64,000 bases of DNA, taken from positions 1-64,000 of the IMG/VR virus record IMGVR_UViG_3300027969_000043; one strand, given 5' to 3'. The notes under the pieces were generated by a model. It saw only the letters and a program-made list of their open reading frames with translations, had not been told where the DNA came from and made no database searches. Each line of letters starts with the position of its first letter. The first letter of the stretch is position 1. This document shows, piece by piece, positions 1-64,000 of this stretch. Origin of the DNA: a virus. Both the position numbers and the translations under genes were made by a program.

Positions 1-179
1 TAAACAAATTTATATGCCTCTTCAATTTCATCCACAATGTGTGGATATTTTTTCTTATGCATTTCTTTGTTTCTTGTTACTAACTCTTCCCAAGTTTCTC
101 TTCTTTGTAGTTCTGGCATGTACTTAGCATATTTCATATGTACGGTAATATCAGATAAAATTTTTGTTGATAAATCCAT
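1..179 (-). CDS. N-terminus of a probable adenosylcobalamin-dependent (class II) ribonucleotide reductase, cut by the window edge
   Basis: An ATG at 179 opens a frame that runs off the left edge after 59 codons. The visible peptide has an MKYAKYMPELQRRETWEE segment and then a TRNKEMHKKKYP segment. From memory, this resembles the N-terminus of monomeric B12-dependent ribonucleoside-triphosphate reductases of phages and bacteria, which make dNTPs without oxygen or a separate radical subunit. The catalytic cysteines lie outside the window, so the call rests on the N-terminus alone. It starts 26 bases downstream of the helicase stop, so the two are probably co-transcribed. A supply of dNTPs fits the adjacent replication genes. 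Confidence 0.6.
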   Translation of the reverse strand, partial: MDLSTKILSDITVHMKYAKYMPELQRRETWEELVTRNKEMHKKKYPHIVDEIEEAYKFV

Positions 180-205
180 TTTAAATTAAATTTGTTTTTT
201 GGTTT

Positions 206-1639
206 TTAATTGTTGTTATTTTCTTCGTCTGAGACGTTATCTGTATTGTTAAGAACTTTTTTTCTTTCTTGCATTCCGTTTAATAAACCAGCAACATAGT
301 CGGTAGTTTCTTTTTCTTTCCCTTTATTGAATTCTCCTTGGGTCCTAGCTTTTTTATTAGGGTTCATATCTATTTGAATTCTAGAATTATCAAAGATTAT
401 GTCTTCTAATATTATACCATCCTTAGCAAATCTAGATTTTAAGATGGCCATGGTAGCCGTTCCATTTTCTTTTTGGTCTAGGGTTTTAGCTATTGAAACA
501 ACGAAGTGACCTATTTGTCCTTTCTTGATTGAGCCACCCATTTGGTCAGATTCAACAACTGTTGCTTTGATTGAACTTCTATTGCCCTGAACAGCGGTCC
601 ATCCTGCCATATCTAATTCAGATAATAATGTTTCAAATTGTCTCATTACATTACCTTCGCCAACATTAACATCATCAAATTTCCTAGATGGTTGTACGCA
701 GTCAATATAATCAACTAAAACGATATCTGGTCTAAAGCCTTGTGCTATCAACTTTCTAATATAGTTTCTAATAATTGGTATTGTTGTTCCATCACTAGGA
801 AATTTTTTAAGCCTTAGTACACCTTTTTCAGATTCTTTTTGTTTAACTAGATTCTTTAATTCATCCTTGTGTAATGATAAGCTATTAAGTTCGTAACCTG
901 ACCAACAAGCCAAATGCTTTCTTTGAATAACCTTTGCGGCATCTTCAAAAAATATTTGCAACACATTGTAACCTAAGTTCTTGGCTGTATTTGCTATCTT
1001 GGTAATCATTGTAGTTTTACCAACACCAAATGGTGCTAATATAATCGCAAGTTCACCTTTTGATAACCCACCATCCATGATTTCATCTAAACCCTTTATA
1101 CCAGTCGGTATTGGCTTTCTGAAGTCATCTAATAGTACGGACTCAATATTTTCTAGAACATTTATGCCATTATCTTTAAGGTCACCATGTTCTAATGCTT
1201 TTTTTAATAACTCTTCACACTCATCGTATCTAGCATCATCACCAACTTCAATAATACTGCTAATTTGCTTGATTGATTTTTTTAATTCTTGTGTTTTGCA
1301 AAACTTCATTGCTTTTTCTTGAACACCAAGAGTATCATTTAGGCTAACGTCTTTTATTCTCTTTAACTCCGCAAGCGCCCATTTTTTATCAATTTCATTA
1401 GTTATAACATCTAGTAGTCTGTATTCTAGACTACCGATATCTATTATAATGTTATGTTTTGCATAGGCCTCCTTTATTGTTGAAACAATAAGTTTTAGCG
1501 CATTACCCTCAAAATAGTTTGCATCAATTATTTCAATTATTGATTCGGCAAATCTGTTGTCAACAAGAAGTTGTGCGATTAGTCTAAGTTGAAAATCATC
1601 CCCTAGATACCCAAAACCTTCTCTATTTATTTTTGCCAT
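206..1639 (-). CDS. Replicative DNA helicase, DnaB/T4 gp41 type
   Basis: This 477-residue protein has the RecA-fold C-terminal domain of DnaB-family hexameric helicases. The linker PTGIKGLDEIMDGGLSKGE leads into a Walker A loop (APFGVGKTT, about residue 205). A Walker B strand (IVLVDYIDCV, about residue 308) and a later TVVESDQMGGS segment follow. The first 170 residues are helical, as expected for the primase-interacting domain. It should unwind the fork on the lagging strand, powered by NTP hydrolysis. It lies in a replication block with exonuclease, recombinase and SSB genes. The C-terminus is rich in K, E and N. An ATATTTATA motif lies 34 bases upstream of the ATG. Confidence 0.87.
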   Translation of the reverse strand: MAKINREGFGYLGDDFQLRLIAQLLVDNRFAESIIEIIDANYFEGNALKLIVSTIKEAYAKHNIIIDIGSLEYRLLDVITNEIDKKWALAELKRIKDVSLNDTLGVQEKAMKFCKTQELKKSIKQISSIIEVGDDARYDECEELLKKALEHGDLKDNGINVLENIESVLLDDFRKPIPTGIKGLDEIMDGGLSKGELAIILAPFGVGKTTMITKIANTAKNLGYNVLQIFFEDAAKVIQRKHLACWSGYELNSLSLHKDELKNLVKQKESEKGVLRLKKFPSDGTTIPIIRNYIRKLIAQGFRPDIVLVDYIDCVQPSRKFDDVNVGEGNVMRQFETLLSELDMAGWTAVQGNRSSIKATVVESDQMGGSIKKGQIGHFVVSIAKTLDQKENGTATMAILKSRFAKDGIILEDIIFDNSRIQIDMNPNKKARTQGEFNKGKEKETTDYVAGLLNGMQERKKVLNNTDNVSDEENNNN

Positions 1640-1673
1640 TTAATATTAACTTTTTTTGAAAACTTGTGATTTT

Positions 1674-1682
1674 TATAAATAT
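1674..1682 (-). promoter_or_regulatory. ATATTTATA motif upstream of the helicase gene
   Basis: The minus strand reads ATATTTATA 34 bases before the helicase ATG. It belongs to a motif found in gene orientation before many units of this window. It may be the -10 box of a phage promoter class; that role is inferred. Confidence 0.45.
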
Positions 1683-1683
1683 A

Positions 1684-2205
1684 TTAAAGTTGCACATCGG
1701 CATACTTTGTTGTGTATTTTTTTTGACTTAACGTGTCCTTGATATCAGATATGATGTTGGGTATTAATTCTTTAATATCTACTTGATACCTTACTTGTGG
1801 CGGAAAATTATTTCCAGAAAACGTGCTCTGTGCAATAGGGTTTTTGTCCACTCTAATCTCAAAATCAAAAATATCTTCTTTTTCAAAAATGTTTTTATAT
1901 GGTTCTTCTTTTGAGGGCGCATATGGATTGTAAAATTTGTATAGATACTCACGCGATTTCTTTTTTAAATGGTTAGGAATCATACCCATAGCACCAAAAT
2001 CGTCATTGCTCATACCTACGATTCTGTCCATCAACTCTTTTAAATCTAATGATTTTGTTGAATTTTCATTATAGTCTCTGATACTAAAATATCTTTGACA
2101 AATAATGTGCTTGTTGATGTACAACAAGAATTCAAATCTCTGTTCTTCAATTTTTTTGTTCATAATGTTTGTTTTTTTAATTTGTTTGTTTAATCTCTCG
2201 TTCAA
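1684..2205 (-). CDS. Unknown protein between helicase and 5'-exonuclease
   Basis: This 173-residue soluble protein was not recognised. The longest reading overlaps the end of the exonuclease gene by 29 bases. An internal ATG twelve to fifteen codons in (NIMNKK) would start just after that stop and is an equally good start, since no ribosome-binding site decides between them. The N-terminal half is basic and aromatic (RFEFLLYINKHIICQRYF). The C-terminal half has VRYQVDIKELIPNIISDIK, which looks like a folded alpha/beta segment. Its place inside a replication operon suggests a role in DNA metabolism, but nothing in the sequence defines one. Confidence 0.7.
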   Translation of the reverse strand: MNERLNKQIKKTNIMNKKIEEQRFEFLLYINKHIICQRYFSIRDYNENSTKSLDLKELMDRIVGMSNDDFGAMGMIPNHLKKKSREYLYKFYNPYAPSKEEPYKNIFEKEDIFDFEIRVDKNPIAQSTFSGNNFPPQVRYQVDIKELIPNIISDIKDTLSQKKYTTKYADVQL

Positions 2206-3226
2206 TTAATTGTTTAAATGGTATTAAATAGTCAGCATATCTATAAGAACCTATTGTTTTTTCTAACCCATCAACCTTCATTTGTTTTAAGACATTTTTA
2301 AGACCCCTATCATCCATATTAAACTCACCATCAATTAGTTCGTTTAATTGTTCAATAGCCTCATTGGTTATTAACGGGTTATTTAAATCAACCAAAGCAG
2401 TATTTATTTCGTAAAGTTTATCACCCTGTACACCATCAGTAATGCCATTGATAATATTATCTAACGATTTTAATGGTTTTTGTTTGGAATTTAATCTTTC
2501 TTCCTGTAAAGATTTTGCTGATTCGATTAAGAAATCTAATGTAACTTTCTTGGTTTTGATATCGGGAAATAAAGCTATTAGCGTTGCTTCTTTTACACCC
2601 TTCACACCTTTGATAGTATCGCTATTATCACCAGTAATAATCTTTATTAGTGCAGAATTTTCGTGGTAATGATTAAAATGGTTTGAGTAGTTGTTGGTAT
2701 CAACGTATGTTTTTAAATCACAAAAATATATTCTAACCCTTTCAGATATCAACTGACACATATCTCTATCAGTGGTACAGATAGTTATGAATTCATTTTC
2801 ACCCCTATTTAAACAATAATAACCGATAAAATCATCACTCTCAACAAATTCATGTTGTGTTTGTCTAATACAAAGTTCTTCCAAATAATCCCGTATCATA
2901 TTTTTCTGTTTGATTTCGGATTCATCGGGTTCAGTACCTTCGATATAATTTTTACCACGACCACTTTTATATGGTTCGTATATGTTATACCTTAGTTTAC
3001 CACTAAACTTGCCATCCCAAAAAACATAAACTCTATGATATAGATTTTCACCTAATAGCTTACGCAATATAGTTAAAAACTGATATAACCCACCTATGTG
3101 TTCTCCACGATGGTTATATTCACTCTTGGCTCCGTGAAAACCAAATTTAAATAAGGCATTCCCGTCAACCAAGAGTGTATTTATAACTTTAATTCGTTCA
3201 CCATTTTTTGGTGGTCTTTTGTTCAA
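2177..3226 (-). CDS. 5'-3' exonuclease / flap endonuclease (T4 RNase H-like)
   Basis: The 349-residue product has the FEN/PIN-like layout of T4 RNase H, which removes lagging-strand RNA primers and 5' flaps. Metal-binding acidic residues appear in order: LLVDGNALFKF near residue 20, VFWDGKFSG near 70, ESDDFIGYY near 125, TTDRDMCQLIS near 150 and ITGDNSDTIKGVKGVKEAT near 200. The last of these is the helix-three-turn-helix that binds duplex DNA. The length is close to T4 RNase H (305 residues) plus a C-terminal extension. It sits 30 bases downstream of the recombinase gene, in one operon with it. Confidence 0.87.
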   Translation of the reverse strand: MNKRPPKNGERIKVINTLLVDGNALFKFGFHGAKSEYNHRGEHIGGLYQFLTILRKLLGENLYHRVYVFWDGKFSGKLRYNIYEPYKSGRGKNYIEGTEPDESEIKQKNMIRDYLEELCIRQTQHEFVESDDFIGYYCLNRGENEFITICTTDRDMCQLISERVRIYFCDLKTYVDTNNYSNHFNHYHENSALIKIITGDNSDTIKGVKGVKEATLIALFPDIKTKKVTLDFLIESAKSLQEERLNSKQKPLKSLDNIINGITDGVQGDKLYEINTALVDLNNPLITNEAIEQLNELIDGEFNMDDRGLKNVLKQMKVDGLEKTIGSYRYADYLIPFKQLIEREIKQTN

Positions 3227-3256
3227 AACTTAATTGTTAATGAGTGAAAAAATGTT

Positions 3257-4351
3257 TTAATCGCCTGTTTCAACACTACCTGAAATTAATTCAGTCTCAA
3301 TGACAAAGTCGTCATATTCTGTGTTTAACTTTTCTTTGATAAAATCTTTGTGTATCTCTTTGTAAGAGTCAATTTTGTCAGGGTTCCAATATCCGTGAGG
3401 TGTAGATGCAATGCTACCTTTTTGTTCAATACCATTTACCTGATTCTTTTCACAACGAATTTTTGTAACGATACCAAATTGGTATTCTTCACCTTTGTAT
3501 GTTGCTTTTAATTTTTCAGTACTATGTGTTAAGATACCACCAAAATGGAATATCATTCTTGGAGCGTAGAAGAAAGCTTCACCGCCTTTGTGTTTGATAA
3601 CTTTGTTTTCATTATCCAACCAAATCTGTTGAACAACGGCAAAGCTTGCTGTGTATGGTACGTCTTCTCTTCTAGACGCTGGAATACGATAGTTGATTAA
3701 TGACTTAAAACATGTTGCTAACGCACCTGCAGTCCATTGGTTGTTAGTTGTTTTAGATGTGGCACCCTTAAAGCAGTTGATTGAACCAACTGAATCCCAA
3801 AAGAACGCAACATCTCTAGGTAATGAACCCTCTTGTTGTTTATCCAATATGAAATGCATGTATGTTGATATGTCTTCAACAACAGGTTCATATCTTAGTG
3901 CTTTGGTCCCCATCTTGCTATGCTGATGGTCGTAGTTTTGATATTTTTTTAATAGGTCTGGACCTTGCATAAAGATGAAGTCACCTTTATAGTTAATAAT
4001 CTCACCAGTATCAGGGTCAACAACTTCTTCAAATTGCATACCAATGTTTCTAGCATGTTCCCAATTCCAGTTATTTTCAGTTTCAAAAATTATTGGTAAC
4101 ACGCCAATCTTTTGACAACCTGCAACGGCCTCATAGATTGAAGTTGATTTACCAGTATTTGAATATCCTCTGAATGATACAAAATAACCCATCGGAATCC
4201 CAGGCACTTTTACAGCCTCGTGAAAAGCTTCTGACAATGGAATCCATTGTATTTCTTTCTCTTTAACCGTAAAATCTAACCCTTCACTCTCTTTAAATGA
4301 ATCGATATTAAACGATTTTTTTTCAATAATTTTTTTCGGCTTTGTGCCCAT
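3257..4351 (-). CDS. RecA-family recombinase (UvsX-like)
   Basis: This 364-residue protein has a RecA/RadA core. The Walker A loop GYSNTGKST lies near residue 64, followed by the catalytic-glutamate strand LPIIFETENNWNWEHA. A Walker B-like strand VAFFWDSVGS lies near residue 185. A later segment (TASFAVVQQIWLDNENK) corresponds to the L2/signature region of phage UvsX proteins. It should form filaments on ssDNA for strand exchange and recombination-dependent replication. The SSB gene lies just upstream and the exonuclease just downstream, the usual partners. A hairpin terminator after the SSB gene separates it from that gene, and no clear promoter of its own was seen. Confidence 0.87.
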   Translation of the reverse strand: MGTKPKKIIEKKSFNIDSFKESEGLDFTVKEKEIQWIPLSEAFHEAVKVPGIPMGYFVSFRGYSNTGKSTSIYEAVAGCQKIGVLPIIFETENNWNWEHARNIGMQFEEVVDPDTGEIINYKGDFIFMQGPDLLKKYQNYDHQHSKMGTKALRYEPVVEDISTYMHFILDKQQEGSLPRDVAFFWDSVGSINCFKGATSKTTNNQWTAGALATCFKSLINYRIPASRREDVPYTASFAVVQQIWLDNENKVIKHKGGEAFFYAPRMIFHFGGILTHSTEKLKATYKGEEYQFGIVTKIRCEKNQVNGIEQKGSIASTPHGYWNPDKIDSYKEIHKDFIKEKLNTEYDDFVIETELISGSVETGD

Positions 4352-4387
4352 ATGTATGTTGTTAAAAATAATATTATTTAGATAATA

Positions 4388-4419
4388 AAGAATGGGTAGT
4401 TATGTACCACCCATTCTTA
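4388..4419 (-). terminator. Hairpin terminator after the SSB gene
   Basis: AAGAATGGGT pairs with ACCCATTCTT around a short loop between the SSB stop and the recombinase start. On the minus strand the stem is followed by a T-rich run (TTTATTATC). It probably attenuates transcription from the strong SSB promoters into the recombinase operon. Confidence 0.7.
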
Positions 4420-4429
4420 TTATAAATTA

Positions 4430-5365
4430 TTAGAACGGCAAATCGTCGTTTACATCTTTTTCACCTTCATTATCATCATCATCATCATCATCAGGCTCAG
4501 TAACTTTAATAGATGGTGCAGTTTTTTTTGAAGCTGCGGTAACGTTTGACTTAACGTTTGGTGTTCCTAATGTTAATTCTTCATCTAGGCCGTCGCTTTC
4601 TTGTGTTGTTAAAGAAGCTTTATCCACGAATTTTTTTGCTTCTTTATCCCAAGTAGGTACACCGCCTTTAACGATAATCTCAAGATAGTCGTATGGTTTA
4701 ACACTGTATACATCTTCCCAAGTTCTAGAATCTGATAACCATTCAGCTGAAACTTCAGCATCTTCAGAAAGTGGTGATGGGTCTAAATGAGAAATACTCT
4801 GAACAATTGGACGATTGTTTTGGTCTCTAGCAATCATAACCATCAAATCTCTACCAGTCTGTGCATCAGTAATGTTTTGTTTAATCGCAGTCAAAACACC
4901 ATAGATTTTGTCATAGATACCTTGTTTGCGGTAGTCATGGTTAAAACGCCAGAATTTAACACCATCAGCTTCATTATCTCTATCGATAATTTTTACAACG
5001 TACATTTTTTTAGCACTGTATTTTTTAGCTAACTCTTTATCTGAATCCTTGCCAGAAGCTAAAAGTGCTTCACGAGCTTCGCAGAAAGGACAGTCTTCAT
5101 CTTTTTCGTGCTTTAAACACATAAATGTTTTCCATTCTCCGTCAACCTGCATTTTGTGTCCGTGAACTTCTTTAAATGGTGTTGAGCCGTCAGAGGTAGG
5201 TAATACTCTGATTGTTTTAGTAGCTGTTTTTTGTTTGTCAGAAAGGTACGTTGTGAAGTAGTTCTTCAAATCATACTCTTTAGCTGAATTGTTTTTAGCA
5301 TAAGAACTAGAATTGTTCTCATACTGTTTCATCATCGCTTCAAATTGCGCATCTTGTTTACTCAT
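4430..5365 (-). CDS. Single-stranded DNA-binding protein (T4 gp32-like)
   Basis: The 311 residues match the gp32 plan. There is a basic N-terminus for cooperative binding. A core carries a zinc site, CLKHEKDEDCPFC (C-x2-H-x5-C-x2-C, about residues 82-95). The acidic tail has a run of seven aspartates and ends NDDLPF, the tip used by SSBs to recruit other replication proteins. T4 gp32 is 301 residues and has an equivalent zinc site. It should coat ssDNA at forks and recombination intermediates. Two host-type promoters lie upstream and a terminator follows, so it is probably expressed strongly as a single-gene unit. Confidence 0.88.
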   Translation of the reverse strand: MSKQDAQFEAMMKQYENNSSSYAKNNSAKEYDLKNYFTTYLSDKQKTATKTIRVLPTSDGSTPFKEVHGHKMQVDGEWKTFMCLKHEKDEDCPFCEAREALLASGKDSDKELAKKYSAKKMYVVKIIDRDNEADGVKFWRFNHDYRKQGIYDKIYGVLTAIKQNITDAQTGRDLMVMIARDQNNRPIVQSISHLDPSPLSEDAEVSAEWLSDSRTWEDVYSVKPYDYLEIIVKGGVPTWDKEAKKFVDKASLTTQESDGLDEELTLGTPNVKSNVTAASKKTAPSIKVTEPDDDDDDDNEGEKDVNDDLPF

Positions 5366-5418
5366 AATTGTTGTTTTTTAAAATATATGTAGATGTTATT
5401 TACTCGTTTTTAATTATA

Positions 5419-5448
5419 CAAATATACGAAAAATTCGGGAAAAGTCAA
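5419..5448 (-). promoter_or_regulatory. Host-type promoter for the SSB gene (proximal)
   Basis: The minus strand has TTGAC, then a 19-base spacer counted from TTG, then TATATTTG. This fits the Bacteroidota housekeeping promoter (TTG, 17-23 bases, TAnnTTTG). The bases CG just before TATATTTG and the TTGACTT start are shared with the promoters at 7639 and 21852. Confidence 0.75.
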
Positions 5449-5492
5449 GTAGCGGGAAAACTTTTTAAGTTAAAAATATTACATCAATAAAG

Positions 5493-5524
5493 CAAATATA
5501 CTAACTTAATTAACATAGTGCAAA
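5493..5524 (-). promoter_or_regulatory. Host-type promoter for the SSB gene (distal)
   Basis: TTTG, a 20-base spacer and TATATTTG lie on the minus strand. With the proximal copy this makes a tandem promoter pair in the 214-base gap before the SSB gene. Its -33 element touches the terminator of the preceding gene. Confidence 0.6.
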
Positions 5525-5525
5525 T

Positions 5526-5557
5526 AAAAAAGGGATGTTTTTTAACACCCCTTTTTT
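5526..5557 (-). terminator. Rho-independent terminator after the acidic repeat gene
   Basis: A stem of A-run plus GGGGTGTT pairing with AACATCCC plus T-run ends in TTTTTT on the minus strand. It lies 23 bases past the stop of the acidic repeat gene. A-runs and T-runs flank both sides, so it could work in both directions. Confidence 0.8.
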
Positions 5558-5579
5558 GTACTTTATTTACTTATTATGC

Positions 5580-6398
5580 TTATACGTCTTCTTCTTCGTA
5601 GTCTTCTGGAACATCAAATGTTTTTTTGATTGATGTGTCTACAACTCCGCCTGTATCTATATCATCTTTTTTTAAGATGTATTCTTTAGGTTTTTGTTCT
5701 CCAGTTGCGTCATACCCATCAACATCTTTCCAATAGTCGGTTAATTTTATATTGTACGGGAAAGAATCCATAGACCTCATTTCTAATTTTTCTACAGGTG
5801 TTGGGTTTCTTTTTACAATTTCTTTTTCAAGCGTATCAATTTTACTAGCTATTGAATCCATAGCAGCAACTCTTTGTTCTAAATCATTAAATTTATTTAA
5901 AAGTTCTGTTGTTTTTAAAAAACTTAAATCGGCAGATTTTTTAGCATCTTCACCACTCTTAACAAGTTGTGTTACGTCAATATCAACTTCTTCTTCCGCA
6001 CCAGCATCCTCGGTTCCAGCATCTTCCGTGCCAGCGTCATCGGCGCCTGCGTCATCAGTTCCAGCATCTTCGGTTCCAGCATCTTCGGTTCCAGCATCTT
6101 CAGTTCCATCGTCTTCAGTTCCATCGTCTTCAGTTCCAAACATATTTGAATCGTCAGTATCAGCTTCCGCACCCGCATCAGCACCAGCCTCGGCACCTGC
6201 TTCTGCTCCAGCTTCTGCTCCAGCCTCGGCAGTTTTTGAATCATCAACTGGTTCTTCATCAGCTTCCTCTAGATTAGAACCTAAGATTAAATCATCTTCT
6301 GTTCCTTTAGGTTCTTCTGTATAAAATGAATATTCAGATAAGAGTCTAAATTTTTTAAGCTCTTCGTTTAGTAATTTTTGATTAATTTTCTTAGCCAT
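5580..6398 (-). CDS. Acidic low-complexity repeat protein, possibly a virion or prohead-core protein
   Basis: This 272-residue, strongly acidic protein was not recognised. An N-terminal helix (KLLNEELKKFRLLSEYSFY) is followed by alanine-glycine-glutamate repeats (EAGAEAG units). Then comes a run of about a dozen TEDAG/TEDDG pentapeptides (about residues 88-140). After these lies a predicted coiled coil (LLNKFNDLEQRVAAMDSIAS, then KIDTLEKEIVKR) and an acidic tail ending EDYEEEDV. The start lies one base from the stop of the small gene before it, so the two are translationally linked. Acidic coiled-coil proteins with LxE sites near the N-terminus recall T4 prohead-core proteins, but no capsid gene is in view. 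That role is a guess. Confidence 0.65.
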   Translation of the reverse strand: MAKKINQKLLNEELKKFRLLSEYSFYTEEPKGTEDDLILGSNLEEADEEPVDDSKTAEAGAEAGAEAGAEAGADAGAEADTDDSNMFGTEDDGTEDDGTEDAGTEDAGTEDAGTDDAGADDAGTEDAGTEDAGAEEEVDIDVTQLVKSGEDAKKSADLSFLKTTELLNKFNDLEQRVAAMDSIASKIDTLEKEIVKRNPTPVEKLEMRSMDSFPYNIKLTDYWKDVDGYDATGEQKPKEYILKKDDIDTGGVVDTSIKKTFDVPEDYEEEDV

Positions 6399-6399
6399 A

Positions 6400-6594
6400 T
6401 TAAGTTAATAATTGTCTTCCGTCTTCTGTTATTATCTTTTTGTTGATTCTTTCTAAAATGCTTTTATCATTTTTGATAATGCAAACACCTGAGCTGCAAT
6501 CCATTTCTTGATTTGACTCGTCTAGTGTTGGTTTTTCACCTAAAAAACTATCCATAGCTTTTTTAAGGTTTTTTTCATTAGTTTCGTTATACAT
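6400..6594 (-). CDS. Small protein with a CSSGVC motif, unknown
   Basis: The 64-residue product has an N-terminal helix ending in FLGE, a central MDCSSGVCIIK segment with two cysteines spaced as in CxxxC, and the C-terminal KKIITEDGRQLLT. It ends one base before the acidic repeat gene begins. An ATATTTATT motif 30 bases upstream suggests this is the first gene of that two-gene unit. Function is unknown. The two cysteines could bind metal or form a disulphide. Confidence 0.6.
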   Translation of the reverse strand: MYNETNEKNLKKAMDSFLGEKPTLDESNQEMDCSSGVCIIKNDKSILERINKKIITEDGRQLLT

Positions 6595-6624
6595 AAAATT
6601 TATTTTTTTGTAAATTATTATACT

Positions 6625-6633
6625 AATAAATAT
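6625..6633 (-). promoter_or_regulatory. ATATTTATT motif before the CSSGVC/acidic gene pair
   Basis: The minus strand reads ATATTTATT followed by an A/T-rich stretch, 30 bases before the ATG. It is one member of the window-wide motif set. Confidence 0.4.
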
Positions 6634-6643
6634 CTTAAATTAA

Positions 6644-7045
6644 TTAAAAAACTCGTTTTAAATCCAAAAGTACCAATTCTTTCTTATCTATCAGTATCAT
6701 TTTGTCTTGATACTCAGACCAATCTACTTGATACGACTTGTAATCTATATTACCAATGTCATCACCAAATTTAGATTCGATAAGTTTGTTTAGGGCATTT
6801 ATAGTGTAAAACGCTGTACCTTTTTTGTGGACGATTATGGCGTTAGGAAAGAAATTTTTAAGGTCTATTTTTTTACCCTCAGGTAATAATAATTTAAAAG
6901 TTAGTATGATTTTTGAGTCGTCATTTATATTATTATAACAGAAGACTTTATCTTTTGTTACATTAAATTTTGTATCTAAATAATTTAGAAACCAATCTAA
7001 TCGTTCTGGAAATATAAAGGACGCTAATAATATTGATTTATTCAT
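6644..7045 (-). CDS. Unknown protein, second gene of a coupled pair
   Basis: The 133-residue product was not recognised. It looks like a small alpha/beta protein, with hydrophobic strands (KIILTFKLLLP, NAIIVHKKGTAFYTINAL) and no membrane segment or signal peptide. Its start overlaps the end of the preceding gene by 8 bases, which indicates translational coupling. The pair is driven by the host-type promoter at 7639, unlike the structural genes on either side. That suggests early or middle expression. Confidence 0.65.
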   Translation of the reverse strand: MNKSILLASFIFPERLDWFLNYLDTKFNVTKDKVFCYNNINDDSKIILTFKLLLPEGKKIDLKNFFPNAIIVHKKGTAFYTINALNKLIESKFGDDIGNIDYKSYQVDWSEYQDKMILIDKKELVLLDLKRVF

Positions 7046-7634
7046 TTTCTATAGAGTATAAGTATGGAATGTACTTGACCTGATTATCAAGGTTTTCAAT
7101 TCTAGTTTTATACTCAATAAATATCATATTTTTTTCTAAAAACACTTTACTTTTATTCTTTATTTTCAATAAGAATTTTTCAACATTCAAACCAATAAAC
7201 TCAATAAGTTCTAAATCAAAACCAAATATAAAATTATCAAAATATGTATATACCATTCTATCATGTCTATACGATATGATGTTGTTTGTTTTGTTAATCT
7301 TTTTTAATAGTTTTATGATTGTTTTTCTATCAAATATAATTGGGTCGATGAATGTGTATTTGATATCTTTGGTAAGTTGTTTGTAAACTCTTTCAACAAA
7401 ATTGTATATGTCTTCTTCGTGTAGTTCTCTTCTTTCGGTTTTTTTAAATGTCCAATATAGATTGTCGGATAATTTTCTATCTATGATGTCGTAGTCTGGA
7501 TAATGTTTCTTGATGTAATCCCATCCAATGATTAACGTGGGTAATCCCTGAACCGTTAGGTCCAAGGATTTAACCACATTAAAATCACAAGAAACATTTA
7601 CATTAGCAACTGAAACAATATTCGCTATAAGCAT
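7038..7634 (-). CDS. Unknown protein, first gene of a coupled pair
   Basis: The 198-residue protein was not recognised. It contains LTVQGLPTLIIGWDYIKKHY near the start, then a segment rich in charged and aromatic residues. No catalytic motif is clear. Its ATG lies only four bases after the TATATTTG box of a host-type promoter. The mRNA is therefore probably leaderless or nearly so if this start is right. The next in-frame methionine is far downstream. The last codons overlap the next gene. Confidence 0.65.
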   Translation of the reverse strand: MLIANIVSVANVNVSCDFNVVKSLDLTVQGLPTLIIGWDYIKKHYPDYDIIDRKLSDNLYWTFKKTERRELHEEDIYNFVERVYKQLTKDIKYTFIDPIIFDRKTIIKLLKKINKTNNIISYRHDRMVYTYFDNFIFGFDLELIEFIGLNVEKFLLKIKNKSKVFLEKNMIFIEYKTRIENLDNQVKYIPYLYSIENE

Positions 7635-7638
7635 AACG

Positions 7639-7668
7639 CAAATATACGAAAAGTATTTTAAAAGTCAA
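7639..7668 (-). promoter_or_regulatory. Host-type promoter for the 7.0-7.6 kb gene pair
   Basis: TTGACTT, then CG and TATATTTG, with 19 bases between TTG and TATATTTG, on the minus strand. It nearly duplicates the SSB proximal promoter. It starts at the stop codon of the giant hub gene and ends four bases before the next ATG. Confidence 0.72.
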
Positions 7669-7670
7669 AA

Positions 7671-10600
7671 TTATCCAATAAGTGATTTAATTTCATTTGC
7701 CAGTACAGGATAGTGTAACTTGTAAGGGCCAGTACAATTATGTGCTTCACCGTCTGATGCTGAATAACCAACACCTTGATTTAAAACTGTAACATTTGGT
7801 TGACCATTTAATACAGAATAATATGATATGACGTCAGTGTTATCATAAGTTGTTGTACCGTTTAATTTTGTACCGTATATTTTATTTATATCCCCATTAG
7901 GTTTATATTTTATATTTCCTATCCAACCACCACTTCCTCTGACAAATAGGTATTTTGCACTTGGAAATACTCTTCTAAGTTCTGTTAGTACTTTTAGTAA
8001 ATTGTTTGAATTTTGAAATCCATCATTAGTACCTATTGATACTACAACATTTTCTACCCCAGTGCTTACTGGATATTTTTTAAGTGCACCTATTAACCAT
8101 GTAGTGTCTTTTCCACCAAAATATAATGATGCATCACCTTGGGTTGGTGAAATTCTTCTTGCGGAAGAGCCTGCGGTTATTAAAATATTTTCTAAACAAA
8201 ATAACAATGAATCACCAACTAAAATGTTTTTTAAGGTTGTTGGTGTGTTGGTTGAAGTTGGTTGTGTTGATGAATTTAATGCTTGTGGGTTATAACCGCT
8301 TATTTTTTTAAATAATTTGAAATTATCTATCCCTACTTTAACAAATCCCTCTGTCATTATATCTGCATCATATTCATCATAATTTAGGTATCCACTTTTA
8401 CCCTTAAACGACCTTGTTATATATGGTTTATATACGTCATATTTTTTTCCCATTTGGAACATGCCAGCATATCCACTATTTGGGTCTGTATATGTTTGTA
8501 ACCCATTTTCCTGCATCCCCATTGTAATGATATTGTCAAGCGAAAAACCTTCATTTGGTTGTTCGTATTTTTTAAATATATCTTTAAGTCTTGAATATGG
8601 TCTACCCAAGTCATCCTTCGCACTACCATTGATTCGTGTTTGTGCCTCTGCTGCTTTTATTGGAAGTTGTTTAGTCCACACGTTAAGAAATCCATTGGCT
8701 AATTTTTTAGGGTCTGACCTATATAGTGTTGAAATGTCTGATTTTTTAACACCGTTATCTGCGACTAATGTACCTGGCCAATTGTCTGTGAAAAAATCAG
8801 TATTTACGTTGCTTTGATACGATGCTTGGGTACCACTAGCAACTTTGTAATGTTGAGATGCGCCATCAGGACCTTGTTGCCATGAAAAATATATCCAAAG
8901 TAAATCTGATGTTGATAATTCATAATTTGCTGTTCCTTTAACGGTAATAAAATCACAACCGCTATAAACAGCTTCTTTTCCATCTGGTTCTTTAGGATTT
9001 TTTACAACTGGGTCATATTGTGCGTTTGCTGGTATTGTTACGGTATTTTTTGGATTATTGACATATTTTGGTTCTTTCGTCTGCCATAGACATATTGCTG
9101 ATGTTCCGTGGTATTCAAAATGCCAAAACTCTTCGACACCGCTACCATCTCTTAAGCTGGTTGGCATCCAGAATCCATATCTCCAGCAATTTTCTAAAAA
9201 CCATTTTAGTGATATGTTTATATTTTGGTCAAAACCTCTTTTTAAATTATCCGCACTAGTTGATATTTGTAATGCATTACCATCAGCATCTATTGTTTGT
9301 AAATCAACAGCCAACCCCCATCCATGATAAGAAGTTCCAACAGCAGCAACAGCACCAGGGGGTTTTTTATTTTTTATATTATCTCTTACTAAATTTGTTT
9401 GTTTTGTTGCGTTACGATATAGGCTAGTAATAGTGATATAGTTTCCATCGCTAAATGTTTTATAATTATTTTGTTTTGCGTGTGTAACAAAATCAGTTAA
9501 CATTTTTTCTAACGCATTTGCAGCTTCTGTTATTAATGACTCGTTAAGTTCGTTTTCGTTGTCTGGGGCTGGAGCTTCTACCTGTGTACCAGCTTTTTGA
9601 TTACCAACACCGTTAGGTGCAACAACTTTTTTCATTGTTATTTGATTGTTTGTTTGAGTCAAATACGCATTTTTGCCATCATTTCTAAATATTGTTGCTG
9701 CAATAGGTGCTAATAGTTGAGTTGGGGTATACGTTACTGTACTACCAGCTGTTGCCGCTCCAATTTTTTGGCCAGATATCAATGAAGAATAAAGCGTCGC
9801 TTTATCTATCAATGGTGTTTTTGCTATTCTAATTCTTGTACCAGTAAATACGGTTGTCATATTATTTGGCACAATGCTATGAGTAACCTTTGTGATTAAA
9901 TAAGCACCATGAAACATTGGTATGTTATCCAATTGAAAATACATCATTGGTTGAATCATTGCATCGCCAAGCATTTCAACTTCAGCTTTATAGCTTCTTA
10001 CAGAATAAACATTGTATAGGTTTTGACCAACATATGACTGGTTTGCCGAACTTAGTGAGTTTGATATTGCGTCTGTTATTGCTAATGATTCGGCCGTTTC
10101 ATTAAATTCTGATTGGTCAAGCCTGATATCCTTAAATATGTTTTGATTTTGTTGTCCGTATTTAACAATAAATGCAGATGCAAAATCCTCCCAACTGGCT
10201 TTTTCTTCTGAAAAATCTTTAGGCCATGTTTTATCGTTTGTTATATCAAAACCATCGTTTGGATATTCCGAATCTGGACCGAAATCTAGCTTGGTTGATG
10301 TTTGCCCAACATATACGCAAACAAACGATGGGCCAGTTGCTGTTTCTTTTTGTGCCATATAATAAGGGTATGGTTCAAAAATGGAATGCAATTCTTTGGG
10401 GTCGTTAAAGTTAATAAAATTTGGTAATGCAATAAATTCAAAATTATTATCTGTTAATATTCTACCAAATAAATCATAAATGCTAGAATCAGGACTCTCA
10501 TACAGTTGATGCGTTACCATTACTGGATGTATTTGAAATTGTTTGCTAATATCTTCAAATGACCTACTGACAAATCTAAAACTATCAATAAGGTTTAATC

Positions 10601-13600
10601 CAGCAGGTGTTCCTTTACCGTATTCGGTATTTATGGCTGTATCGCCAGCTAATCTATATGGTTCATTTGTTCCTTTAGAACAACATTGAAATAATATATC
10701 ATTAAATGGTCTTGGGCTACCACCGACACCAGCAATCCATTTATCATATATTTTTTTACACGTTCTGTATATCTCTAATTTAATTTTTTCGTTTTCGCCT
10801 GGTGATACAATTGTTTTCTGGTCGTCAGTAACTTTGGCTATTAATGCTTGATTAATAGTATCGATATATTTTGCAAATTTTGATTTAAGAAATTTAGGTG
10901 TTGGGTTTGTATCTTTTATACCATTTGACCATATAAATACTGAGTTATTTTCAATATATTTATGTGAAAAAAGTAATTCTTTTAATTTTTTTTCTGCTGG
11001 ACCATTTAGTTTATATTCAATAAATAAATTATAATCAAATTTACCTAGTGTTGGTAATGCGTAAATATATGTCATAACTGAATAGTTATCCTCTAGTTTA
11101 CCAATATTTAATTTATTACCATATAGTTCGTTCATTTTGGCAAGCGTGTTAACGGTTATCTCGGTGTATGTACCATTAACGTCATATTCTTCCAAAGATT
11201 TTGCATCAGTTTTAACAACTGTGCTACTTCTTAATATGTCCCATTGTGCTTTCCACTGGCTATCGCCAAAAAATGCTGTTCCGTCCCCTTTGGTTATATC
11301 CAAAAGTGGTATGATATCATTTGTAAACTCTTCTTTAACAAATGTATCAAATTCACTAACAAATAAATCTTGAACTTTTGGTGGTAGTGCTAAAATTTCT
11401 GGGTCGATTTTTTCATAAGACATACCAAGTCTATCACAAAAAAACATTGAAAAATTGCTTTGGTTATCATTTAAAGCATCGTTACCAGTTGCAACTTGTA
11501 ATCCAAAAATATTTAAATTTGTTTTAGACGTTTCAAATGAAATAACCTCTGGATAAGCTTTTAAATATTCGTCATTTTTTGGATAATCGTCGTCATTTGT
11601 ACTAAACCCAGGTATTAAAGATTCGTTACCTATTTTAAACGTTACTGGTATTTTTCCAGCTAACCCTTCTCTGTATCTCCAAATTAAAGAGCCTATAAAT
11701 GCTGGCCATAATTTTGGAACTTTAACAAATCCATTTCTTATAGCAAATGTATTAAAAATTTCTTTTTGTTTAAAAATACCAACATCATCTGTTATACTCA
11801 ATATTCCAGTAGACCTTGATGATTTTCCAACTAGTCCTTTCCAAGGAAAACAATGTAAAAATAAAAAAGCTTTTGGATAAACGCTTGTTTGTGCGTTATA
11901 TAACCTACTACCAAACAATGAAAAGTTAAAAGAATATTTCCTAGTCTGTGCAGCAAAATTAAAAAATGGAAAAGAAACTTGGTCTTGTGTTGTTTCGTTT
12001 GAAAACAATGTTATATTTTTACCAACTGATTCGTGGTTATTTGAAAGTACATTATATCTTTCTCCTGGTATAAAAGTATCAATATATTCACTTGTTGTTA
12101 TATTTTCAAATGTATAAGCGGCAAAAGCACCACCAGAAAAAGTTAAATCAAGAGGCGTTTCACTATTAATTCTTCGTGTTGATAACCCATTTTGAATTCC
12201 TTCCCAACCATTTTCAATTAGCGGATTATCATAAAAAATACTATGATAACCTAACTGACCAGCACCATATTCAGATTTTGAGGAGTAATCGACCGATGAG
12301 TATTCTTGGACGCCATACTTACCATTACTAAGAAAAAAATCAGCATCTACTGGTGAAGTTAAATCGTTAGACAATAAGTCGTATTTAAAAATACTTGGAC
12401 CCCTAGCAAGAGGTGGTTGCGTCGTTATACTATCGTAATCATCGGCGCCAATAATACTAATATATTTTGCGGTATCTGCAGATTCGGCGTTATCATCGTA
12501 TTTTACACTCCCAGACCTATTTGATAATTTAAAATCAGAATAATTACCATAGTAAGGGTTTGTTATACTGTTAAAACCTTTATCAGCAGGTATTTCGTAT
12601 CTATTAAAAGGAGTACTTCCTTTAAATGGTATTTCAATATATTTATAATCCCAATGTTCAATATTATTATATGTGGATGCTGATAGTAGATTTTTTTCTG
12701 TACCATTAACAATACCTTTTACTGCAGAATATTTATCAACTGTATTGTAATTGCTAGTTAATGCTGGTAAAATAATTTTATTTGTTTTGTATTTTTGAAT
12801 TATTAACTCCGCTTCAGCCTTTGCAAATGATTCTATTTCTTTATCATCAATTAAGTTGCTAGGTTGCCAACCTAATACACCAGCAGCTCTTAAAACAATA
12901 AGTCTGGCAATATCATCTTGATTTGCGCTGTCTGGTAATCTATCGTATGGAGTTTTATCTGGTATTGACCTAATTGAATCAATTGGGCTAAATGCTTGCC
13001 AAGCTACAACACCATTTGAGTTTAATTGTACTGCCTCGTCCTCTTGTATATTTTTAACCATTTGTACGTACAAATCTTCAACGAATTTAACTTCTGGTAC
13101 TAGAAGTGGGTTTTCAAGAACACCCGCAGAACCAAGATATCTTTCCACATCGTTTTCAATGTATTCTGGCCATGGATATATTACAGCGTCATCAGTTTTT
13201 TTAATATCTAATCTTTGATTGTCAAGAGATTGTGATTTGAATTTTTTTAATTCATCAATTCTAGTTGTTTCTAGATACCTTGAAGAAACCTTAAACATTA
13301 GTTCTAGGAATATTTCAATATGTGCTGTAAACATTTTAAAAATATTCCTTATATTTGGTTCAAATGTTAACTTGCTTTCAATTGCATCTGCAATATCTAA
13401 AGCTAATGAGTCTGTAAAATCTTTTTGAGCTTTTTCTAATTCTGTTCTAGCATCTTGTATATATTGTCTAGTTTCTGTAACATCGCGTACTATAATATAT
13501 GCCTCACTAGGTGATACCGTTTTTGGTAATGCATTTTGAAATCTTTTTACAATACCACTAATTACTTCATTATTGGTACCGTCTATTAAATCTTCATAAC

Positions 13601-14792
13601 TTTCTTTTATATTATCAATCATGTCGGCGTTATTAACACCACCAGTTGGGCCAATTAATTCATTTACTTTTGCTATCGCCCCACCAGTAATTTGATTTGT
13701 TTCTATTAATTTTGCGCTCAATAAATTGCCAACCTTTGTGTTATATGCATCGCGTTTTTTTTTATATTCTTCTCTAAAAGTCTTACCAATTTTATACACA
13801 TTAGTATTTTTATATGCATCTCCAAAACTAGTTTCGCCCTCTTTACGTGGGTCTGGAAAAAAAACAATACTAGTTTGATAAGGCTCGGTTGTATCTCCAA
13901 GTATTGCCTCGCATATTGTTGGGTTTTTAAGGTCTCCAATGTAGCTATCTACTAAACCCTCGATAACCGTTAAATCACCCTGTAATTCATTAATTAATGC
14001 TACGTTATTTCTATTTACATTTGATGTATTTGCTAATTGTTCTTCCACTAATTTATCAATGTTATTCATATCTTTCATGAATTGATTGATAGAAATGGTA
14101 TCTTTACTTTTTAATAAATCAATTCCATCTGGTGTTCTAACAGCAGCTCTCAGATATCCAAGAATCATATCAGCAAACATCGCATATGTATAACCAACAA
14201 AGCTTGCACTAATTTCAAAATTACCAGTTTGTGAATTAAATTTAGTGTTGCATTTAACCATGTGTAAACAATATACAACAGGTTTACCATAAAACCCTTT
14301 GATTTTTAATTCAAATAATGGATAGGGTAATCTAAATAAAACATTATATATTGATTTTGCACCAGATTGGAAAATTGCTCCACCTCTAACATCAATAAAA
14401 TCTATATTGACCATTGGTGCATATGATGAGTTGAACTCTATTTGAATATTAGTAATTCCTAATGCTTCTTCAATTATATTTTCAGTTCCTAAGTCTGTAT
14501 AGCTAGTGGTTAAAAAATTACCATAACCTGTACTTCCGTCTTTTTTACCTTTGATAAAATTTACAATACTAGAACCTTCGCTATTTTTTTTTTGTGTACC
14601 GTTTTGAGTATTAATTAATACGCTTCTTGCTTTTTGTGTTGTAAGCAATTCAACAATAATACATAATTCTTCTGGCGGTACGGACATGTTATAATTTGTA
14701 TCACCAAAAATACTATCATTATATTGATAACCAAAATCGTTTGGGTCAACTATGCTGAATCTGCCACTACCTTTTCTATCACCTTTAGCCAT
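7671..14792 (-). CDS. Giant baseplate hub protein with M15 peptidase, lysozyme-like and SGNH hydrolase domains
   Basis: The product has 2373 residues. The N-terminal region (about 60-220; TNIQIEFNSSYAPMVNIDF, then FELKIKGFYGKPVVYCLHM) looks like a T4 gp27-type baseplate hub. Near residues 1780-1900 lies a VanY-like M15 carboxypeptidase domain, with SYHGWGLAVDL (His, Asp ligands) and EFWHFEYHG (His). Near 2085-2150 is a lysozyme or transglycosylase-like segment with a candidate catalytic Glu in MGMQENGLQ, then SGYAGMFQMG. The C-terminus (about 2185-2373) is an SGNH/GDSL esterase: VGDSLLF, SIGTNDG and a late HYPVL histidine. It should puncture the envelope and open peptidoglycan at the tail tip. 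T4 splits such roles between gp27 and gp5. The gene is followed by a separate host-type promoter. Confidence 0.75.
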   Translation of the reverse strand: MAKGDRKGSGRFSIVDPNDFGYQYNDSIFGDTNYNMSVPPEELCIIVELLTTQKARSVLINTQNGTQKKNSEGSSIVNFIKGKKDGSTGYGNFLTTSYTDLGTENIIEEALGITNIQIEFNSSYAPMVNIDFIDVRGGAIFQSGAKSIYNVLFRLPYPLFELKIKGFYGKPVVYCLHMVKCNTKFNSQTGNFEISASFVGYTYAMFADMILGYLRAAVRTPDGIDLLKSKDTISINQFMKDMNNIDKLVEEQLANTSNVNRNNVALINELQGDLTVIEGLVDSYIGDLKNPTICEAILGDTTEPYQTSIVFFPDPRKEGETSFGDAYKNTNVYKIGKTFREEYKKKRDAYNTKVGNLLSAKLIETNQITGGAIAKVNELIGPTGGVNNADMIDNIKESYEDLIDGTNNEVISGIVKRFQNALPKTVSPSEAYIIVRDVTETRQYIQDARTELEKAQKDFTDSLALDIADAIESKLTFEPNIRNIFKMFTAHIEIFLELMFKVSSRYLETTRIDELKKFKSQSLDNQRLDIKKTDDAVIYPWPEYIENDVERYLGSAGVLENPLLVPEVKFVEDLYVQMVKNIQEDEAVQLNSNGVVAWQAFSPIDSIRSIPDKTPYDRLPDSANQDDIARLIVLRAAGVLGWQPSNLIDDKEIESFAKAEAELIIQKYKTNKIILPALTSNYNTVDKYSAVKGIVNGTEKNLLSASTYNNIEHWDYKYIEIPFKGSTPFNRYEIPADKGFNSITNPYYGNYSDFKLSNRSGSVKYDDNAESADTAKYISIIGADDYDSITTQPPLARGPSIFKYDLLSNDLTSPVDADFFLSNGKYGVQEYSSVDYSSKSEYGAGQLGYHSIFYDNPLIENGWEGIQNGLSTRRINSETPLDLTFSGGAFAAYTFENITTSEYIDTFIPGERYNVLSNNHESVGKNITLFSNETTQDQVSFPFFNFAAQTRKYSFNFSLFGSRLYNAQTSVYPKAFLFLHCFPWKGLVGKSSRSTGILSITDDVGIFKQKEIFNTFAIRNGFVKVPKLWPAFIGSLIWRYREGLAGKIPVTFKIGNESLIPGFSTNDDDYPKNDEYLKAYPEVISFETSKTNLNIFGLQVATGNDALNDNQSNFSMFFCDRLGMSYEKIDPEILALPPKVQDLFVSEFDTFVKEEFTNDIIPLLDITKGDGTAFFGDSQWKAQWDILRSSTVVKTDAKSLEEYDVNGTYTEITVNTLAKMNELYGNKLNIGKLEDNYSVMTYIYALPTLGKFDYNLFIEYKLNGPAEKKLKELLFSHKYIENNSVFIWSNGIKDTNPTPKFLKSKFAKYIDTINQALIAKVTDDQKTIVSPGENEKIKLEIYRTCKKIYDKWIAGVGGSPRPFNDILFQCCSKGTNEPYRLAGDTAINTEYGKGTPAGLNLIDSFRFVSRSFEDISKQFQIHPVMVTHQLYESPDSSIYDLFGRILTDNNFEFIALPNFINFNDPKELHSIFEPYPYYMAQKETATGPSFVCVYVGQTSTKLDFGPDSEYPNDGFDITNDKTWPKDFSEEKASWEDFASAFIVKYGQQNQNIFKDIRLDQSEFNETAESLAITDAISNSLSSANQSYVGQNLYNVYSVRSYKAEVEMLGDAMIQPMMYFQLDNIPMFHGAYLITKVTHSIVPNNMTTVFTGTRIRIAKTPLIDKATLYSSLISGQKIGAATAGSTVTYTPTQLLAPIAATIFRNDGKNAYLTQTNNQITMKKVVAPNGVGNQKAGTQVEAPAPDNENELNESLITEAANALEKMLTDFVTHAKQNNYKTFSDGNYITITSLYRNATKQTNLVRDNIKNKKPPGAVAAVGTSYHGWGLAVDLQTIDADGNALQISTSADNLKRGFDQNINISLKWFLENCWRYGFWMPTSLRDGSGVEEFWHFEYHGTSAICLWQTKEPKYVNNPKNTVTIPANAQYDPVVKNPKEPDGKEAVYSGCDFITVKGTANYELSTSDLLWIYFSWQQGPDGASQHYKVASGTQASYQSNVNTDFFTDNWPGTLVADNGVKKSDISTLYRSDPKKLANGFLNVWTKQLPIKAAEAQTRINGSAKDDLGRPYSRLKDIFKKYEQPNEGFSLDNIITMGMQENGLQTYTDPNSGYAGMFQMGKKYDVYKPYITRSFKGKSGYLNYDEYDADIMTEGFVKVGIDNFKLFKKISGYNPQALNSSTQPTSTNTPTTLKNILVGDSLLFCLENILITAGSSARRISPTQGDASLYFGGKDTTWLIGALKKYPVSTGVENVVVSIGTNDGFQNSNNLLKVLTELRRVFPSAKYLFVRGSGGWIGNIKYKPNGDINKIYGTKLNGTTTYDNTDVISYYSVLNGQPNVTVLNQGVGYSASDGEAHNCTGPYKLHYPVLANEIKSLIG

Positions 14793-14818
14793 GCTGTAAA
14801 TTGTTTTTTATTCTAAAA

Positions 14819-15139
14819 TTATACCCCATAAAGTAGTTTATAATTGTTTACTAATTGTATATATCTGCCTATTGCATCTTCAAAAGGAAACGGTACAACG
14901 ATTATTGTTTGGTCGGGTATTAAAAACTCCAAACCCCCAAATTGTGGGTTTGCAGACATTATTAACCAACCAAAGTATGGTGAATTATAATACGCATTGC
15001 TTACTTTGTCAAGTCTTGTTTCACCTAATTTATATAATACAGTTTTATCACCGCTTGTTTGGGTCAGCGTAAGGCCAGGTATTGGCTTCATCTTATCGTT
15101 ACTTCTAAATTCTTCGTATCTATCGAAATATCTTGGCAT
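14819..15139 (-). CDS. LysM-like baseplate wedge protein (T4 gp53-type)
   Basis: The 106-residue protein is dominated by one LysM-like fold: YKLGETRLDKVSNAYYNSPY, then GWLIMSANPQFGG, then FLIPDQTIIVVPFPF. This matches the pattern of gp53 wedge proteins and of the tail protein X family, where LysM helps attach baseplate parts to each other. It lies between the two giant baseplate genes, 15 bases from the upstream one and 26 from the hub. The short C-terminal helix (GRYIQLVNNYKLLYGV) is extra to LysM. The assignment to gp53 rather than another LysM tail protein is inferred from position. Confidence 0.62.
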   Translation of the reverse strand: MPRYFDRYEEFRSNDKMKPIPGLTLTQTSGDKTVLYKLGETRLDKVSNAYYNSPYFGWLIMSANPQFGGLEFLIPDQTIIVVPFPFEDAIGRYIQLVNNYKLLYGV

Positions 15140-15153
15140 ATGTTTTTATTTTT

Positions 15154-18100
15154 TTATTTTGGTGGTTTTGTTACTGGTAATGTGTATTTAGCAAATTTTT
15201 GCCAGAAAGTACAAGTTTCTGTACCAATTTTTGATGAGAGGTTTATAAAATCACCTAATGCTACTAATTCTACACTGCTAGCGTCAGAAGGGAAATTTTT
15301 CTTAATGTTTTCAAGCAATCCTACTGTTGGTGGGTTTGTATTTGGATTTCCGTCATAATTTTCATTTGCTACCGCTAGGCTAGTTGCACTACCCCTGCTT
15401 GAGAATCCAACCCAAGCTTTTCCATCAGTACTTCTATCTATGGTAGCGGTCCAAGTAACTACAGGCCCCTTTACCGTAACTTCTACAGATATGACCGTTG
15501 GATTTATTCCAGCATCATATAGTGCATATAAAACTTTTGCAACTTTAGTATTCATTTCACCGACATTTCTAGAAACTCCATTAATTGTTGTACTTTGAAA
15601 TGCGTGTAGCTTGTCACGATTGTTACCAAAGTTAAATGTTGTTACGTCATAACTATCTTTTAAAGCATATGGTAATTGATATGGTGATGTTGGTGTAGAT
15701 GTTGGAGGCGGTGCTGGTGTATTGTCTAGATAAAAACTAATACCTGGTTGTCCGCCAGTTTCCCAATTTATTATAAATCGACTACTAGGGTCTTTTTGTG
15801 CTGCCAATATATTATTTTTATTATCTTCGTCAATATCTCCCAAATCTAAAACTCCCTGCCAAGTTGTACCTTTTTCCCAAGCTTTACCACTAGGTTGGTC
15901 TGCGGCTACTTCTGTATTTGCCACAATAACTTGACTACTTGAATCAGAACCAGAATCAAACACAACTGAGGTGTCGTCATTTCTACTAACATTAAATGTT
16001 CCGTCAACACCTAAACCAAGATTAAGGCTAGCACCATTTATATTTGCCTTTATGGTAACCATACCTTTATATGTTTTTGATGATTGTAATGCAAATGTTG
16101 GTAATTTATCTGTTCTACCCCATTCAAAATCAACGGTTATACTATTCAATGATTTATCATAAGGATAAACTTTTTTAATATTAATTGCATTAACAACATC
16201 AGCATCTTTACTATTACTAGCAGCTACTGGTGTTGGTGGTGCTGGTGCTGGTGTTACCGATGATGGTGTGGTTGGTTGTGTAAATGGTTGACTTACTAGA
16301 TTTAATTTATTAGGGTTGGTTGCCCCGTCAGGGTAATAGTCAACATTTAGCGTATATGTACCATCTTTTTTATCATTAACAATACAGCTTTGAGCATTTG
16401 CTCCTAAACAAACATTCGACACAATTTTACCCGAGTCATCTTTAAATTGTGTATTACCAACTTTCATAAAGTCATAGTTAGGGTCAATAATTCTTAACAC
16501 TAAATATTTACCAGTTGTTTGTTCTAAATTAAAATAACTAGCATCATTACCTTGTAATGTGCTAAACTCACCTAAATAATCAATAGTTATACCAGGTTTG
16601 CTTACGTTCGTATTTGCAGTATTGGTTAGCATTTCTGTATTTAATTGTACCTTTGTTGTATCGTTATACACTAACGTTTCTAGGCTATATTGTTTACCCT
16701 CTGTAAGCCCAGTGCACGGTGGTGTTACATTAGCAAGAGGAATTGAAAGAGCATTATCCTTTGTATTTTTTTTAAATGAAAAAGGGTCAAATTGAAGTAG
16801 TTGAGTACTATCGCTAGTGTCAAGATGTATATATTGATATTGTTCAAGTCCGTCAGCGCTTTTTATTGTCGATTTAACATTTAGTTTATACTGACTAAGT
16901 TCAGGTCTTGTTGGGTCTCCGTTATTATAAAGATTAAAACTAATAACCCCGTTTTTATTGTTTGTATTTGTAGTTGTTACATCTTTTACCGTTAAATTTT
17001 TAATAGCAGATTCTTGTTCTTGTTGAGAATTTGTTAATCCGTTAACATCTATATCATAACTACATGGGATTGAAACACCAGCAAAACTAAATACAATTTT
17101 ATATGGTATTTCATTTCCCTCAATTAATTCAGGTGTTTTTGGTTCTGTATTTGAAAAGTATAAATTATTGACTACCGAATTTGATTTTGTGAATGCGCTA
17201 GATACATCTATTGGTGTTTTCCATACATAGGTATCTTTTTCATTGATTTTACTAATTAGTGTTACCGTTAACTTGTAATCCTGAGATAATTCTACAGTTT
17301 TATCTGTTGCGTTAATAAAAAAGGAGATATAATTACCTTTGGTAGCATCTTTAAGTACTTTTAAATCTGGGTTTGACGTATCTGATTCTGATACACCTAT
17401 AGAAATTATTTGACCGTCGCTATCACATTTGGTTTCTGATTTGGTTACGATTCCTGTTGCTGTATCAAATATAATTTCACACGTTGGGTCATTAACACCC
17501 ACTAGTTGTATTGATACATTATATTCGCCACTATCAATTAATGATTGTGGTGGTGGGTTATCACCCCATATACCATTATCAGTTGGTGTACAATAAAAAT
17601 TATTATTCTCTGGTGCGTATGTTTTATTATCTTCAGCATAAAATAGTTTATTTGGATTAGTTGCTACATATATAACACTTAAATCGTTTATATCGTAAAC
17701 ATTAATATATGAGTCATATGGTTGTAATATTTTTACTGCTGAGTCATTATAATCAAATCTAAAACCAATAATATCTTCAAAAAAAGAAATTGGTTCATTT
17801 TTTTCATCTTGTACATTAAACCAATATAGGTTATCTTTATCTCTTTCACAAGAAGATGAAGTACCATCACCACCTTGAGTATCTGAGCTTGTTTGTTTTT
17901 TATCTTCATCACTAGTTGCTGTTTGGTCAACAGTCGGAGGTGCATACGTTGGTACTGTATCGCCAAAAGCTCCCATAGAAGTGGTAACGGAATCAAGACC
18001 TAGTACCAAGCCGTATGCTGTTTCTTGTGTACCTTCTGGCATTAGTTCTGTTTTAGAAGCAAATGTTGTTCTTGTATTTTCCCCCTTGTAATTCTTATCA

Positions 18101-21100
18101 AGCAATTTAATATCTTCAACAGTTGCGATATAATCAGCTCTGGGGTCATAAACTTGCGAGTTTGCAAAATAATTAAACGATAGTGCGTTTTGTAATTTAT
18201 TAATTGGGCCGTACATACTAGAACCACCAATATATTTAAAAGATATTGTTACATTAGCAATCATTGGTTGTACACCAACACCTTCTGGATTTAAATCCCA
18301 AACCAGCGGTTCGTAATCAATACTTAAATTATCCATCATTATTTTTGTATTGTAAAAATCACCAATTCTTAGTATACAAACTGGTGCTGGACCAAAAGCT
18401 AAATTGTTTGGGTTGTCATTTGCATTGCTTGTTGGCCCTTGTCTAGTGCATTGTAATAAGAATGTTAATCTAGAGTTTAAACCTTCTGGTGTTGTTGAAT
18501 GAAATGCTGGATGAAAATATCTTATTTGTTGTCTAATTTTATCAAAAACAAAAGAATCGTCTCTTGTTAATTTTTCAAAAAAATCCTGTTCAGTATAGAA
18601 TCTATTAGTTACTTGTGAATTTAAGGCTATTTGTTCAGGCTCTACTACTGTTCTTGGTTTTTTTGTTTTAGTTCCTTCAGCTTTATTTGTAAATTTAACT
18701 CTACCGTATCTGTCGTATTTAGGTCCTTGAGAATCTACAGGTGTTTTTGAAGTATACGGAAATTTTTGACCATCTTTGGTAGCTGTTTTTACTGTACCAA
18801 CAATTCTTTTCTTTTCAATAATGTTGTTATCTAATAACCATTTTTCCATTGCCGCAGCTCTATTTTTTGATAGTTGTTCATTCGCATATGTTTGTCCACC
18901 ACCTTGACTACTGGCATACCCCTCGATTTCAGCAACACAACTAGGGCACGTATTTTTTAAATAATCTCTAAGCGCAGTCTTATATGCTTCGTCGTTCCAT
19001 GTGTCAAATTCTTTATCTGGTGGTACTTTTAATTTTTTATTACCAAGAGACTTAGAAGTGCCAGGCTTGTTAAAACCATAGTTTGTTGAATCTGGCCAAT
19101 ACCCCGTATATCCTGTTGGTGGGGGGATTGTGGCATAATAATCAAGTTTTGGATTTGGGCTATCGTATCCCTCCGTATCCGTCGCATCTTTATATTGTTT
19201 TTCACCATTGTATTTTCCGTGTCCTGTAAGACCACCATCTTCGTAGTTCCACGCTAGAACAGTTTCTATTTTTGTTATATCGTTAGGAAAATAAATAGTA
19301 ATTTCGCTTGGTGCCTCTACTGGGGGTTCTGTTATCTCGTCAACATAAGTTTTAACTGTTTGTTTAACTGTTTCTTGCTCTTCTCTTGTTAATAAACTAG
19401 CATAATAGTCATCATCAATACAACCAGCAAACCATGAACGTATATATTCATCTGTTGGTCCGTTGTCACCTTTAAACCCATTCATCGAACTAGGATGGTC
19501 AACAACTATTTTAAACGAAAGATTACCTGTTCTTTCAGTATTATTATATGTATATAACGGTTCGCCTCTACCAATAAATAAATTACTTTCAAGACTAACT
19601 GAACTAGATTCACTAAATGTTAAATCATATGGTGGAAACCACATTATTCTACCAAACTTTCCTGTTAGTAGGTCGCCTGGTCCTTGTTCAATTGGTAATA
19701 AATTTACCGCTGGCGAACCAACCCATGCTAAATTCTCAATTGAGAACATGTATTTTTTGGGTATCGTTGACCTTCTAGTTAAATCGTCTGTTTTATATGG
19801 TGCAATTTTTGCAAATCCATTATCATCTAATACAGACATTCTTTCTGAGTTGTGTAATCTCCAACCTTTTGTTCCACCTGTTAATATTGGACCTCCAGAA
19901 CCTTCTTTTTGATTTAAACCACGACTTCTAATTAACTTATTAACAGTATCATATCTGTATTGTGGTATCCATGTTCTACAAAATGTATTTGTTGCTGAAT
20001 CATTTGAGCTACTATTCCCAAGAGTACCGTCTGGATTAAATCTAAATTTAGATAAAACACCAGAACCTTTAGATATAAATCCATTTGGTGATATGGCTGT
20101 TTGTATTTGTTCTTTGCTATTACCACCTTCAGCACTACCATATGCTGAAACCATTGTCCTCATACCCTTGCTATTAAATAGCATTTGTGTTTTACTTAAT
20201 AATGATTTTTTTTCACCAACAAATTGAGCGTTACTAGATTGGGGTGCTGCTGGTCCAACGAATTCTGCTTGTTGTGCTAATAAATTTGTTGTTGCACCTT
20301 TATTTGATGTCCAAGCAAAATTTTGTGCAAATGGTTTTGAATCTGATGCACTTGGTAACCCAATAAATCCAGAATCTGCAACCAATTTTTCACGATTCCA
20401 ATTTAAATCAGGAATAATTCCATCTGTAGGTATAAGAAAATTTTGTGTAAGAACCCCTTGAGGATTCATAAATGCGTACCCTTTTATATTTTTTACACCC
20501 TCGAAACCTGGTACATATCCACTTCTGAACGGACCTTGTATATTTTCACCATTTGCATTTATATTATATTTTAAAGCTTCTTTTTGACCCTTACCAGTAT
20601 TTTTTAACATACTGTTTGCACGTACAATATTATCAACGTATTTATTTTCTTCTGCAAATATTGAACCTTCAGGTTGTAAAAGGCTTTTAGGTACTTGAAA
20701 TCCTAATATCTTTTCACCTAATCCAAGTAATTGACCACCTAGTGTTGATGATACAGTAATCTTGTAATCTGGTCTAAGACCTATTGAACCTATATCCCCT
20801 TGAACTAAATTTAAAAGATTTTCATTAAGATTTAATTTACCTAATATTGCTTGCTCTGTATTAAATGCTGCGTTGTTTGCTAGGGCCAATGCTAATTGTT
20901 GGGCACCTATTGTCCCTAATTTTGTATCGTTAAGAACACCAGCAACGCCTAATACTCTACCAGCCAAAGATGACCTTAAATCAAAATTTGGTACCACATT
21001 AATTCCACCAGCACCACCAATACCACCAGCGATACCAACACCTTGACCATTTAATAGACTACCTAAAATATCTGCGGCTTGTGTCGCATCTTTACCAACA

Positions 21101-21678
21101 CCCAATAATTGACCATATGCTTCATCATAACTTGGTAATTGTTGCGCTGTTTGAATTGGTTGAAGTGATATATAGTCAGCCATATCAACTTGCTTGGTAG
21201 CATCTAAATATAGATTTTTAATTGTTGCTTGTTTTCTATATTCAGCAAAATCACTTTTTGCTAGTAAACCATATTGTTCTGTTGTTGAATCAGGTGTTGT
21301 TGGGTATTGAGTTGTTCCATTTGGCGGAACAGGATATATTGGTGTTGTTAAGGTATAATTAATATCTAAAAACTCTGGTGCAGCTGAATCTTGGTTTTTA
21401 TATAAATTCATTATGATAGCGTTATCATAACGAAACACACCATCAATAACAAGTGGATTTTGTTGAGGTACAGAACCATTACCAACCATTGTATCTAAAA
21501 ATGGCTCTCCACCTCTTGGTGAACCGTTGATAGATGTTGAATACTGTGGGTACCTAATTGGGTTTTGAATATTTAAATGTAATAAAAAATCACGAATACC
21601 AAAATCTAATGCCGTTCTAGTAATTGAGTTCTTATTTCCTGCCGTAGGTGCTGTTGTATCATAATATATTAATGGCAT
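15154..21678 (-). CDS. Giant baseplate/tail protein with OmpA-like and Ig-like regions
   Basis: The product has 2174 residues. The N-terminal third is rich in glycine and alanine. Near residues 620-740 is a tail-tube-like region: RRSTIPKKYMFSIENLAW, GRIMWFPPYDLTFSE, then ERTGNLSFKIVVDHP. It resembles the baseplate-to-tube proteins of contractile tails (T4 gp48/gp54 type). Near 870-960 is an OmpA-family peptidoglycan-binding domain, with CVAEIEGYASSQGG and LSKNRAAAMEKWLL. A further tube-like strand segment (MIANVTISFKYIGGSS) follows. The remaining thousand residues look like successive beta-sandwich or Ig-like modules. It may anchor the baseplate to peptidoglycan while linking hub and tube. 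The overall assignment is tentative. Confidence 0.6.
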   Translation of the reverse strand: MPLIYYDTTAPTAGNKNSITRTALDFGIRDFLLHLNIQNPIRYPQYSTSINGSPRGGEPFLDTMVGNGSVPQQNPLVIDGVFRYDNAIIMNLYKNQDSAAPEFLDINYTLTTPIYPVPPNGTTQYPTTPDSTTEQYGLLAKSDFAEYRKQATIKNLYLDATKQVDMADYISLQPIQTAQQLPSYDEAYGQLLGVGKDATQAADILGSLLNGQGVGIAGGIGGAGGINVVPNFDLRSSLAGRVLGVAGVLNDTKLGTIGAQQLALALANNAAFNTEQAILGKLNLNENLLNLVQGDIGSIGLRPDYKITVSSTLGGQLLGLGEKILGFQVPKSLLQPEGSIFAEENKYVDNIVRANSMLKNTGKGQKEALKYNINANGENIQGPFRSGYVPGFEGVKNIKGYAFMNPQGVLTQNFLIPTDGIIPDLNWNREKLVADSGFIGLPSASDSKPFAQNFAWTSNKGATTNLLAQQAEFVGPAAPQSSNAQFVGEKKSLLSKTQMLFNSKGMRTMVSAYGSAEGGNSKEQIQTAISPNGFISKGSGVLSKFRFNPDGTLGNSSSNDSATNTFCRTWIPQYRYDTVNKLIRSRGLNQKEGSGGPILTGGTKGWRLHNSERMSVLDDNGFAKIAPYKTDDLTRRSTIPKKYMFSIENLAWVGSPAVNLLPIEQGPGDLLTGKFGRIMWFPPYDLTFSESSSVSLESNLFIGRGEPLYTYNNTERTGNLSFKIVVDHPSSMNGFKGDNGPTDEYIRSWFAGCIDDDYYASLLTREEQETVKQTVKTYVDEITEPPVEAPSEITIYFPNDITKIETVLAWNYEDGGLTGHGKYNGEKQYKDATDTEGYDSPNPKLDYYATIPPPTGYTGYWPDSTNYGFNKPGTSKSLGNKKLKVPPDKEFDTWNDEAYKTALRDYLKNTCPSCVAEIEGYASSQGGGQTYANEQLSKNRAAAMEKWLLDNNIIEKKRIVGTVKTATKDGQKFPYTSKTPVDSQGPKYDRYGRVKFTNKAEGTKTKKPRTVVEPEQIALNSQVTNRFYTEQDFFEKLTRDDSFVFDKIRQQIRYFHPAFHSTTPEGLNSRLTFLLQCTRQGPTSNANDNPNNLAFGPAPVCILRIGDFYNTKIMMDNLSIDYEPLVWDLNPEGVGVQPMIANVTISFKYIGGSSMYGPINKLQNALSFNYFANSQVYDPRADYIATVEDIKLLDKNYKGENTRTTFASKTELMPEGTQETAYGLVLGLDSVTTSMGAFGDTVPTYAPPTVDQTATSDEDKKQTSSDTQGGDGTSSSCERDKDNLYWFNVQDEKNEPISFFEDIIGFRFDYNDSAVKILQPYDSYINVYDINDLSVIYVATNPNKLFYAEDNKTYAPENNNFYCTPTDNGIWGDNPPPQSLIDSGEYNVSIQLVGVNDPTCEIIFDTATGIVTKSETKCDSDGQIISIGVSESDTSNPDLKVLKDATKGNYISFFINATDKTVELSQDYKLTVTLISKINEKDTYVWKTPIDVSSAFTKSNSVVNNLYFSNTEPKTPELIEGNEIPYKIVFSFAGVSIPCSYDIDVNGLTNSQQEQESAIKNLTVKDVTTTNTNNKNGVISFNLYNNGDPTRPELSQYKLNVKSTIKSADGLEQYQYIHLDTSDSTQLLQFDPFSFKKNTKDNALSIPLANVTPPCTGLTEGKQYSLETLVYNDTTKVQLNTEMLTNTANTNVSKPGITIDYLGEFSTLQGNDASYFNLEQTTGKYLVLRIIDPNYDFMKVGNTQFKDDSGKIVSNVCLGANAQSCIVNDKKDGTYTLNVDYYPDGATNPNKLNLVSQPFTQPTTPSSVTPAPAPPTPVAASNSKDADVVNAINIKKVYPYDKSLNSITVDFEWGRTDKLPTFALQSSKTYKGMVTIKANINGASLNLGLGVDGTFNVSRNDDTSVVFDSGSDSSSQVIVANTEVAADQPSGKAWEKGTTWQGVLDLGDIDEDNKNNILAAQKDPSSRFIINWETGGQPGISFYLDNTPAPPPTSTPTSPYQLPYALKDSYDVTTFNFGNNRDKLHAFQSTTINGVSRNVGEMNTKVAKVLYALYDAGINPTVISVEVTVKGPVVTWTATIDRSTDGKAWVGFSSRGSATSLAVANENYDGNPNTNPPTVGLLENIKKNFPSDASSVELVALGDFINLSSKIGTETCTFWQKFAKYTLPVTKPPK

Positions 21679-21696
21679 AACTGTAAATTATTTAAT

Positions 21697-21705
21697 TATA
21701 AATAT
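21697..21705 (-). promoter_or_regulatory. ATATTTATA motif before the 2174-residue baseplate gene
   Basis: The minus strand reads ATATTTATAATTAAA, with the nine-base core ending 18 bases before the ATG. Same motif as at other structural units. Confidence 0.5.
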
Positions 21706-21761
21706 AATACCATAGTATTTTATGTAAATAAACCTAAAATTGTTTTATCTTTATAACAAAA

Positions 21762-21780
21762 TAAGCCCACGACGGGCTTA
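21762..21780 (-). terminator. Rho-independent terminator after the tape measure gene
   Basis: TAAGCCC, a five-base loop and GGGCTTA form a perfect stem followed by TTTTGTT on the minus strand. It lies in the 207-base gap between the tape measure and the giant baseplate gene. Confidence 0.82.
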
Positions 21781-21851
21781 CTATTTTTATTATTGATTTA
21801 ATTGTTTATTTATAATTATTTTATTTTTTTTATTAATATTAATAATATATT

Positions 21852-21882
21852 CAAATATACGGTTTTTTTTCCAATAAGTCAA
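21852..21882 (-). promoter_or_regulatory. Host-type promoter pointing at a terminator, between tape measure and baseplate genes
   Basis: TTGACTT, then CCG and TATATTTG, with 20 bases between TTG and TATATTTG on the minus strand. This is nearly the same as the promoters at 5419 and 7639. No gene starts before the terminator at 21762, so the predicted transcript would be about 85 bases and without an obvious reading frame. Confidence 0.6.
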
Positions 21883-21885
21883 GTA

Positions 21886-24489
21886 CTAATCGTTTTTACC
21901 TTTAAGTGCTTTATTTGCCGCTTCATTAACTTTAAGTGATAACTGTCTAAGAAACAATGGGTCGCTCATTAAATCCTTTCCAACTTCTCTAGATTCTTGA
22001 GTTGATTCACCATTTATTCTTACGTCAATTACTCCACCTATCTTCATATCATCAACCCTTACACTAGCAGACGCGTTTGAATTAGCCGAGCCAGGCGACC
22101 CACCATACATTGACATTATTGACCTTGCAAGATTATTATTACCGTTAGCATTTGTACCAGCTATCATCGTTGAGTCATTCAACTTCATAAATTTATCTTT
22201 AGCATTAAAACTAACAAGACCATCATCTAATTGAGCAGTTGCGGCACCAGATACAACATCATCTGGATACTTATCTGGATTTGCCTTGATATCAGCAATT
22301 AAATCTTTATTAGATGGTATAATATCTTTTACTTCGGGGTGTAATTTTCTATAAACAGCCCTACCTAATGCAACATCGTCTGTCCCCATACCTTTGATAC
22401 CCAAACCAAAACCTTGTGTATCTAAACCAAAAGCTTTAGGTAGTATTTCAAGTATCCCAACACCAGTACCACCCAAAGCTTCCAACCAACCAGCACCGCC
22501 TGTACTTCTTGCACTTTTTGACGAAAAAAAGTCAACTTGGTCTTTTACTGTTTTAGCTACAGAAACTACAGCTGCCGCAGTAGCAGCAGCGGCTCCAGCA
22601 CCACCAGACCCAGCAGCTGCAGTACCAGTAGTAGTCGCACCTCTAGCAGCAGTACTCGCCGCAGCATTACCACCCATACCAAATAAACCTGAACCCATCA
22701 TTCCCATTCTAAAACCTACAGCTAAAGACGCACCATTAGCAATCCACATAGCAGCTTTACCAGCTAATGCAATAGCAAAAGATTTAATTGGGTTTTCAGT
22801 AACGTATTCAATAAATTCACTAATTTTACCACCAACCCAATCAAGAATAACCCCAATTTTATCAAATATTTTTTCTTTTTCAAACCATGCGGTGAATTTA
22901 CTAATTGCTGCTCTAAGTTTATCACCAACACCACCTTTTTTACCAAAAGTGTCTGCTAATTTTTCTGCAAACGGCATTAAAAATATTTTAAATTGTTCAA
23001 TTAACCCATTAATTTGTTGGTCAAAACTCATAGCATCCTTAGCTCTTTTTTCAAGACCAGCTTTTTCTGCCATTTGTGCTCGAATAACCTCTTTTGCTGA
23101 ACTACCTAATTGACTAAGTAATTTTTCGTTTCCGTCAATTTCAATATACGCTTGCCCCTTATCATTAAATTGTGATATATTTTCCAGAAATTCTTTTTCA
23201 TCATCTTTTAACCCTGTAACATCCATTTGGGTTCTAATTTTTTTAAACTTAGCCATATTTTTACCTGCCGTTACCAATGTTTCCAACTCAACACCAGTTG
23301 CTTCAGACACCTCTCTAAGCCTTGCCATCTCAACAGCCGCCAATTGTATATTACCATCTTTGTCTATCCTTGCATTTTGAGATGCAGCATCAGCAACGGC
23401 TTTTGTTAAACCCTCCATATCATTACGAGCCATATACATCAACTTAAAAGGGTCAGCCAATTGAGACCATTTACCACCTAAAACTTGAAGTTTAGCTGAC
23501 ATTTCAACTGCACCCTCAATATTCATCAACTTATCAGCCATACCAGCTACAGAATTCATATTTATACCTAACTTGGTAACTGTTTCTGCCATTTTTTTAA
23601 ACCCTTGAACCCCACCTTTAAAGTTATACCTATTAAGCATTTTCATATTAGATGTGATATTCTTAATAACCTTAGATGAATTTAACCCCATTTTACTCGC
23701 ATCTTCCATGGTGTTATTCATAAACGTTGCAACCTTTTCAACGGACATACCCTGAGCCTCAAATTCAGCGGCCATTTTAGCAGCTTCATCAGCCCCCATA
23801 CCAGTTCCTTTAGCAATGGCGGTAATATTAACTAAATTTTTAGCACCCAATAGCACCGACCTTCCAATTTCTTCACTATATGCTGATTGCATCTTTGTGG
23901 TCTCTTCAAGTGTACCACCCATTTCGGTAATTTGACCTGAAGCAACCCTTATACTACTACGAAAAGAATCACTTCTTTTTTTCAATAACCCCATACTTAA
24001 AGCCGAACTCCTAACCGCTTTATCCATATCAAAAAGTCCATAACCCTTAATCTTGTTGTAAACATCTACTATAGCACCAGGCAACTTACCCAACGCCTTA
24101 GAAGTTTCATTAACAAGCATTTTAGTCTTACTAACTGCTTTAAGGTTTGCTTCGTATAGTTGTTTTTGTGCTTTTAATTTGTCAATTTCTTCGTCTAAAG
24201 CTTTTTGTAATTTTTCGGTTTCGGCCGCGTTTTTTCCAACAGCTAACGCTTTTTGTTTTTGTAAAAAAAGGATATCTTTTTCGAGCTCTTTAGTTTTTTT
24301 AGCATATGTTACGTATTGTTTAGCGTCACCAAGTATGGTTTTTTGTATATCCATACTTTCTCTGGTATTTTGAAGATATTCGTATTGCGACGAATTTAAA
24401 CCCGTTGATAGTTGATTTGCTTTTTCTAAAAGTTTTATTCTCTTAATTAACTCTTCATTAGTTAATTTTGATAATTCATAATCATTCAT
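21886..24489 (-). CDS. Tail tape measure protein
   Basis: The 867-residue protein begins with about 150 residues of charged heptad-type helix. A long helical body follows, rich in A, K, M and E. A hydrophobic alanine-glycine region lies near residues 560-640 (SFAIALAGKAAMWIANGASL, then AAVVSVA). This layout is typical of tape measures, which fill the tail tube and set its length. At about 1.5 Å per residue it predicts a tail near 130 nm. It follows a pair of overlapping reading frames that look like the tail assembly chaperone. T4 gp29, the functional counterpart, is 590 residues. An ATATTTATA motif lies 27 bases upstream. Confidence 0.78.
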   Translation of the reverse strand: MNDYELSKLTNEELIKRIKLLEKANQLSTGLNSSQYEYLQNTRESMDIQKTILGDAKQYVTYAKKTKELEKDILFLQKQKALAVGKNAAETEKLQKALDEEIDKLKAQKQLYEANLKAVSKTKMLVNETSKALGKLPGAIVDVYNKIKGYGLFDMDKAVRSSALSMGLLKKRSDSFRSSIRVASGQITEMGGTLEETTKMQSAYSEEIGRSVLLGAKNLVNITAIAKGTGMGADEAAKMAAEFEAQGMSVEKVATFMNNTMEDASKMGLNSSKVIKNITSNMKMLNRYNFKGGVQGFKKMAETVTKLGINMNSVAGMADKLMNIEGAVEMSAKLQVLGGKWSQLADPFKLMYMARNDMEGLTKAVADAASQNARIDKDGNIQLAAVEMARLREVSEATGVELETLVTAGKNMAKFKKIRTQMDVTGLKDDEKEFLENISQFNDKGQAYIEIDGNEKLLSQLGSSAKEVIRAQMAEKAGLEKRAKDAMSFDQQINGLIEQFKIFLMPFAEKLADTFGKKGGVGDKLRAAISKFTAWFEKEKIFDKIGVILDWVGGKISEFIEYVTENPIKSFAIALAGKAAMWIANGASLAVGFRMGMMGSGLFGMGGNAAASTAARGATTTGTAAAGSGGAGAAAATAAAVVSVAKTVKDQVDFFSSKSARSTGGAGWLEALGGTGVGILEILPKAFGLDTQGFGLGIKGMGTDDVALGRAVYRKLHPEVKDIIPSNKDLIADIKANPDKYPDDVVSGAATAQLDDGLVSFNAKDKFMKLNDSTMIAGTNANGNNNLARSIMSMYGGSPGSANSNASASVRVDDMKIGGVIDVRINGESTQESREVGKDLMSDPLFLRQLSLKVNEAANKALKGKND

Positions 24490-24516
24490 ATATTAAATTC
24501 TTAGCAATATTATTAT

Positions 24517-24525
24517 TATAAATAT
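24517..24525 (-). promoter_or_regulatory. ATATTTATA motif before the tape measure gene
   Basis: The minus strand reads ATATTTATAATAATA, 27 bases before the ATG and just past the preceding terminator. It would allow the tape measure to be transcribed independently of the chaperone pair. Confidence 0.5.
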
Positions 24526-24536
24526 CTAGAAATAAA

Positions 24537-24558
24537 AAAACCCTATAAATAGGGTTTT
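24537..24558 (-). terminator. Rho-independent terminator after the chaperone frame
   Basis: AAAACCCT and AGGGTTTT pair around ATAAAT, followed by a T-run on the minus strand. The stem overlaps the stop codon at 24557. Confidence 0.8.
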
Positions 24559-24913
24559 ATGATAAGGGAACTTCCCCAGATTTTATTTTATTTTTTAATG
24601 CTTCACCACTCACCTTTGTTTTTCTACTACCCTTAGCGTTTGGATTTCCCCTATTTGTTATCTCTTCAGCCTTAGCTTGTTCTTCTTGTTTTGACTTAAT
24701 AAGCATTCCCATGTAGTATCTTCTTTCATTTGTTGGCATATTTAAAACGTCATTATAACCTATTTTTAAATATTGCATACAAACAAATATCTCTTCCCAT
24801 AAAGATGGTTTATATTGGTAAGTCAGGCCAAAAAAATCTGACGTTAAGGGGAAGAAAGGTAGAAATAGACTCACCTCTAGGAGTCTTAACTTCGATTGAT
24901 AGGTCAACCCCAC
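24557..24913 (-). CDS. Probable tail assembly chaperone extension, reached by +1 (or -2) frameshift from the preceding gene
   Basis: This frame overlaps the end of the preceding baseplate gene by 104 bases. The only start covering its full length is a GTG, and the first residues after it look like a shadow of the other frame. Protein-like sequence begins near DFFGLTYQYKPSLWEEIF and continues as GYNDVLNMPTNERRYYM, a pattern seen in T4-type hub/tape-measure chaperones. The first ATG (24778) would omit SLWEEIF. Relative to the preceding gene it is in the +1 frame. Two candidate slippery sites lie where the frames could be joined: CCCC at 24848-24851 and T7 at 24830-24836 (minus-strand sense). 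The product probably includes a fusion to the preceding protein, placed just before the tape measure gene. Alternatively it is a separate 73-residue protein from 24778. Confidence 0.6.
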   Translation of the reverse strand: MGLTYQSKLRLLEVSLFLPFFPLTSDFFGLTYQYKPSLWEEIFVCMQYLKIGYNDVLNMPTNERRYYMGMLIKSKQEEQAKAEEITNRGNPNAKGSRKTKVSGEALKNKIKSGEVPLS

Positions 24914-26048
24914 AATCTATTTTTTCAATGTAATCTTTTAATTCTTTAGAATCACGAACCCTCATTTTTTCGATAAAATCTTTAATAAAGCCTTTATCTC
25001 TATTACCATTTATATCTACAATTTGTCTCTCTAATCTATATGTAATTACACTATTTACAGGTATTTCATTTTTTTCATCCTCAGCAACCAACTTTTCAAT
25101 TTGGTTTAAATCACCTACTGTCAACAATTTAAATTTAATATTTGCCTTTGCTATTGGTAAATAAAAATCAAAATAACCTTCAGCATCTGGCTCTTTCGAT
25201 AATTTAATAGTTTTTAGGCTATTTAAATCAACTTCGCTTTCAAATGGTGCACCATCTTCATCATACATTGTAATCGGGTACATTTCACCATAACTTGTTG
25301 CTCTTAACCATAACATGATAGCATTTCTATCACCAACATGTAAATCATTATATCTTAGGTCTGGTTCCAATAATTTTCTATTAATTAGAATTTCCAAAAA
25401 TTCACCACTCTGTAATAGATTCGGAGACGTTAGGATATTCTCATCTGCCGTTGTCATATAGGCAACCTTAACACTTGATTTTTTATTTTTATATAGTTTA
25501 CCCTCAGAAGGTAAAGGAATAACGTCAAAAGCTGCGTTATATTGTGGTTGGCTTAATTGTTGAATATACATATCACTGTTATTCATAATTAAATTAGATG
25601 GTCCCATATTAGTTATTGGTTGTTTAGATTCTGATTTCAAAGGAACTTTTTGTGGTTCTTGATACTGCGGCTGTTGTTGTTGATATTGCTGCTGCTGATA
25701 CTGCTGCTGATATTGTTCTTGTTGTACCTGTTGCTTTTGTGGTTGTTGTGGTTGTTGTTGATACGGTTGCTGTGTCCTTTCAGACGCCGTATTAAAACTA
25801 TTTTGATATTGTTGAGTATTCTCAACATTTCTTTTCAATTGTTCATCTCTTAATCTAATTTGTTCTTCAGTCCTTTGACGCATAACTTCGACCGCTGACA
25901 TGTTAGTTTCGTTCATCGAGTTGGTATATATTTCGTTTGCGGCTTCGATTCTCTTTGCTTCGTAATCCGAATCAACATTAACTGGTTGTTGAGGTGTGTT
26001 TTGGCTTTGTGGTGTGTTTGTTGGAAACACATTTGGTTTTTTGTCCAT
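24810..26048 (-). CDS. T4-type baseplate hub assembly protein with Q-rich N-terminus
   Basis: The 412-residue protein has a disordered first 140 residues with a glutamine-rich run (QQPQ/QYQQQ repeats, about residues 95-135). A folded domain follows: DVIPLPSEGKLYKN, VAYMTTADENILTSPNLL and LHVGDRNAIMLWLRATSYG. This arrangement matches the T4_baseplate family of hub assembly proteins (gp51/gp26 group) as recalled. The glutamine-rich extension is not part of that family's core. The zero-frame end is NVRFFWPDLPI. A fraction of ribosomes may shift frame there to add the downstream chaperone region. An ATATTTATA motif lies 20 bases upstream. Confidence 0.62.
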   Translation of the reverse strand: MDKKPNVFPTNTPQSQNTPQQPVNVDSDYEAKRIEAANEIYTNSMNETNMSAVEVMRQRTEEQIRLRDEQLKRNVENTQQYQNSFNTASERTQQPYQQQPQQPQKQQVQQEQYQQQYQQQQYQQQQPQYQEPQKVPLKSESKQPITNMGPSNLIMNNSDMYIQQLSQPQYNAAFDVIPLPSEGKLYKNKKSSVKVAYMTTADENILTSPNLLQSGEFLEILINRKLLEPDLRYNDLHVGDRNAIMLWLRATSYGEMYPITMYDEDGAPFESEVDLNSLKTIKLSKEPDAEGYFDFYLPIAKANIKFKLLTVGDLNQIEKLVAEDEKNEIPVNSVITYRLERQIVDINGNRDKGFIKDFIEKMRVRDSKELKDYIEKIDCGVDLSIEVKTPRGESISTFLPLNVRFFWPDLPI

Positions 26049-26068
26049 AATTAAAACTTTTTATTTAC

Positions 26069-26077
26069 TATAAATAT
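26069..26077 (-). promoter_or_regulatory. ATATTTATA motif before the hub assembly gene
   Basis: The minus strand reads CTATATTTATAGTAAATA, with the core 20 bases upstream of the ATG. Confidence 0.5.
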
Positions 26078-26141
26078 AGAACATTCGTTTTTTTTGTAAA
26101 TAGGGTTTACAATTTTTAAATTTTTTTGTAAATTTGTGTAT

Positions 26142-26246
26142 ATGTTAAAACTAATAGTAAAAATTAAAAATTATTTTGTTAAAAAGCAGAAATACAAAAC
26201 TGCTAAATTTTTTCAAAAGATAGAACTTAGATTGCAAGATAATTAA
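26142..26246 (+). CDS. Possible 34-residue basic peptide gene on the opposite strand
   Basis: An ATG at 26142 opens a 34-codon frame with ten basic residues and no recognisable domain (MLKLIVKIKNYF at the start). TAAATTTG, a match to the Bacteroidota -7 box, ends five bases before the ATG. The hairpin at 26249 begins two bases after the stop and could terminate it. No good -33 element was found at the right distance. It sits in a 249-base gap between minus-strand genes. It may be real, or a chance frame in AT-rich DNA. Confidence 0.25.
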   Translation: MLKLIVKIKNYFVKKQKYKTAKFFQKIELRLQDN

Positions 26247-26248
26247 AA

Positions 26249-26275
26249 ATACCCCATGAAAATATCACAGGGTAT
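26249..26275 (-). terminator. Terminator after the tail tube gene, possibly bidirectional
   Basis: ATACCC pairs with GGGTAT, with an inner TGA/TCA pairing. T-rich sequence follows on both strands. It ends the tail tube unit and would also end a transcript of the small plus-strand frame. Confidence 0.65.
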
Positions 26276-26297
26276 CTTTAATATATTTTTTTATATC

Positions 26298-26786
26298 TTA
26301 GAATAATAAGATTGCTCTGTCAAATCTAAGTGTTGCGGTGATTTGAGCGATACCATCATCATCCATTGCTAAGTCACCAAAGCCAACGTTTGTAAGCATA
26401 GTACCATCTAATAACCATTTTTCTACAACAACACCCGTCGGGTCAAGCATTTCAAGTTCAACAGGTCTTTTGTAACCAGCTGCGTAACCTTGACGACCAG
26501 TAATAGATTCAGAGTGTAAACGAACCCACTCCATTATAGCTTGAGTAGCTGAAGGACCAATAGGGTCTCTAAAAGTAACATCAATAGTTTCCCATGTAAA
26601 TCTACCAATAACCCAAGTAGAAGTATTCAAGAATGGAATCTCAACTTCATTTTGTGTGATTGAAGGTCTAGAAGCAGTTTCTAACCACCATTGCTGAATA
26701 CCCAAATCAGCTGGGAAAGTGATAAGCCAACGATTCTTTTTCTTCGGTTCGTAAGGCAAGGGCATCTTCATGAGTAAATCGGCCAT
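26298..26786 (-). CDS. Tail tube protein (T4 gp19 family)
   Basis: The 162-residue protein has the length and pattern of T4 gp19 (163 residues), which stacks as hexamers to make the inner tube. Recognisable parts are the N-terminal NRWLITFPADLGIQQWW, the central WVIGRFTWETIDVTFRDPIG, GYAAGYKRPVELEMLDPTG and the C-terminal ITATLRFDRAILLF. It has its own promoter motif and terminator, as expected for a protein needed in high copy. The sheath gene lies about 5 kb upstream, split from it by two unknown genes and a homing endonuclease. In T4 the sheath and tube genes are adjacent. Confidence 0.92.
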   Translation of the reverse strand: MADLLMKMPLPYEPKKKNRWLITFPADLGIQQWWLETASRPSITQNEVEIPFLNTSTWVIGRFTWETIDVTFRDPIGPSATQAIMEWVRLHSESITGRQGYAAGYKRPVELEMLDPTGVVVEKWLLDGTMLTNVGFGDLAMDDDGIAQITATLRFDRAILLF

Positions 26787-26818
26787 ATTCTAAAAATTTT
26801 AATTTTTTGTTTTATTAT

Positions 26819-26827
26819 TATAAATAT
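26819..26827 (-). promoter_or_regulatory. ATATTTATA motif before the tail tube gene
   Basis: The minus strand reads ATATTTATAATAATA 32 bases before the ATG. The same 15-base string occurs before the tape measure gene. Confidence 0.55.
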
Positions 26828-26843
26828 GTAGTTTTTTATTTTT

Positions 26844-29783
26844 TTATATTAAACTACTCATTATTTTTTTTATTCTTTCTATCTCTTCAGTCAATACTTT
26901 ATTTTTACCATTAACCGATTCATATGTTGCTGGTTTAAATGGTTTAGGTTCATCATCTGATGATTCACCACCACCACCAGACTCACCTGAAGACGCATCA
27001 GCATCTGAAGCTCCAGCATCACCACCACTAGGCGGCGTAGCCGTAGGTGCACCACTTCCACTAGCAGCACCCCCACCAGTACCACCTCCACCAGCAGCAC
27101 TTCCACCCTTTCCATCTGGTTTTGACTTAATACCTAATTTAGCAGCCTGCTTATCTGTATTTTGTTGTTGACCACCCTTTGCAGCCATATTTTTTTTCTG
27201 TTGGAACATATATTGAAACAAACCTATTGCATCAGTCATAAATTGCATTAAATGCTTTTTAAATTTACCTCTATCTTGAGCATCTTTTTCTATTTGTGTA
27301 CGTTTAAATTGAGCCTCAGCCTCGTCAATATTTTTAGCACCAACTTTACCCATTCCAGCTAACTTATCCATTAAATCACCTTTTTTAAATTTACCAGTAT
27401 ATACTGTTTTAAAAATGTCATTGATAAATTTAGCTAAATTTTCATACGTTTGTGGGTTAGCAGATGAAAGATTAAACATTTTATTAAAATCAGTTAATAT
27501 AATTGGATTTTGTTTAAATGTTTGAAGTTTTTGGTTAAAAACTTTATCATCCCCACTTTTCATATTTCTAAGCTTATTCCTAATCTGCTCAATTCTATTT
27601 AAAAAATCTTCAAACTCTTTAACTCTTTTAGGACTAACGTTTTTATTAAGATATTTAACAAGCTCTTTATCTCTAAAGTATTTAGCTTCAGACAAAGGCT
27701 TTTTTAAATCTGCCGTCTTAACCGCGTATGTTTTTTTCTGAGGTCCGTCACCATCAGCATCTATTTGTGTACTTCCTGGTGAAACATCTGGAATTGTAAC
27801 TGTAACGTTTCTACCTTTGTAAATTGCTTTATCACCCTTTTTAAATGTTGTTACATTTGTATCTACATTTGATTCATCATCTGATTTACCCTCTGCTCCA
27901 GCACCAAACTTCTTATTGCTAGCAACAACAAATCTAAATAAGTTTAATAATGAATTATATAAATCATCGTTAAAACCGCCTTTACCATCACCTTTACCTT
28001 TATCACCACCTTCTTCTTTACCTTTATCTTCAATTTTTTTAGGGTCTTGTGCTTCATCTTTATCAATGGTTGGACCTTCTGGTTCTACAATACCAGCACC
28101 ACCCTCAATGTTTAACATTGATTGGTATAGGTCATTAAGTGTTTTTGCTCTAGATTGTTTTTGACCTTTCATTCTCATTATCTTAACAAGAGCACCAGCA
28201 CCCAAAAGAGCAACACCGATTGGGCCTAATACGGCACCAAATCCTTTTGCTACTAAATATCCAGTACCAGTCTTAATACCTGTTTTAATTGCTACTTTGG
28301 TAACAATTTGTGGTACCATTTTAATAAGAATAGATGTCAAGTTTCTACCAGCTATTGTACCGTATAAAGTTGTGTCAGGAGTTAATTTACCCGTTCCAGA
28401 TGCGCCACCGTGGAACATATCATTAAGTGTTTTAAATTGGTTTGGGTTATTAACTAAATCATGAAGACCTTTAGCTGCTTCAGTTGGTTTCATCATTACA
28501 CCACCTCTCTGACATAATAAATCAATACCCTTATTAGCATCACCACCACCAATTTGCTTAAGTGCGTCAACCAATTCTTGAGGTTTTGAATTTGCATCTA
28601 ACGGATGCTCTGTAAGACGACCTAAAAGTTTATAAACACCTTCACCAGGCTTAATATCATTTAATATTTCACTTTTTGTTTGCAGTAACTCAGTTGTTGT
28701 TTCTGTGTCAGTATAGTTATACGGTTGGTCAAATAAATGCTTAAACCATTCTGTATTTGCTATCCAACTAAATGCACCCATTGAACCACCTATACCTGCT
28801 AATAACAATGGAAGTTTATTTGACTTAAGTGTTTTCATTCTTTCACTGTCAAAATCTTTACCACCATCACCACGTTTAGCTTGCAATGTTTTTCTTACAT
28901 TTGCTGCATCATCTTCATTAATTGAGTAGTCAACACCCTCTTCATATCTAGAAGCTAATGTGCTAGGACCATCCCAATTACCTACTTCACCTAATCCTAA
29001 TTCTTCTCTACAATCATTAAGTTCTAATAGGTATAAATAATTTAATTTATCTGAGTCTGTAATACCTTTTGATATAGCAAGGTCAACAATTGCTTTTGCT
29101 CTTTCTTCACATTCTTTAGGACTACTTATAGAATATTTTAAATTTTTACCAGCTTTTTTAAGCTTGTCACCAATATTGTCAAAAAAACCTTCTTCTATTT
29201 TTGTTTCACCTAAACCAAAACTTTCGTCTATTTCTTTTAATTCCTCTTCAGACACTTCAACAACGTTTCCCTCAGCCTCATCAACAACTGAATAAGCTGC
29301 TGTTAAATCAACATCTAAGAATTTTTTAACATATTCTCTAAGGTCGTTGATAATACCGTTGGCCGCATCGATAGGTAAATAACCCTCTTCATTTGGTTGT
29401 TTTAATGTTGCAGCAACAATTGAATCATAAACAGAAGAAATACCCATAACGGTATTTAAAAAATCAGCACCCTTTTCATTATTAGGGAATTCTGGATTTT
29501 GTTCTTTCATTTGAGCATCAAGGGCTTTAATCATTTCATTACCCTTTTTATCTATGATTTGCTGAATTTTAGCTGCGGCCTCTTGGTCAATTTTTCCCTT
29601 GCCAAAAATTTTACCACCAGCCTTATATCTACCCAATTTAGATAGACCATATTTAATTTTTTCCCACATTCCTTCGTCAATCATTTCTTCATTCATTGTT
29701 GGGTCAACTTCAACCATCTCTCTTAACATGTGGTTGATAACAACATAATGTTGTTCTTCTGTTAATATAATTTTTTGCGGCAT
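26844..29783 (-). CDS. Large structural or internal virion protein, unknown
   Basis: The 979-residue protein was not recognised. It starts QKIILTEEQHYVVINHML, a helix motif also seen near the start of two other proteins here, and ends VLTEEIERIKKIMSSLI. There are two short hydrophobic stretches, PLLLAGIGGSMGAFSW (about residue 325) and AVLGPIGVALLGAGALV (about 530). A low-complexity linker rich in G, K and D lies near 600, and a glycine-serine-alanine linker near 900-960. The hydrophobic segments could be membrane-active, as in ejected internal proteins, but this is inference. It lies between the tail tube and sheath genes and has its own ATATTTATA motif. The N-terminal LTE could be a prohead-protease site of the (I/L)xE type. 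Confidence 0.7.
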   Translation of the reverse strand: MPQKIILTEEQHYVVINHMLREMVEVDPTMNEEMIDEGMWEKIKYGLSKLGRYKAGGKIFGKGKIDQEAAAKIQQIIDKKGNEMIKALDAQMKEQNPEFPNNEKGADFLNTVMGISSVYDSIVAATLKQPNEEGYLPIDAANGIINDLREYVKKFLDVDLTAAYSVVDEAEGNVVEVSEEELKEIDESFGLGETKIEEGFFDNIGDKLKKAGKNLKYSISSPKECEERAKAIVDLAISKGITDSDKLNYLYLLELNDCREELGLGEVGNWDGPSTLASRYEEGVDYSINEDDAANVRKTLQAKRGDGGKDFDSERMKTLKSNKLPLLLAGIGGSMGAFSWIANTEWFKHLFDQPYNYTDTETTTELLQTKSEILNDIKPGEGVYKLLGRLTEHPLDANSKPQELVDALKQIGGGDANKGIDLLCQRGGVMMKPTEAAKGLHDLVNNPNQFKTLNDMFHGGASGTGKLTPDTTLYGTIAGRNLTSILIKMVPQIVTKVAIKTGIKTGTGYLVAKGFGAVLGPIGVALLGAGALVKIMRMKGQKQSRAKTLNDLYQSMLNIEGGAGIVEPEGPTIDKDEAQDPKKIEDKGKEEGGDKGKGDGKGGFNDDLYNSLLNLFRFVVASNKKFGAGAEGKSDDESNVDTNVTTFKKGDKAIYKGRNVTVTIPDVSPGSTQIDADGDGPQKKTYAVKTADLKKPLSEAKYFRDKELVKYLNKNVSPKRVKEFEDFLNRIEQIRNKLRNMKSGDDKVFNQKLQTFKQNPIILTDFNKMFNLSSANPQTYENLAKFINDIFKTVYTGKFKKGDLMDKLAGMGKVGAKNIDEAEAQFKRTQIEKDAQDRGKFKKHLMQFMTDAIGLFQYMFQQKKNMAAKGGQQQNTDKQAAKLGIKSKPDGKGGSAAGGGGTGGGAASGSGAPTATPPSGGDAGASDADASSGESGGGGESSDDEPKPFKPATYESVNGKNKVLTEEIERIKKIMSSLI

Positions 29784-29800
29784 AATTACTTTTTTTATTA

Positions 29801-29809
29801 TATAAATAT
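29801..29809 (-). promoter_or_regulatory. ATATTTATA motif before the 979-residue virion protein gene
   Basis: The minus strand reads GATATTTATATAATAAA, with the core ending 17 bases before the ATG. Confidence 0.5.
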
Positions 29810-29817
29810 CTGTTATT

Positions 29818-30225
29818 TTAGTAAAATTTAAAGTCTGGAAACTTTTTTAATACAAATTCTTTTACTCTTTCTGGGTTATATCCTAATAGTATCCCTATCT
29901 CGTATGTTTCCTCTGGTGTTTTGGTTGGTAGATAACCATCTCTTTTTCTTGCTATGCTAGCCAATCTTGTTGCTTCTTCCTCATGGCCGTCACGATAAAA
30001 TACATACGCTCTATTTATACCCAACGGAAAATACTTTAATCCTGACGCTTCCAATGCGTCAACATCTGCAAATGTTGCACCGCCGTAAAATCCAACACCT
30101 CTTTTTCCGTCAATAACTGTCTTTAATGCTCTTGGATGTGAATATGCGTCCTCTGGTTCAATCTCTTCTGATAAGTGTTCTTTAATAAGACCATATTGTC
30201 GTTCGGTTATTATTATTTTTGCCAT
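29818..30225 (-). CDS. Small unknown protein with the ITERQ N-terminal motif
   Basis: An ATG at 30240 is possible, but it lies inside the upstream ATATTTATA motif. The ATG at 30225 (MAKIIITERQ) gives a start matching other proteins here, so it is preferred: 135 residues. The body includes KRGVGFYGGATFADVDALEA, NRAYVFYRDGHEEEATRLAS and GYLPTKTPEETYEIGILLGY. The last looks like a small helical element. Function is unknown. It is next to the 979-residue protein (34-base gap) and shares its N-terminal motif, so the two may act or be packaged together. Confidence 0.6.
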   Translation of the reverse strand: MAKIIITERQYGLIKEHLSEEIEPEDAYSHPRALKTVIDGKRGVGFYGGATFADVDALEASGLKYFPLGINRAYVFYRDGHEEEATRLASIARKRDGYLPTKTPEETYEIGILLGYNPERVKEFVLKKFPDFKFY

Positions 30226-30228
30226 AAA

Positions 30229-30237
30229 TATAAATAT
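30229..30237 (-). promoter_or_regulatory. ATATTTATA motif overlapping the start region of the ITERQ gene
   Basis: The core ends only three bases before the preferred ATG. If it is a -10 box here, the transcript would start within the gene, so this copy may be non-functional or the mRNA leaderless. Confidence 0.3.
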
Positions 30238-30251
30238 CATATAAAATAAAA

Positions 30252-30272
30252 AACCCCCTGATTTAGGGGGTT
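30252..30272 (-). terminator. Rho-independent terminator after the homing endonuclease gene
   Basis: AACCCCCT and AGGGGGTT form a strong stem followed by TTTTTTATTTT on the minus strand, six bases past the stop codon. Confidence 0.85.
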
Positions 30273-30278
30273 CTTTAC

Positions 30279-31802
30279 TTATTCTATATTTAGTTCAAAT
30301 TTCATATTACCACAATCCCATATTCTATCATAACCCTTAATTTTCATTATTTCAAATTCAGATAGTTTGTTATCAAAACCTTCTTTAACTAATACATCCT
30401 TTCTAAAATTAAACCTATGATACCTATTGTTATATTCACCTATTTTAACATACCAATAATTTGGTGGTGTATTTTCAATAAATGTAAACCCATTTTTATA
30501 ATAAACAGTATTTTTATAATCTAAACCTGACCACCTAATGTCGGCATATGTTATTACTTTATTTGGTTTGTAATTATCAATAAAATATTTTAATAGTCTT
30601 GAAAACCCACCAACAACCCTGTGATTTTTTTTATTAACAAACCTCATTAATTCGTATTGATTTTCTTTATCACACCTACCCATTATTTTTCTTAATTTAC
30701 CAAATGTAATCAGACTAACTAATTCGTTATCATAAAATAATCCAAGTCTTATTTTATCGATTGAAGAATCTTGAATATGGTTTTTATTTAAAAATTCATC
30801 GGACACTTTCTTATCAACGCTCATTATTGAACATTTTCTAGCATATATTTTTTTATTATTTATCATTAAAAAATTTGATAACCTAGAAAGTACTATATCT
30901 TTCTTATATAAAATTTCATCTTCAAATATATGAACTAATTTTATGTTTGATTCGTGCGCTAGCTTAGATTTATTAATATGGTAATTTCTATCCTTTTCAC
31001 CATTTATCTCACTATGGTAAAAATTACCATTAACCTCGATTCCTAAATTATAGTCATGTAATAACAAATCTATTTCCTGCCCGCTTAATAGTTTTCTAGA
31101 ATTATCTAAATGGTCAATATTATTTTCGTTTAAAAAATCACGTATAAATGCTTCTAATTTAGAATTTTTAACCAAAGGAAAACATTTTCTACATATTGGT
31201 ATTTTACCAGAACCCAAAACTGTACTTGTAAACACGTTATTGCATTTTAAACATTTAAAATTATACGGCATAGATGTTGTCCCACTTTTATTTGCTGTAT
31301 ACTCATCTAATAACAATAAATTATTATCCTCTAATTTTGGTAATAAATTATTTATTTGTTTTTCTTTTAACGTATTCTTTAATTTGGTAACCAACCCTTC
31401 ATGTTTCATTGGATTATCAACTCCGTACTTATCCACCAAAATTTTCTTTAACCCATTTTTAAACTCATTTTTTTTAAAAATGGAATCAACTCCGTGTTTT
31501 TCAAAAAAACTTTTTTTACTAGCTAATATTCTTTTATCTTTATTCTCCTTAATTTTTCCCCACTTTATCCTACATTCACCAGAACATAACTTTTTTTTAT
31601 TGTTTATCTTAACTTCAAAATCATTGTTACACATATCGCATTTTCTAACCTCCCTAATACTTTCATCTTTTTTTCTACCTATCGTTTTGTTTTTGTTGGC
31701 AAATTCAAAATAGCAACTTCTTGAACAATACTTCTTATCCCTATGTTTATATTCGGCAATAAAATTATTATCACAATTAATACATTTTAATTCTATGTTC
31801 AT
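30279..31802 (-). CDS. Free-standing homing endonuclease with zinc ribbons and a Vsr/PD-(D/E)xK-type nuclease domain
   Basis: The 507-residue protein has two N-terminal cysteine modules (CINCDNNF with YCSRSCYF; CDMCNNDF with LCSGECRI). Two nuclease-associated repeats follow (EKHGVDSIFKKNEFKN and DKYGVDNPMKHEGLV). A third zinc ribbon (CLKCNNVF, ICRKC) lies near residue 185-210. The nuclease core EIDLLLHDYNLGIEVNGNFY lies near residues 245-265, with HIFEDEILYKK after it. The C-terminal 180 residues (VITYADIRWSGLDYKN) resemble an acetyltransferase-like fold found with some phage nucleases. It should cut an allele lacking the gene and spread itself. It sits between sheath and tail tube regions with its own promoter and terminator, typical of a recent intruder. 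Confidence 0.8.
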   Translation of the reverse strand: MNIELKCINCDNNFIAEYKHRDKKYCSRSCYFEFANKNKTIGRKKDESIREVRKCDMCNNDFEVKINNKKKLCSGECRIKWGKIKENKDKRILASKKSFFEKHGVDSIFKKNEFKNGLKKILVDKYGVDNPMKHEGLVTKLKNTLKEKQINNLLPKLEDNNLLLLDEYTANKSGTTSMPYNFKCLKCNNVFTSTVLGSGKIPICRKCFPLVKNSKLEAFIRDFLNENNIDHLDNSRKLLSGQEIDLLLHDYNLGIEVNGNFYHSEINGEKDRNYHINKSKLAHESNIKLVHIFEDEILYKKDIVLSRLSNFLMINNKKIYARKCSIMSVDKKVSDEFLNKNHIQDSSIDKIRLGLFYDNELVSLITFGKLRKIMGRCDKENQYELMRFVNKKNHRVVGGFSRLLKYFIDNYKPNKVITYADIRWSGLDYKNTVYYKNGFTFIENTPPNYWYVKIGEYNNRYHRFNFRKDVLVKEGFDNKLSEFEIMKIKGYDRIWDCGNMKFELNIE

Positions 31803-31840
31803 GGTATTATATTTTTTAATCTAACAAGGGCTTATCTACA

Positions 31841-31849
31841 AATAAATAT
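31841..31849 (-). promoter_or_regulatory. ATATTTATT motif before the homing endonuclease gene
   Basis: Nine-base match 38 bases upstream of the ATG, next to a host-type promoter. The nuclease gene may respond to both promoter classes. Confidence 0.35.
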
Positions 31850-31852
31850 TTG

Positions 31853-31884
31853 CAAATATACCTAAAAAACAAAAAAGGTGCAAA
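31853..31884 (-). promoter_or_regulatory. Host-type promoter for the homing endonuclease
   Basis: TTTG, 20 bases and TATATTTG on the minus strand. The TTTG lies inside the terminator hairpin of the sheath gene, so terminator and promoter are interleaved. Confidence 0.55.
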
Positions 31885-31902
31885 TATTTGCACCCTTTTT
31901 TA
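31871..31902 (-). terminator. Rho-independent terminator after the tail sheath gene
   Basis: GGGTGCAAAT and ATTTGCACC form an almost loop-free stem flanked by A and T runs. It ends in TTTTTTG on the minus strand, 19 bases past the sheath stop. Confidence 0.85.
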
Positions 31903-31920
31903 ATTTATTTTATTTTTTTA

Positions 31921-34900
31921 TTAAATGTTATCAAATGAAGCCCCTGTATTCATAATATTAAATTCTACAATTATAAATTCTAGAGCTCTTGTTGGTTTAA
32001 GGTAAATCTTACCAGTTAATTGATTTCTATCGATATCTTCTGGGTCGTTACTTAAAACAACTCTGAAATCTACTAAACCTCTTTCGGTTCTAATGCTATC
32101 CAATATTGGATTAACAAGTGACAAGAATTGATTTCTTACGATAGTATCATTTTGTTCGAACAACAATCTAATAGCCACAGCAGAGATAAGTTTTCTAGCT
32201 TGTAAAAGAAGTCTTCTAACATTGATTCTGTCAAGAGCACTTTCTTTAACTTGTAGTGTTTTATTACCCCAAATCTTAATACCATCAGATGTAAATGTTG
32301 CGATTGGGTTGATTCTATTTTCGTAAAGAACATCTCTTTCACTTAAAGTTAACTTCTTACGAGCTTTAAGAGCGTCAACGTCACCTCTTTGAATACCTGC
32401 TACTGCGAACCAAGGGAATGCTATGTTATCAGTCAAAGCGATGTTTCTCACAACGTCTCTTGTTGGTGGAACGTAAACATACACATTGTTCTCAGCATCA
32501 AGGATTTGAATCCAAGGCCAGTATGTTGCTGTGTAGCTACTATCATACATATCTGATAATTGGTCTGTTACGTCACCAACTGTTAATACTGTTCCTGCAG
32601 AATCGGTATCAGGCGTTGTTACAACATATAAAGAGTCAGCTCTGTCTTGCTCAATCATTTCGATACTAGCTTCAACAAGATTTGTGTTATCAAACGTATC
32701 AATACCAGGCGTAGCAAACACATTAACATTTACAGCCTCTGGGTTTTTAAATGTCCAGATACCCTCTAAGTAAGCGTAGTAATCAGATGTAATACCTAAA
32801 TCACCGTTAGTTAGAGTTTTGTTTGCAAACGTACCTACTGCTAAACCAGCAGCACCCTTGGTACCATTGATAGTAAAGCTATCTAAGTTAGTTCTTCTTG
32901 TTCTGTAAGGGTCGAAACCGTCGAATCCGCCATAAGGTGCAAAAGTAAATTTACGAGCGTACACTTTCTCATATGGGCCGTTAGCTAAACCAGCGTCAGT
33001 TCTAAACTGCCAGTCACCAGTATCAAATAAGAATATTGGACTATATGTGTTACCTGAGTTATCAATAACAACTTTAACATTGTCAATTGTAGCACCTGTA
33101 GCGTCGATATCCATGTGGAAACCTTTGGTTAAACCAGTCCACATATCATAATCTTGTCCAACAGGTATACCTTTGTAATCAAAGAAATCAGCGTCTATAC
33201 CTATTGTATTAGATAAACCTAAATAGTATTTACGTTTGTTTTCAAAAGCGCCATATTTTTGCTTATACATTATGCTTGGTGTTTGAACATCAGGGTTAGA
33301 GTTAATTTCATAATCTCTAACTGGGAATCCAACAAAACCAGCTGGGAATGCATCACTTGTATCAGAACTTTCATCAAGTTCAAGTAAAATGTGAGCAGAT
33401 TTTGATGCATATACACCATCTAATGTACCGATTCTTCTAGCAACAAAGTTGTTTGAAGTTGGGTCCATTGTACAACGTGTGTAAGCTTCGATGATATTAG
33501 GTGCCGCATCTGTATCATAAAAACCTCTTACCAATACATCAAACTCTCTTGTATCTGGTTTAATGTTAGCAATTGAAATTTTATATTGTTCGTTTGCTGC
33601 GTTACCGTCAGATATTGTCCAAATTCTAAATAATCTTAACAATTTATTACCTCTTAATTCTGATACAACATAAGGTGTAACAGCTGGTTGGTATTCTTGT
33701 AAGTAGTCAGAGTATTGACCAGCGTAGTCGATAATATCTAAATTGATACCTCTAACTTTACCATCATTAACATACTCAACAAACATTTTATCAAAGAATT
33801 CTTCAACGTATACTGCAGTTTCACCATCTAAAGCAGTTCTACCAAGAACTTTTGTTATGTAATTTCTTTGTGTTCTATCGAAAGAGCAATCATAAGAGAA
33901 TGCACCCTGTGTATTTGATGTACCAATTAAAGCGAATGAACCGTAAGGGTTTTGTTCTGCTGTGGTAATGCTTGAATTAAAATTCAATCCTGTTGTTGCA
34001 CTAACTTGGAATACTGGTAATTGAGTTTGAGCATTAACTTTACCTCTAGAACGAAGCAAAGTAATTAATTTATCCTCAACATCTGCGTATCCTTTACCAA
34101 CAGTATATGTTGTAAAACCAGATGTTGTACCTGTTTTATACATTGATATTGAAGTACCTGAGTAATAGTTTACAACTGCTGATGTTGTACCAGTATTATA
34201 AAACAAACCAGTACCTGAATATACACCTGTAAAACCAGATGTTGTACCTGTTCTATAAACTGTTAATGGGTCACCAGAGAAGTAGAATACATTACCAATA
34301 GTTGTACCTGTTTTATAGTTAATACCAGAACCAGAATAGAATGTTGTAACACCTGAGGCTTGGCCTGATATGTATGCTGCTGTTTGAGCGCCACTATACT
34401 GTATTGTAAATCCAGATGTTGTACCTGAGATAAGTCTAGTGTTTGAAGCACCAGTATAATATTGAATATACCCACTTGTCAAACCAGTATAAATATTTGG
34501 TGTTGATGTTGAACCTGTACTTAAAATAATTGCAACACCATAAACACCAACATAAGTTGTTGCATTTATTGCGGTATAAGAACTAGGAACACCTTGTACA
34601 CTATATAGTAATCCAACACCAGTTCCAGGTGAATTTTTTAAACCAAAATAATTACCTTGCAATATTCCAGCGGTTTCCATTGTATTATATGGTTCACTAG
34701 TTGTTAAATAAGTAACATTTACAGTGCTAGATGTTGTAGCGGCAGTAAATCGTATAAATGAACTAATAAGTGGTGTTGCTCCGCTAAAACCTACCGAACT
34801 TTGATTTAAACTTTGTGGTGTTACACCAGAAGTTGCTGCAGAGAATACCGCAGAAGCACCAACATAAGATGAACCGCTTTGTACAAAACTAAGAGGTACA

Positions 34901-36831
34901 CTAAACGATGTACCAACTGGTGCACCACTAAACAATGTGGCTAAACTAAAGTTATTAGCAACATACATTGCATTAAGAACATTGTTATTAATAACATAAC
35001 TTGTGCTGTTTGTTATTGGGTTTGTTTGATAAGTAATTAACGGATTAGCATTTATAGGGGTGGCAACACCACCTGTAGCACCAGTAGTTGTTGTATTAAT
35101 TGCTGCTGGAACAGTTACTTTACTTACAATAATATAACTTGAAGAAGCACCAGTATAAACCGCACCAGAACCTGTCATAACAAAAGGAATTACACCTCTA
35201 ACACCAGAATTTAACCCAGGTAATGAAGCTAAACTAAATAAAGAAGCGCCATAAAATGCACTTGTTAATGGGTCTGAAATTACAGTATTTGTTAATGAAC
35301 CACTAGTTGTTGCTGTATATCTAATTAATGGGTTATAGTTTGCTGTTGTTGAAACACCAGTACTAGATGCATTGAAATAGTATGGTGTAATACCTGTTTG
35401 TGATACAGTATATGTTGAACTAGCACCAGTAAAAATTGAACCGTTATAAATAAATGATAAAGGTATTGTACTAGTTGTACCAGTTGCTGTTGCGGGTAAT
35501 CCGCTAAGACTAATATTACCAGCTTGGTATAAACTATTAGTTAATGGGTCTGCAATAGTTGCGGTAATTAATGTATTACCAGTTGTTGCTGTATAATTTA
35601 TAAATGGTACAAAACTACCACTAGTTGTAGCCGCAGTTGTTGTTGTATTAATACCACTTTGCGTTAAGCCAGTGGCAATTACAACGTAGTTAGATTCATT
35701 ACCAGTAAAACTAGTACCTACGTTTACATAGTTTCTAGCTATTGAACCAGTCGCACCAACTGCCAAGCTAGATAACCCAGTTAAACTAAAATTTGAGTTA
35801 TTATAACCAGCATTTGTATTTGGCTCGTTGATTTGAACAGCAGAAAGAACACCACCAGTTGTTGATGTATAAACAATAAATGGATTTGTATTTGCGCTAC
35901 TAATTAAAGCAACACTAGCAGCACTTAAAGTCATTGTTGTTGTACCAGCAGAAATAAGTGTATAAACTGCACCAGCACCACTATAATTTGAACCACCAAC
36001 ATTTATAAATGAATTAGAAATAACATCAGATTGACTTATTGTTAGACTAGGCAATGTACTAAGACTAAAATTACCGTTGTTATAAAGGCTTGATAATAGA
36101 GTATCATTTATAGTTACTGTTACCAAATTATTTGAGGCGTCTGCTGTAAATGATGCAAATGGGAGGATACTTACATTTGTTAGTGTTGCACCTGTAGTTG
36201 TTGGGTCTAACACATTTGGTGTTGAACCAGCGTTAACAACCAACAATTGACTGCTAGCACCTGTAAATAAACCACCAACTTTTTCTAGCGAAACACTCAA
36301 CGATAATATTTGACCATTTGTTAATGTTGGTAACAAAGCTAAACTAACACTACCATTGTTAACTAAATAACTTAATAATGGGTCACTAATAGTTGTACCT
36401 ATTAATACGTTAGAGTTTGTTGCAGTATATACAATACTAGGATTATACGAGCTTGTTGTTGCTGTTATTGTTGAATTATCCAAAGCAGCATCCATCGTTA
36501 TACCCCAAGCTTTACCTGCATCATAACCAGAAAAACCAAGAATTCTTGTTACAAATAATTGGTTTGATTGTGATAGATATGATTTTGCGATATATGGTAA
36601 TTCATACAAAGGTGCGCCGTTTCCGTCTGGACCGTTTACCAATGTATTATTTAAACCACCGAAAAACGATTGAAACTCGCCGTAGTTACTTACGAAAATA
36701 GGTTGAAATGCTGGTCCTTTGGTTGTTTCACCCACCAAACCCAATGTCGTAACACCTACTTGACGTGTTACAAATGTTAAGTCTTTTTCTGAGGTGTAGA
36801 CACCTGGACTAACGAATACTTTTTCTGCCAT
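31921..36831 (-). CDS. Tail sheath protein (T4 gp18 family) with a giant repetitive insertion
   Basis: Residues 1-125 match the sheath N-terminus: VFVSPGVYTSEKDLTF, then TTLGLVGETTKGPAFQP. The C-terminal 300 residues carry the conserved sheath core: IKIWGNKTLQ, INVRRLLLQARKLISAVAI, TGKIYLKPTRALEFIIVEFN. Between them, about residues 130-905 form a Thr/Ser/Gly-rich insertion. It holds six to seven divergent copies of a roughly 92-residue beta-type repeat and about seven copies of a 19-20-residue repeat. T4 gp18 is 659 residues; this is 1636. The sheath contracts to drive the tube through the envelope. The insertion most likely sits on the outer surface of the tail. The gene has its own terminator and a promoter motif 44 bases upstream. 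Confidence 0.93.
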   Translation of the reverse strand: MAEKVFVSPGVYTSEKDLTFVTRQVGVTTLGLVGETTKGPAFQPIFVSNYGEFQSFFGGLNNTLVNGPDGNGAPLYELPYIAKSYLSQSNQLFVTRILGFSGYDAGKAWGITMDAALDNSTITATTSSYNPSIVYTATNSNVLIGTTISDPLLSYLVNNGSVSLALLPTLTNGQILSLSVSLEKVGGLFTGASSQLLVVNAGSTPNVLDPTTTGATLTNVSILPFASFTADASNNLVTVTINDTLLSSLYNNGNFSLSTLPSLTISQSDVISNSFINVGGSNYSGAGAVYTLISAGTTTMTLSAASVALISSANTNPFIVYTSTTGGVLSAVQINEPNTNAGYNNSNFSLTGLSSLAVGATGSIARNYVNVGTSFTGNESNYVVIATGLTQSGINTTTTAATTSGSFVPFINYTATTGNTLITATIADPLTNSLYQAGNISLSGLPATATGTTSTIPLSFIYNGSIFTGASSTYTVSQTGITPYYFNASSTGVSTTANYNPLIRYTATTSGSLTNTVISDPLTSAFYGASLFSLASLPGLNSGVRGVIPFVMTGSGAVYTGASSSYIIVSKVTVPAAINTTTTGATGGVATPINANPLITYQTNPITNSTSYVINNNVLNAMYVANNFSLATLFSGAPVGTSFSVPLSFVQSGSSYVGASAVFSAATSGVTPQSLNQSSVGFSGATPLISSFIRFTAATTSSTVNVTYLTTSEPYNTMETAGILQGNYFGLKNSPGTGVGLLYSVQGVPSSYTAINATTYVGVYGVAIILSTGSTSTPNIYTGLTSGYIQYYTGASNTRLISGTTSGFTIQYSGAQTAAYISGQASGVTTFYSGSGINYKTGTTIGNVFYFSGDPLTVYRTGTTSGFTGVYSGTGLFYNTGTTSAVVNYYSGTSISMYKTGTTSGFTTYTVGKGYADVEDKLITLLRSRGKVNAQTQLPVFQVSATTGLNFNSSITTAEQNPYGSFALIGTSNTQGAFSYDCSFDRTQRNYITKVLGRTALDGETAVYVEEFFDKMFVEYVNDGKVRGINLDIIDYAGQYSDYLQEYQPAVTPYVVSELRGNKLLRLFRIWTISDGNAANEQYKISIANIKPDTREFDVLVRGFYDTDAAPNIIEAYTRCTMDPTSNNFVARRIGTLDGVYASKSAHILLELDESSDTSDAFPAGFVGFPVRDYEINSNPDVQTPSIMYKQKYGAFENKRKYYLGLSNTIGIDADFFDYKGIPVGQDYDMWTGLTKGFHMDIDATGATIDNVKVVIDNSGNTYSPIFLFDTGDWQFRTDAGLANGPYEKVYARKFTFAPYGGFDGFDPYRTRRTNLDSFTINGTKGAAGLAVGTFANKTLTNGDLGITSDYYAYLEGIWTFKNPEAVNVNVFATPGIDTFDNTNLVEASIEMIEQDRADSLYVVTTPDTDSAGTVLTVGDVTDQLSDMYDSSYTATYWPWIQILDAENNVYVYVPPTRDVVRNIALTDNIAFPWFAVAGIQRGDVDALKARKKLTLSERDVLYENRINPIATFTSDGIKIWGNKTLQVKESALDRINVRRLLLQARKLISAVAIRLLFEQNDTIVRNQFLSLVNPILDSIRTERGLVDFRVVLSNDPEDIDRNQLTGKIYLKPTRALEFIIVEFNIMNTGASFDNI
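34105..34505 (-). repeat. Seven 19-20-residue repeats within the tail sheath
   Basis: Units follow the pattern TGTTSGFTxxYSGTGxxY, for example RTGTTSGFTGVYSGTGLFY and KTGTTIGNVFYFSGDPLTVY. They form a regular Tyr/Gly/Thr-rich stretch right before the C-terminal sheath region. The spacing suggests a beta-solenoid or beta-hairpin array. Confidence 0.8.
34690..36447 (-). repeat. Six to seven ~92-residue repeats within the tail sheath
   Basis: Each unit has the order: P-x-I-x-YTAT, a variable turn, I-x-DPL, LY-x-x-GN-x-SL-x-x-LP, a spacer, then YTGASS-x-Y and TTTGAT. Examples are IVYTATNSN, INYTATTGN and IRYTATTSG at unit starts. The units are too diverged to be recent duplications. They look like tandem beta-sandwich decoration domains. 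Confidence 0.8.
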
Positions 36832-36875
36832 GTTATTTTTTTTTTACTTTTTTTAAAAATTATTTCTTGTTACTA

Positions 36876-36884
36876 AATAAATAT
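36876..36884 (-). promoter_or_regulatory. ATATTTATT motif before the tail sheath gene
   Basis: The minus strand reads GAATATTTATTTAG, 44 bases before the sheath ATG, within a 163-base gap that holds no other visible signal. Confidence 0.45.
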
Positions 36885-36994
36885 TCAAGAAAAACCGAAA
36901 ATTAAATATATAAGGATAAATATTTGAAAATTACCATTCTAGGTTTTTTTATGAAAAAATATAAAAATAAAATAACATATTTTTTAACCAAATA

Positions 36995-37576
36995 TTACCA
37001 AGGTAATGGTAAATTAACTATTTGTGGGGATATTTTTTGGTTAATTATATTATCTAATTTTTCTTGTAATAAACTTACGTTTTCTGTACCCTCAATCCAA
37101 CTTATAACGGTATTTTCATTTAAACTACTATAATTAATATACTGTCCATTTAAATTATTAAAACTTGATTGACCTTCAATATTTGCTGTTAAACCAGAAT
37201 CAGATGTTGCATTATATCTCCAGCTTACACCTGTAACAAAATTTTCATACCCCTCAAAATTAGGGATAGTATTAAGACTGTATATAAACCATCTATATGT
37301 TCTTGGATAAACAATATTATATATTTTAATATTAATTTTATTCTGAAAATTACCAATATCATTAGAACTAATAACCATATTAATCAAATCATCTTGTATT
37401 ATTGACGTGTATAAAGATTCTTCAGTATAATAATTTGTACCATCTTCATATGATGTTATATTATTTTCATTTGTACCACGATACCTCCAATCAATTCTTG
37501 ATATATATGTAACATTATTTTCAGAATCTATCGATTCAACATAATTAAGTATTTCAAAAGCATATACTATATTCAT
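36995..37576 (-). CDS. Small tail-fibre-associated protein with an internal duplication, unknown
   Basis: The 193-residue protein seems to contain two related halves of about 80-95 residues. The first has VTYISRIDWRYRGTNENN and the second ENFVTGVSWRYNATSDSG. Each is followed by a short acidic helix (QDDLINMVISSND; LLQEKLDNIINQ). It ends in PQIVNLPLPW. Similar small proteins with a V-x-W-R-Y core are common next to phage fibre genes, but their function is not established. It is the last gene of the fibre cluster, 24 bases after the glycine-rich adhesins. Confidence 0.6.
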   Translation of the reverse strand: MNIVYAFEILNYVESIDSENNVTYISRIDWRYRGTNENNITSYEDGTNYYTEESLYTSIIQDDLINMVISSNDIGNFQNKINIKIYNIVYPRTYRWFIYSLNTIPNFEGYENFVTGVSWRYNATSDSGLTANIEGQSSFNNLNGQYINYSSLNENTVISWIEGTENVSLLQEKLDNIINQKISPQIVNLPLPW

Positions 37577-37600
37577 TTTATTATTTTTTATAATTTATTA

Positions 37601-38611
37601 TTACCATGTATAAACCCTTACTTCACCACGACCACCAGTACCACCAGCACCACTATTTCCAGTGTTGGTAGCATTACCACCACCACCACCTCCACCACCA
37701 CATGCACCACCATTTCCTCCTGCTTCACCGTTAATATTACCAGAAGCAGCCGCAGCACCCCCACCACCACCACCACCATTACCACATTTTATGGAATTTC
37801 CGCTAGCACCTGTACTACCAGATGTTGGCGCTGTTGAACTATTAGCCCCAGGTGCAGAACCACCACCTGAAATATATGACCCCGAAGTGCCACCAGAAGT
37901 CGGAGCAACACCAACATTACCACTACCAGTACTACCACCAACACCACCGCCACCAGCACCAAATATCGAACTACCCCCATCTTTAGGGATAAGGTTAGTA
38001 ACACCTCTAGAACCGCCAGAGCCACCACCATATTCAGCGTTTCCACTACCTAAACCAGCTGTACTAGAACCTAGTCCAGACGCTCCTTGACCACCTATAG
38101 CTATTAAAGATGCTACTCCAGGTACCCCACCACCGTATGTTGCAGTTGTAGTAATACCACTTAAACCAGCACCACCATTACCACCACCACCACCACCAAC
38201 CTGAGCTGTCGTTGCTGACAAACCACCAATACCACCACCACCAGCATAACCAATTAATTGTGTTGCTCCAGAACTAAAAAAAGAGTTTTCACCATTACCA
38301 CCACCTCTTCCAATACCAGAAATAGTTACACTAGCCCCACCAATACCGCCAGAACCAACAAATATTGGTTCTGTACTAGACAACGTACTTGCTAAATAAA
38401 ATTTTTCAGCATATGCGCCACCACCACCACCAGTCCCACCCGTTCTATTATTACCGTTGTTTGCTTTTGCGCCACTACCACCTCCACCCCCAGCACCAAT
38501 ACATACAACATATACGAATTTTGCACCTGTCGGTTTTACCCAAGTCGAATTACCAACAGTTGTAAACACCTGTAAATCTGGTACTTCGTTTATATTATTA
38601 TTTATTGCCAT
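37601..38611 (-). CDS. Glycine-rich adhesin, paralog 1 of 3
   Basis: The 336-residue protein has a short conserved N-terminal head (LQVFTTVGNSTWVKPTGAKF) that continues VYVVCIGAGGGGGSG. The rest is dominated by poly-glycine tracts broken by variable loops, and it ends GRGEVRVYTW. Such sequences are typical of phage receptor-binding tips made of packed poly-glycine II helices, as in the gp38-type adhesin of Salmonella phage S16. Variable loops would contact the receptor. Two neighbours share head, tracts and tail, so the cluster arose by tandem duplication. Neighbouring genes are 12-24 bases apart, consistent with one mRNA. Confidence 0.75.
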   Translation of the reverse strand: MAINNNINEVPDLQVFTTVGNSTWVKPTGAKFVYVVCIGAGGGGGSGAKANNGNNRTGGTGGGGGAYAEKFYLASTLSSTEPIFVGSGGIGGASVTISGIGRGGGNGENSFFSSGATQLIGYAGGGGIGGLSATTAQVGGGGGGNGGAGLSGITTTATYGGGVPGVASLIAIGGQGASGLGSSTAGLGSGNAEYGGGSGGSRGVTNLIPKDGGSSIFGAGGGGVGGSTGSGNVGVAPTSGGTSGSYISGGGSAPGANSSTAPTSGSTGASGNSIKCGNGGGGGGGAAAASGNINGEAGGNGGACGGGGGGGGNATNTGNSGAGGTGGRGEVRVYTW

Positions 38612-38623
38612 AATTATTTTTTT

Positions 38624-39610
38624 TTAAAAAGTATACACTCTTACTTCACCACGACCACCAGCACCACCATTACCAGCACCAATATCCGCACCACAACCAC
38701 CTCCACCACCTCCACCGCCTGCACCGCCTACACCACCATTACCACCTATTGTGTTTGGTGTTATTGTTCCACCACCACCACCACCACCAACACCATATGA
38801 AGTACCTGTACCACCTGATGTTGGTGATGCACCATTTGTACCGCCTGAAGCACCACCACCAACAACATAAGAACGACTAGTACCGCCTGAGGTTGAATTT
38901 ACAAGTATAGTACCAAGATAATTTGAGGTTCCACCAGCACCACCACCGCCACCACCAAATAATGATGAACCTCCAGGACCAATTGCTGGTGTAAGACTAC
39001 CATCATGACCACAACCACCTCCACCACCATATTCAGTTAAACCTCCATTAGTTGGGTTACTACCACCACTTGCCCCCGTACCACCAATACAAGTTTGAGC
39101 CACTACAGGGCTTACTGCGGCATAACCTGGTTGCCCTCCAATAGCAACCAATGAATCACCAACACTACCAGCCCCACCAGTACCACCACCACCACCACCA
39201 CCAGCACCTATATCAATACCACCTCTAGCACCACCACCACCACCATAACTAACCAAATATGTTGTTGCACCTGTACCAAAAAAAGAACTACCACCAATTC
39301 CACCAGATGTTGTTGACCCTGAAAGTCCACTGGTACCACCAGTACCACCAGCACCTACAACAATAGGCACCGTGTTAGCTAAATCACTTGCACTAAATAC
39401 TTTATAAGCAAAAGCACCACCACCACCACCAGCACCACCCCATTTAGGTGCTGTTCCTAAAGAGTATGAAGCACCACCACCACCTCCACCAGCACCAATA
39501 CACACAACATATACGAATTTTGCACCAGTCGGTTTTATCCATGTCGAACTACCAACAGTTGTAAACACCTGTATGTTTCTTGCAGAATTTATACTATTAT
39601 TTATTGCCAT
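38624..39610 (-). CDS. Glycine-rich adhesin, paralog 2 of 3
   Basis: The 328-residue protein shares the head IQVFTTVGSSTWIKPTGAKF and the end GGRGEVRVYTF with its neighbours. The interior poly-glycine tracts are conserved, but the loops between them differ (KVFSASDLANTVPIVVGAGG; ATTYLVSYGGGGGARGG). It may form an alternative receptor tip or assemble with the other paralogs. The DNA is compositionally odd: CCACCA-type runs on the plus strand form long spurious proline-rich frames. Confidence 0.75.
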   Translation of the reverse strand: MAINNSINSARNIQVFTTVGSSTWIKPTGAKFVYVVCIGAGGGGGGASYSLGTAPKWGGAGGGGGAFAYKVFSASDLANTVPIVVGAGGTGGTSGLSGSTTSGGIGGSSFFGTGATTYLVSYGGGGGARGGIDIGAGGGGGGGTGGAGSVGDSLVAIGGQPGYAAVSPVVAQTCIGGTGASGGSNPTNGGLTEYGGGGGCGHDGSLTPAIGPGGSSLFGGGGGGAGGTSNYLGTILVNSTSGGTSRSYVVGGGASGGTNGASPTSGGTGTSYGVGGGGGGGTITPNTIGGNGGVGGAGGGGGGGGCGADIGAGNGGAGGRGEVRVYTF

Positions 39611-39623
39611 TTTTAATTTATTA

Positions 39624-40616
39624 TTACCACGAATAAACCCTTATTTCACCGCGACCACCAGCACCGCCAGTGCCACCACTGCTAGCACGTGTACCGCCCC
39701 CACCACCTCCACCACCGCCACCAGGCGCACCACCAACACCACCATTAGTACCTGCTGTATTTAAAGTTGCGGTTCCACCGCCACCTCCACCTCCATCGCC
39801 AGAACCATTACCTTTATTTGTACCTGTTCCACCCGAAGTTGGTGATATACCACTTGTTCCAAAAGCACCACCCGTAATACCAGTATAAGTACCTGAACTT
39901 CCGCCTGGTTTTGCGTCATAAACAGTCGGTACGCTATTTGCACCTCCACCAGCACCGCCTCCGCCACCACCATATAATGAACATCCGCCTGAAAAATTAA
40001 TACCAGTCGTCGAAGTTCCACCACCCCCAGCACCACCATATTGAGCAGCACCACCCGACGGAGCAGCAATTGTTCCAGCGCCACCAGTGCCACCAAAAGC
40101 TAAAGTGGTTGTACTTGCTCCTGCTGGATTACCACCTGCAACAGCGGCACCAGCACCAGCAGCACCAACACTAACAGTACCACCTCCACCACCACCTGAA
40201 TTAGAAACTGCCGTAACTCTACCCCCAGCACCAGAACCACCTCCATAGGCTGTTAATATTGTTAAACCTGAACTAAATATTGAATTACCACCTGTAGAAC
40301 CAATAACACCTACGTTAGAGGCATTACCAGCACCACCCGCACCACCAGTCCCACCCGAGGCAACTGTAATTGGTTCTGATAACGATAACTCCGAGGCTAA
40401 GTAAAGTTTTGAAACAAAAGAAGCCCCTCCACCGCCACCACCACCCATTCTATATGTTGCTCCAGATGCTGAACCTCCGCCACCTCCGCCACCTCCGCCA
40501 CCAATACATTCAACATACACGAATTTAACCCCAACGGGTTTTATCCAAGTATTAGAACCTACGGACGTAAATATTTGAACGTTTGAAACTTCATTTATAC
40601 TATTATTTACTGCCAT
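39624..40616 (-). CDS. Glycine-rich adhesin, paralog 3 of 3
   Basis: The 330-residue protein starts with the same kind of head (VQIFTSVGSNTWIKPVGVKF) and ends GRGEIRVYSW. Its loops are the most alanine- and threonine-rich of the three. It is the first of the three genes in transcription order, 7 bases after the upstream repeat fibre gene. This suggests it caps that fibre. Presence of three copies hints at host-range variation by gene conversion or swapping. Confidence 0.75.
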   Translation of the reverse strand: MAVNNSINEVSNVQIFTSVGSNTWIKPVGVKFVYVECIGGGGGGGGGGSASGATYRMGGGGGGGASFVSKLYLASELSLSEPITVASGGTGGAGGAGNASNVGVIGSTGGNSIFSSGLTILTAYGGGSGAGGRVTAVSNSGGGGGGTVSVGAAGAGAAVAGGNPAGASTTTLAFGGTGGAGTIAAPSGGAAQYGGAGGGGTSTTGINFSGGCSLYGGGGGGAGGGANSVPTVYDAKPGGSSGTYTGITGGAFGTSGISPTSGGTGTNKGNGSGDGGGGGGGTATLNTAGTNGGVGGAPGGGGGGGGGGTRASSGGTGGAGGRGEIRVYSW

Positions 40617-40623
40617 AAAACAA

Positions 40624-41745
40624 TTAATTTAATGTTATCGTACCTACCGCAGATACCACAGTAAATACCGTATTTGCACTAGTACAAACTAATCTAATAG
40701 AATCACCATTATTTTGTGAAACTAATGTACCTGATGTTTGTGTTGTCGTTATAATACCAAATCTTATAAATTGATTTACGTTTTGTGTTATTGTAAATAA
40801 ACTATCTGACGCTGAAACAACTTCAATAACACTACCCAAGCTTGCGGATACTGGCAAATTAATTAATGTTGTGCCTGTTGTTATATATCCATTATTAGTT
40901 GATGCTGTTATTGGAGACGTTGCAAATTGCCATGTTAATCCACCACTACCAGTACTAAAACCTGTTATTGTGTTTCCATTAACATTTCCCGTTCCACTTA
41001 ATGTGATTGTTCCGTTAGAATATGTTCCACCTGTAACAGCATTAACATTTTGATATGTTGTTGCTGATATTGTATTTGCTGTTAACCCACTAATAAATGA
41101 TGTTGCACCACTAACTGTACCACCTGTAAAAGATGTTGCTGTATTTGTACTAAAACCTGTAATTTGTATTCCGTTAACACCACCACTACCACTAAGCGTA
41201 AGCGTTCCGTTTAAATAAGAACCACCTGTAACAGCACTAATGGTGTAAGTAACTGCCGCACTACTATTTGATGTAACACTCAATACATTACCTGATAGTG
41301 TAGTTGCACTAATATAAGTAGGTAAATTAAGATACGTTGTTGCACTTATTGTATTTGCCGTTAATCCTGATAATAAAGTATTACCTGTAACATTTAATGT
41401 GTTTGCGGTTAATCCCGATTGGAATATTGTATTTCCCGTTACCGTACCCCCACTTAATGGGAGATACGCTCCCGACGTAGATGAACTACCCGTATATGCG
41501 GACAGGCTTATTGTAAATGCAGAATACTGTCCTGTTATATTTTGCCTTAAAGTTATTGTATTACTAGATAACGTAAACCCCGTAACAAACGTATCAGTTG
41601 TAACTGGTAAGTTAAGATATGTTGTTGCAGATAACGTATTTGCTGTCAGACCACTAACAATTATATTGTCAAAATTACCACTAGCGTTTAACTGCGGATA
41701 CCCATATGGCTGATTAGCCCTATCTAATGTTATTATTGTCTTCAT
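40624..41745 (-). CDS. Tail fibre protein with shared GLTANT repeats
   Basis: The 373-residue protein is built from modules also present in the 979-residue fibre (44368-47307) and the right-edge fibre: SGLTANTISATTYLNLP, DTFVTGFTLSSNTITL, GQYSAFTISLSAYTGSS and GAYLPLSGGTVTGNT. The C-terminal 120 residues are different (SASLGSVIEVVSASDSLFTI) and end AVGTITLN, a likely beta-rich tip. It lies 8 bases downstream of the next gene in the cluster. The repeats probably form a trimeric shaft. Confidence 0.72.
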   Translation of the reverse strand: MKTIITLDRANQPYGYPQLNASGNFDNIIVSGLTANTLSATTYLNLPVTTDTFVTGFTLSSNTITLRQNITGQYSAFTISLSAYTGSSSTSGAYLPLSGGTVTGNTIFQSGLTANTLNVTGNTLLSGLTANTISATTYLNLPTYISATTLSGNVLSVTSNSSAAVTYTISAVTGGSYLNGTLTLSGSGGVNGIQITGFSTNTATSFTGGTVSGATSFISGLTANTISATTYQNVNAVTGGTYSNGTITLSGTGNVNGNTITGFSTGSGGLTWQFATSPITASTNNGYITTGTTLINLPVSASLGSVIEVVSASDSLFTITQNVNQFIRFGIITTTQTSGTLVSQNNGDSIRLVCTSANTVFTVVSAVGTITLN

Positions 41746-41752
41746 ATATTAA

Positions 41753-42199
41753 TTATGAGAATTTACCACCTCTCCATTTATCTTTTATTGCAACAAATTG
41801 ATATTGGTCTGTTGAACCAATTGAAGTAATTTGTGAGTTACTACCTTTATCATATGGTTGAAAACCATTATTATTTATAGTAATACTGTTACTACCATCA
41901 CTATTTATGACCGTAATTGTTTGACCCGTTAAAGTTGTTGGGTTTGGAAAAAACAATTCATTACCACCCGATGCGGTAATAATTTCATAAACACCTCCAC
42001 CCGATATAGTGTAATTACCACTAGATAAATCAATATCTGGATAGGTTGGTGACGCTGTTGTAAATGTTGGAAACGAAGAATTTCCAGTACTATTGGTTAC
42101 CACCAATTGACCTAATGAGTTTAATGAAAGTATTAATTTGCTTACATCTGATGAAGCTGGGACACTTGCGTTTTTATCTAATTCTATGTAACTTGGCAT
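41753..42199 (-). CDS. Small beta-rich fibre component
   Basis: The 148-residue protein is beta-rich with no catalytic motif. The central part (YTISGGGVYEIITASGGNEL, then TLTGQTITVINSDGS) resembles phage fibre-tip domains and the C-terminal end of the neighbouring 373-residue fibre. It starts MPSYIELDKNAS and ends RGGKFS. Eight bases separate it from the next fibre gene. A structural role in the fibre is inferred from composition and context. Confidence 0.6.
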   Translation of the reverse strand: MPSYIELDKNASVPASSDVSKLILSLNSLGQLVVTNSTGNSSFPTFTTASPTYPDIDLSSGNYTISGGGVYEIITASGGNELFFPNPTTLTGQTITVINSDGSNSITINNNGFQPYDKGSNSQITSIGSTDQYQFVAIKDKWRGGKFS

Positions 42200-42217
42200 A
42201 TATTTTAATTTTTGTTT

Positions 42218-43153
42218 TTATTCTATTATTCCTGAACCTGTTATAGTACCTCTATTATAAATAACCCCACCAACCTTTAAAGTTCCGTCAACAACAATAT
42301 CACCATAATTATATAAATCACCCAATATATAGTAGTCGGCGTTAGTATCAACTATAAATACACTTGTACTTAATACCGTTAAGTCAGAAGGATTAAAAAT
42401 TGATTGATTTATTGTTATTGTATCTGTCGCACCTGAATTTGTCTCGTTTCTTAAAAATGCACCACCAACTGAAGATGATGATACTTTATGTATAACACCA
42501 CTTCCATCTATTGTTAATAATTCAGTGTCGGTACCTGTTTGTACCCCTTCTACTTTAATTGGGTCGGTTGCTGCAAATACATGTAATTTATTTGATGGTG
42601 ATACTGTTCCAATACCAACATTACCACCACTCTGTGCATTTAATACTAAAGGGTCGCCTTCTACATCTAAACGCCTCCAAGTTGAACCATTTTGAATTGA
42701 ATATATTTGCCCAATATTTGGACCAGTAACTGGATGTCCAAATGAAAAGTGTAATCCATTTACAGTACTACTTGTATTCCATTGACCTGTTATGGTTGTA
42801 AGTCCACTAACTTGTAATTTTGATTCTGGTGTTCTTGTTCCAATACCAACATTTGTACCACTAATAACAAACGTATTGGTATTTGCGGAACCACCAATAA
42901 TAGAACTATTTGAATTTACTTGAAATATTGAATTACCAATATTATTATTTACTGTTAATAACGAACCAGTTAATGTATCCGTTACCGACATCAATTGACC
43001 ACTAGTACCTCTAACATCAATAAGTGTTGAGCCGCTTGTAATACCAGTAAACGTCGTTGTACCAGCTGTTGAAACAATAACCCTGTTTGTGCTATTTGTT
43101 GATAGCTTTAACCCTTGTGTTTGACTATAGAATGCTCCGTTATTTACTGCCAT
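42218..43153 (-). CDS. Tail fibre protein with VGIGT shaft modules
   Basis: The 311-residue protein contains two copies of the shaft module NVGIGTxxPxxKLxV (NVGIGTRTPESKLQVSG and NVGIGTVSPSNKLHVF), which is widespread in Bacteroidota phage fibres and endosialidase-chaperone-type tail proteins. The C-terminal part (DYYILGDLYNYGDIVVDGTL, then KVGGVIYNRGTITGSG) resembles a short right-handed beta-helix. A palindromic TATTTATAAATA lies 17 bases upstream of its ATG, one of few intra-cluster promoter motifs. Confidence 0.68.
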   Translation of the reverse strand: MAVNNGAFYSQTQGLKLSTNSTNRVIVSTAGTTTFTGITSGSTLIDVRGTSGQLMSVTDTLTGSLLTVNNNIGNSIFQVNSNSSIIGGSANTNTFVISGTNVGIGTRTPESKLQVSGLTTITGQWNTSSTVNGLHFSFGHPVTGPNIGQIYSIQNGSTWRRLDVEGDPLVLNAQSGGNVGIGTVSPSNKLHVFAATDPIKVEGVQTGTDTELLTIDGSGVIHKVSSSSVGGAFLRNETNSGATDTITINQSIFNPSDLTVLSTSVFIVDTNADYYILGDLYNYGDIVVDGTLKVGGVIYNRGTITGSGIIE

Positions 43154-43170
43154 TTAATATATTTGTTATT

Positions 43171-43179
43171 TATAAATAT
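43171..43179 (-). promoter_or_regulatory. ATATTTATA motif inside the fibre cluster
   Basis: ATATTTATA, 17 bases upstream of the 311-residue fibre gene. Here the box is part of a palindrome, so direction cannot be told from sequence. Confidence 0.45.
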
Positions 43180-43191
43180 TAGAGTTTATTA

Positions 43192-44364
43192 TTAGTTTCC
43201 ATTAAGCCTAATTAAACAATTAGCAGTTACACCATCATAAGTTGTAAAATTTCCACAAACTAGTATTTTTCCATCTGATTGAATTGTACCTGAGCGAGTC
43301 GAATCATTAAATCCAACACCAGTAATAAATGAATTATCTTTACTACCATCAGAATTTAATCTAATTATACGGTTTGATGTGCCTCCATTATATAGTGTAT
43401 ACGAACCCATAAAAATTATTTTTCCACTACCATCTATTATATTACGAAACAATGAATTGCTATTAGCAAACCCAGTACCATAAACGAATAAATTATCTTT
43501 GCTACCATCTGAATTTAATCTAATAATACCATTTGCTGATATACCACTGTATGTTGAAAAAGTACCACCAACCAATATTTTTCCATCAGTTTGCAAACTC
43601 AAACCTTGAACAGTACTATCAAACCCAGCACCTATATTAAATGATGAATCTTTGGTACCATCAGAATTTAACCTAATAATACGATTTGCTGATATACCAC
43701 TGTATGTTGTAAAAGTACCACCAGCCAATATTTTTCCGTCACTTTGAATTGCTAAAGCGAAAAGAAAGTTTGTATTGAACCCAGTACCATAAACAAACGA
43801 ATTATCCTTGCTACCGTCAGAATTTAATCTAATAATATTATTTGCTGATATACCACTAAATGTTGAAAAAGCACCACATACTAGTATTTTATTATCAGAC
43901 TGAATTTTAATATCCCAAATTTGTACACCAATAATATCTTTACTAAATCCAGTACCTATATTAAATGATGAATCTTTACTACCATCTGAATTCAATCTGA
44001 TTAATCCATTTGCTGATATACCACTGTATGTTGAAAAAGCACCACCAACCAATATTTTTCCATCTGTTTGTAAACTTAAACTTAGAACAAGGCCATCAAA
44101 CCCAGCACCTGTATTAAATGATGAATCTTTACTACCATCTGAATTTAATCTAATAATACCATTTGCTGATATACCACTGTATGTTGTAAAATTACCAACA
44201 ACAAGAATTTTATTATCTGTCTGAACTGATACCGAATGCACTAAGGCATTAAACCCATCACCGATGTTAAATGATGGGTCGGCAAGACCTGGGATAGTGT
44301 TTGGATTTGGTCCAAATATTGCATTTCCTTTTATAATAGTATTTCCTAGTATATTAACGCCCAT
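43192..44364 (-). CDS. Seven-repeat propeller-like protein in the fibre cluster
   Basis: The 390-residue protein has seven repeats of about 50 residues. The consensus is DGKILVGGxFSTYSGISANGIIRLNSDGSKDSSFNxGxGF; the last repeat ends ANCLIRLNGN. The pattern matches the delta-60 repeat (beta-propeller-type) found in Bacteroidota and myxobacterial surface proteins. Seven repeats suit one closed seven-bladed propeller, which often binds glycans or proteins. It begins with a short non-repeat head (VNILGNTIIKGNAIFGPN) that resembles fibre attachment segments. It starts 4 bases after the large fibre gene, so it probably sits on that fibre. Confidence 0.75.
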   Translation of the reverse strand: MGVNILGNTIIKGNAIFGPNPNTIPGLADPSFNIGDGFNALVHSVSVQTDNKILVVGNFTTYSGISANGIIRLNSDGSKDSSFNTGAGFDGLVLSLSLQTDGKILVGGAFSTYSGISANGLIRLNSDGSKDSSFNIGTGFSKDIIGVQIWDIKIQSDNKILVCGAFSTFSGISANNIIRLNSDGSKDNSFVYGTGFNTNFLFALAIQSDGKILAGGTFTTYSGISANRIIRLNSDGTKDSSFNIGAGFDSTVQGLSLQTDGKILVGGTFSTYSGISANGIIRLNSDGSKDNLFVYGTGFANSNSLFRNIIDGSGKIIFMGSYTLYNGGTSNRIIRLNSDGSKDNSFITGVGFNDSTRSGTIQSDGKILVCGNFTTYDGVTANCLIRLNGN

Positions 44365-44367
44365 ATA

Positions 44368-47307
44368 TTACATTATTTGAACCCAACCAAATGATTTATA
44401 TAAAAAATAACCCTCATCGGCATCGGTTTGATAAACAATTAAACCAGCTGTTGCAGTTATTGCCAATCTTTGTGCTTCAGTCATTCTTGGACCTAAAAAC
44501 CCTTTGGTTGTTGAAGAAATTTCAAACAAGGCTGAAGCAGAAGGTGTTGCTGTTCCAATACCCACACTACCACCACTTAGTACAAGATTATTTGCTGACG
44601 TAGATGAACTAAAATTTAATGTCCTTCCACTTAAATCAACTATCCTATTACTATTTAAAACACCATTACCCGTATACAACGTGTTAGGTAAATTTTGATA
44701 TGTTGTTGCTGATACCGTATTTGCTGTTAAACCACTAATAAATGATGTTGCACCACTTACAGTACCACCACTTAATGGTAAAAATGCCCCACTTACAGAT
44801 GTTGAGCTACCAGTATATGCAGACAGGCTTATTGTAAATGCAGAATACTGTCCTGTTCTATTCTGTGTTAGTGTTATTGTATTTGACGATAATGTAAACC
44901 CTGTGACAAAAGTGTCGGCAGTTACAGGTAAATTTTGATATGTAGTTGCAGATATTGTACTTGCTGTTAAACCAGCTAAAAGTGTATTACCAGTTATAGT
45001 TAATGTATTTGCTGTTAAACCAGCTAAAAGTGTATTACCAGTTATAGTTAATGTATTTGCTGTTAAACCAGCTAATCTAGTATTTCCAGTTACAGTTAAC
45101 GTATCAGCAGTTACAGCGGCTAATCTAGTACTGCCAGTTACATTTAATGTATTTGCGGTTATAGCAGCTAATCTAGTACTGCCAGTTACGGTTAATGTAT
45201 TTGCAGTTATATTACTTAAATTTGTATTACCAGTTACATTTAATGTATTTGCTGTTAAACCACCAGTAAATACCGTATTACCTGTTACCGTACCACCACT
45301 TAATGGAAGATAAGCACCTGATGCAGATGAACTACCTGTATACGCCGATAAACTAATTGTAAACGCTGAGTATTGGTCGGCTCTATTTTGTGTAAGTGTT
45401 ATTGTATTTGACGATAATGTAAACCCTGTGACAAAAGTGTCGGCAGTTACAGGTAAATTTTGATATGTAGTTGCAGATATTGTATTTGCCGTTAGCCCAC
45501 TTAAGAAATTTGTTGCACCACTAACTGTACCACCAGTAAATGTAGTACTAGAAGTAATACCACTAACATTAAATGTACCGCCTGTGTTATTTGTAAATAT
45601 AAGTGTACTAGCAGCAGCGCTATATGTACCACCAGTTACAAATACATCTTTAGGTAAATTTTCATACGTTGTTGCTGATATTGTATTTGCTGTTAACCCG
45701 CTTTGGAATACTGTTGGACCACTTACTGTTCCACCAGTAAAAGTAACCGCATTAGAAATAACTTGCGTACTTAGTTTACCTGTACTATCAGCAACAACCA
45801 TTCTTGTAGTACTACCTGATAGATTACCAAATATTATATCACCTGTTTTATTTTCAAATGCAATATGTGTTGTACCCGTTAGTGCAGAAAGAGTTGGATT
45901 ATAATATATACCCCTGACTTTAGTACCTGTTTGTCCTGTAATATTAATTACTGGGTCTATTAGTAATGTTGCTGCTTCAAAGTTAATATCATTAGGGGTT
46001 TGCCACCCATAATTAATGTCAACTATAGATGAATTAGTTTGATTCCATTCTCTAGTTTGCCCATAACTAAATCTTGATATAAATGCCCATTTATCTTTAG
46101 CACCACCTTGTTCATCTTCCATGAAATATGTAGATGCACCATTTATCTTTCTTCTCCATATACCTACATATCCACTTGGGATACTTGTAGATGTGGTATC
46201 TATTTGAAAATAATTATTTATATATAAATTTGTGTCAACATATAATTCATTAGTAAATCTACCATTCCCAAATACATCTAATTTATAAGTAGGTGTATCT
46301 GTTCCAATACCTATTTTACTATCGTTACTTAATACTAATAGATTAGTATTCCATGTACTTGCTGAACTACTTGTTGTTTCTAATATCAATTTAGCACCTG
46401 TAGTGGTTAATCCACTAGGATTTGTAGAAAGTACACGAGCCCCAGGCGTATACGCCACATTTACATTTGAATGACCAAATTCTAATACATTTCTATTTAG
46501 AGGTGCGCTACCTTTATCCCATAATCTTAACGCAACATTTTCAAATGTGCTAGCTCCGCCTATGATTGATACTCCTGGACCTGCACCAATACCATAATCA
46601 ACTTCTAATTTAGCTGTTGGCGTTGTTGTCCCTATACCGACATTACCACCACTCATAACAAGCGTGTCAGGATTTGTTACTGAACTAAAATTTAATGTTT
46701 TTCCACTTAAATCAACTATTCTATTACCACTTAAAACACCATTACCCGTATACAACGTGTTAGGTAAATTTTGATATGTTGTTGCCGATATTGTATTTGC
46801 AGTTAATCCACTAGTAAATACTGTTGCACCATTAACAGTACCACCTGTAAATTGAGCACTAGCGATTATTCCCGTTAATTTAGAGCCATCCCCATAAAAC
46901 GTATCACCACTTATTGTTGTTGCTGATATCGTACTAGCTGTCAAACCACTTTGGAATATTGTATTACCAGTAACAGTACCACCACTTAACGGTAAATAGT
47001 TACCAGACGCTGTTGATGTTGAACCTGTTGTAAAACCTGTAACTTGAAATGTACCGCCTGTTGAATTAACAAATGTTGCAGTACCTGTAGTATTATTATA
47101 TGTACCACCAGTCACATACACATTTAATGATGAACCAGTAAGTCCTGATAATGTTATAGTAAAAGCTGAATATTGGTCAATTCTATTTTGTGTTAGGGTA
47201 ATATTGTTTGATGACAAGGTAAACCCAGTCACAAAGGTATCATCAAGCACCAACGGCTCAATTATAAATGTTTCATTAATATCCCCAAAGTTATTTATAC
47301 AGCTCAT
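44368..47307 (-). CDS. Long tail fibre protein (979 residues) with repeated shaft modules
   Basis: The protein is a mosaic of shaft repeats: TFVTGFTLSSNTITLTQNR, YSAFTISLSAYTGSS and SGLTANTISATTYQNLP, plus two VGIGTTTP modules. Near residues 690-790 are six to seven copies of a 16-residue unit (LTVTGNTRLAGLTANT type). The end, GFLGPRMTEAQRLAITATAG then LIVYQTDADEGYFLYKS, is a common phage fibre C-terminus. It starts with an ATGA overlap on the preceding gene (stop at 47304, start at 47307), so translation is coupled to it. A 90-base exact repeat occurs inside the gene. Confidence 0.77.
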   Translation of the reverse strand: MSCINNFGDINETFIIEPLVLDDTFVTGFTLSSNNITLTQNRIDQYSAFTITLSGLTGSSLNVYVTGGTYNNTTGTATFVNSTGGTFQVTGFTTGSTSTASGNYLPLSGGTVTGNTIFQSGLTASTISATTISGDTFYGDGSKLTGIIASAQFTGGTVNGATVFTSGLTANTISATTYQNLPNTLYTGNGVLSGNRIVDLSGKTLNFSSVTNPDTLVMSGGNVGIGTTTPTAKLEVDYGIGAGPGVSIIGGASTFENVALRLWDKGSAPLNRNVLEFGHSNVNVAYTPGARVLSTNPSGLTTTGAKLILETTSSSASTWNTNLLVLSNDSKIGIGTDTPTYKLDVFGNGRFTNELYVDTNLYINNYFQIDTTSTSIPSGYVGIWRRKINGASTYFMEDEQGGAKDKWAFISRFSYGQTREWNQTNSSIVDINYGWQTPNDINFEAATLLIDPVINITGQTGTKVRGIYYNPTLSALTGTTHIAFENKTGDIIFGNLSGSTTRMVVADSTGKLSTQVISNAVTFTGGTVSGPTVFQSGLTANTISATTYENLPKDVFVTGGTYSAAASTLIFTNNTGGTFNVSGITSSTTFTGGTVSGATNFLSGLTANTISATTYQNLPVTADTFVTGFTLSSNTITLTQNRADQYSAFTISLSAYTGSSSASGAYLPLSGGTVTGNTVFTGGLTANTLNVTGNTNLSNITANTLTVTGSTRLAAITANTLNVTGSTRLAAVTADTLTVTGNTRLAGLTANTLTITGNTLLAGLTANTLTITGNTLLAGLTASTISATTYQNLPVTADTFVTGFTLSSNTITLTQNRTGQYSAFTISLSAYTGSSTSVSGAFLPLSGGTVSGATSFISGLTANTVSATTYQNLPNTLYTGNGVLNSNRIVDLSGRTLNFSSSTSANNLVLSGGSVGIGTATPSASALFEISSTTKGFLGPRMTEAQRLAITATAGLIVYQTDADEGYFLYKSFGWVQIM
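44870..44959. repeat. 90-base exact direct repeat, copy 1
   Basis: This stretch is identical base for base to 45395-45484, 525 bases away. The spacing is 175 codons, so recombination between the copies would delete in frame. Confidence 0.9.
44965..45255 (-). repeat. Tandem 48-base (16-residue) repeats in the long fibre
   Basis: Six to seven units of the type LTITGNTLLAGLTANT. Two adjacent units are identical at the DNA level over 48 bases; the others differ at a few positions. Recent unit gain or loss is likely. Confidence 0.85.
45395..45484. repeat. 90-base exact direct repeat, copy 2
   Basis: Second copy of the block at 44870-44959, encoding the same VTGFTLSSNTITLT module. Confidence 0.9.
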
Positions 47308-48356
47308 ATTGTATTACCGATTAATTGAAATTTACCTGTTGCTAAATTTGATTTATATACTCTTATACTAACAGTGCTATTGGCACTTATTGCTATTGGT
47401 GACGTTAATGTCAATCCATCAAACACACCAACACCATTAACTGATATTACAATCCTGCTAATATCCTCAACATTTATTAGTTGGTTAAAACTAATAGCAT
47501 ATTGCGCATTAAATGAAAACCTAGGTTCAGACCTTGGTTTAAATACAAACGTATACGTCGCGGTATTCCCCTTTACAATAGGGTCAAATATAACATTATG
47601 AAATGTTTTATTTTCATCCAACTCAATTAGTGTATACACCCTATTAATAGTTGGGATAACCTCAAAATCATTTTCGTCTAAAATATATCCAAGTAATGTC
47701 ATATCAAATAATTGAACATAAAATCTTGCATTTTCAAAATCATCAATATCACTCTCGTCACTAATACCCTCTAAATGAACGGGCATTGGATGCCCTTTAA
47801 CATTAATGTATGCTTGTCTAGATTGAAATGTTCTTTGAACCAACGAATTTAATTTATTTAAATCCTTCATTCTATTTGTAAAAATCCTAATCTCGTAACT
47901 AATATCAACAGATGTCGGTTGCGGTACCTTATATACATCAACACCCTTTCTAGCTCCATCCCAAGTTGGAACTTTCATGTATGTGTAGGTTCTATTTCCT
48001 GGAATATTGTAATTACCTGCTTGGTTTTGACCTACTTGAGCATCTGGTTTTCTAACAATTGTAATAAAAGGTAATTGTATATCGTTATACTTATCACTAA
48101 ATTGCCATGTTTTTGTAAATTCAGACCATCTTTGTATTGTTAAAAATAATACAGGCACCTTTCCATCATCAACAGTAATACCTAATTCATTTTTAACAAA
48201 ATCAACAAATGTTTCATCCATATCTTCTTCAGAAACACCTCTTGGTAAAAAAGTACCGTGGTCTGCAATATCGTCAAGAATTTCTTGTCTTCTTTCTGGG
48301 CCAATCTTACCTGGATTAATATTTATGTTATTTCTAAAGCCTTTTGGAACTGCCAT
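47304..48356 (-). CDS. Tail terminator / sheath-stabilisation candidate (T4 gp15-like)
   Basis: The 350-residue protein has a central domain with VDISYEIRIFTNRMKDLNK followed by LVQRTFQSRQAYINVKGHP. Later come MPVHLEGISDESDIDDFENA and FYVQLFDMTLLGYILDE. The order of these blocks recalls T4 gp15 (IYELSIFTRYEDD ... EWSLTFEVNGWMYPP), which caps the tail and binds the neck; this is a weak pattern match. The N-terminal 75 residues and the C-terminal 120, which look like an Ig-type domain (VFKPRSEPRFSFNAQYAIS), are extra. It overlaps the long fibre gene by four bases. Confidence 0.5.
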   Translation of the reverse strand: MAVPKGFRNNININPGKIGPERRQEILDDIADHGTFLPRGVSEEDMDETFVDFVKNELGITVDDGKVPVLFLTIQRWSEFTKTWQFSDKYNDIQLPFITIVRKPDAQVGQNQAGNYNIPGNRTYTYMKVPTWDGARKGVDVYKVPQPTSVDISYEIRIFTNRMKDLNKLNSLVQRTFQSRQAYINVKGHPMPVHLEGISDESDIDDFENARFYVQLFDMTLLGYILDENDFEVIPTINRVYTLIELDENKTFHNVIFDPIVKGNTATYTFVFKPRSEPRFSFNAQYAISFNQLINVEDISRIVISVNGVGVFDGLTLTSPIAISANSTVSIRVYKSNLATGKFQLIGNTI

Positions 48357-48381
48357 TTTTTTATTTTTAATTTAATTTTTA

Positions 48382-48903
48382 TTACAAAGCGCGAAACTCT
48401 GAAGAATCCACAGGTGCACAAAGAATTGTTCTAAATGCACCCTTCCACCCCATTATTGTATGCGCGTTATCAAAATTCTTTTTTCCATCATTTGATACAC
48501 TAAAATATATTATACTTGTTTCAGTTACTGGATATCCGATATAATCACCATAAAGAATATCAATTTTTTGTTCGGTAAGCTGAGCATCATAAATACCGAA
48601 TGTTAATGGTCCATCTAGTAAATATCTAGCCGAACCATTTGGGTTATAGGTTCTATTTTCTGGTTCCGCCATTATTGGTATTACCTTAAGCTCAATTGGT
48701 GGTAAAAATCTAATACCATCTTTGGTTGCTTCGGTATACAAATCATCATACTGAGTCATCTCTCTATCAACTCTATAAAGAATAACGGTAAAATTACCAT
48801 CACCTTCAATAGCTTCTCTACTCATACTAACTTCTAGTTCAAAATCTTCACCAGAAAAAAACTTGTTTATTCGCGTTATTGGTGTTATTTTAGAGTTTAC
48901 CAT
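48382..48903 (-). CDS. Possible neck or head-closure protein, not firmly identified
   Basis: The 173-residue protein is beta-rich: FELEVSMSREAIEGDGNFTV, IRFLPPIELKVIPI, then DILYGDYIGYPVTETSIIYF and KKNFDNAHTIMGWKGAF near the end. The acidic YGDYIGYP-then-strand part faintly recalls gp14-type neck proteins. Its place next to a gp15-like gene and across a divergent promoter from the SNF2/gp13 strand supports a neck role. That identification is speculative. It is the first gene of the large fibre cluster transcript, with an ATATTTATG-type motif 10 bases upstream. Confidence 0.6.
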   Translation of the reverse strand: MVNSKITPITRINKFFSGEDFELEVSMSREAIEGDGNFTVILYRVDREMTQYDDLYTEATKDGIRFLPPIELKVIPIMAEPENRTYNPNGSARYLLDGPLTFGIYDAQLTEQKIDILYGDYIGYPVTETSIIYFSVSNDGKKNFDNAHTIMGWKGAFRTILCAPVDSSEFRAL

Positions 48904-48913
48904 ATCTTTTATT

Positions 48914-48922
48914 CATAAATAT
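48914..48922 (-). promoter_or_regulatory. ATATTTATG motif heading the neck/fibre operon
   Basis: The minus strand reads AAATATTTATGAATAAAA, 10 bases before the ATG. It may drive the whole 12 kb fibre block down to about 37 kb. Confidence 0.45.
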
Positions 48923-48987
48923 TTAGATTAGGTTAAATATTCTTAAGTACTTGATTTTATTTGATATTTTATTATATTAGTAATATA

Positions 48988-48996
48988 ATATTTATA
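48988..48996 (+). promoter_or_regulatory. ATATTTATA motif before the SNF2 helicase gene
   Basis: The plus strand reads ATAATATTTATATTAAAA, 16 bases before the TTG start. On this strand the motif reads in the gene direction, as on the minus strand for minus-strand genes. A weak host-type pair (TTG at 48951, TATATTAG at 48973) lies just upstream. Confidence 0.5.
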
Positions 48997-49012
48997 TTAA
49001 AATACAGTCAAA

Positions 49013-50860
49013 TTGATTAATTTAGACGATATCAAGGGTCATTCAGCACTTAACTTATTGGAAGAATATTCTGGTATAAATCCGTATATTCGCAAAATGA
49101 AAAAGGAATATTTAAAAAATAAAAAAATTACATTAACGGAAACGCAAATAAAATACATTATTGACAACCATCAAAAGGAACCTATACCGATAAATAAAGT
49201 TGTAAATATCACACCTTTCTTAGGTGAAGAACTACAAAAAAAAGAAGAACTATCTTTTTTACCTGAAAGAGTATTGATTGAATATATTTTAGCAGAAAAC
49301 GAAAAAACATTTCACATATATGGTAAGCTAAAAAGAAACCAAACAGAATCAAAAATGTATTGGTTACCAAAAACACAAGTTTTAGACGACCCATATTATG
49401 AAAAAATAGATATAGATGTAAATTTTGATAAATATAATGACGTTTTAAAGAAAACAGGAAAACAATTATACAAACATCAAGAAGAAGGTATAAAATTTTT
49501 ATTATCTAGAAACGGTAGTATCCTAGCTGACGATATGGGATTGGGCAAGTCAATACAATCAATCATTGCAGCGCTAGAAAGCGGTGCTAAAAACATACTT
49601 GTTGTTTGCCCCTCAGCTGTTAAAATAAATTGGAAACGAGAAATAAATGTATTTTGTGACGACGTCGCTATCGTTGAGGGTAGAAAATGGCAAAACGCAA
49701 AATTTACTATCATTAATTATGACATCCTTAAAAACTTTCATACACTAGGTGACGGTAAAAAGAAAAAAGATACCGACCCAGTATTAGAATATAATAGACA
49801 CATAGTAAATGCAAAGTTTGACCTTGTTATTGTAGATGAAGCACATTACTTAAAAAACAATAAAAGCATTCGTGGTGAAATAATGGTCGACTTGGTTGTT
49901 AACCATAATATTGAAAGAGTTTGGTTATTAACAGGAACACCTGTGGCCAATAGACCAATGGACTTCTTTAACTTATTAAAGATAATTAAATCACCAATAG
50001 CGGATAATTGGCAATATTTTGCAACCAGATATTGCGATGCAAGAAAATTCTTTAGAACATTAAAAAACGGACAAAGAAAACAAATATGGTTAACAGACGG
50101 AGCATCAAACCTAGACGAATTAGCAGCAAAAACAAAAAATTTAATACTTAGAAGATTGAAAGAGAATGTGTTAGATATGCCAGATAAAGTTATTACACCT
50201 ATGTACCATCAATTATCCGATAAAGGTTGGGACGAGTACGATAGACTTTGGGAAGATTATTTAGATAAAAGAAAAGCTGAAAAGAAAAAAGGTTCAATAC
50301 AAAGAGATTTGGTTGAACTAATTCTTTTAAGAAAGTTTATTGCTATTGAAGCCATCCCACAAACTATCGAGATGGTTGAAAACATATTAGAAACAGGTAA
50401 AAAAGTTATTATATTTACTAGTTTTACCGACGAACTAAATGAACTGGCTGAACATTTTGGTAAATTATGCGTAACACATAATGGGCCCATGAATGATAAA
50501 CAAAAACAACGTTCGGTTGATGATTTTCAAAACAATGATAAAATTAAAGTATTTATTGGTAATATAAAATCGGCTGGTGTTGGTATCACATTAACAAAAG
50601 CTAATTTTGTTGTCTTTAATTCATTTGATTGGGTGCCAGGCAGCAACGAACAAGCCGAAGACAGAGCATATAGAATTGGACAAAATAATAACGTAAATGT
50701 TTACTATCAATTATTTGAAGATACAATATCAACTAGAATGTGGGAAACACTTAGAACAAAAAAAGATATCATATCTACAATCATAGGTGATAATCAATTA
50801 TCTGAAGAAGAAATAATTGAAATAATGACAAATAAATTAATCGATGAAGACAATGGTTAG
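49013..50860 (+). CDS. SNF2-family DNA helicase/translocase
   Basis: The 615-residue protein has all the main superfamily 2 motifs. Motif I is LADDMGLGKSIQS (about residue 175), Ia is VVCPSAVKINWKRE, II is VDEAHYLKN, III is WLLTGTPVANRP, V is KSAGVGITLTKA and VI is QAEDRAYRIGQ. This is the SMARCAL1/ZRANB3-like branch, which anneals or remodels forks; T4 UvsW has a similar role. The only full-length start is a TTG, because a stop precedes it in frame; an ATG lies 28 codons in. The N-terminal KKITLTETQIKYIIDNH matches a helix motif at the start of two virion proteins. Confidence 0.9.
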   Translation: MINLDDIKGHSALNLLEEYSGINPYIRKMKKEYLKNKKITLTETQIKYIIDNHQKEPIPINKVVNITPFLGEELQKKEELSFLPERVLIEYILAENEKTFHIYGKLKRNQTESKMYWLPKTQVLDDPYYEKIDIDVNFDKYNDVLKKTGKQLYKHQEEGIKFLLSRNGSILADDMGLGKSIQSIIAALESGAKNILVVCPSAVKINWKREINVFCDDVAIVEGRKWQNAKFTIINYDILKNFHTLGDGKKKKDTDPVLEYNRHIVNAKFDLVIVDEAHYLKNNKSIRGEIMVDLVVNHNIERVWLLTGTPVANRPMDFFNLLKIIKSPIADNWQYFATRYCDARKFFRTLKNGQRKQIWLTDGASNLDELAAKTKNLILRRLKENVLDMPDKVITPMYHQLSDKGWDEYDRLWEDYLDKRKAEKKKGSIQRDLVELILLRKFIAIEAIPQTIEMVENILETGKKVIIFTSFTDELNELAEHFGKLCVTHNGPMNDKQKQRSVDDFQNNDKIKVFIGNIKSAGVGITLTKANFVVFNSFDWVPGSNEQAEDRAYRIGQNNNVNVYYQLFEDTISTRMWETLRTKKDIISTIIGDNQLSEEEIIEIMTNKLIDEDNG

Positions 50861-51107
50861 ATTATATACTGTTGAAAACTGCCCATATTGTGCAGAACTA
50901 AAAGAAATTTTTATAAATGAAGGTGTTGAATTTGTTGAGGTTGATGTTAACAAACCAGAAAACGAACCTGAATTTAATAAGCTATATGAAGTAGCAAAAT
51001 GTGATGATGTACCAATGGTTAAAATTGGTCCACAAATTCTTATCCCACATACTAGTTTCAGGTCAATTCGAGAAGCTGCCGATTTAACTAAGAAGTTTTT
51101 AGTTTAA
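50844..51107 (+). CDS. Glutaredoxin
   Basis: The 87-residue protein has the classic active site VENCPYCAELKE near residue 13-16, the cis-proline DVPMVKIG near residue 56 and a C-terminal SFRSIREAADLTK helix. Such small thiol-disulphide enzymes, like T4 NrdC, reduce ribonucleotide reductase and other targets. It may serve the reductase at the left edge if that enzyme needs glutaredoxin or thioredoxin. It overlaps the helicase end by 17 bases; a second ATG three codons later (MVRLY) would still overlap. The overlap implies coupled translation. Confidence 0.92.
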   Translation: MKTMVRLYTVENCPYCAELKEIFINEGVEFVEVDVNKPENEPEFNKLYEVAKCDDVPMVKIGPQILIPHTSFRSIREAADLTKKFLV

Positions 51108-51121
51108 TTCGTTATTTTCAA

Positions 51122-51130
51122 ATATTTATA
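51122..51130 (+). promoter_or_regulatory. ATATTTATA motif before the neck protein gene
   Basis: The plus strand reads AATATTTATAAGAAAA, with the core ending 14 bases before the ATG. It allows late transcription of the gp13-like gene separately from helicase and glutaredoxin. Confidence 0.55.
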
Positions 51131-51144
51131 AGAAAATAACAAAT

Positions 51145-52293
51145 ATGTCAGTTAGCTCAGAAGACCGTGAAAGATTATTCACACAATTTAGACATTCAGT
51201 TGGCGCACCTATTCGTCAAATAGAAATGACAGACGACCAACTGTGTACCTTATTGGACATAGCCGTAGAGGATTATGCCCAATATGTTCAAGAATGGCTC
51301 GTAGAACATCAATGGTTATCAATACTTGGTAAAAACATCGATACAATCGATATGGCATTTGCTCTTAGCGTTAGGTCATTTGATTTTGTAACACAATATA
51401 CATACGCGTACTCAAAACAAGTTGGACTACAAGCAGCTGGTCCATGGGAATTAAAAAAGGATTATGTTGAACTTGAAGAAGGTAGACAAGTATATCAAAT
51501 TCCTGCAAACAGAGAAATAAACGAAGTTCTTTGGTTAACACCAACAGCCATTAGCCAAGCACTATTAGCAAACTATGGTGGTATTGACTACGGTTTTGGT
51601 GGTGGTTTTGCACAAATGGGTGGAGGATACGGCACAGCTGGTACAGGTACTGGTGGCGGTAGAAGCGGATACTATATATCCCCAGCTTTTGATATATTAT
51701 TAACAGCTTCGGATATGAATCTTAAAAATAGAATTGTAAGAAGCGAATTAGTATATAAAATAACCGCTGGCCCTAATGGTACAAAATTATTACATCTCCT
51801 AAGTACACCTGGCTCAAGACTATCATTTGGTCAAGGTATTGGTGGTGTCGGAAACTCAATTAACTTATCTGGTTGTCAAGTATGGTATCACTATTATGAT
51901 ACAGATGGCGCAAACGTAGACGAATGCAGAAGAGACAATCCAGATATCATTAAATTACCAAACGAAGTACCACTTTCAAAATTAGATTATTCAACATTTA
52001 ACGAACCAACTAAAACTCTTATCAGACAATTATTTATTGCTGAAGCAAAGAGAGCGCTAGGTAGAGTAAGAGGTAAGTTTGGCGGTATTGTAGGTCCACC
52101 AGAGGCAGAAAGAACAATGGACTATGAAACACTTATTAGTGAAGGTAACGACGAAAGAAAGGCTGTTTTAGAAAGGCTGGACGCAAGACTTGATAGACTT
52201 TCATCTACAAAACAACTTGAAAGAGCTGCAAATGAGTCAGAGTTTTTAAATAAACAATTAAAATATAGACCACTAGGTTTCTGGGTGTATTAA
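51145..52293 (+). CDS. Neck protein (T4 gp13-like)
   Basis: The 382-residue protein starts with a helical domain: FRHSVGAPIRQIEMTDDQL, then LDIAVEDYAQYVQEWLVEHQW. This is the pattern of head-completion/adaptor-type neck proteins in T4-like phages. A beta-rich body with glycine loops (about residues 150-175) follows, and then VYQIPANREINEVLWLTP-type strands. The C-terminal third is helical and charged (TKTLIRQLFIAEAKRALGRV). It should connect the portal to the tail tip complex. T4 gp13 is 309 residues. It is unusual that it lies on the opposite strand from the other structural genes. Confidence 0.68.
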   Translation: MSVSSEDRERLFTQFRHSVGAPIRQIEMTDDQLCTLLDIAVEDYAQYVQEWLVEHQWLSILGKNIDTIDMAFALSVRSFDFVTQYTYAYSKQVGLQAAGPWELKKDYVELEEGRQVYQIPANREINEVLWLTPTAISQALLANYGGIDYGFGGGFAQMGGGYGTAGTGTGGGRSGYYISPAFDILLTASDMNLKNRIVRSELVYKITAGPNGTKLLHLLSTPGSRLSFGQGIGGVGNSINLSGCQVWYHYYDTDGANVDECRRDNPDIIKLPNEVPLSKLDYSTFNEPTKTLIRQLFIAEAKRALGRVRGKFGGIVGPPEAERTMDYETLISEGNDERKAVLERLDARLDRLSSTKQLERAANESEFLNKQLKYRPLGFWVY

Positions 52294-52299
52294 AATATT

Positions 52300-52326
52300 A
52301 ATGGGAGGCAATGCCTCCCATTTTTT
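52300..52326. terminator. Bidirectional terminator between convergent neck and polymerase genes
   Basis: AATGGGAGGCA pairs perfectly with TGCCTCCCATT. T-run follows on the plus strand and A/T-rich sequence on the minus strand. It fills the 34-base gap between two convergent genes. Confidence 0.85.
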
Positions 52327-52327
52327 A

Positions 52328-55300
52328 TTAAAAGTTCCATTCATCATCTTCTATTTCATCTCTTTCTGTTTTTAGGCTTTCCATCAGCACTTTAACATAA
52401 TCAACCTCAGCAGCTGGCTCGGTATCAGGTGTAAAACTTTTCGTTTCGATTTCAAAATGAATCCTTTCAAGTTCTGGAATAAATTCATCTGTAACATCTA
52501 ATTCTTCGGTATCGTCTTCTTCGTCTTCTTCGTCACCATCATCATCCTCTTCAGTTTCTTTCTTTTGTTTAACGGGTTTTAATTTTAACTGTGTTTCAAT
52601 CGGTGCTATATTTTCTTTTAATGAAAGGATATCTTCACTAGACAATTGTTCGCCACCCAAACCTATTTCTATCGATTGCTCCGATTTGTATTCCAACCAT
52701 AATTCGTATCTATTATCAGAATGTTTGTTGGTGTTTTTATACCAATAACTTCTTTCAATCGCCTCATTCTCATATTTAAACATTTCATTAACATGGTATA
52801 ATTGAGCACCCCATTTTCTAGAAATAAAATATCCACCCTCATTAACCGTTGCGATGATTAATATCTCTTTTGGTAGAATTAACTTTTCGGAAACATCATC
52901 TAATTCATTAATTTCCATTTGTTTAAAGATACTATCTAATCTATCTAATTCAAACTTAATACCATTTTCTCTTTCAATAATCATTCTTTGACGATAGTCA
53001 TCTCTAGTTGCGTACCAATCATTTTCATCCATATTATTTGGTACTTTATTAACAGAATCCCAGAATCTTATTTCTTTATCTTCCATTGTCATAAGTTCTT
53101 CGTAGGTATCTTGGTCTGTTGGTTTATTTGGCATACCTGATACAAGCGTACATTGCTCTTCCGTGAATATATTTTTATCTGTTAACTTTTCAAGTTTAGT
53201 TTTCTTATCCTTTTTAATTGTCAATAATATCCTATCTCTAATATCAGAATGAAAACAAACTAATAGTGGTTTAACTTTTTTATTAAATGATTCCAAATAT
53301 TTTGCAACATTATAATCATCAGTTAACAATCCAGATTCAATCTGTTCAATTTGTGAATTGATTTCGTTTATTTTATCTTCATCAGCAACACCTACCAATA
53401 ACTTTTTAAGTGTTTCAATCTCTTTAATCATTTCTAGGTTTGAATCAACAACTAATGTGTCAATTAATTGACAATTGATTTGTATTTCCGTTTCAAACTT
53501 AGGGTAATGACCATTAGCATTAAAATACGTTTCCAATTCTTTTTTTGTCATCTTAGACTTATTCAAAGTCTTTATATCACCCTGCGTTTTACCCTTACCT
53601 GTATTAACATAATAAATTGTATCACCAAGATTAACATTTAAATCATGTTTAAGTGCCAATTCCATGTGCGCCTGTTTAGGCATTGGATTGCCAGCTTTAT
53701 TTTTCTTATTCGCTTTAGCCTTATATTCAGAAATAGAACATTTAACTTTTGATTTAGATGCAATTTTAACTAGCGGTATGTTGAAGTTATAAATCTTATC
53801 TACATAGTCATGATAATGGGTGATGAATTCCTTACCCTTACCATCAAGCAATAACCTAATCGCCTTATCTAAAAAATCTTCGATATATACAGGCATCTTT
53901 TTAGACTTGATAGAGTTACCAACAAACTTAATTTTACCACCTATATCATTTGCGTAGTTCTTTCTAGAAAAGTTAATCGTTGAATTACAAATATCATCAA
54001 TATCTAAACCCATCCTACCAATCATATAATTTTCATTAAACTCGGCCAACACTGCCTCTAACCCAACTAATTCAACACCAGCATTTTTTTCTGTTTTCCA
54101 ATGTGAGCCCCTAGCTAAATATTTAATATCATTAATATTATCAGGGAACGAAAAGTTGAAACCATCCGTATCACCAACAAGCGCTTTAAAACCATATTTC
54201 TCACTAAAATGCCTAACCATCAATCTAAGATACTGACGACCACGACAAGTAGTTTCTTCTGCACAGTTTGTATCACCCCAGTTAAAAATATACGGGGCAC
54301 CATAAGCACCGAACCAAGAGTTAGCTAATATCTTTAACGGCAATTGTTTTTTGTCATAAAGACCAGCCAAAGCTTTGTGTTTTTTGATTTCTTTTGTATG
54401 GTTTTCCAAACCATCACCGAGAGTGTTTTCAATAAGTTTTCGAAGCCCTTTAACAATATCTTTTTCTTCTGACGTAAGAAATTTAAACTTATCACGGGTA
54501 TCAACAATGTATGTTAACAACCCTTCCATAACACCACTAATATCTAAATCTGGAAAAATACCCCATGTTATCTCTGTTTTAGGATAAAGAGCAGCATAAT
54601 CAAGTTTAACAACATTCCTAGCATAACCCACTTCAAGCAACCTAGAAAGACCACCAGTAAATTCTCTTTTTGGTTCAGTCTCTGGAATTGCCAATTCATT
54701 TTCATATGACCAAGCGGCCATGATTAATTTCCACTGACTAGCGGTACCCATAGTAGAACTTCTACTATATGTTGTTGGTAACAGTTTAGAAATCAAAAAT
54801 GCGGCCTGATTAAATATATTATCAATCTGCTCCGTTTCCCAAAGGTCATCTAATAGATATCTCTTAACAATATAATCACCACCAACCTCTTCATACCCTT
54901 CTTTTAACGGCATTCTATCTGATATCTTGTAATAATCTCCGTTGGTATCGTTTAATGCGTATTTGCTTTCTTTGTCAGACCATGTTGAATGTATTTTATC
55001 ACCAGCGACGTATACCCGATTTGGTTTTGCAACATCAGAATATTTTGTGATGTACTTTAACCCCCAACTTTTAATATCTGAATTAATAGCCTGTGCTCTA
55101 CGAACAGAGTGAGCAATATCGATGATATTATAACCCCACATGTACGTTTGTTCAAAAGTCTCTTGCTCATTACCTAGCTTAAGCATTGCAGGTTTTCTTT
55201 TCAGTGGGGTTTCCCCGTCCAGCGTTATCGCAATATCATTTGCCGATATATACAATCTTTTGCAGGTATCAATAATAAATTTCCAGTCAAAAGACTCTGA

Positions 55301-56020
55301 GTTATAACCACTAATGATGTCGGGTTTAAGATGATTAATAACTTTAAAAAAAGTTTTTAAATTTTTTCTTTCTGAATCTCTTCTTTCTTTATGTGTATCA
55401 CCAGTTGTTTCTAACACGTATTCAAAACCCCTATTGTCTTTCATTCCTATTTGGAATATTGCATTTTTAGAACCCAACAACCCCTCTGTCTCCAAGTCAA
55501 ATTGAAAACGATGTAGGTCATTATAATCTTCCATACCCTTAAACAACCTAATACCTGATTGAATCATAAATTGTTCAACAGGTGAGAACATGAAAAATAG
55601 TTTTGAATATTTTTTATCAAAAACATCAATACCACCCTCCTTAAAAAATTGTATTAAATTATTATAAGACCCCTTACATTGAGCAATGTATTTATATCCG
55701 TTTTCTAATCTTTGGGGTACATCACCATTATCGTGGTGTGTTCTAAGGGCTTTTATCTTGATATTGTGCTTTTCTCTAGCCGCGATAATTTTACTTCTCT
55801 TGCCCTCATACATTATTTCCGTAACATCATGTTTAAACCATAAAAACGGTTGGAACTTATGTTTCTCTATTTTTTTACCCTCATCAGGGTCGTTTATAAT
55901 AAGGTGTACAAATGGCTGATTGTAACTAGCTTCGATACTTACAACGTATTTTTTAGGGTTACTACCATGTAAAAAATTCTCAATAACTTCAGGGTCTACC
56001 TTCTTTTTATTATCACTCAT
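52328..56020 (-). CDS. DNA polymerase, family B (T4 gp43-like), long form
   Basis: The 1230-residue protein has the proofreading motifs Exo I (FQFDLETEG, about residue 170), Exo II (SGYNSESFDWKF, about 240) and Exo III (YLLDDLWETEQ, about 395). The polymerase motifs are A (VKLDYAALYPKT, about 478), B (KILANSWFGAYG, about 563) and C (VGDTDGFN, about 617). Motif C has Gly after DTD instead of the usual Ser; the first two carboxylates remain. T4 gp43 is 898 residues. The extra length lies mainly after motif C, including a highly acidic segment (about residues 1150-1180). The gene is controlled by a host-type promoter. Confidence 0.94.
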   Translation of the reverse strand: MSDNKKKVDPEVIENFLHGSNPKKYVVSIEASYNQPFVHLIINDPDEGKKIEKHKFQPFLWFKHDVTEIMYEGKRSKIIAAREKHNIKIKALRTHHDNGDVPQRLENGYKYIAQCKGSYNNLIQFFKEGGIDVFDKKYSKLFFMFSPVEQFMIQSGIRLFKGMEDYNDLHRFQFDLETEGLLGSKNAIFQIGMKDNRGFEYVLETTGDTHKERRDSERKNLKTFFKVINHLKPDIISGYNSESFDWKFIIDTCKRLYISANDIAITLDGETPLKRKPAMLKLGNEQETFEQTYMWGYNIIDIAHSVRRAQAINSDIKSWGLKYITKYSDVAKPNRVYVAGDKIHSTWSDKESKYALNDTNGDYYKISDRMPLKEGYEEVGGDYIVKRYLLDDLWETEQIDNIFNQAAFLISKLLPTTYSRSSTMGTASQWKLIMAAWSYENELAIPETEPKREFTGGLSRLLEVGYARNVVKLDYAALYPKTEITWGIFPDLDISGVMEGLLTYIVDTRDKFKFLTSEEKDIVKGLRKLIENTLGDGLENHTKEIKKHKALAGLYDKKQLPLKILANSWFGAYGAPYIFNWGDTNCAEETTCRGRQYLRLMVRHFSEKYGFKALVGDTDGFNFSFPDNINDIKYLARGSHWKTEKNAGVELVGLEAVLAEFNENYMIGRMGLDIDDICNSTINFSRKNYANDIGGKIKFVGNSIKSKKMPVYIEDFLDKAIRLLLDGKGKEFITHYHDYVDKIYNFNIPLVKIASKSKVKCSISEYKAKANKKNKAGNPMPKQAHMELALKHDLNVNLGDTIYYVNTGKGKTQGDIKTLNKSKMTKKELETYFNANGHYPKFETEIQINCQLIDTLVVDSNLEMIKEIETLKKLLVGVADEDKINEINSQIEQIESGLLTDDYNVAKYLESFNKKVKPLLVCFHSDIRDRILLTIKKDKKTKLEKLTDKNIFTEEQCTLVSGMPNKPTDQDTYEELMTMEDKEIRFWDSVNKVPNNMDENDWYATRDDYRQRMIIERENGIKFELDRLDSIFKQMEINELDDVSEKLILPKEILIIATVNEGGYFISRKWGAQLYHVNEMFKYENEAIERSYWYKNTNKHSDNRYELWLEYKSEQSIEIGLGGEQLSSEDILSLKENIAPIETQLKLKPVKQKKETEEDDDGDEEDEEDDTEELDVTDEFIPELERIHFEIETKSFTPDTEPAAEVDYVKVLMESLKTERDEIEDDEWNF

Positions 56021-56035
56021 TATAAAATATTTTTA

Positions 56036-56067
56036 CAAATATACAAAGGATATTACACCAAAACAAA
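56036..56067 (-). promoter_or_regulatory. Host-type promoter for DNA polymerase
   Basis: TTTG, a 20-base spacer and TATATTTG on the minus strand, 15 bases before the ATG. It fits expression early in infection by the unmodified host RNA polymerase. Confidence 0.7.
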
Positions 56068-56086
56068 TTATTTGGGATAAAAAAAT

Positions 56087-56109
56087 TTGAGCCCTTATGT
56101 AGGGCTCAA
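56087..56109 (-). terminator. Rho-independent terminator after the ArdC-like gene
   Basis: TTGAGCCCT and AGGGCTCAA pair and are followed by ATTTTTTTATCCC on the minus strand. It ends the ArdC-like gene and separates it from the polymerase. Confidence 0.82.
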
Positions 56110-56141
56110 CAAATATACGAAATATTTTTTAAAGATACAAA
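56110..56141 (-). promoter_or_regulatory. Host-type promoter-like sequence just before a terminator
   Basis: TTTG, 20 bases, CG-preceded TATATTTG on the minus strand. The -33 element lies within the last codons of the ArdC-like gene. The start of transcription would fall in the terminator hairpin, so it may be a chance or vestigial match. Confidence 0.35.
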
Positions 56142-57370
56142 TCAAATCCCTCGTCAACATCATTTTTTTCGGATGAATTTTGTGCGGCAACTTTATCAAT
56201 TTCATCGATGATAAATTTAGCAACATCAGAAATAACTTTTATGTTTGCTAAAATTTTTTCTTTATTAGCTTTCCATAACGCTAGGTATGTTGTTTGATGA
56301 GTAACTGGCAATCCATAATGTTTCATTACAATATATGCAACACTTTCTGCTTGTAATTCTTTAATTGCACTATCATATTTAACCTCATCACCTTGATAGT
56401 ATATTGATGATTTTTTCCAATGCATTAATTCGTGTGCTAATTCATGTATAAGTGTTGACACTTCACCAGCACCCTCAACTTCAGATGACATATTAATATG
56501 ATTACCAGCGGAATAACCTTTCTCACCAGCTTTTGCATCACCCTTAGTTAATTTAACCCCCATAACATCAAGAATTTCTGATAAGTATTTATATAATTCT
56601 TTTGTTCTTTCGGTTGGTTCACTATCTTGAAACCATTTTGGTGTTTCAGGAACATCACCTCTTTCGTCAATTGCCTCTGTATCAGAAATATCAAATACGT
56701 ATACAGGCATAAACCTAACTGGCATACCCTTTTTAACTTCGTTATCTAATTGTGTATCATTAACTTGGGTATCATCTTTTGCTGTTTTTGACATAACAGG
56801 TGCAAATATCATAATTCCTTTTGCACCTTTTTTAACCCTTCTAAATTTCTTTTCCCATTGTCTAAAACCAGCAACTTTTTTTGCGTCTGGTTTTTGAATC
56901 CATATAAGTAATGTGTTATAAAAACTATGACCTCTAAACCCAGCAAAAAATGTAAGATATCTTTTAATCTCAGCGGTCATTGCTTTTTCATCGGTGGCAT
57001 TTGCTAAATCTTGAACATACATGTTGATTTTATCCATAAGATTTCCCTTACCTTTAAAATCTTCTGAATTAGAAACAAATTCTTCTAAGTTTTCAAGTTT
57101 ATCAATAAATTCACCTGACTTATTAATATCAGACAAAACTTTTTTAGCGTTTTCAAAATTATCCATATCTGTCACCCAAACTGGTGCGGGATAATTAGCA
57201 CTTGGGCCCCATTTAAAACCAGAAGCTTTAAGTGTTTCTTTATTTCTAAATGTTTCTTGTGATGCTTTTTTTGCGTCAACCTCATTTGATTGAACAACCA
57301 GCATATTTTTATCTTTATCAGCCTTAAGTATCAATGCTTCATCAAGCATTTTTTTTATTAAATCTATCAT
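56129..57370 (-). CDS. ArdC-like antirestriction metallopeptidase protein
   Basis: The 413-residue protein has three parts. Residues 1-120 are an unidentified domain with KASGFKWGPSANYPAPVWVT. Residues 120-215 match ArdC-type ssDNA-binding regions (RYLTFFAGFRGHSFYNTLLI, then VAGFRQWEKKFRRVKKGAKG, IMIFAPV). Residues 305-370 carry a zinc peptidase motif, LIHELAHELMHW, with a downstream glutamate (ELQAESVAYIV). ArdC proteins protect incoming DNA against host restriction enzymes; whether the peptidase part is needed is unclear. An ATATTTATT motif lies upstream. The late-type motif is unexpected for an early protective protein unless it is packaged in the virion. Confidence 0.75.
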   Translation of the reverse strand: MIDLIKKMLDEALILKADKDKNMLVVQSNEVDAKKASQETFRNKETLKASGFKWGPSANYPAPVWVTDMDNFENAKKVLSDINKSGEFIDKLENLEEFVSNSEDFKGKGNLMDKINMYVQDLANATDEKAMTAEIKRYLTFFAGFRGHSFYNTLLIWIQKPDAKKVAGFRQWEKKFRRVKKGAKGIMIFAPVMSKTAKDDTQVNDTQLDNEVKKGMPVRFMPVYVFDISDTEAIDERGDVPETPKWFQDSEPTERTKELYKYLSEILDVMGVKLTKGDAKAGEKGYSAGNHINMSSEVEGAGEVSTLIHELAHELMHWKKSSIYYQGDEVKYDSAIKELQAESVAYIVMKHYGLPVTHQTTYLALWKANKEKILANIKVISDVAKFIIDEIDKVAAQNSSEKNDVDEGFDLYL

Positions 57371-57387
57371 TTTTTATTTCTTTAATA

Positions 57388-57396
57388 ATAAATATA
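57388..57396 (-). promoter_or_regulatory. ATATTTATT motif before the ArdC-like gene
   Basis: The minus strand reads ATATATTTATTATTAAAG, with the core 17 bases before the ATG. Confidence 0.45.
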
Positions 57397-57399
57397 TTA

Positions 57400-60036
57400 T
57401 TATGGGCAAACAACAACGCTGCTACCCTTAATTGTAACATTAATTGATGAAACCAATCCTTTTGAATCTTTAATAGTACATACATACGTTCCAGCTTTTA
57501 ACCCTGTATAGCTTGTTGTTGTTGTAAATGCTGAAGTACCAACTTTATACGTATAAGGCGCTGTTCCACCAGAACCACTTAAAGTTATTGTCCCATCATT
57601 TCTAGTTTTACATGTTGTGTTTGTTGATGATACCAATACAACATTTGGTGTTGCTGAATATTTGTATAATCCAATATCCATCGTACTAGTTAAAGGTGCA
57701 CCAGCAAAATCTTTATTAATTCCACTAATCAATGAACCATTACCAATACCATAACTCCCAGGCACCAAAGTAAAATCCCAATTTTCAGGATTTGGTGACG
57801 TTGTATTTTTAAATATTTGTTGTGAACCAGTATAAAGCACTTCTCCTGAATTTAAACTTGCGCCATCTCCGAGTCTAGAAACATTATTAAAACTTGTTCC
57901 TTGTCCTGTAGGGAATGTATGTGAAAACCCACCATTCACATAATAGATATTGTTTTTTCTTTTTATTCTTGTTCCATTAGAATTTGTGACTCTACTATCA
58001 GGATAAATTAATTGTAGTCCAGTCGTACCCCAAATAATATTATTTCTCATGTCGATAAGTGTATCGTAATCATTACCATAACATGCTGGACCTGAAAAGA
58101 ACGCAAACAATCTATCATTATCTGCATTGTTATCAAAACCACCATAGTAACCACTTGACGATGGATTGTTTGGTTGACTCCACCTAATACCCTTGGTAGA
58201 TAATGGCGGGAAAGCCAAAAATTCTACATCAACTCCTGTTCTTTGCGGCGCTTTGTCTAGTGTTATTGAATTTACACCTAAAGATGTTACTGTTGCATAA
58301 TCTCTATCCCCACCAGCAAAATATGGTGGGACCGCTTTTTCAGGTCCGTACACTGTTGACCCCACTTGAATACCATCCATTCTTGATAAGGATGTTATTT
58401 GGTTTGAACCTGATGTAAAGGTACCTGTCGGGTCAATATTTCCAGTTGTTAAAAAATTCGCACCCCAAAACCACCATTTAAAATCTTGGCCATCACCATA
58501 CACATCACCACCAAATCCATTACCTGAAAATCTACTTTTGTCGTTTTCTACAACTATATTATTCCAAATTCTTATATTATATTGCGCTGCGGCAAAAACA
58601 TCACCACAAGGTAAATGTAAACTAATAACATCCAACGAATTTATTATTAAGTTAAATGCAATTGTATCGTTATTCATACCTGAAGTAATATCATCATTGT
58701 CTATGCTTCCTGCTTCAATAAAACTACTACAGTCGATTACTTTATTATATACTATTTTTGAATTTTGTAAATTAAACACGTCTAAAGTTATACCACCCAT
58801 TCCTTGTGTTGATGAATTTCTACCTGATTTGGCCCAAGCACCTTTAAAATAATTATAACTAATTTCCAGATTTTTACCATTTAAAGCTTCTATTGCGCCA
58901 GCTAATACATCATTAATCCCAAACGTATCAACCGTACTTTTAAAGTTGGTGAATACATTTTTAGTAATCTTACTATTAAAAGCACTTACTGAACCAATAC
59001 CGAATGACATATTACTAAAATAACAGTTTTGAACTGTAAAATTAAATACACTACCTTTTCTATCACCATAATCTCTGTTAGTGCCCCAAATTGTATCGGT
59101 ACCATTAACTTTAGTGTCTTGGTATTCACCCATTAACATTCCACCGTAACTATACGCAGGATTTTGTTTATCGGCAACAGGAAAACGGGTATCATTAAAT
59201 TGTAACCCATCTATTATTATATTGCTAACACCACCAAATTGTGCAACCCAGTGAGTGGGACCATCTTTATATGGGGATTCAGCCGTTGGAAAAACAAAAT
59301 TAGGTAATGGCAAAGACTTGTCACCATAACTTGAAAACACAATCGGTTTTTCAGGTGTTCCACTAGGTGCGGTAAAATCGTCATACGGCCTATCAATATA
59401 TGAAAAACTCACAAAATTAAAATAACCAAGGGTACCATCATATCCGTTTGCAAACATGTCACCTCTTTTAAACAGTATTGAATCACCAGGCAAGAAAGTA
59501 ACATTTGGACTTGATGTCATATTTTGAAGAGCAATCAACGTTTTTTTAGGTGTACTTGGTGATAAACCATCATTATCATCGTTACCTGAAGTACTAAAAT
59601 AGTATTTTTTATTTGGGCCAGCAGCAAGTGTTGTAAATGTAAGTTCATTACCATACGAAGTATCAACAGCATTTATAGCAAACGCTCTGATATAATAAGT
59701 TGTTGATGGTAATAATGGCATAATTCCACCACCACCATCTGGATAATTCGGTGGTATAACGGCAACAAAATGATTAACATAAGGACCAGTACCTGTAGAA
59801 GGATAACCTAGTCTATAGTATTTAACATAAGGGCTTAATTTTGGATTTGGAGAAGTACTCCAAACAACACCTCTTTTTGTTACTGGAGAACCCCCATCAC
59901 TTGTTACATTACCACCACTTTCTGCTCTAAGTGCCTCAATACGACTTATCGCATTAGTTGTAACCGTTGGCGCTGTTTGACTAAAACCAAAAATCGTTAA
60001 TAAACTTAACGTTAATACTAGTAATACTTTTTTCAT
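57400..60036 (-). CDS. Secreted Bacteroidota-type protein: signal peptide, fibronectin-like domain, beta-helix, SprB-like repeat
   Basis: The 878-residue protein starts with a clear Sec signal peptide (MKKVLLVLTLSLLTIFGFSQ). Next comes a fibronectin-like domain common in Bacteroidota (TSDGGSPVTKRGVVWS, then YYIRAFAINAVDTSYGNELT). Residues 150-700 look like a right-handed parallel beta-helix (KKYYFSTSGNDDNDGLSPST; many short N/G-rich turns), as in pectate-lyase-type enzymes and tailspikes. The end holds one SprB-like repeat (TCKTRNDGTITLSGSGG, then APYTYKVG, GLKAGTYVCTIKDSKG). It follows the LRR gene by 25 bases in a fibre operon. No type IX secretion C-terminal domain is visible. It may be a tailspike acquired from a host secreted protein, or a protein exported from infected cells. 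Confidence 0.75.
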   Translation of the reverse strand: MKKVLLVLTLSLLTIFGFSQTAPTVTTNAISRIEALRAESGGNVTSDGGSPVTKRGVVWSTSPNPKLSPYVKYYRLGYPSTGTGPYVNHFVAVIPPNYPDGGGGIMPLLPSTTYYIRAFAINAVDTSYGNELTFTTLAAGPNKKYYFSTSGNDDNDGLSPSTPKKTLIALQNMTSSPNVTFLPGDSILFKRGDMFANGYDGTLGYFNFVSFSYIDRPYDDFTAPSGTPEKPIVFSSYGDKSLPLPNFVFPTAESPYKDGPTHWVAQFGGVSNIIIDGLQFNDTRFPVADKQNPAYSYGGMLMGEYQDTKVNGTDTIWGTNRDYGDRKGSVFNFTVQNCYFSNMSFGIGSVSAFNSKITKNVFTNFKSTVDTFGINDVLAGAIEALNGKNLEISYNYFKGAWAKSGRNSSTQGMGGITLDVFNLQNSKIVYNKVIDCSSFIEAGSIDNDDITSGMNNDTIAFNLIINSLDVISLHLPCGDVFAAAQYNIRIWNNIVVENDKSRFSGNGFGGDVYGDGQDFKWWFWGANFLTTGNIDPTGTFTSGSNQITSLSRMDGIQVGSTVYGPEKAVPPYFAGGDRDYATVTSLGVNSITLDKAPQRTGVDVEFLAFPPLSTKGIRWSQPNNPSSSGYYGGFDNNADNDRLFAFFSGPACYGNDYDTLIDMRNNIIWGTTGLQLIYPDSRVTNSNGTRIKRKNNIYYVNGGFSHTFPTGQGTSFNNVSRLGDGASLNSGEVLYTGSQQIFKNTTSPNPENWDFTLVPGSYGIGNGSLISGINKDFAGAPLTSTMDIGLYKYSATPNVVLVSSTNTTCKTRNDGTITLSGSGGTAPYTYKVGTSAFTTTTSYTGLKAGTYVCTIKDSKGLVSSINVTIKGSSVVVCP

Positions 60037-60061
60037 TTTTTTTATTTTTTTAATTTTTTAT

Positions 60062-61036
60062 TTAACAATTAGTTACATCTATAGTCCATCCACTTGAAAC
60101 CAGACTTGTATATGCGCTATATCCTAATGTATTGGCAGATAAACAACCATTACCAGTTTGATTAAATAATGTTATTGTATTTGGATTTTGCCAATACGTA
60201 GTTGCACTCAATTTAATTAATGTGTTAGTTATACCACTATTAGGCAACGAATTATCGTTCAAATATATATACGAAATAAAATTAGGGAATGGATTACCTA
60301 ACGACCATGGATTAAATGTTGATATTGAATTATAACTTAAATCTAACACCTGCAATCTGCTAGGTAATGGTTGATACGGTGTAAAATTAGTTATTGAATT
60401 ATAGCTTAAATTTAATGTTTGAATACTTGGTATTGGTAATGATGGGTCATAATTTGTGATTAAATTATTATTCAAATAAAGATTTGAAATACCCAAAGGA
60501 AAAGGAACTGTTGGGGTGAACCCTGTCAATAAATTATTATTTAAATATAAATCAGTCAGCCCTTGTGGTAAACTAGTCGGTGTAAATGCTGTTACACTAT
60601 TATACGATAAATCCAACGTTTGAACCGAACTAGGTAATGTTGAAATTCTACTATCAAAGTTATTGATTAAGTTACCACTTAAATTTAAATACGTTAAACC
60701 ACTTAAATTCTCTAAACCTATTATATCCCTTAATCTATTATTACCATACCCTGAAGATATGTCCAAATTGTTAATTAATATTGGGTTGTTAATAGCTGTT
60801 GATGCGGTATAGTTACCGTTAATTGAATATGTGTGTGATGGTGTATAGTTATCAGAACTTAAATATGTATTTTGAGAGCCATCACCCCAATTTACTGTCA
60901 TTGTGAAATTAGAGGAGCCCTGAACAAAAAAGTTTAACGAATTACCTGTTGAATTAAAAACAAATTTTAATTGTCCTTCCGTAGATGCAGATGTTTTATA
61001 TGATGAGGCTGTTAAACCAATATAAAATAATTTCAT
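60062..61036 (-). CDS. Leucine-rich-repeat protein in the adhesin operon
   Basis: The 324-residue protein begins with a fibre-like head (KLFYIGLTASSY), then a PKD-like beta domain (FTMTVNWGDGSQNTYL ... YTPSHTYSING). Residues 100-270 are about eight leucine-rich repeats (LSGLTYLNLSGNLINNF, VQTLDLSYNSVTAF, LTDLYLNNNLLTGF, IQTLNLSYNSITNF). LRRs are protein- or glycan-binding scaffolds common in Bacteroidota surface proteins and rare in phages. The N-terminus lacks a signal peptide. It lies three bases downstream of the 123-residue gene, so it is probably a virion adhesin. Confidence 0.78.
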   Translation of the reverse strand: MKLFYIGLTASSYKTSASTEGQLKFVFNSTGNSLNFFVQGSSNFTMTVNWGDGSQNTYLSSDNYTPSHTYSINGNYTASTAINNPILINNLDISSGYGNNRLRDIIGLENLSGLTYLNLSGNLINNFDSRISTLPSSVQTLDLSYNSVTAFTPTSLPQGLTDLYLNNNLLTGFTPTVPFPLGISNLYLNNNLITNYDPSLPIPSIQTLNLSYNSITNFTPYQPLPSRLQVLDLSYNSISTFNPWSLGNPFPNFISYIYLNDNSLPNSGITNTLIKLSATTYWQNPNTITLFNQTGNGCLSANTLGYSAYTSLVSSGWTIDVTNC

Positions 61037-61039
61037 ATT

Positions 61040-61411
61040 TTATTTTTTTATGCTCCCTTCTAAGACATTTATAAATAATTCTTCTCTAATTGGAACAACC
61101 AACGTTCCACTACCATCTAAAAATTCTATCGTAAAAGTACCAACATATCTTCCAGCCTTTTCAGTATCCCTTTCAGAAAATTGATAAACTAGATAATATT
61201 CCTCACCAACACAATCAACAGGTATTACAAGTTGGGTACCAGCAATTTTTCTACCGATTCTTTTAACGCCTGTTGTTACATCAGACATACTAAAATATAT
61301 TGTTGCATTTTGAATTTGTTCAAAAAATCTTCTGAAATCATTTCTACCATCTTGAATTAGCTCAAGCTTTAGGATAGGTAATGTTGCGCCTTTATTTATA
61401 AAAAATTCCAT
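61040..61411 (-). CDS. Small beta-rich protein, possible baseplate upper/fibre attachment component
   Basis: The 123-residue protein is beta-rich (LPILKLELIQDGRNDFRRFF, ATIYFSMSDVTTG, GEEYYLVYQFSERDTEKAGR, YVGTFTIEFLDGSGTLVVP). The overall pattern, with a DGSG turn before the last strand pair, recalls BppU-type N-terminal domains that attach fibres to baseplates. The match is weak. It lies 14 bases downstream of the right-edge fibre and 3 bases before the LRR gene, so a linking role is plausible. Confidence 0.55.
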   Translation of the reverse strand: MEFFINKGATLPILKLELIQDGRNDFRRFFEQIQNATIYFSMSDVTTGVKRIGRKIAGTQLVIPVDCVGEEYYLVYQFSERDTEKAGRYVGTFTIEFLDGSGTLVVPIREELFINVLEGSIKK

Positions 61412-61425
61412 ATATTATTTTAATA

Positions 61426-64000
61426 TTAATCATAAACTCTTATTTCTATCACAGTATAATAGGTATCGCCAAATACCCTATCTGAGGTTGCCTTAGCTAC
61501 TTGTATTTTACTTGAATCTACAAAATTGGTAAACATAAAACCATAAGTAGCTACTGTTATATCACCCCCACCCTTAGATACACCACATGTAGCAAAAATT
61601 GCCGTTTTATCAGTAGTAAATGGTGTACCAGTAGATGCGCTAATTGTTATTACTTTTACACTCCTATCGTAAACTACACCAATTGTTGTGTTAAGTTCAT
61701 TTTCTAAAACAATAGGATAACCAGCAGTCATATTATTTCCAGAATCTATATCAACCGCCGCAACATATCTTTTATAAGGGTTTATTGTTCTCCACATAGT
61801 ACCATCATACAACTGGAGACCAGCATATCTCCTTGTAGGAGTACTTCCAGAGGCATCTGAATGAACAATAAGTCCTTTTGCTGGACTACTTGGCAAATCT
61901 CCACTACCTACTCTTGGTGGTAAAAAACCTTTAGATGTTGATGTTAAATCTAATATCGCACTAGAATTTGGTTTATTAATGCCAATACTTACAGCACTAC
62001 CAGTAATTGCGGTAAATATTGAACTTGAAACATCGTTTGAATTACATCCAGTCCCAAATAAAACACCACCTATATTAAACGAATTTACTGTACCCGAACT
62101 TAATGTTATATTAGTACCAATAATAATATTATTGTTACCAAATCCACCACTAGAAGCAGCTTTACTACCTATTATGATACTTGAGTTAGATGTTGTTCCG
62201 CTACCAGCACTAGGGCCAATAATTATTGTGGATGCGGCTGTTTTTACATTCAACCCCGCATTAACACCAATTGCTATCATGTTATCACTAGTACCAACAC
62301 CAGACCCAGCTAAATTTCCAATAAAAATACCATTAGTTGTACCTGTTACACCTTCACCAGAATTACTACCAATAAAAATACCCCTGTCAGCACCTGTTGA
62401 ATTCTTACCAGCATCAGCACCAATCATAACTGCATTTGGGGCGATATCACCAGCATTACCAGCATTACTTCCAATCATAACTGCGGTACTAGAACCATTT
62501 GCTCCGACACCAGCATTAGTACCAATAAAAACAGAACCACTAGAAGTATGAGCTAATTCACCAGCACTAGTACCAATATACACCCCATTTAGGCTTGTAC
62601 TACCCGTAATACCCCTAGCTGTTCCATTACCTATGATTACAGATGATGTTGAATTTACCGAGCTTTGACCTGCTTGGTATCCTATATATACACCCTTATC
62701 GTTATTTGAGGATGATTTAAGAGCCTCATACCCAATAGCAATACTATATTCTGATTTACCCGTTAAATTGGTGGAATTATCACCAGCACTTCGACCAATA
62801 AATGTTGAACCACTAGCACTTGTTGCATTTTTACCAGCGTCCTCACCAATAAATAGTGAGTAGCTAGCGTTAGTTGCACCACTACCAGCATTTTTACCTA
62901 TAAAAGCCGAACTAGTAACAGAGCTAGCACTCCAACCAGCACCAGAACCAGCAAAGAATGAATAAGTTGCACCAGTAGCACCTTTACCAGCGCTAACGCC
63001 AAAAAATTGAGAATTATTAGCAGATGTTGCACCATAACCCGCCTGACTACCAATCATTATTGAGTTATTTGCGCTAGTACCACCTAATCCACTTTGTGTA
63101 CCAATAAATGTTGAATTACTAGCGCTACTAGCATTAGAACCAGCACCAACACCAATAAATGTTGAATTATTAGCGTTACTGGATTGATAACCAGCTTGGT
63201 CACCGATAAATAAAGAATTATCGGCAAAAGTTGCACCAAAACCACTTCTATCACCAATAAATGTTGAACCACTAGCGTTAGTGGCTGATGTACCAGCGCT
63301 TAAACCAAATACAAACATACTGCTAGCTAAAGCTTTAGCTCCATTACCAAAAGCTATAGAACCAGTACCTGTAGCTACTGGAATAACAGCAGGTGGTGTA
63401 TTATTTTCATCGTACCAATAAAGTGTTGCACCAATATTACCAAGAACATTACCACCAGTTATATCAGTAATGCTCTTAAACGAAACACTTCCGTTAGATT
63501 CTCTTGTTAATAACTGAGGAGCTGTAGTACCACTAGAAATACCAGATAATGTTAATGTATTTGCAGTTAAACCACTAGTAAATACCGTACCACCACTTAC
63601 TGTTCCACCACTTAATGGAAGATAAGCACCTGAAGCAGACGACGAACCTGTATACGCAGATAGGCTTATTGTAAATGCTGAATATCCGTCTGTTCTATTT
63701 TGAGTTAAGGTTATTGTATTTGATGATAACGTAAACCCTGTTACAAAAGTATCTGCAGTAAGATTACCACCACCTATATCATTAATGTTTTTAAATGAAA
63801 CATTTCCGTTAGATTCTCTTGTTAATACCTGAGTAGCAGTAGCAGCACTAGAAATACTAGACAATGTTACATCACCACCAAAATATGTTGTACCTGTTTG
63901 AACCTTTAACGCATATGTATCACCTGATACATTAGACCCCTTTATTGGTGCACCAGCAATGTATACGTTACTTAAAGCACTATACGTAACACCAGATGTA
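61426..64000 (-). CDS. Tail fibre with YadA-head-like repeats, 5' end outside the window
   Basis: The frame is open from 61426 to the right edge, so the TTG that could start an 812-residue product at 63864 is unlikely to be the true start. The N-terminal visible part carries the shared shaft modules VTGFTLSSNTITLTQNR and GAYLPLSGGTVSGGT. Next are about two dozen 17-residue repeats (NSTFIGVGAGSNASSAS type; about 62.2-63.3 kb) like the left-handed head of YadA-type trimeric adhesins. The C-terminal region has SKGFLPPRVGSGDLPSSPA and a beta-rich end domain (IGVVYDRSVKVITIS). It heads an operon with the attachment-like, LRR and beta-helix genes, so it is probably the main fibre of that adhesin complex. 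Confidence 0.75.
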   Translation of the reverse strand, partial: TSGVTYSALSNVYIAGAPIKGSNVSGDTYALKVQTGTTYFGGDVTLSSISSAATATQVLTRESNGNVSFKNINDIGGGNLTADTFVTGFTLSSNTITLTQNRTDGYSAFTISLSAYTGSSSASGAYLPLSGGTVSGGTVFTSGLTANTLTLSGISSGTTAPQLLTRESNGSVSFKSITDITGGNVLGNIGATLYWYDENNTPPAVIPVATGTGSIAFGNGAKALASSMFVFGLSAGTSATNASGSTFIGDRSGFGATFADNSLFIGDQAGYQSSNANNSTFIGVGAGSNASSASNSTFIGTQSGLGGTSANNSIMIGSQAGYGATSANNSQFFGVSAGKGATGATYSFFAGSGAGWSASSVTSSAFIGKNAGSGATNASYSLFIGEDAGKNATSASGSTFIGRSAGDNSTNLTGKSEYSIAIGYEALKSSSNNDKGVYIGYQAGQSSVNSTSSVIIGNGTARGITGSTSLNGVYIGTSAGELAHTSSGSVFIGTNAGVGANGSSTAVMIGSNAGNAGDIAPNAVMIGADAGKNSTGADRGIFIGSNSGEGVTGTTNGIFIGNLAGSGVGTSDNMIAIGVNAGLNVKTAASTIIIGPSAGSGTTSNSSIIIGSKAASSGGFGNNNIIIGTNITLSSGTVNSFNIGGVLFGTGCNSNDVSSSIFTAITGSAVSIGINKPNSSAILDLTSTSKGFLPPRVGSGDLPSSPAKGLIVHSDASGSTPTRRYAGLQLYDGTMWRTINPYKRYVAAVDIDSGNNMTAGYPIVLENELNTTIGVVYDRSVKVITISASTGTPFTTDKTAIFATCGVSKGGGDITVATYGFMFTNFVDSSKIQVAKATSDRVFGDTYYTVIEIRVYD
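62220..63300 (-). repeat. About two dozen 17-residue YadA-head-like repeats
   Basis: Units follow the pattern N-S-x-F-I-G-x-x-A-G-x-x-A-x-x-A-x, for example NSLFIGDQAGYQSSNAN. This periodicity suits a left-handed beta-roll trimer that projects a stiff stalk or head. Confidence 0.75.

Follow-up and report, generated by a model that had tools for sequence, protein, structure and literature searches.

The gene at 57400–60036 and its surroundings

We have analysed a stretch of 64,000 nucleotides (the window), that is, bases 1–64000 of the 168,871-base virus contig IMGVR_UViG_3300027969_000043. The contig belongs to a phage, probably one of aquatic Bacteroidota; it encodes the sheath and baseplate hub of a contractile tail, a family B DNA polymerase and a terminase. 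The gene considered here occupies 57400–60036, exactly the positions given in the first-pass annotation, to which we add that it lies on the minus strand. According to the open reading frame listing, it runs from an ATG at 60036 to a stop at 57400 and encodes 878 amino acids, composed of a signal peptide, an Fn3-like domain, a beta-helix and an SprB repeat.

The surrounding minus-strand cluster extends from 84003 down to 52328 and contains S74-chaperone fibres, large fibre-like repeat proteins, a PKD/LRR protein and an ArdC-like protein. Immediately upstream, 25 nt away, is the gene of the PKD/LRR protein (60062–61036, minus strand; LRR match in Pfam), which lacks a signal peptide and whose orthologue also precedes the family gene in the phage contigs L054 and L066; both of these orthologues are extended at the N-terminus by a long stretch with many TPTPTKTPT-type repeats. 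The downstream neighbour, separated by 29 nt, encodes an ArdC-like anti-restriction protein (56129–57370, minus strand; PF08401, phrog_7245). Part of a large fibre-like protein of the same cluster is found at 61426–64000 (minus strand, from the open reading frame listing; the full gene is 61426–66174 in the record), and S74 tail-fibre chaperones lie further upstream. Two genes of the cluster encode signal peptides, namely the one described here and that of a 1279-residue paralogue at record 67568–71407.

The Sec signal peptide covers residues 1–19 (59980–60036, minus strand) and is predicted as MKKVLLVLTLSLLTIFGFSQ|T, with cleavage at about FS|Q or FSQ|T. For the prediction we have used a home-made rule, which requires a basic start, a hydrophobic core and small residues at −3/−1. 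Only 0.2% of random peptides with matching composition pass this rule, and so do 4 of the 162 open reading frames of the phage, the present gene among them. By the rule and by comparative conservation, the protein thus has the N-terminal Sec signal peptide that T9SS cargo carries.

The signal peptide is followed by the Fn3-like domain (residues 21–140; 59617–59976, minus strand), which has no match in Pfam. Many copies of it recur in two phage members of the family, L055 and L040, at 32–46% identity (best E 5e-18), while it is absent from L054, relative to which it is an insertion. Next comes the right-handed beta-helix (residues 143–792; 57661–59610, minus strand), which is recognised by the family model, AlphaFold2 and Foldseek against the PDB. 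In the AlphaFold2 model, residues 140–500 are mostly of moderate confidence (block pLDDT mostly 60–93), residues 19–140 are poor, and confidence is low away from the beta-helix core. The Foldseek search ranks carbohydrate-active enzymes and tailspikes with a right-handed beta-helix first (best E 4e-9), and the top matches include GH136, alginate lyase, rhamnogalacturonan lyase, PL6, and the HK620 and Dettilon tailspikes. No enzyme family of Pfam or NCBIfam matches the protein, so the likeness to carbohydrate-active proteins is one of fold only, and a sequence search of solved structures gave nothing useful. For the best fold matches, GH136 lacto-N-biosidase and the PL31 and PL6 lyases, the identity is 10–15% and the catalytic residues are not matched. 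Within the family, charged residues of the beta-helix are invariant from the phages through to bacteria. Across pairs of phage members, dN/dS is 0.07–0.30, which means purifying selection, and therefore the beta-helix family is not a product of chance.

The protein ends with the SprB repeat (residues 797–878, Pfam core 803–832; 57403–57648, minus strand), which matches PF13573 with E 4e-8 and 33.2 bits, above the curated cut-off of 28. Neither Por_Secre_tail nor CHU_C of Pfam was found at the C-terminus. With 878 residues and one repeat, the protein does not have the build of a giant many-repeat SprB gliding adhesin with a type B CTD. At the N-terminus, where the signal peptide and then the Fn3-like domain are located, no virion-attachment domain was seen, and there is no PHROG tailspike match. 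Overall, the parts and the fibre-operon setting that the first-pass annotation had described are borne out by the signal peptide rule, the copies in L055 and L040, AlphaFold2 and Foldseek, PF13573 and the flanking genes.

Relatives in phages and bacteria

The paralogue belongs to the same cluster and is 7.5 kb upstream of the window gene. It has two beta-helix halves, the second of which is 40% identical to the window protein, and carries five 4-cysteine repeats. Its C-terminal domain is modelled as a seven-stranded Ig fold with a pLDDT of about 90. Seven of eight phage copies of this domain type match Por_Secre_tail below the cut-off (best E 5e-5; E 0.037 for the paralogue's own copy), and the T9SS CTDs of FspA, RemZ, mirolase and PorZ are within the first 25 matches of a fold search, none of them at E <= 0.001. 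Since hhalign comparisons of phage and bacterial CTDs from small alignments did not reach significance (best E 0.06, a level that some shuffles also reached), the phage CTD is a tentative assignment from Pfam and fold. We have also considered the window gene as a recent duplicate of the paralogue. This was rejected, as the two beta-helices are 40% identical and fall in separate clades that each include bacteria of their own. Among named phages, there is no match to the paralogue, and the sole match to the window protein is at 33%, to the Fn3-like part.

The most informative phage relative is L054, a syntenic orthologue with a terminase on its contig. Its upstream gene is 74% identical to that of the window gene, and the ends of the two upstream genes agree almost letter for letter. 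In codons 1–16, L054 and the window gene differ by 2 synonymous and 0 non-synonymous changes; past these shared codons, the window protein continues with the Fn3-like domain, while L054 goes straight into the beta-helix. From the beta-helix onward the two are 44% identical, with 65% for the SprB repeats. Because the first 16 codons are shared and the sequences then diverge, the signal peptide has stayed constant while the payload has been exchanged. In addition, L020 and L021 begin with nearly the same signal peptide, followed in each by a different one of the family's two beta-helix types. By inspection, 29 of the 31 non-redundant complete phage members have a signal peptide, the exceptions being L045, a clear phage relative with none and with a different C-terminus, and L083, which is doubtful. 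That is, the signal peptide is real and retained, as had been proposed, and the start downstream of it that was to speak against this is found neither in L054 nor in the 29 members.

The modules of the window protein are shuffled between phages, and the C-termini vary. A CTD-like end is present in nine members (the paralogue, L015, L020, L021, L034, L037, L038, L044 and L078), a terminal SprB repeat in six (the window protein, L017, L041, L054, L066 and L067); ten end in a short basic tail, which in three of them (L035, L056 and L072) is preceded by an SprB-like repeat. The basic tail is conserved (RIRKKFINKN and RTRKKYVQKL types) in L035, L036, L039, L040, L055, L073 and L074, where it replaces the CTD-like or SprB module.

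The gene settings are also of several kinds. In L034, whose contig has terminase and sheath, and in L037, the family gene lies within a series of signal peptide or lipoprotein genes, which includes a CHU_C type IX signal domain above the cut-off and a papain-like protease. Directly upstream of the L037 member, 6165–7934 encodes a signal peptide-bearing chondroitinase-B-type (PL6) protein (E 1.5e-59); this protein has a weak T9SS CTD, and the CHU_C domain belongs to the same series. A neighbour of the family gene in L035 has Por_Secre_tail above the cut-off. In L036, L039, L040, L055, L073, L074 and L084, a signal peptide-bearing fibre-like protein is followed by the family gene, and endolysin or spanin-like genes are found a few genes downstream in several of these contigs. 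Examples of such fibre-like proteins, encoded just before the beta-helix gene where small phages have their fibre slot, are L055:423–5771, L036:419–4459, L040:3992–7777 and L084:3246–5720; named phages gave no match to this protein. L084 also has, at 9988–10482 (minus strand) and close to the lysis genes, a small signal peptide protein with an SprB-like repeat.

Bacterial homologs, for which the first-pass annotation had suggested a search, have been found in Chitinophagaceae-type MAGs, where the beta-helix occurs at 35–51% identity in proteins of the form signal peptide, beta-helix, SprB repeats and T9SS CTD. The genomes concerned have 27–64 T9SS-CTD proteins each. The loci are chromosomal, with a gene order common between MAGs and, by inspection, folP-like, DoxX-like and permease-like genes. 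The MAG of L023 is titled Streptomyces griseus; its locus has the Chitinophagaceae MAG gene order and T9SS CTDs, and the label looks wrong. As a close relative was found in only 1 of 197 sampled Chitinophagaceae genomes, the source lineage is narrow.

In the beta-helix tree, phage and bacterial rows are interleaved, with at least three changes on the starred branches, and the window protein and the paralogue fall in different clades that each hold Chitinophagaceae rows. This indicates host–phage gene flow more than once. Together with the Chitinophagaceae relatives with the same modules, it supports the host derivation of the window protein put forward before. The capture was apparently not of a whole protein, as the earlier wording had it: the bacterial relatives have several SprB repeats and a T9SS CTD, while in the window protein a single repeat is present, the CTD is absent and an Fn3-like domain has been added. 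Since the counterpart of its SprB repeat in the Chitinophagaceae proteins is the final one ahead of the CTD (39–43% identity), the window protein looks like the bacterial architecture reduced to one repeat without the CTD.

Proposed role and competing explanations

We propose, with a probability of about 0.6, that the gene product is a host-derived carbohydrate-active beta-helix protein, which is exported through Sec by the infected cell and is not a part of the virion. As modules of host surface proteins and the export tag have been retained, export from the infected cell is more likely for the protein than incorporation into virus particles. We infer both its export and its enzyme activity. 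The protein would be made late together with the fibre operon and exported via Sec with removal of the signal peptide. As it lacks the sorting domain, it would be expected to go no further than the periplasm, collect there and be freed at lysis, and passage through the outer membrane is not supported. The paralogue, with its CTD-like domain, could move onward to the cell surface via the T9SS and is more likely than the window protein to be displayed there. The most likely job would be to bind or cleave a host surface glycan, like a receptor-destroying enzyme, so that progeny would not be trapped on debris and the dying cell would not be re-adsorbed. Between superinfection block and matrix degradation, which the first-pass annotation had listed as possible roles, the sequence gives no preference.

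Several points stand against export, and they are the same ones that favour a virion tailspike or receptor-binding protein, whose signal peptide would be a non-functional or tolerated host leftover: the position within the fibre cluster, the right-handed beta-helix that is a tailspike fold too, the relative L045 without a signal peptide and with a different C-terminus, and the small phages with signal peptide-bearing fibre-like genes in the fibre slot. In view of the last point, it was also too strong to state that a Sec signal would serve no purpose on a virion protein, and for the same reason sequence alone does not close the question of a virion role. Given the gene position, the spike-suited fold and these fibre-like genes, we give a virion protein a low but real probability. 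On the other hand, L054 has kept the signal peptide with synonymous changes only while the payload was replaced, and 29 of 31 members have one; other relatives lie within series of signal peptide or lipoprotein genes, away from any fibre gene seen; a virion-attachment domain was not seen at the N-terminus; and the phage is already equipped with fibres lacking signal peptides and with S74 chaperones. It is also conceivable, yet very improbable, that Bacteroidota phages deliberately send spikes or fibres to the periplasm (cysteine pairing), from where these join the virion only at lysis, which would explain why, in several phages, the fibre slot holds spike-like or fibre-like genes with signal peptides.

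An exported adhesin or coat without enzyme activity, which would serve superinfection exclusion or competition by masking the receptor or changing how the infected cell adheres, seems decidedly unlikely to us. Modules of the SprB and Fn3-like kinds are characteristic of surface proteins in Bacteroidota, and the SprB match is found in Pfam; however, the beta-helix has charged residues that do not vary between phages and bacteria, as expected for a ligand or catalytic site, the window protein has no CTD for surface display, and a PL6-type lyase adjoins a relative. Such a function was proposed by the Cryophage authors for the T9SS cargo of that phage (PMC7468147). Finally, the strong similarity to chromosomal Chitinophagaceae genes could come from bacterial DNA misassembled or binned into the phage contig. 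This can hardly be the case, since the window gene is present at 100% in three further assemblies (L006–L008), is syntenic in L054 and similar in L041 and L066, and its start context is AT-rich and of phage type.

Known systems and further features of the phage

Phage-encoded T9SS cargo is already known from Cryophage and crAss-like contigs, and in the literature that we searched, no such protein has been put to an experimental test. For the Cryophage cargo, competition or superinfection exclusion has been suggested (Bellas et al. 2020, PMC7468147). It resembles the present case in being exported-type carbohydrate-active proteins of a Bacteroidetes phage, with host export machinery presumed, and in a payload that is highly variable between near-identical phages. 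The Cryophage proteins have T9SS type A domains (endoglucanase, GH39, PA14), whereas the window protein has a beta-helix, an SprB end and no CTD; unlike theirs, its gene is part of a fibre cluster, in a phage with a contractile tail. On crAss-like cluster 2 contigs (PMC6949934), T9SS sorting-domain ORFs stand next to structural genes; the likeness is that of T9SS domains on phage contigs, and the differences are BACON domains, gut phages and no beta-helix in the passages considered.

The Chitinophagaceae proteins (L023–L030) share with the window protein the signal peptide, the beta-helix (48% identity to L023) and the SprB modules. They differ in their length of 1283–1864 residues, many SprB repeats and a true T9SS CTD, and by inspection they are chromosomal, beside permease and glycan-synthesis genes. 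Tailspike depolymerases such as those of HK620 and Dettilon have the beta-helix fold in common with the window protein; they have a virion-binding N-terminus and are not known to carry a signal peptide, an SprB repeat or a CTD. What is new here is a widespread beta-helix family whose bacterial kin have been traced, a constant signal peptide with exchanged payload, SprB variants lacking the CTD, and the location in a fibre operon. If our proposal is true, Bacteroidota phages commonly put glycan-active proteins outside the cytoplasm via host export routes, with a payload exchangeable behind a constant signal peptide. The natural variants without signal peptide or CTD offer concrete material on how lytic phages alter the surface and surroundings of the dying cell. 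It would also be a caution that a gene in a fibre operon is not necessarily one for a virion protein.

Elsewhere in the phage, two more proteins have signal peptides. One is a DNA/RNA non-specific endonuclease (L012:2728–3318, minus strand; record 118728–119318; Pfam E 1.6e-23), which, if periplasmic, could cut the incoming DNA of other phages. The other is an NlpC/P60 peptidase (L013:3408–3986, minus strand; record 139408–139986), possibly an exported endolysin. Over the whole record, the motif [AG]TATTTAT has 46 occurrences in the 100 nt preceding starts, where 4.9 would be expected. Most lie 10–30 nt ahead of the start, an example being upstream of window position 29783 (gene 26844–29783), and the motif is likely a late promoter class. 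The tail sheath protein at 31921–36831 is very large (1636 residues), and its best-matching sheath stretch is the last ~280 residues only. Lastly, L010:10515–20000 holds, by inspection, a long series of sugar-related genes, one of which is a glycosyltransferase (phrog_7162).
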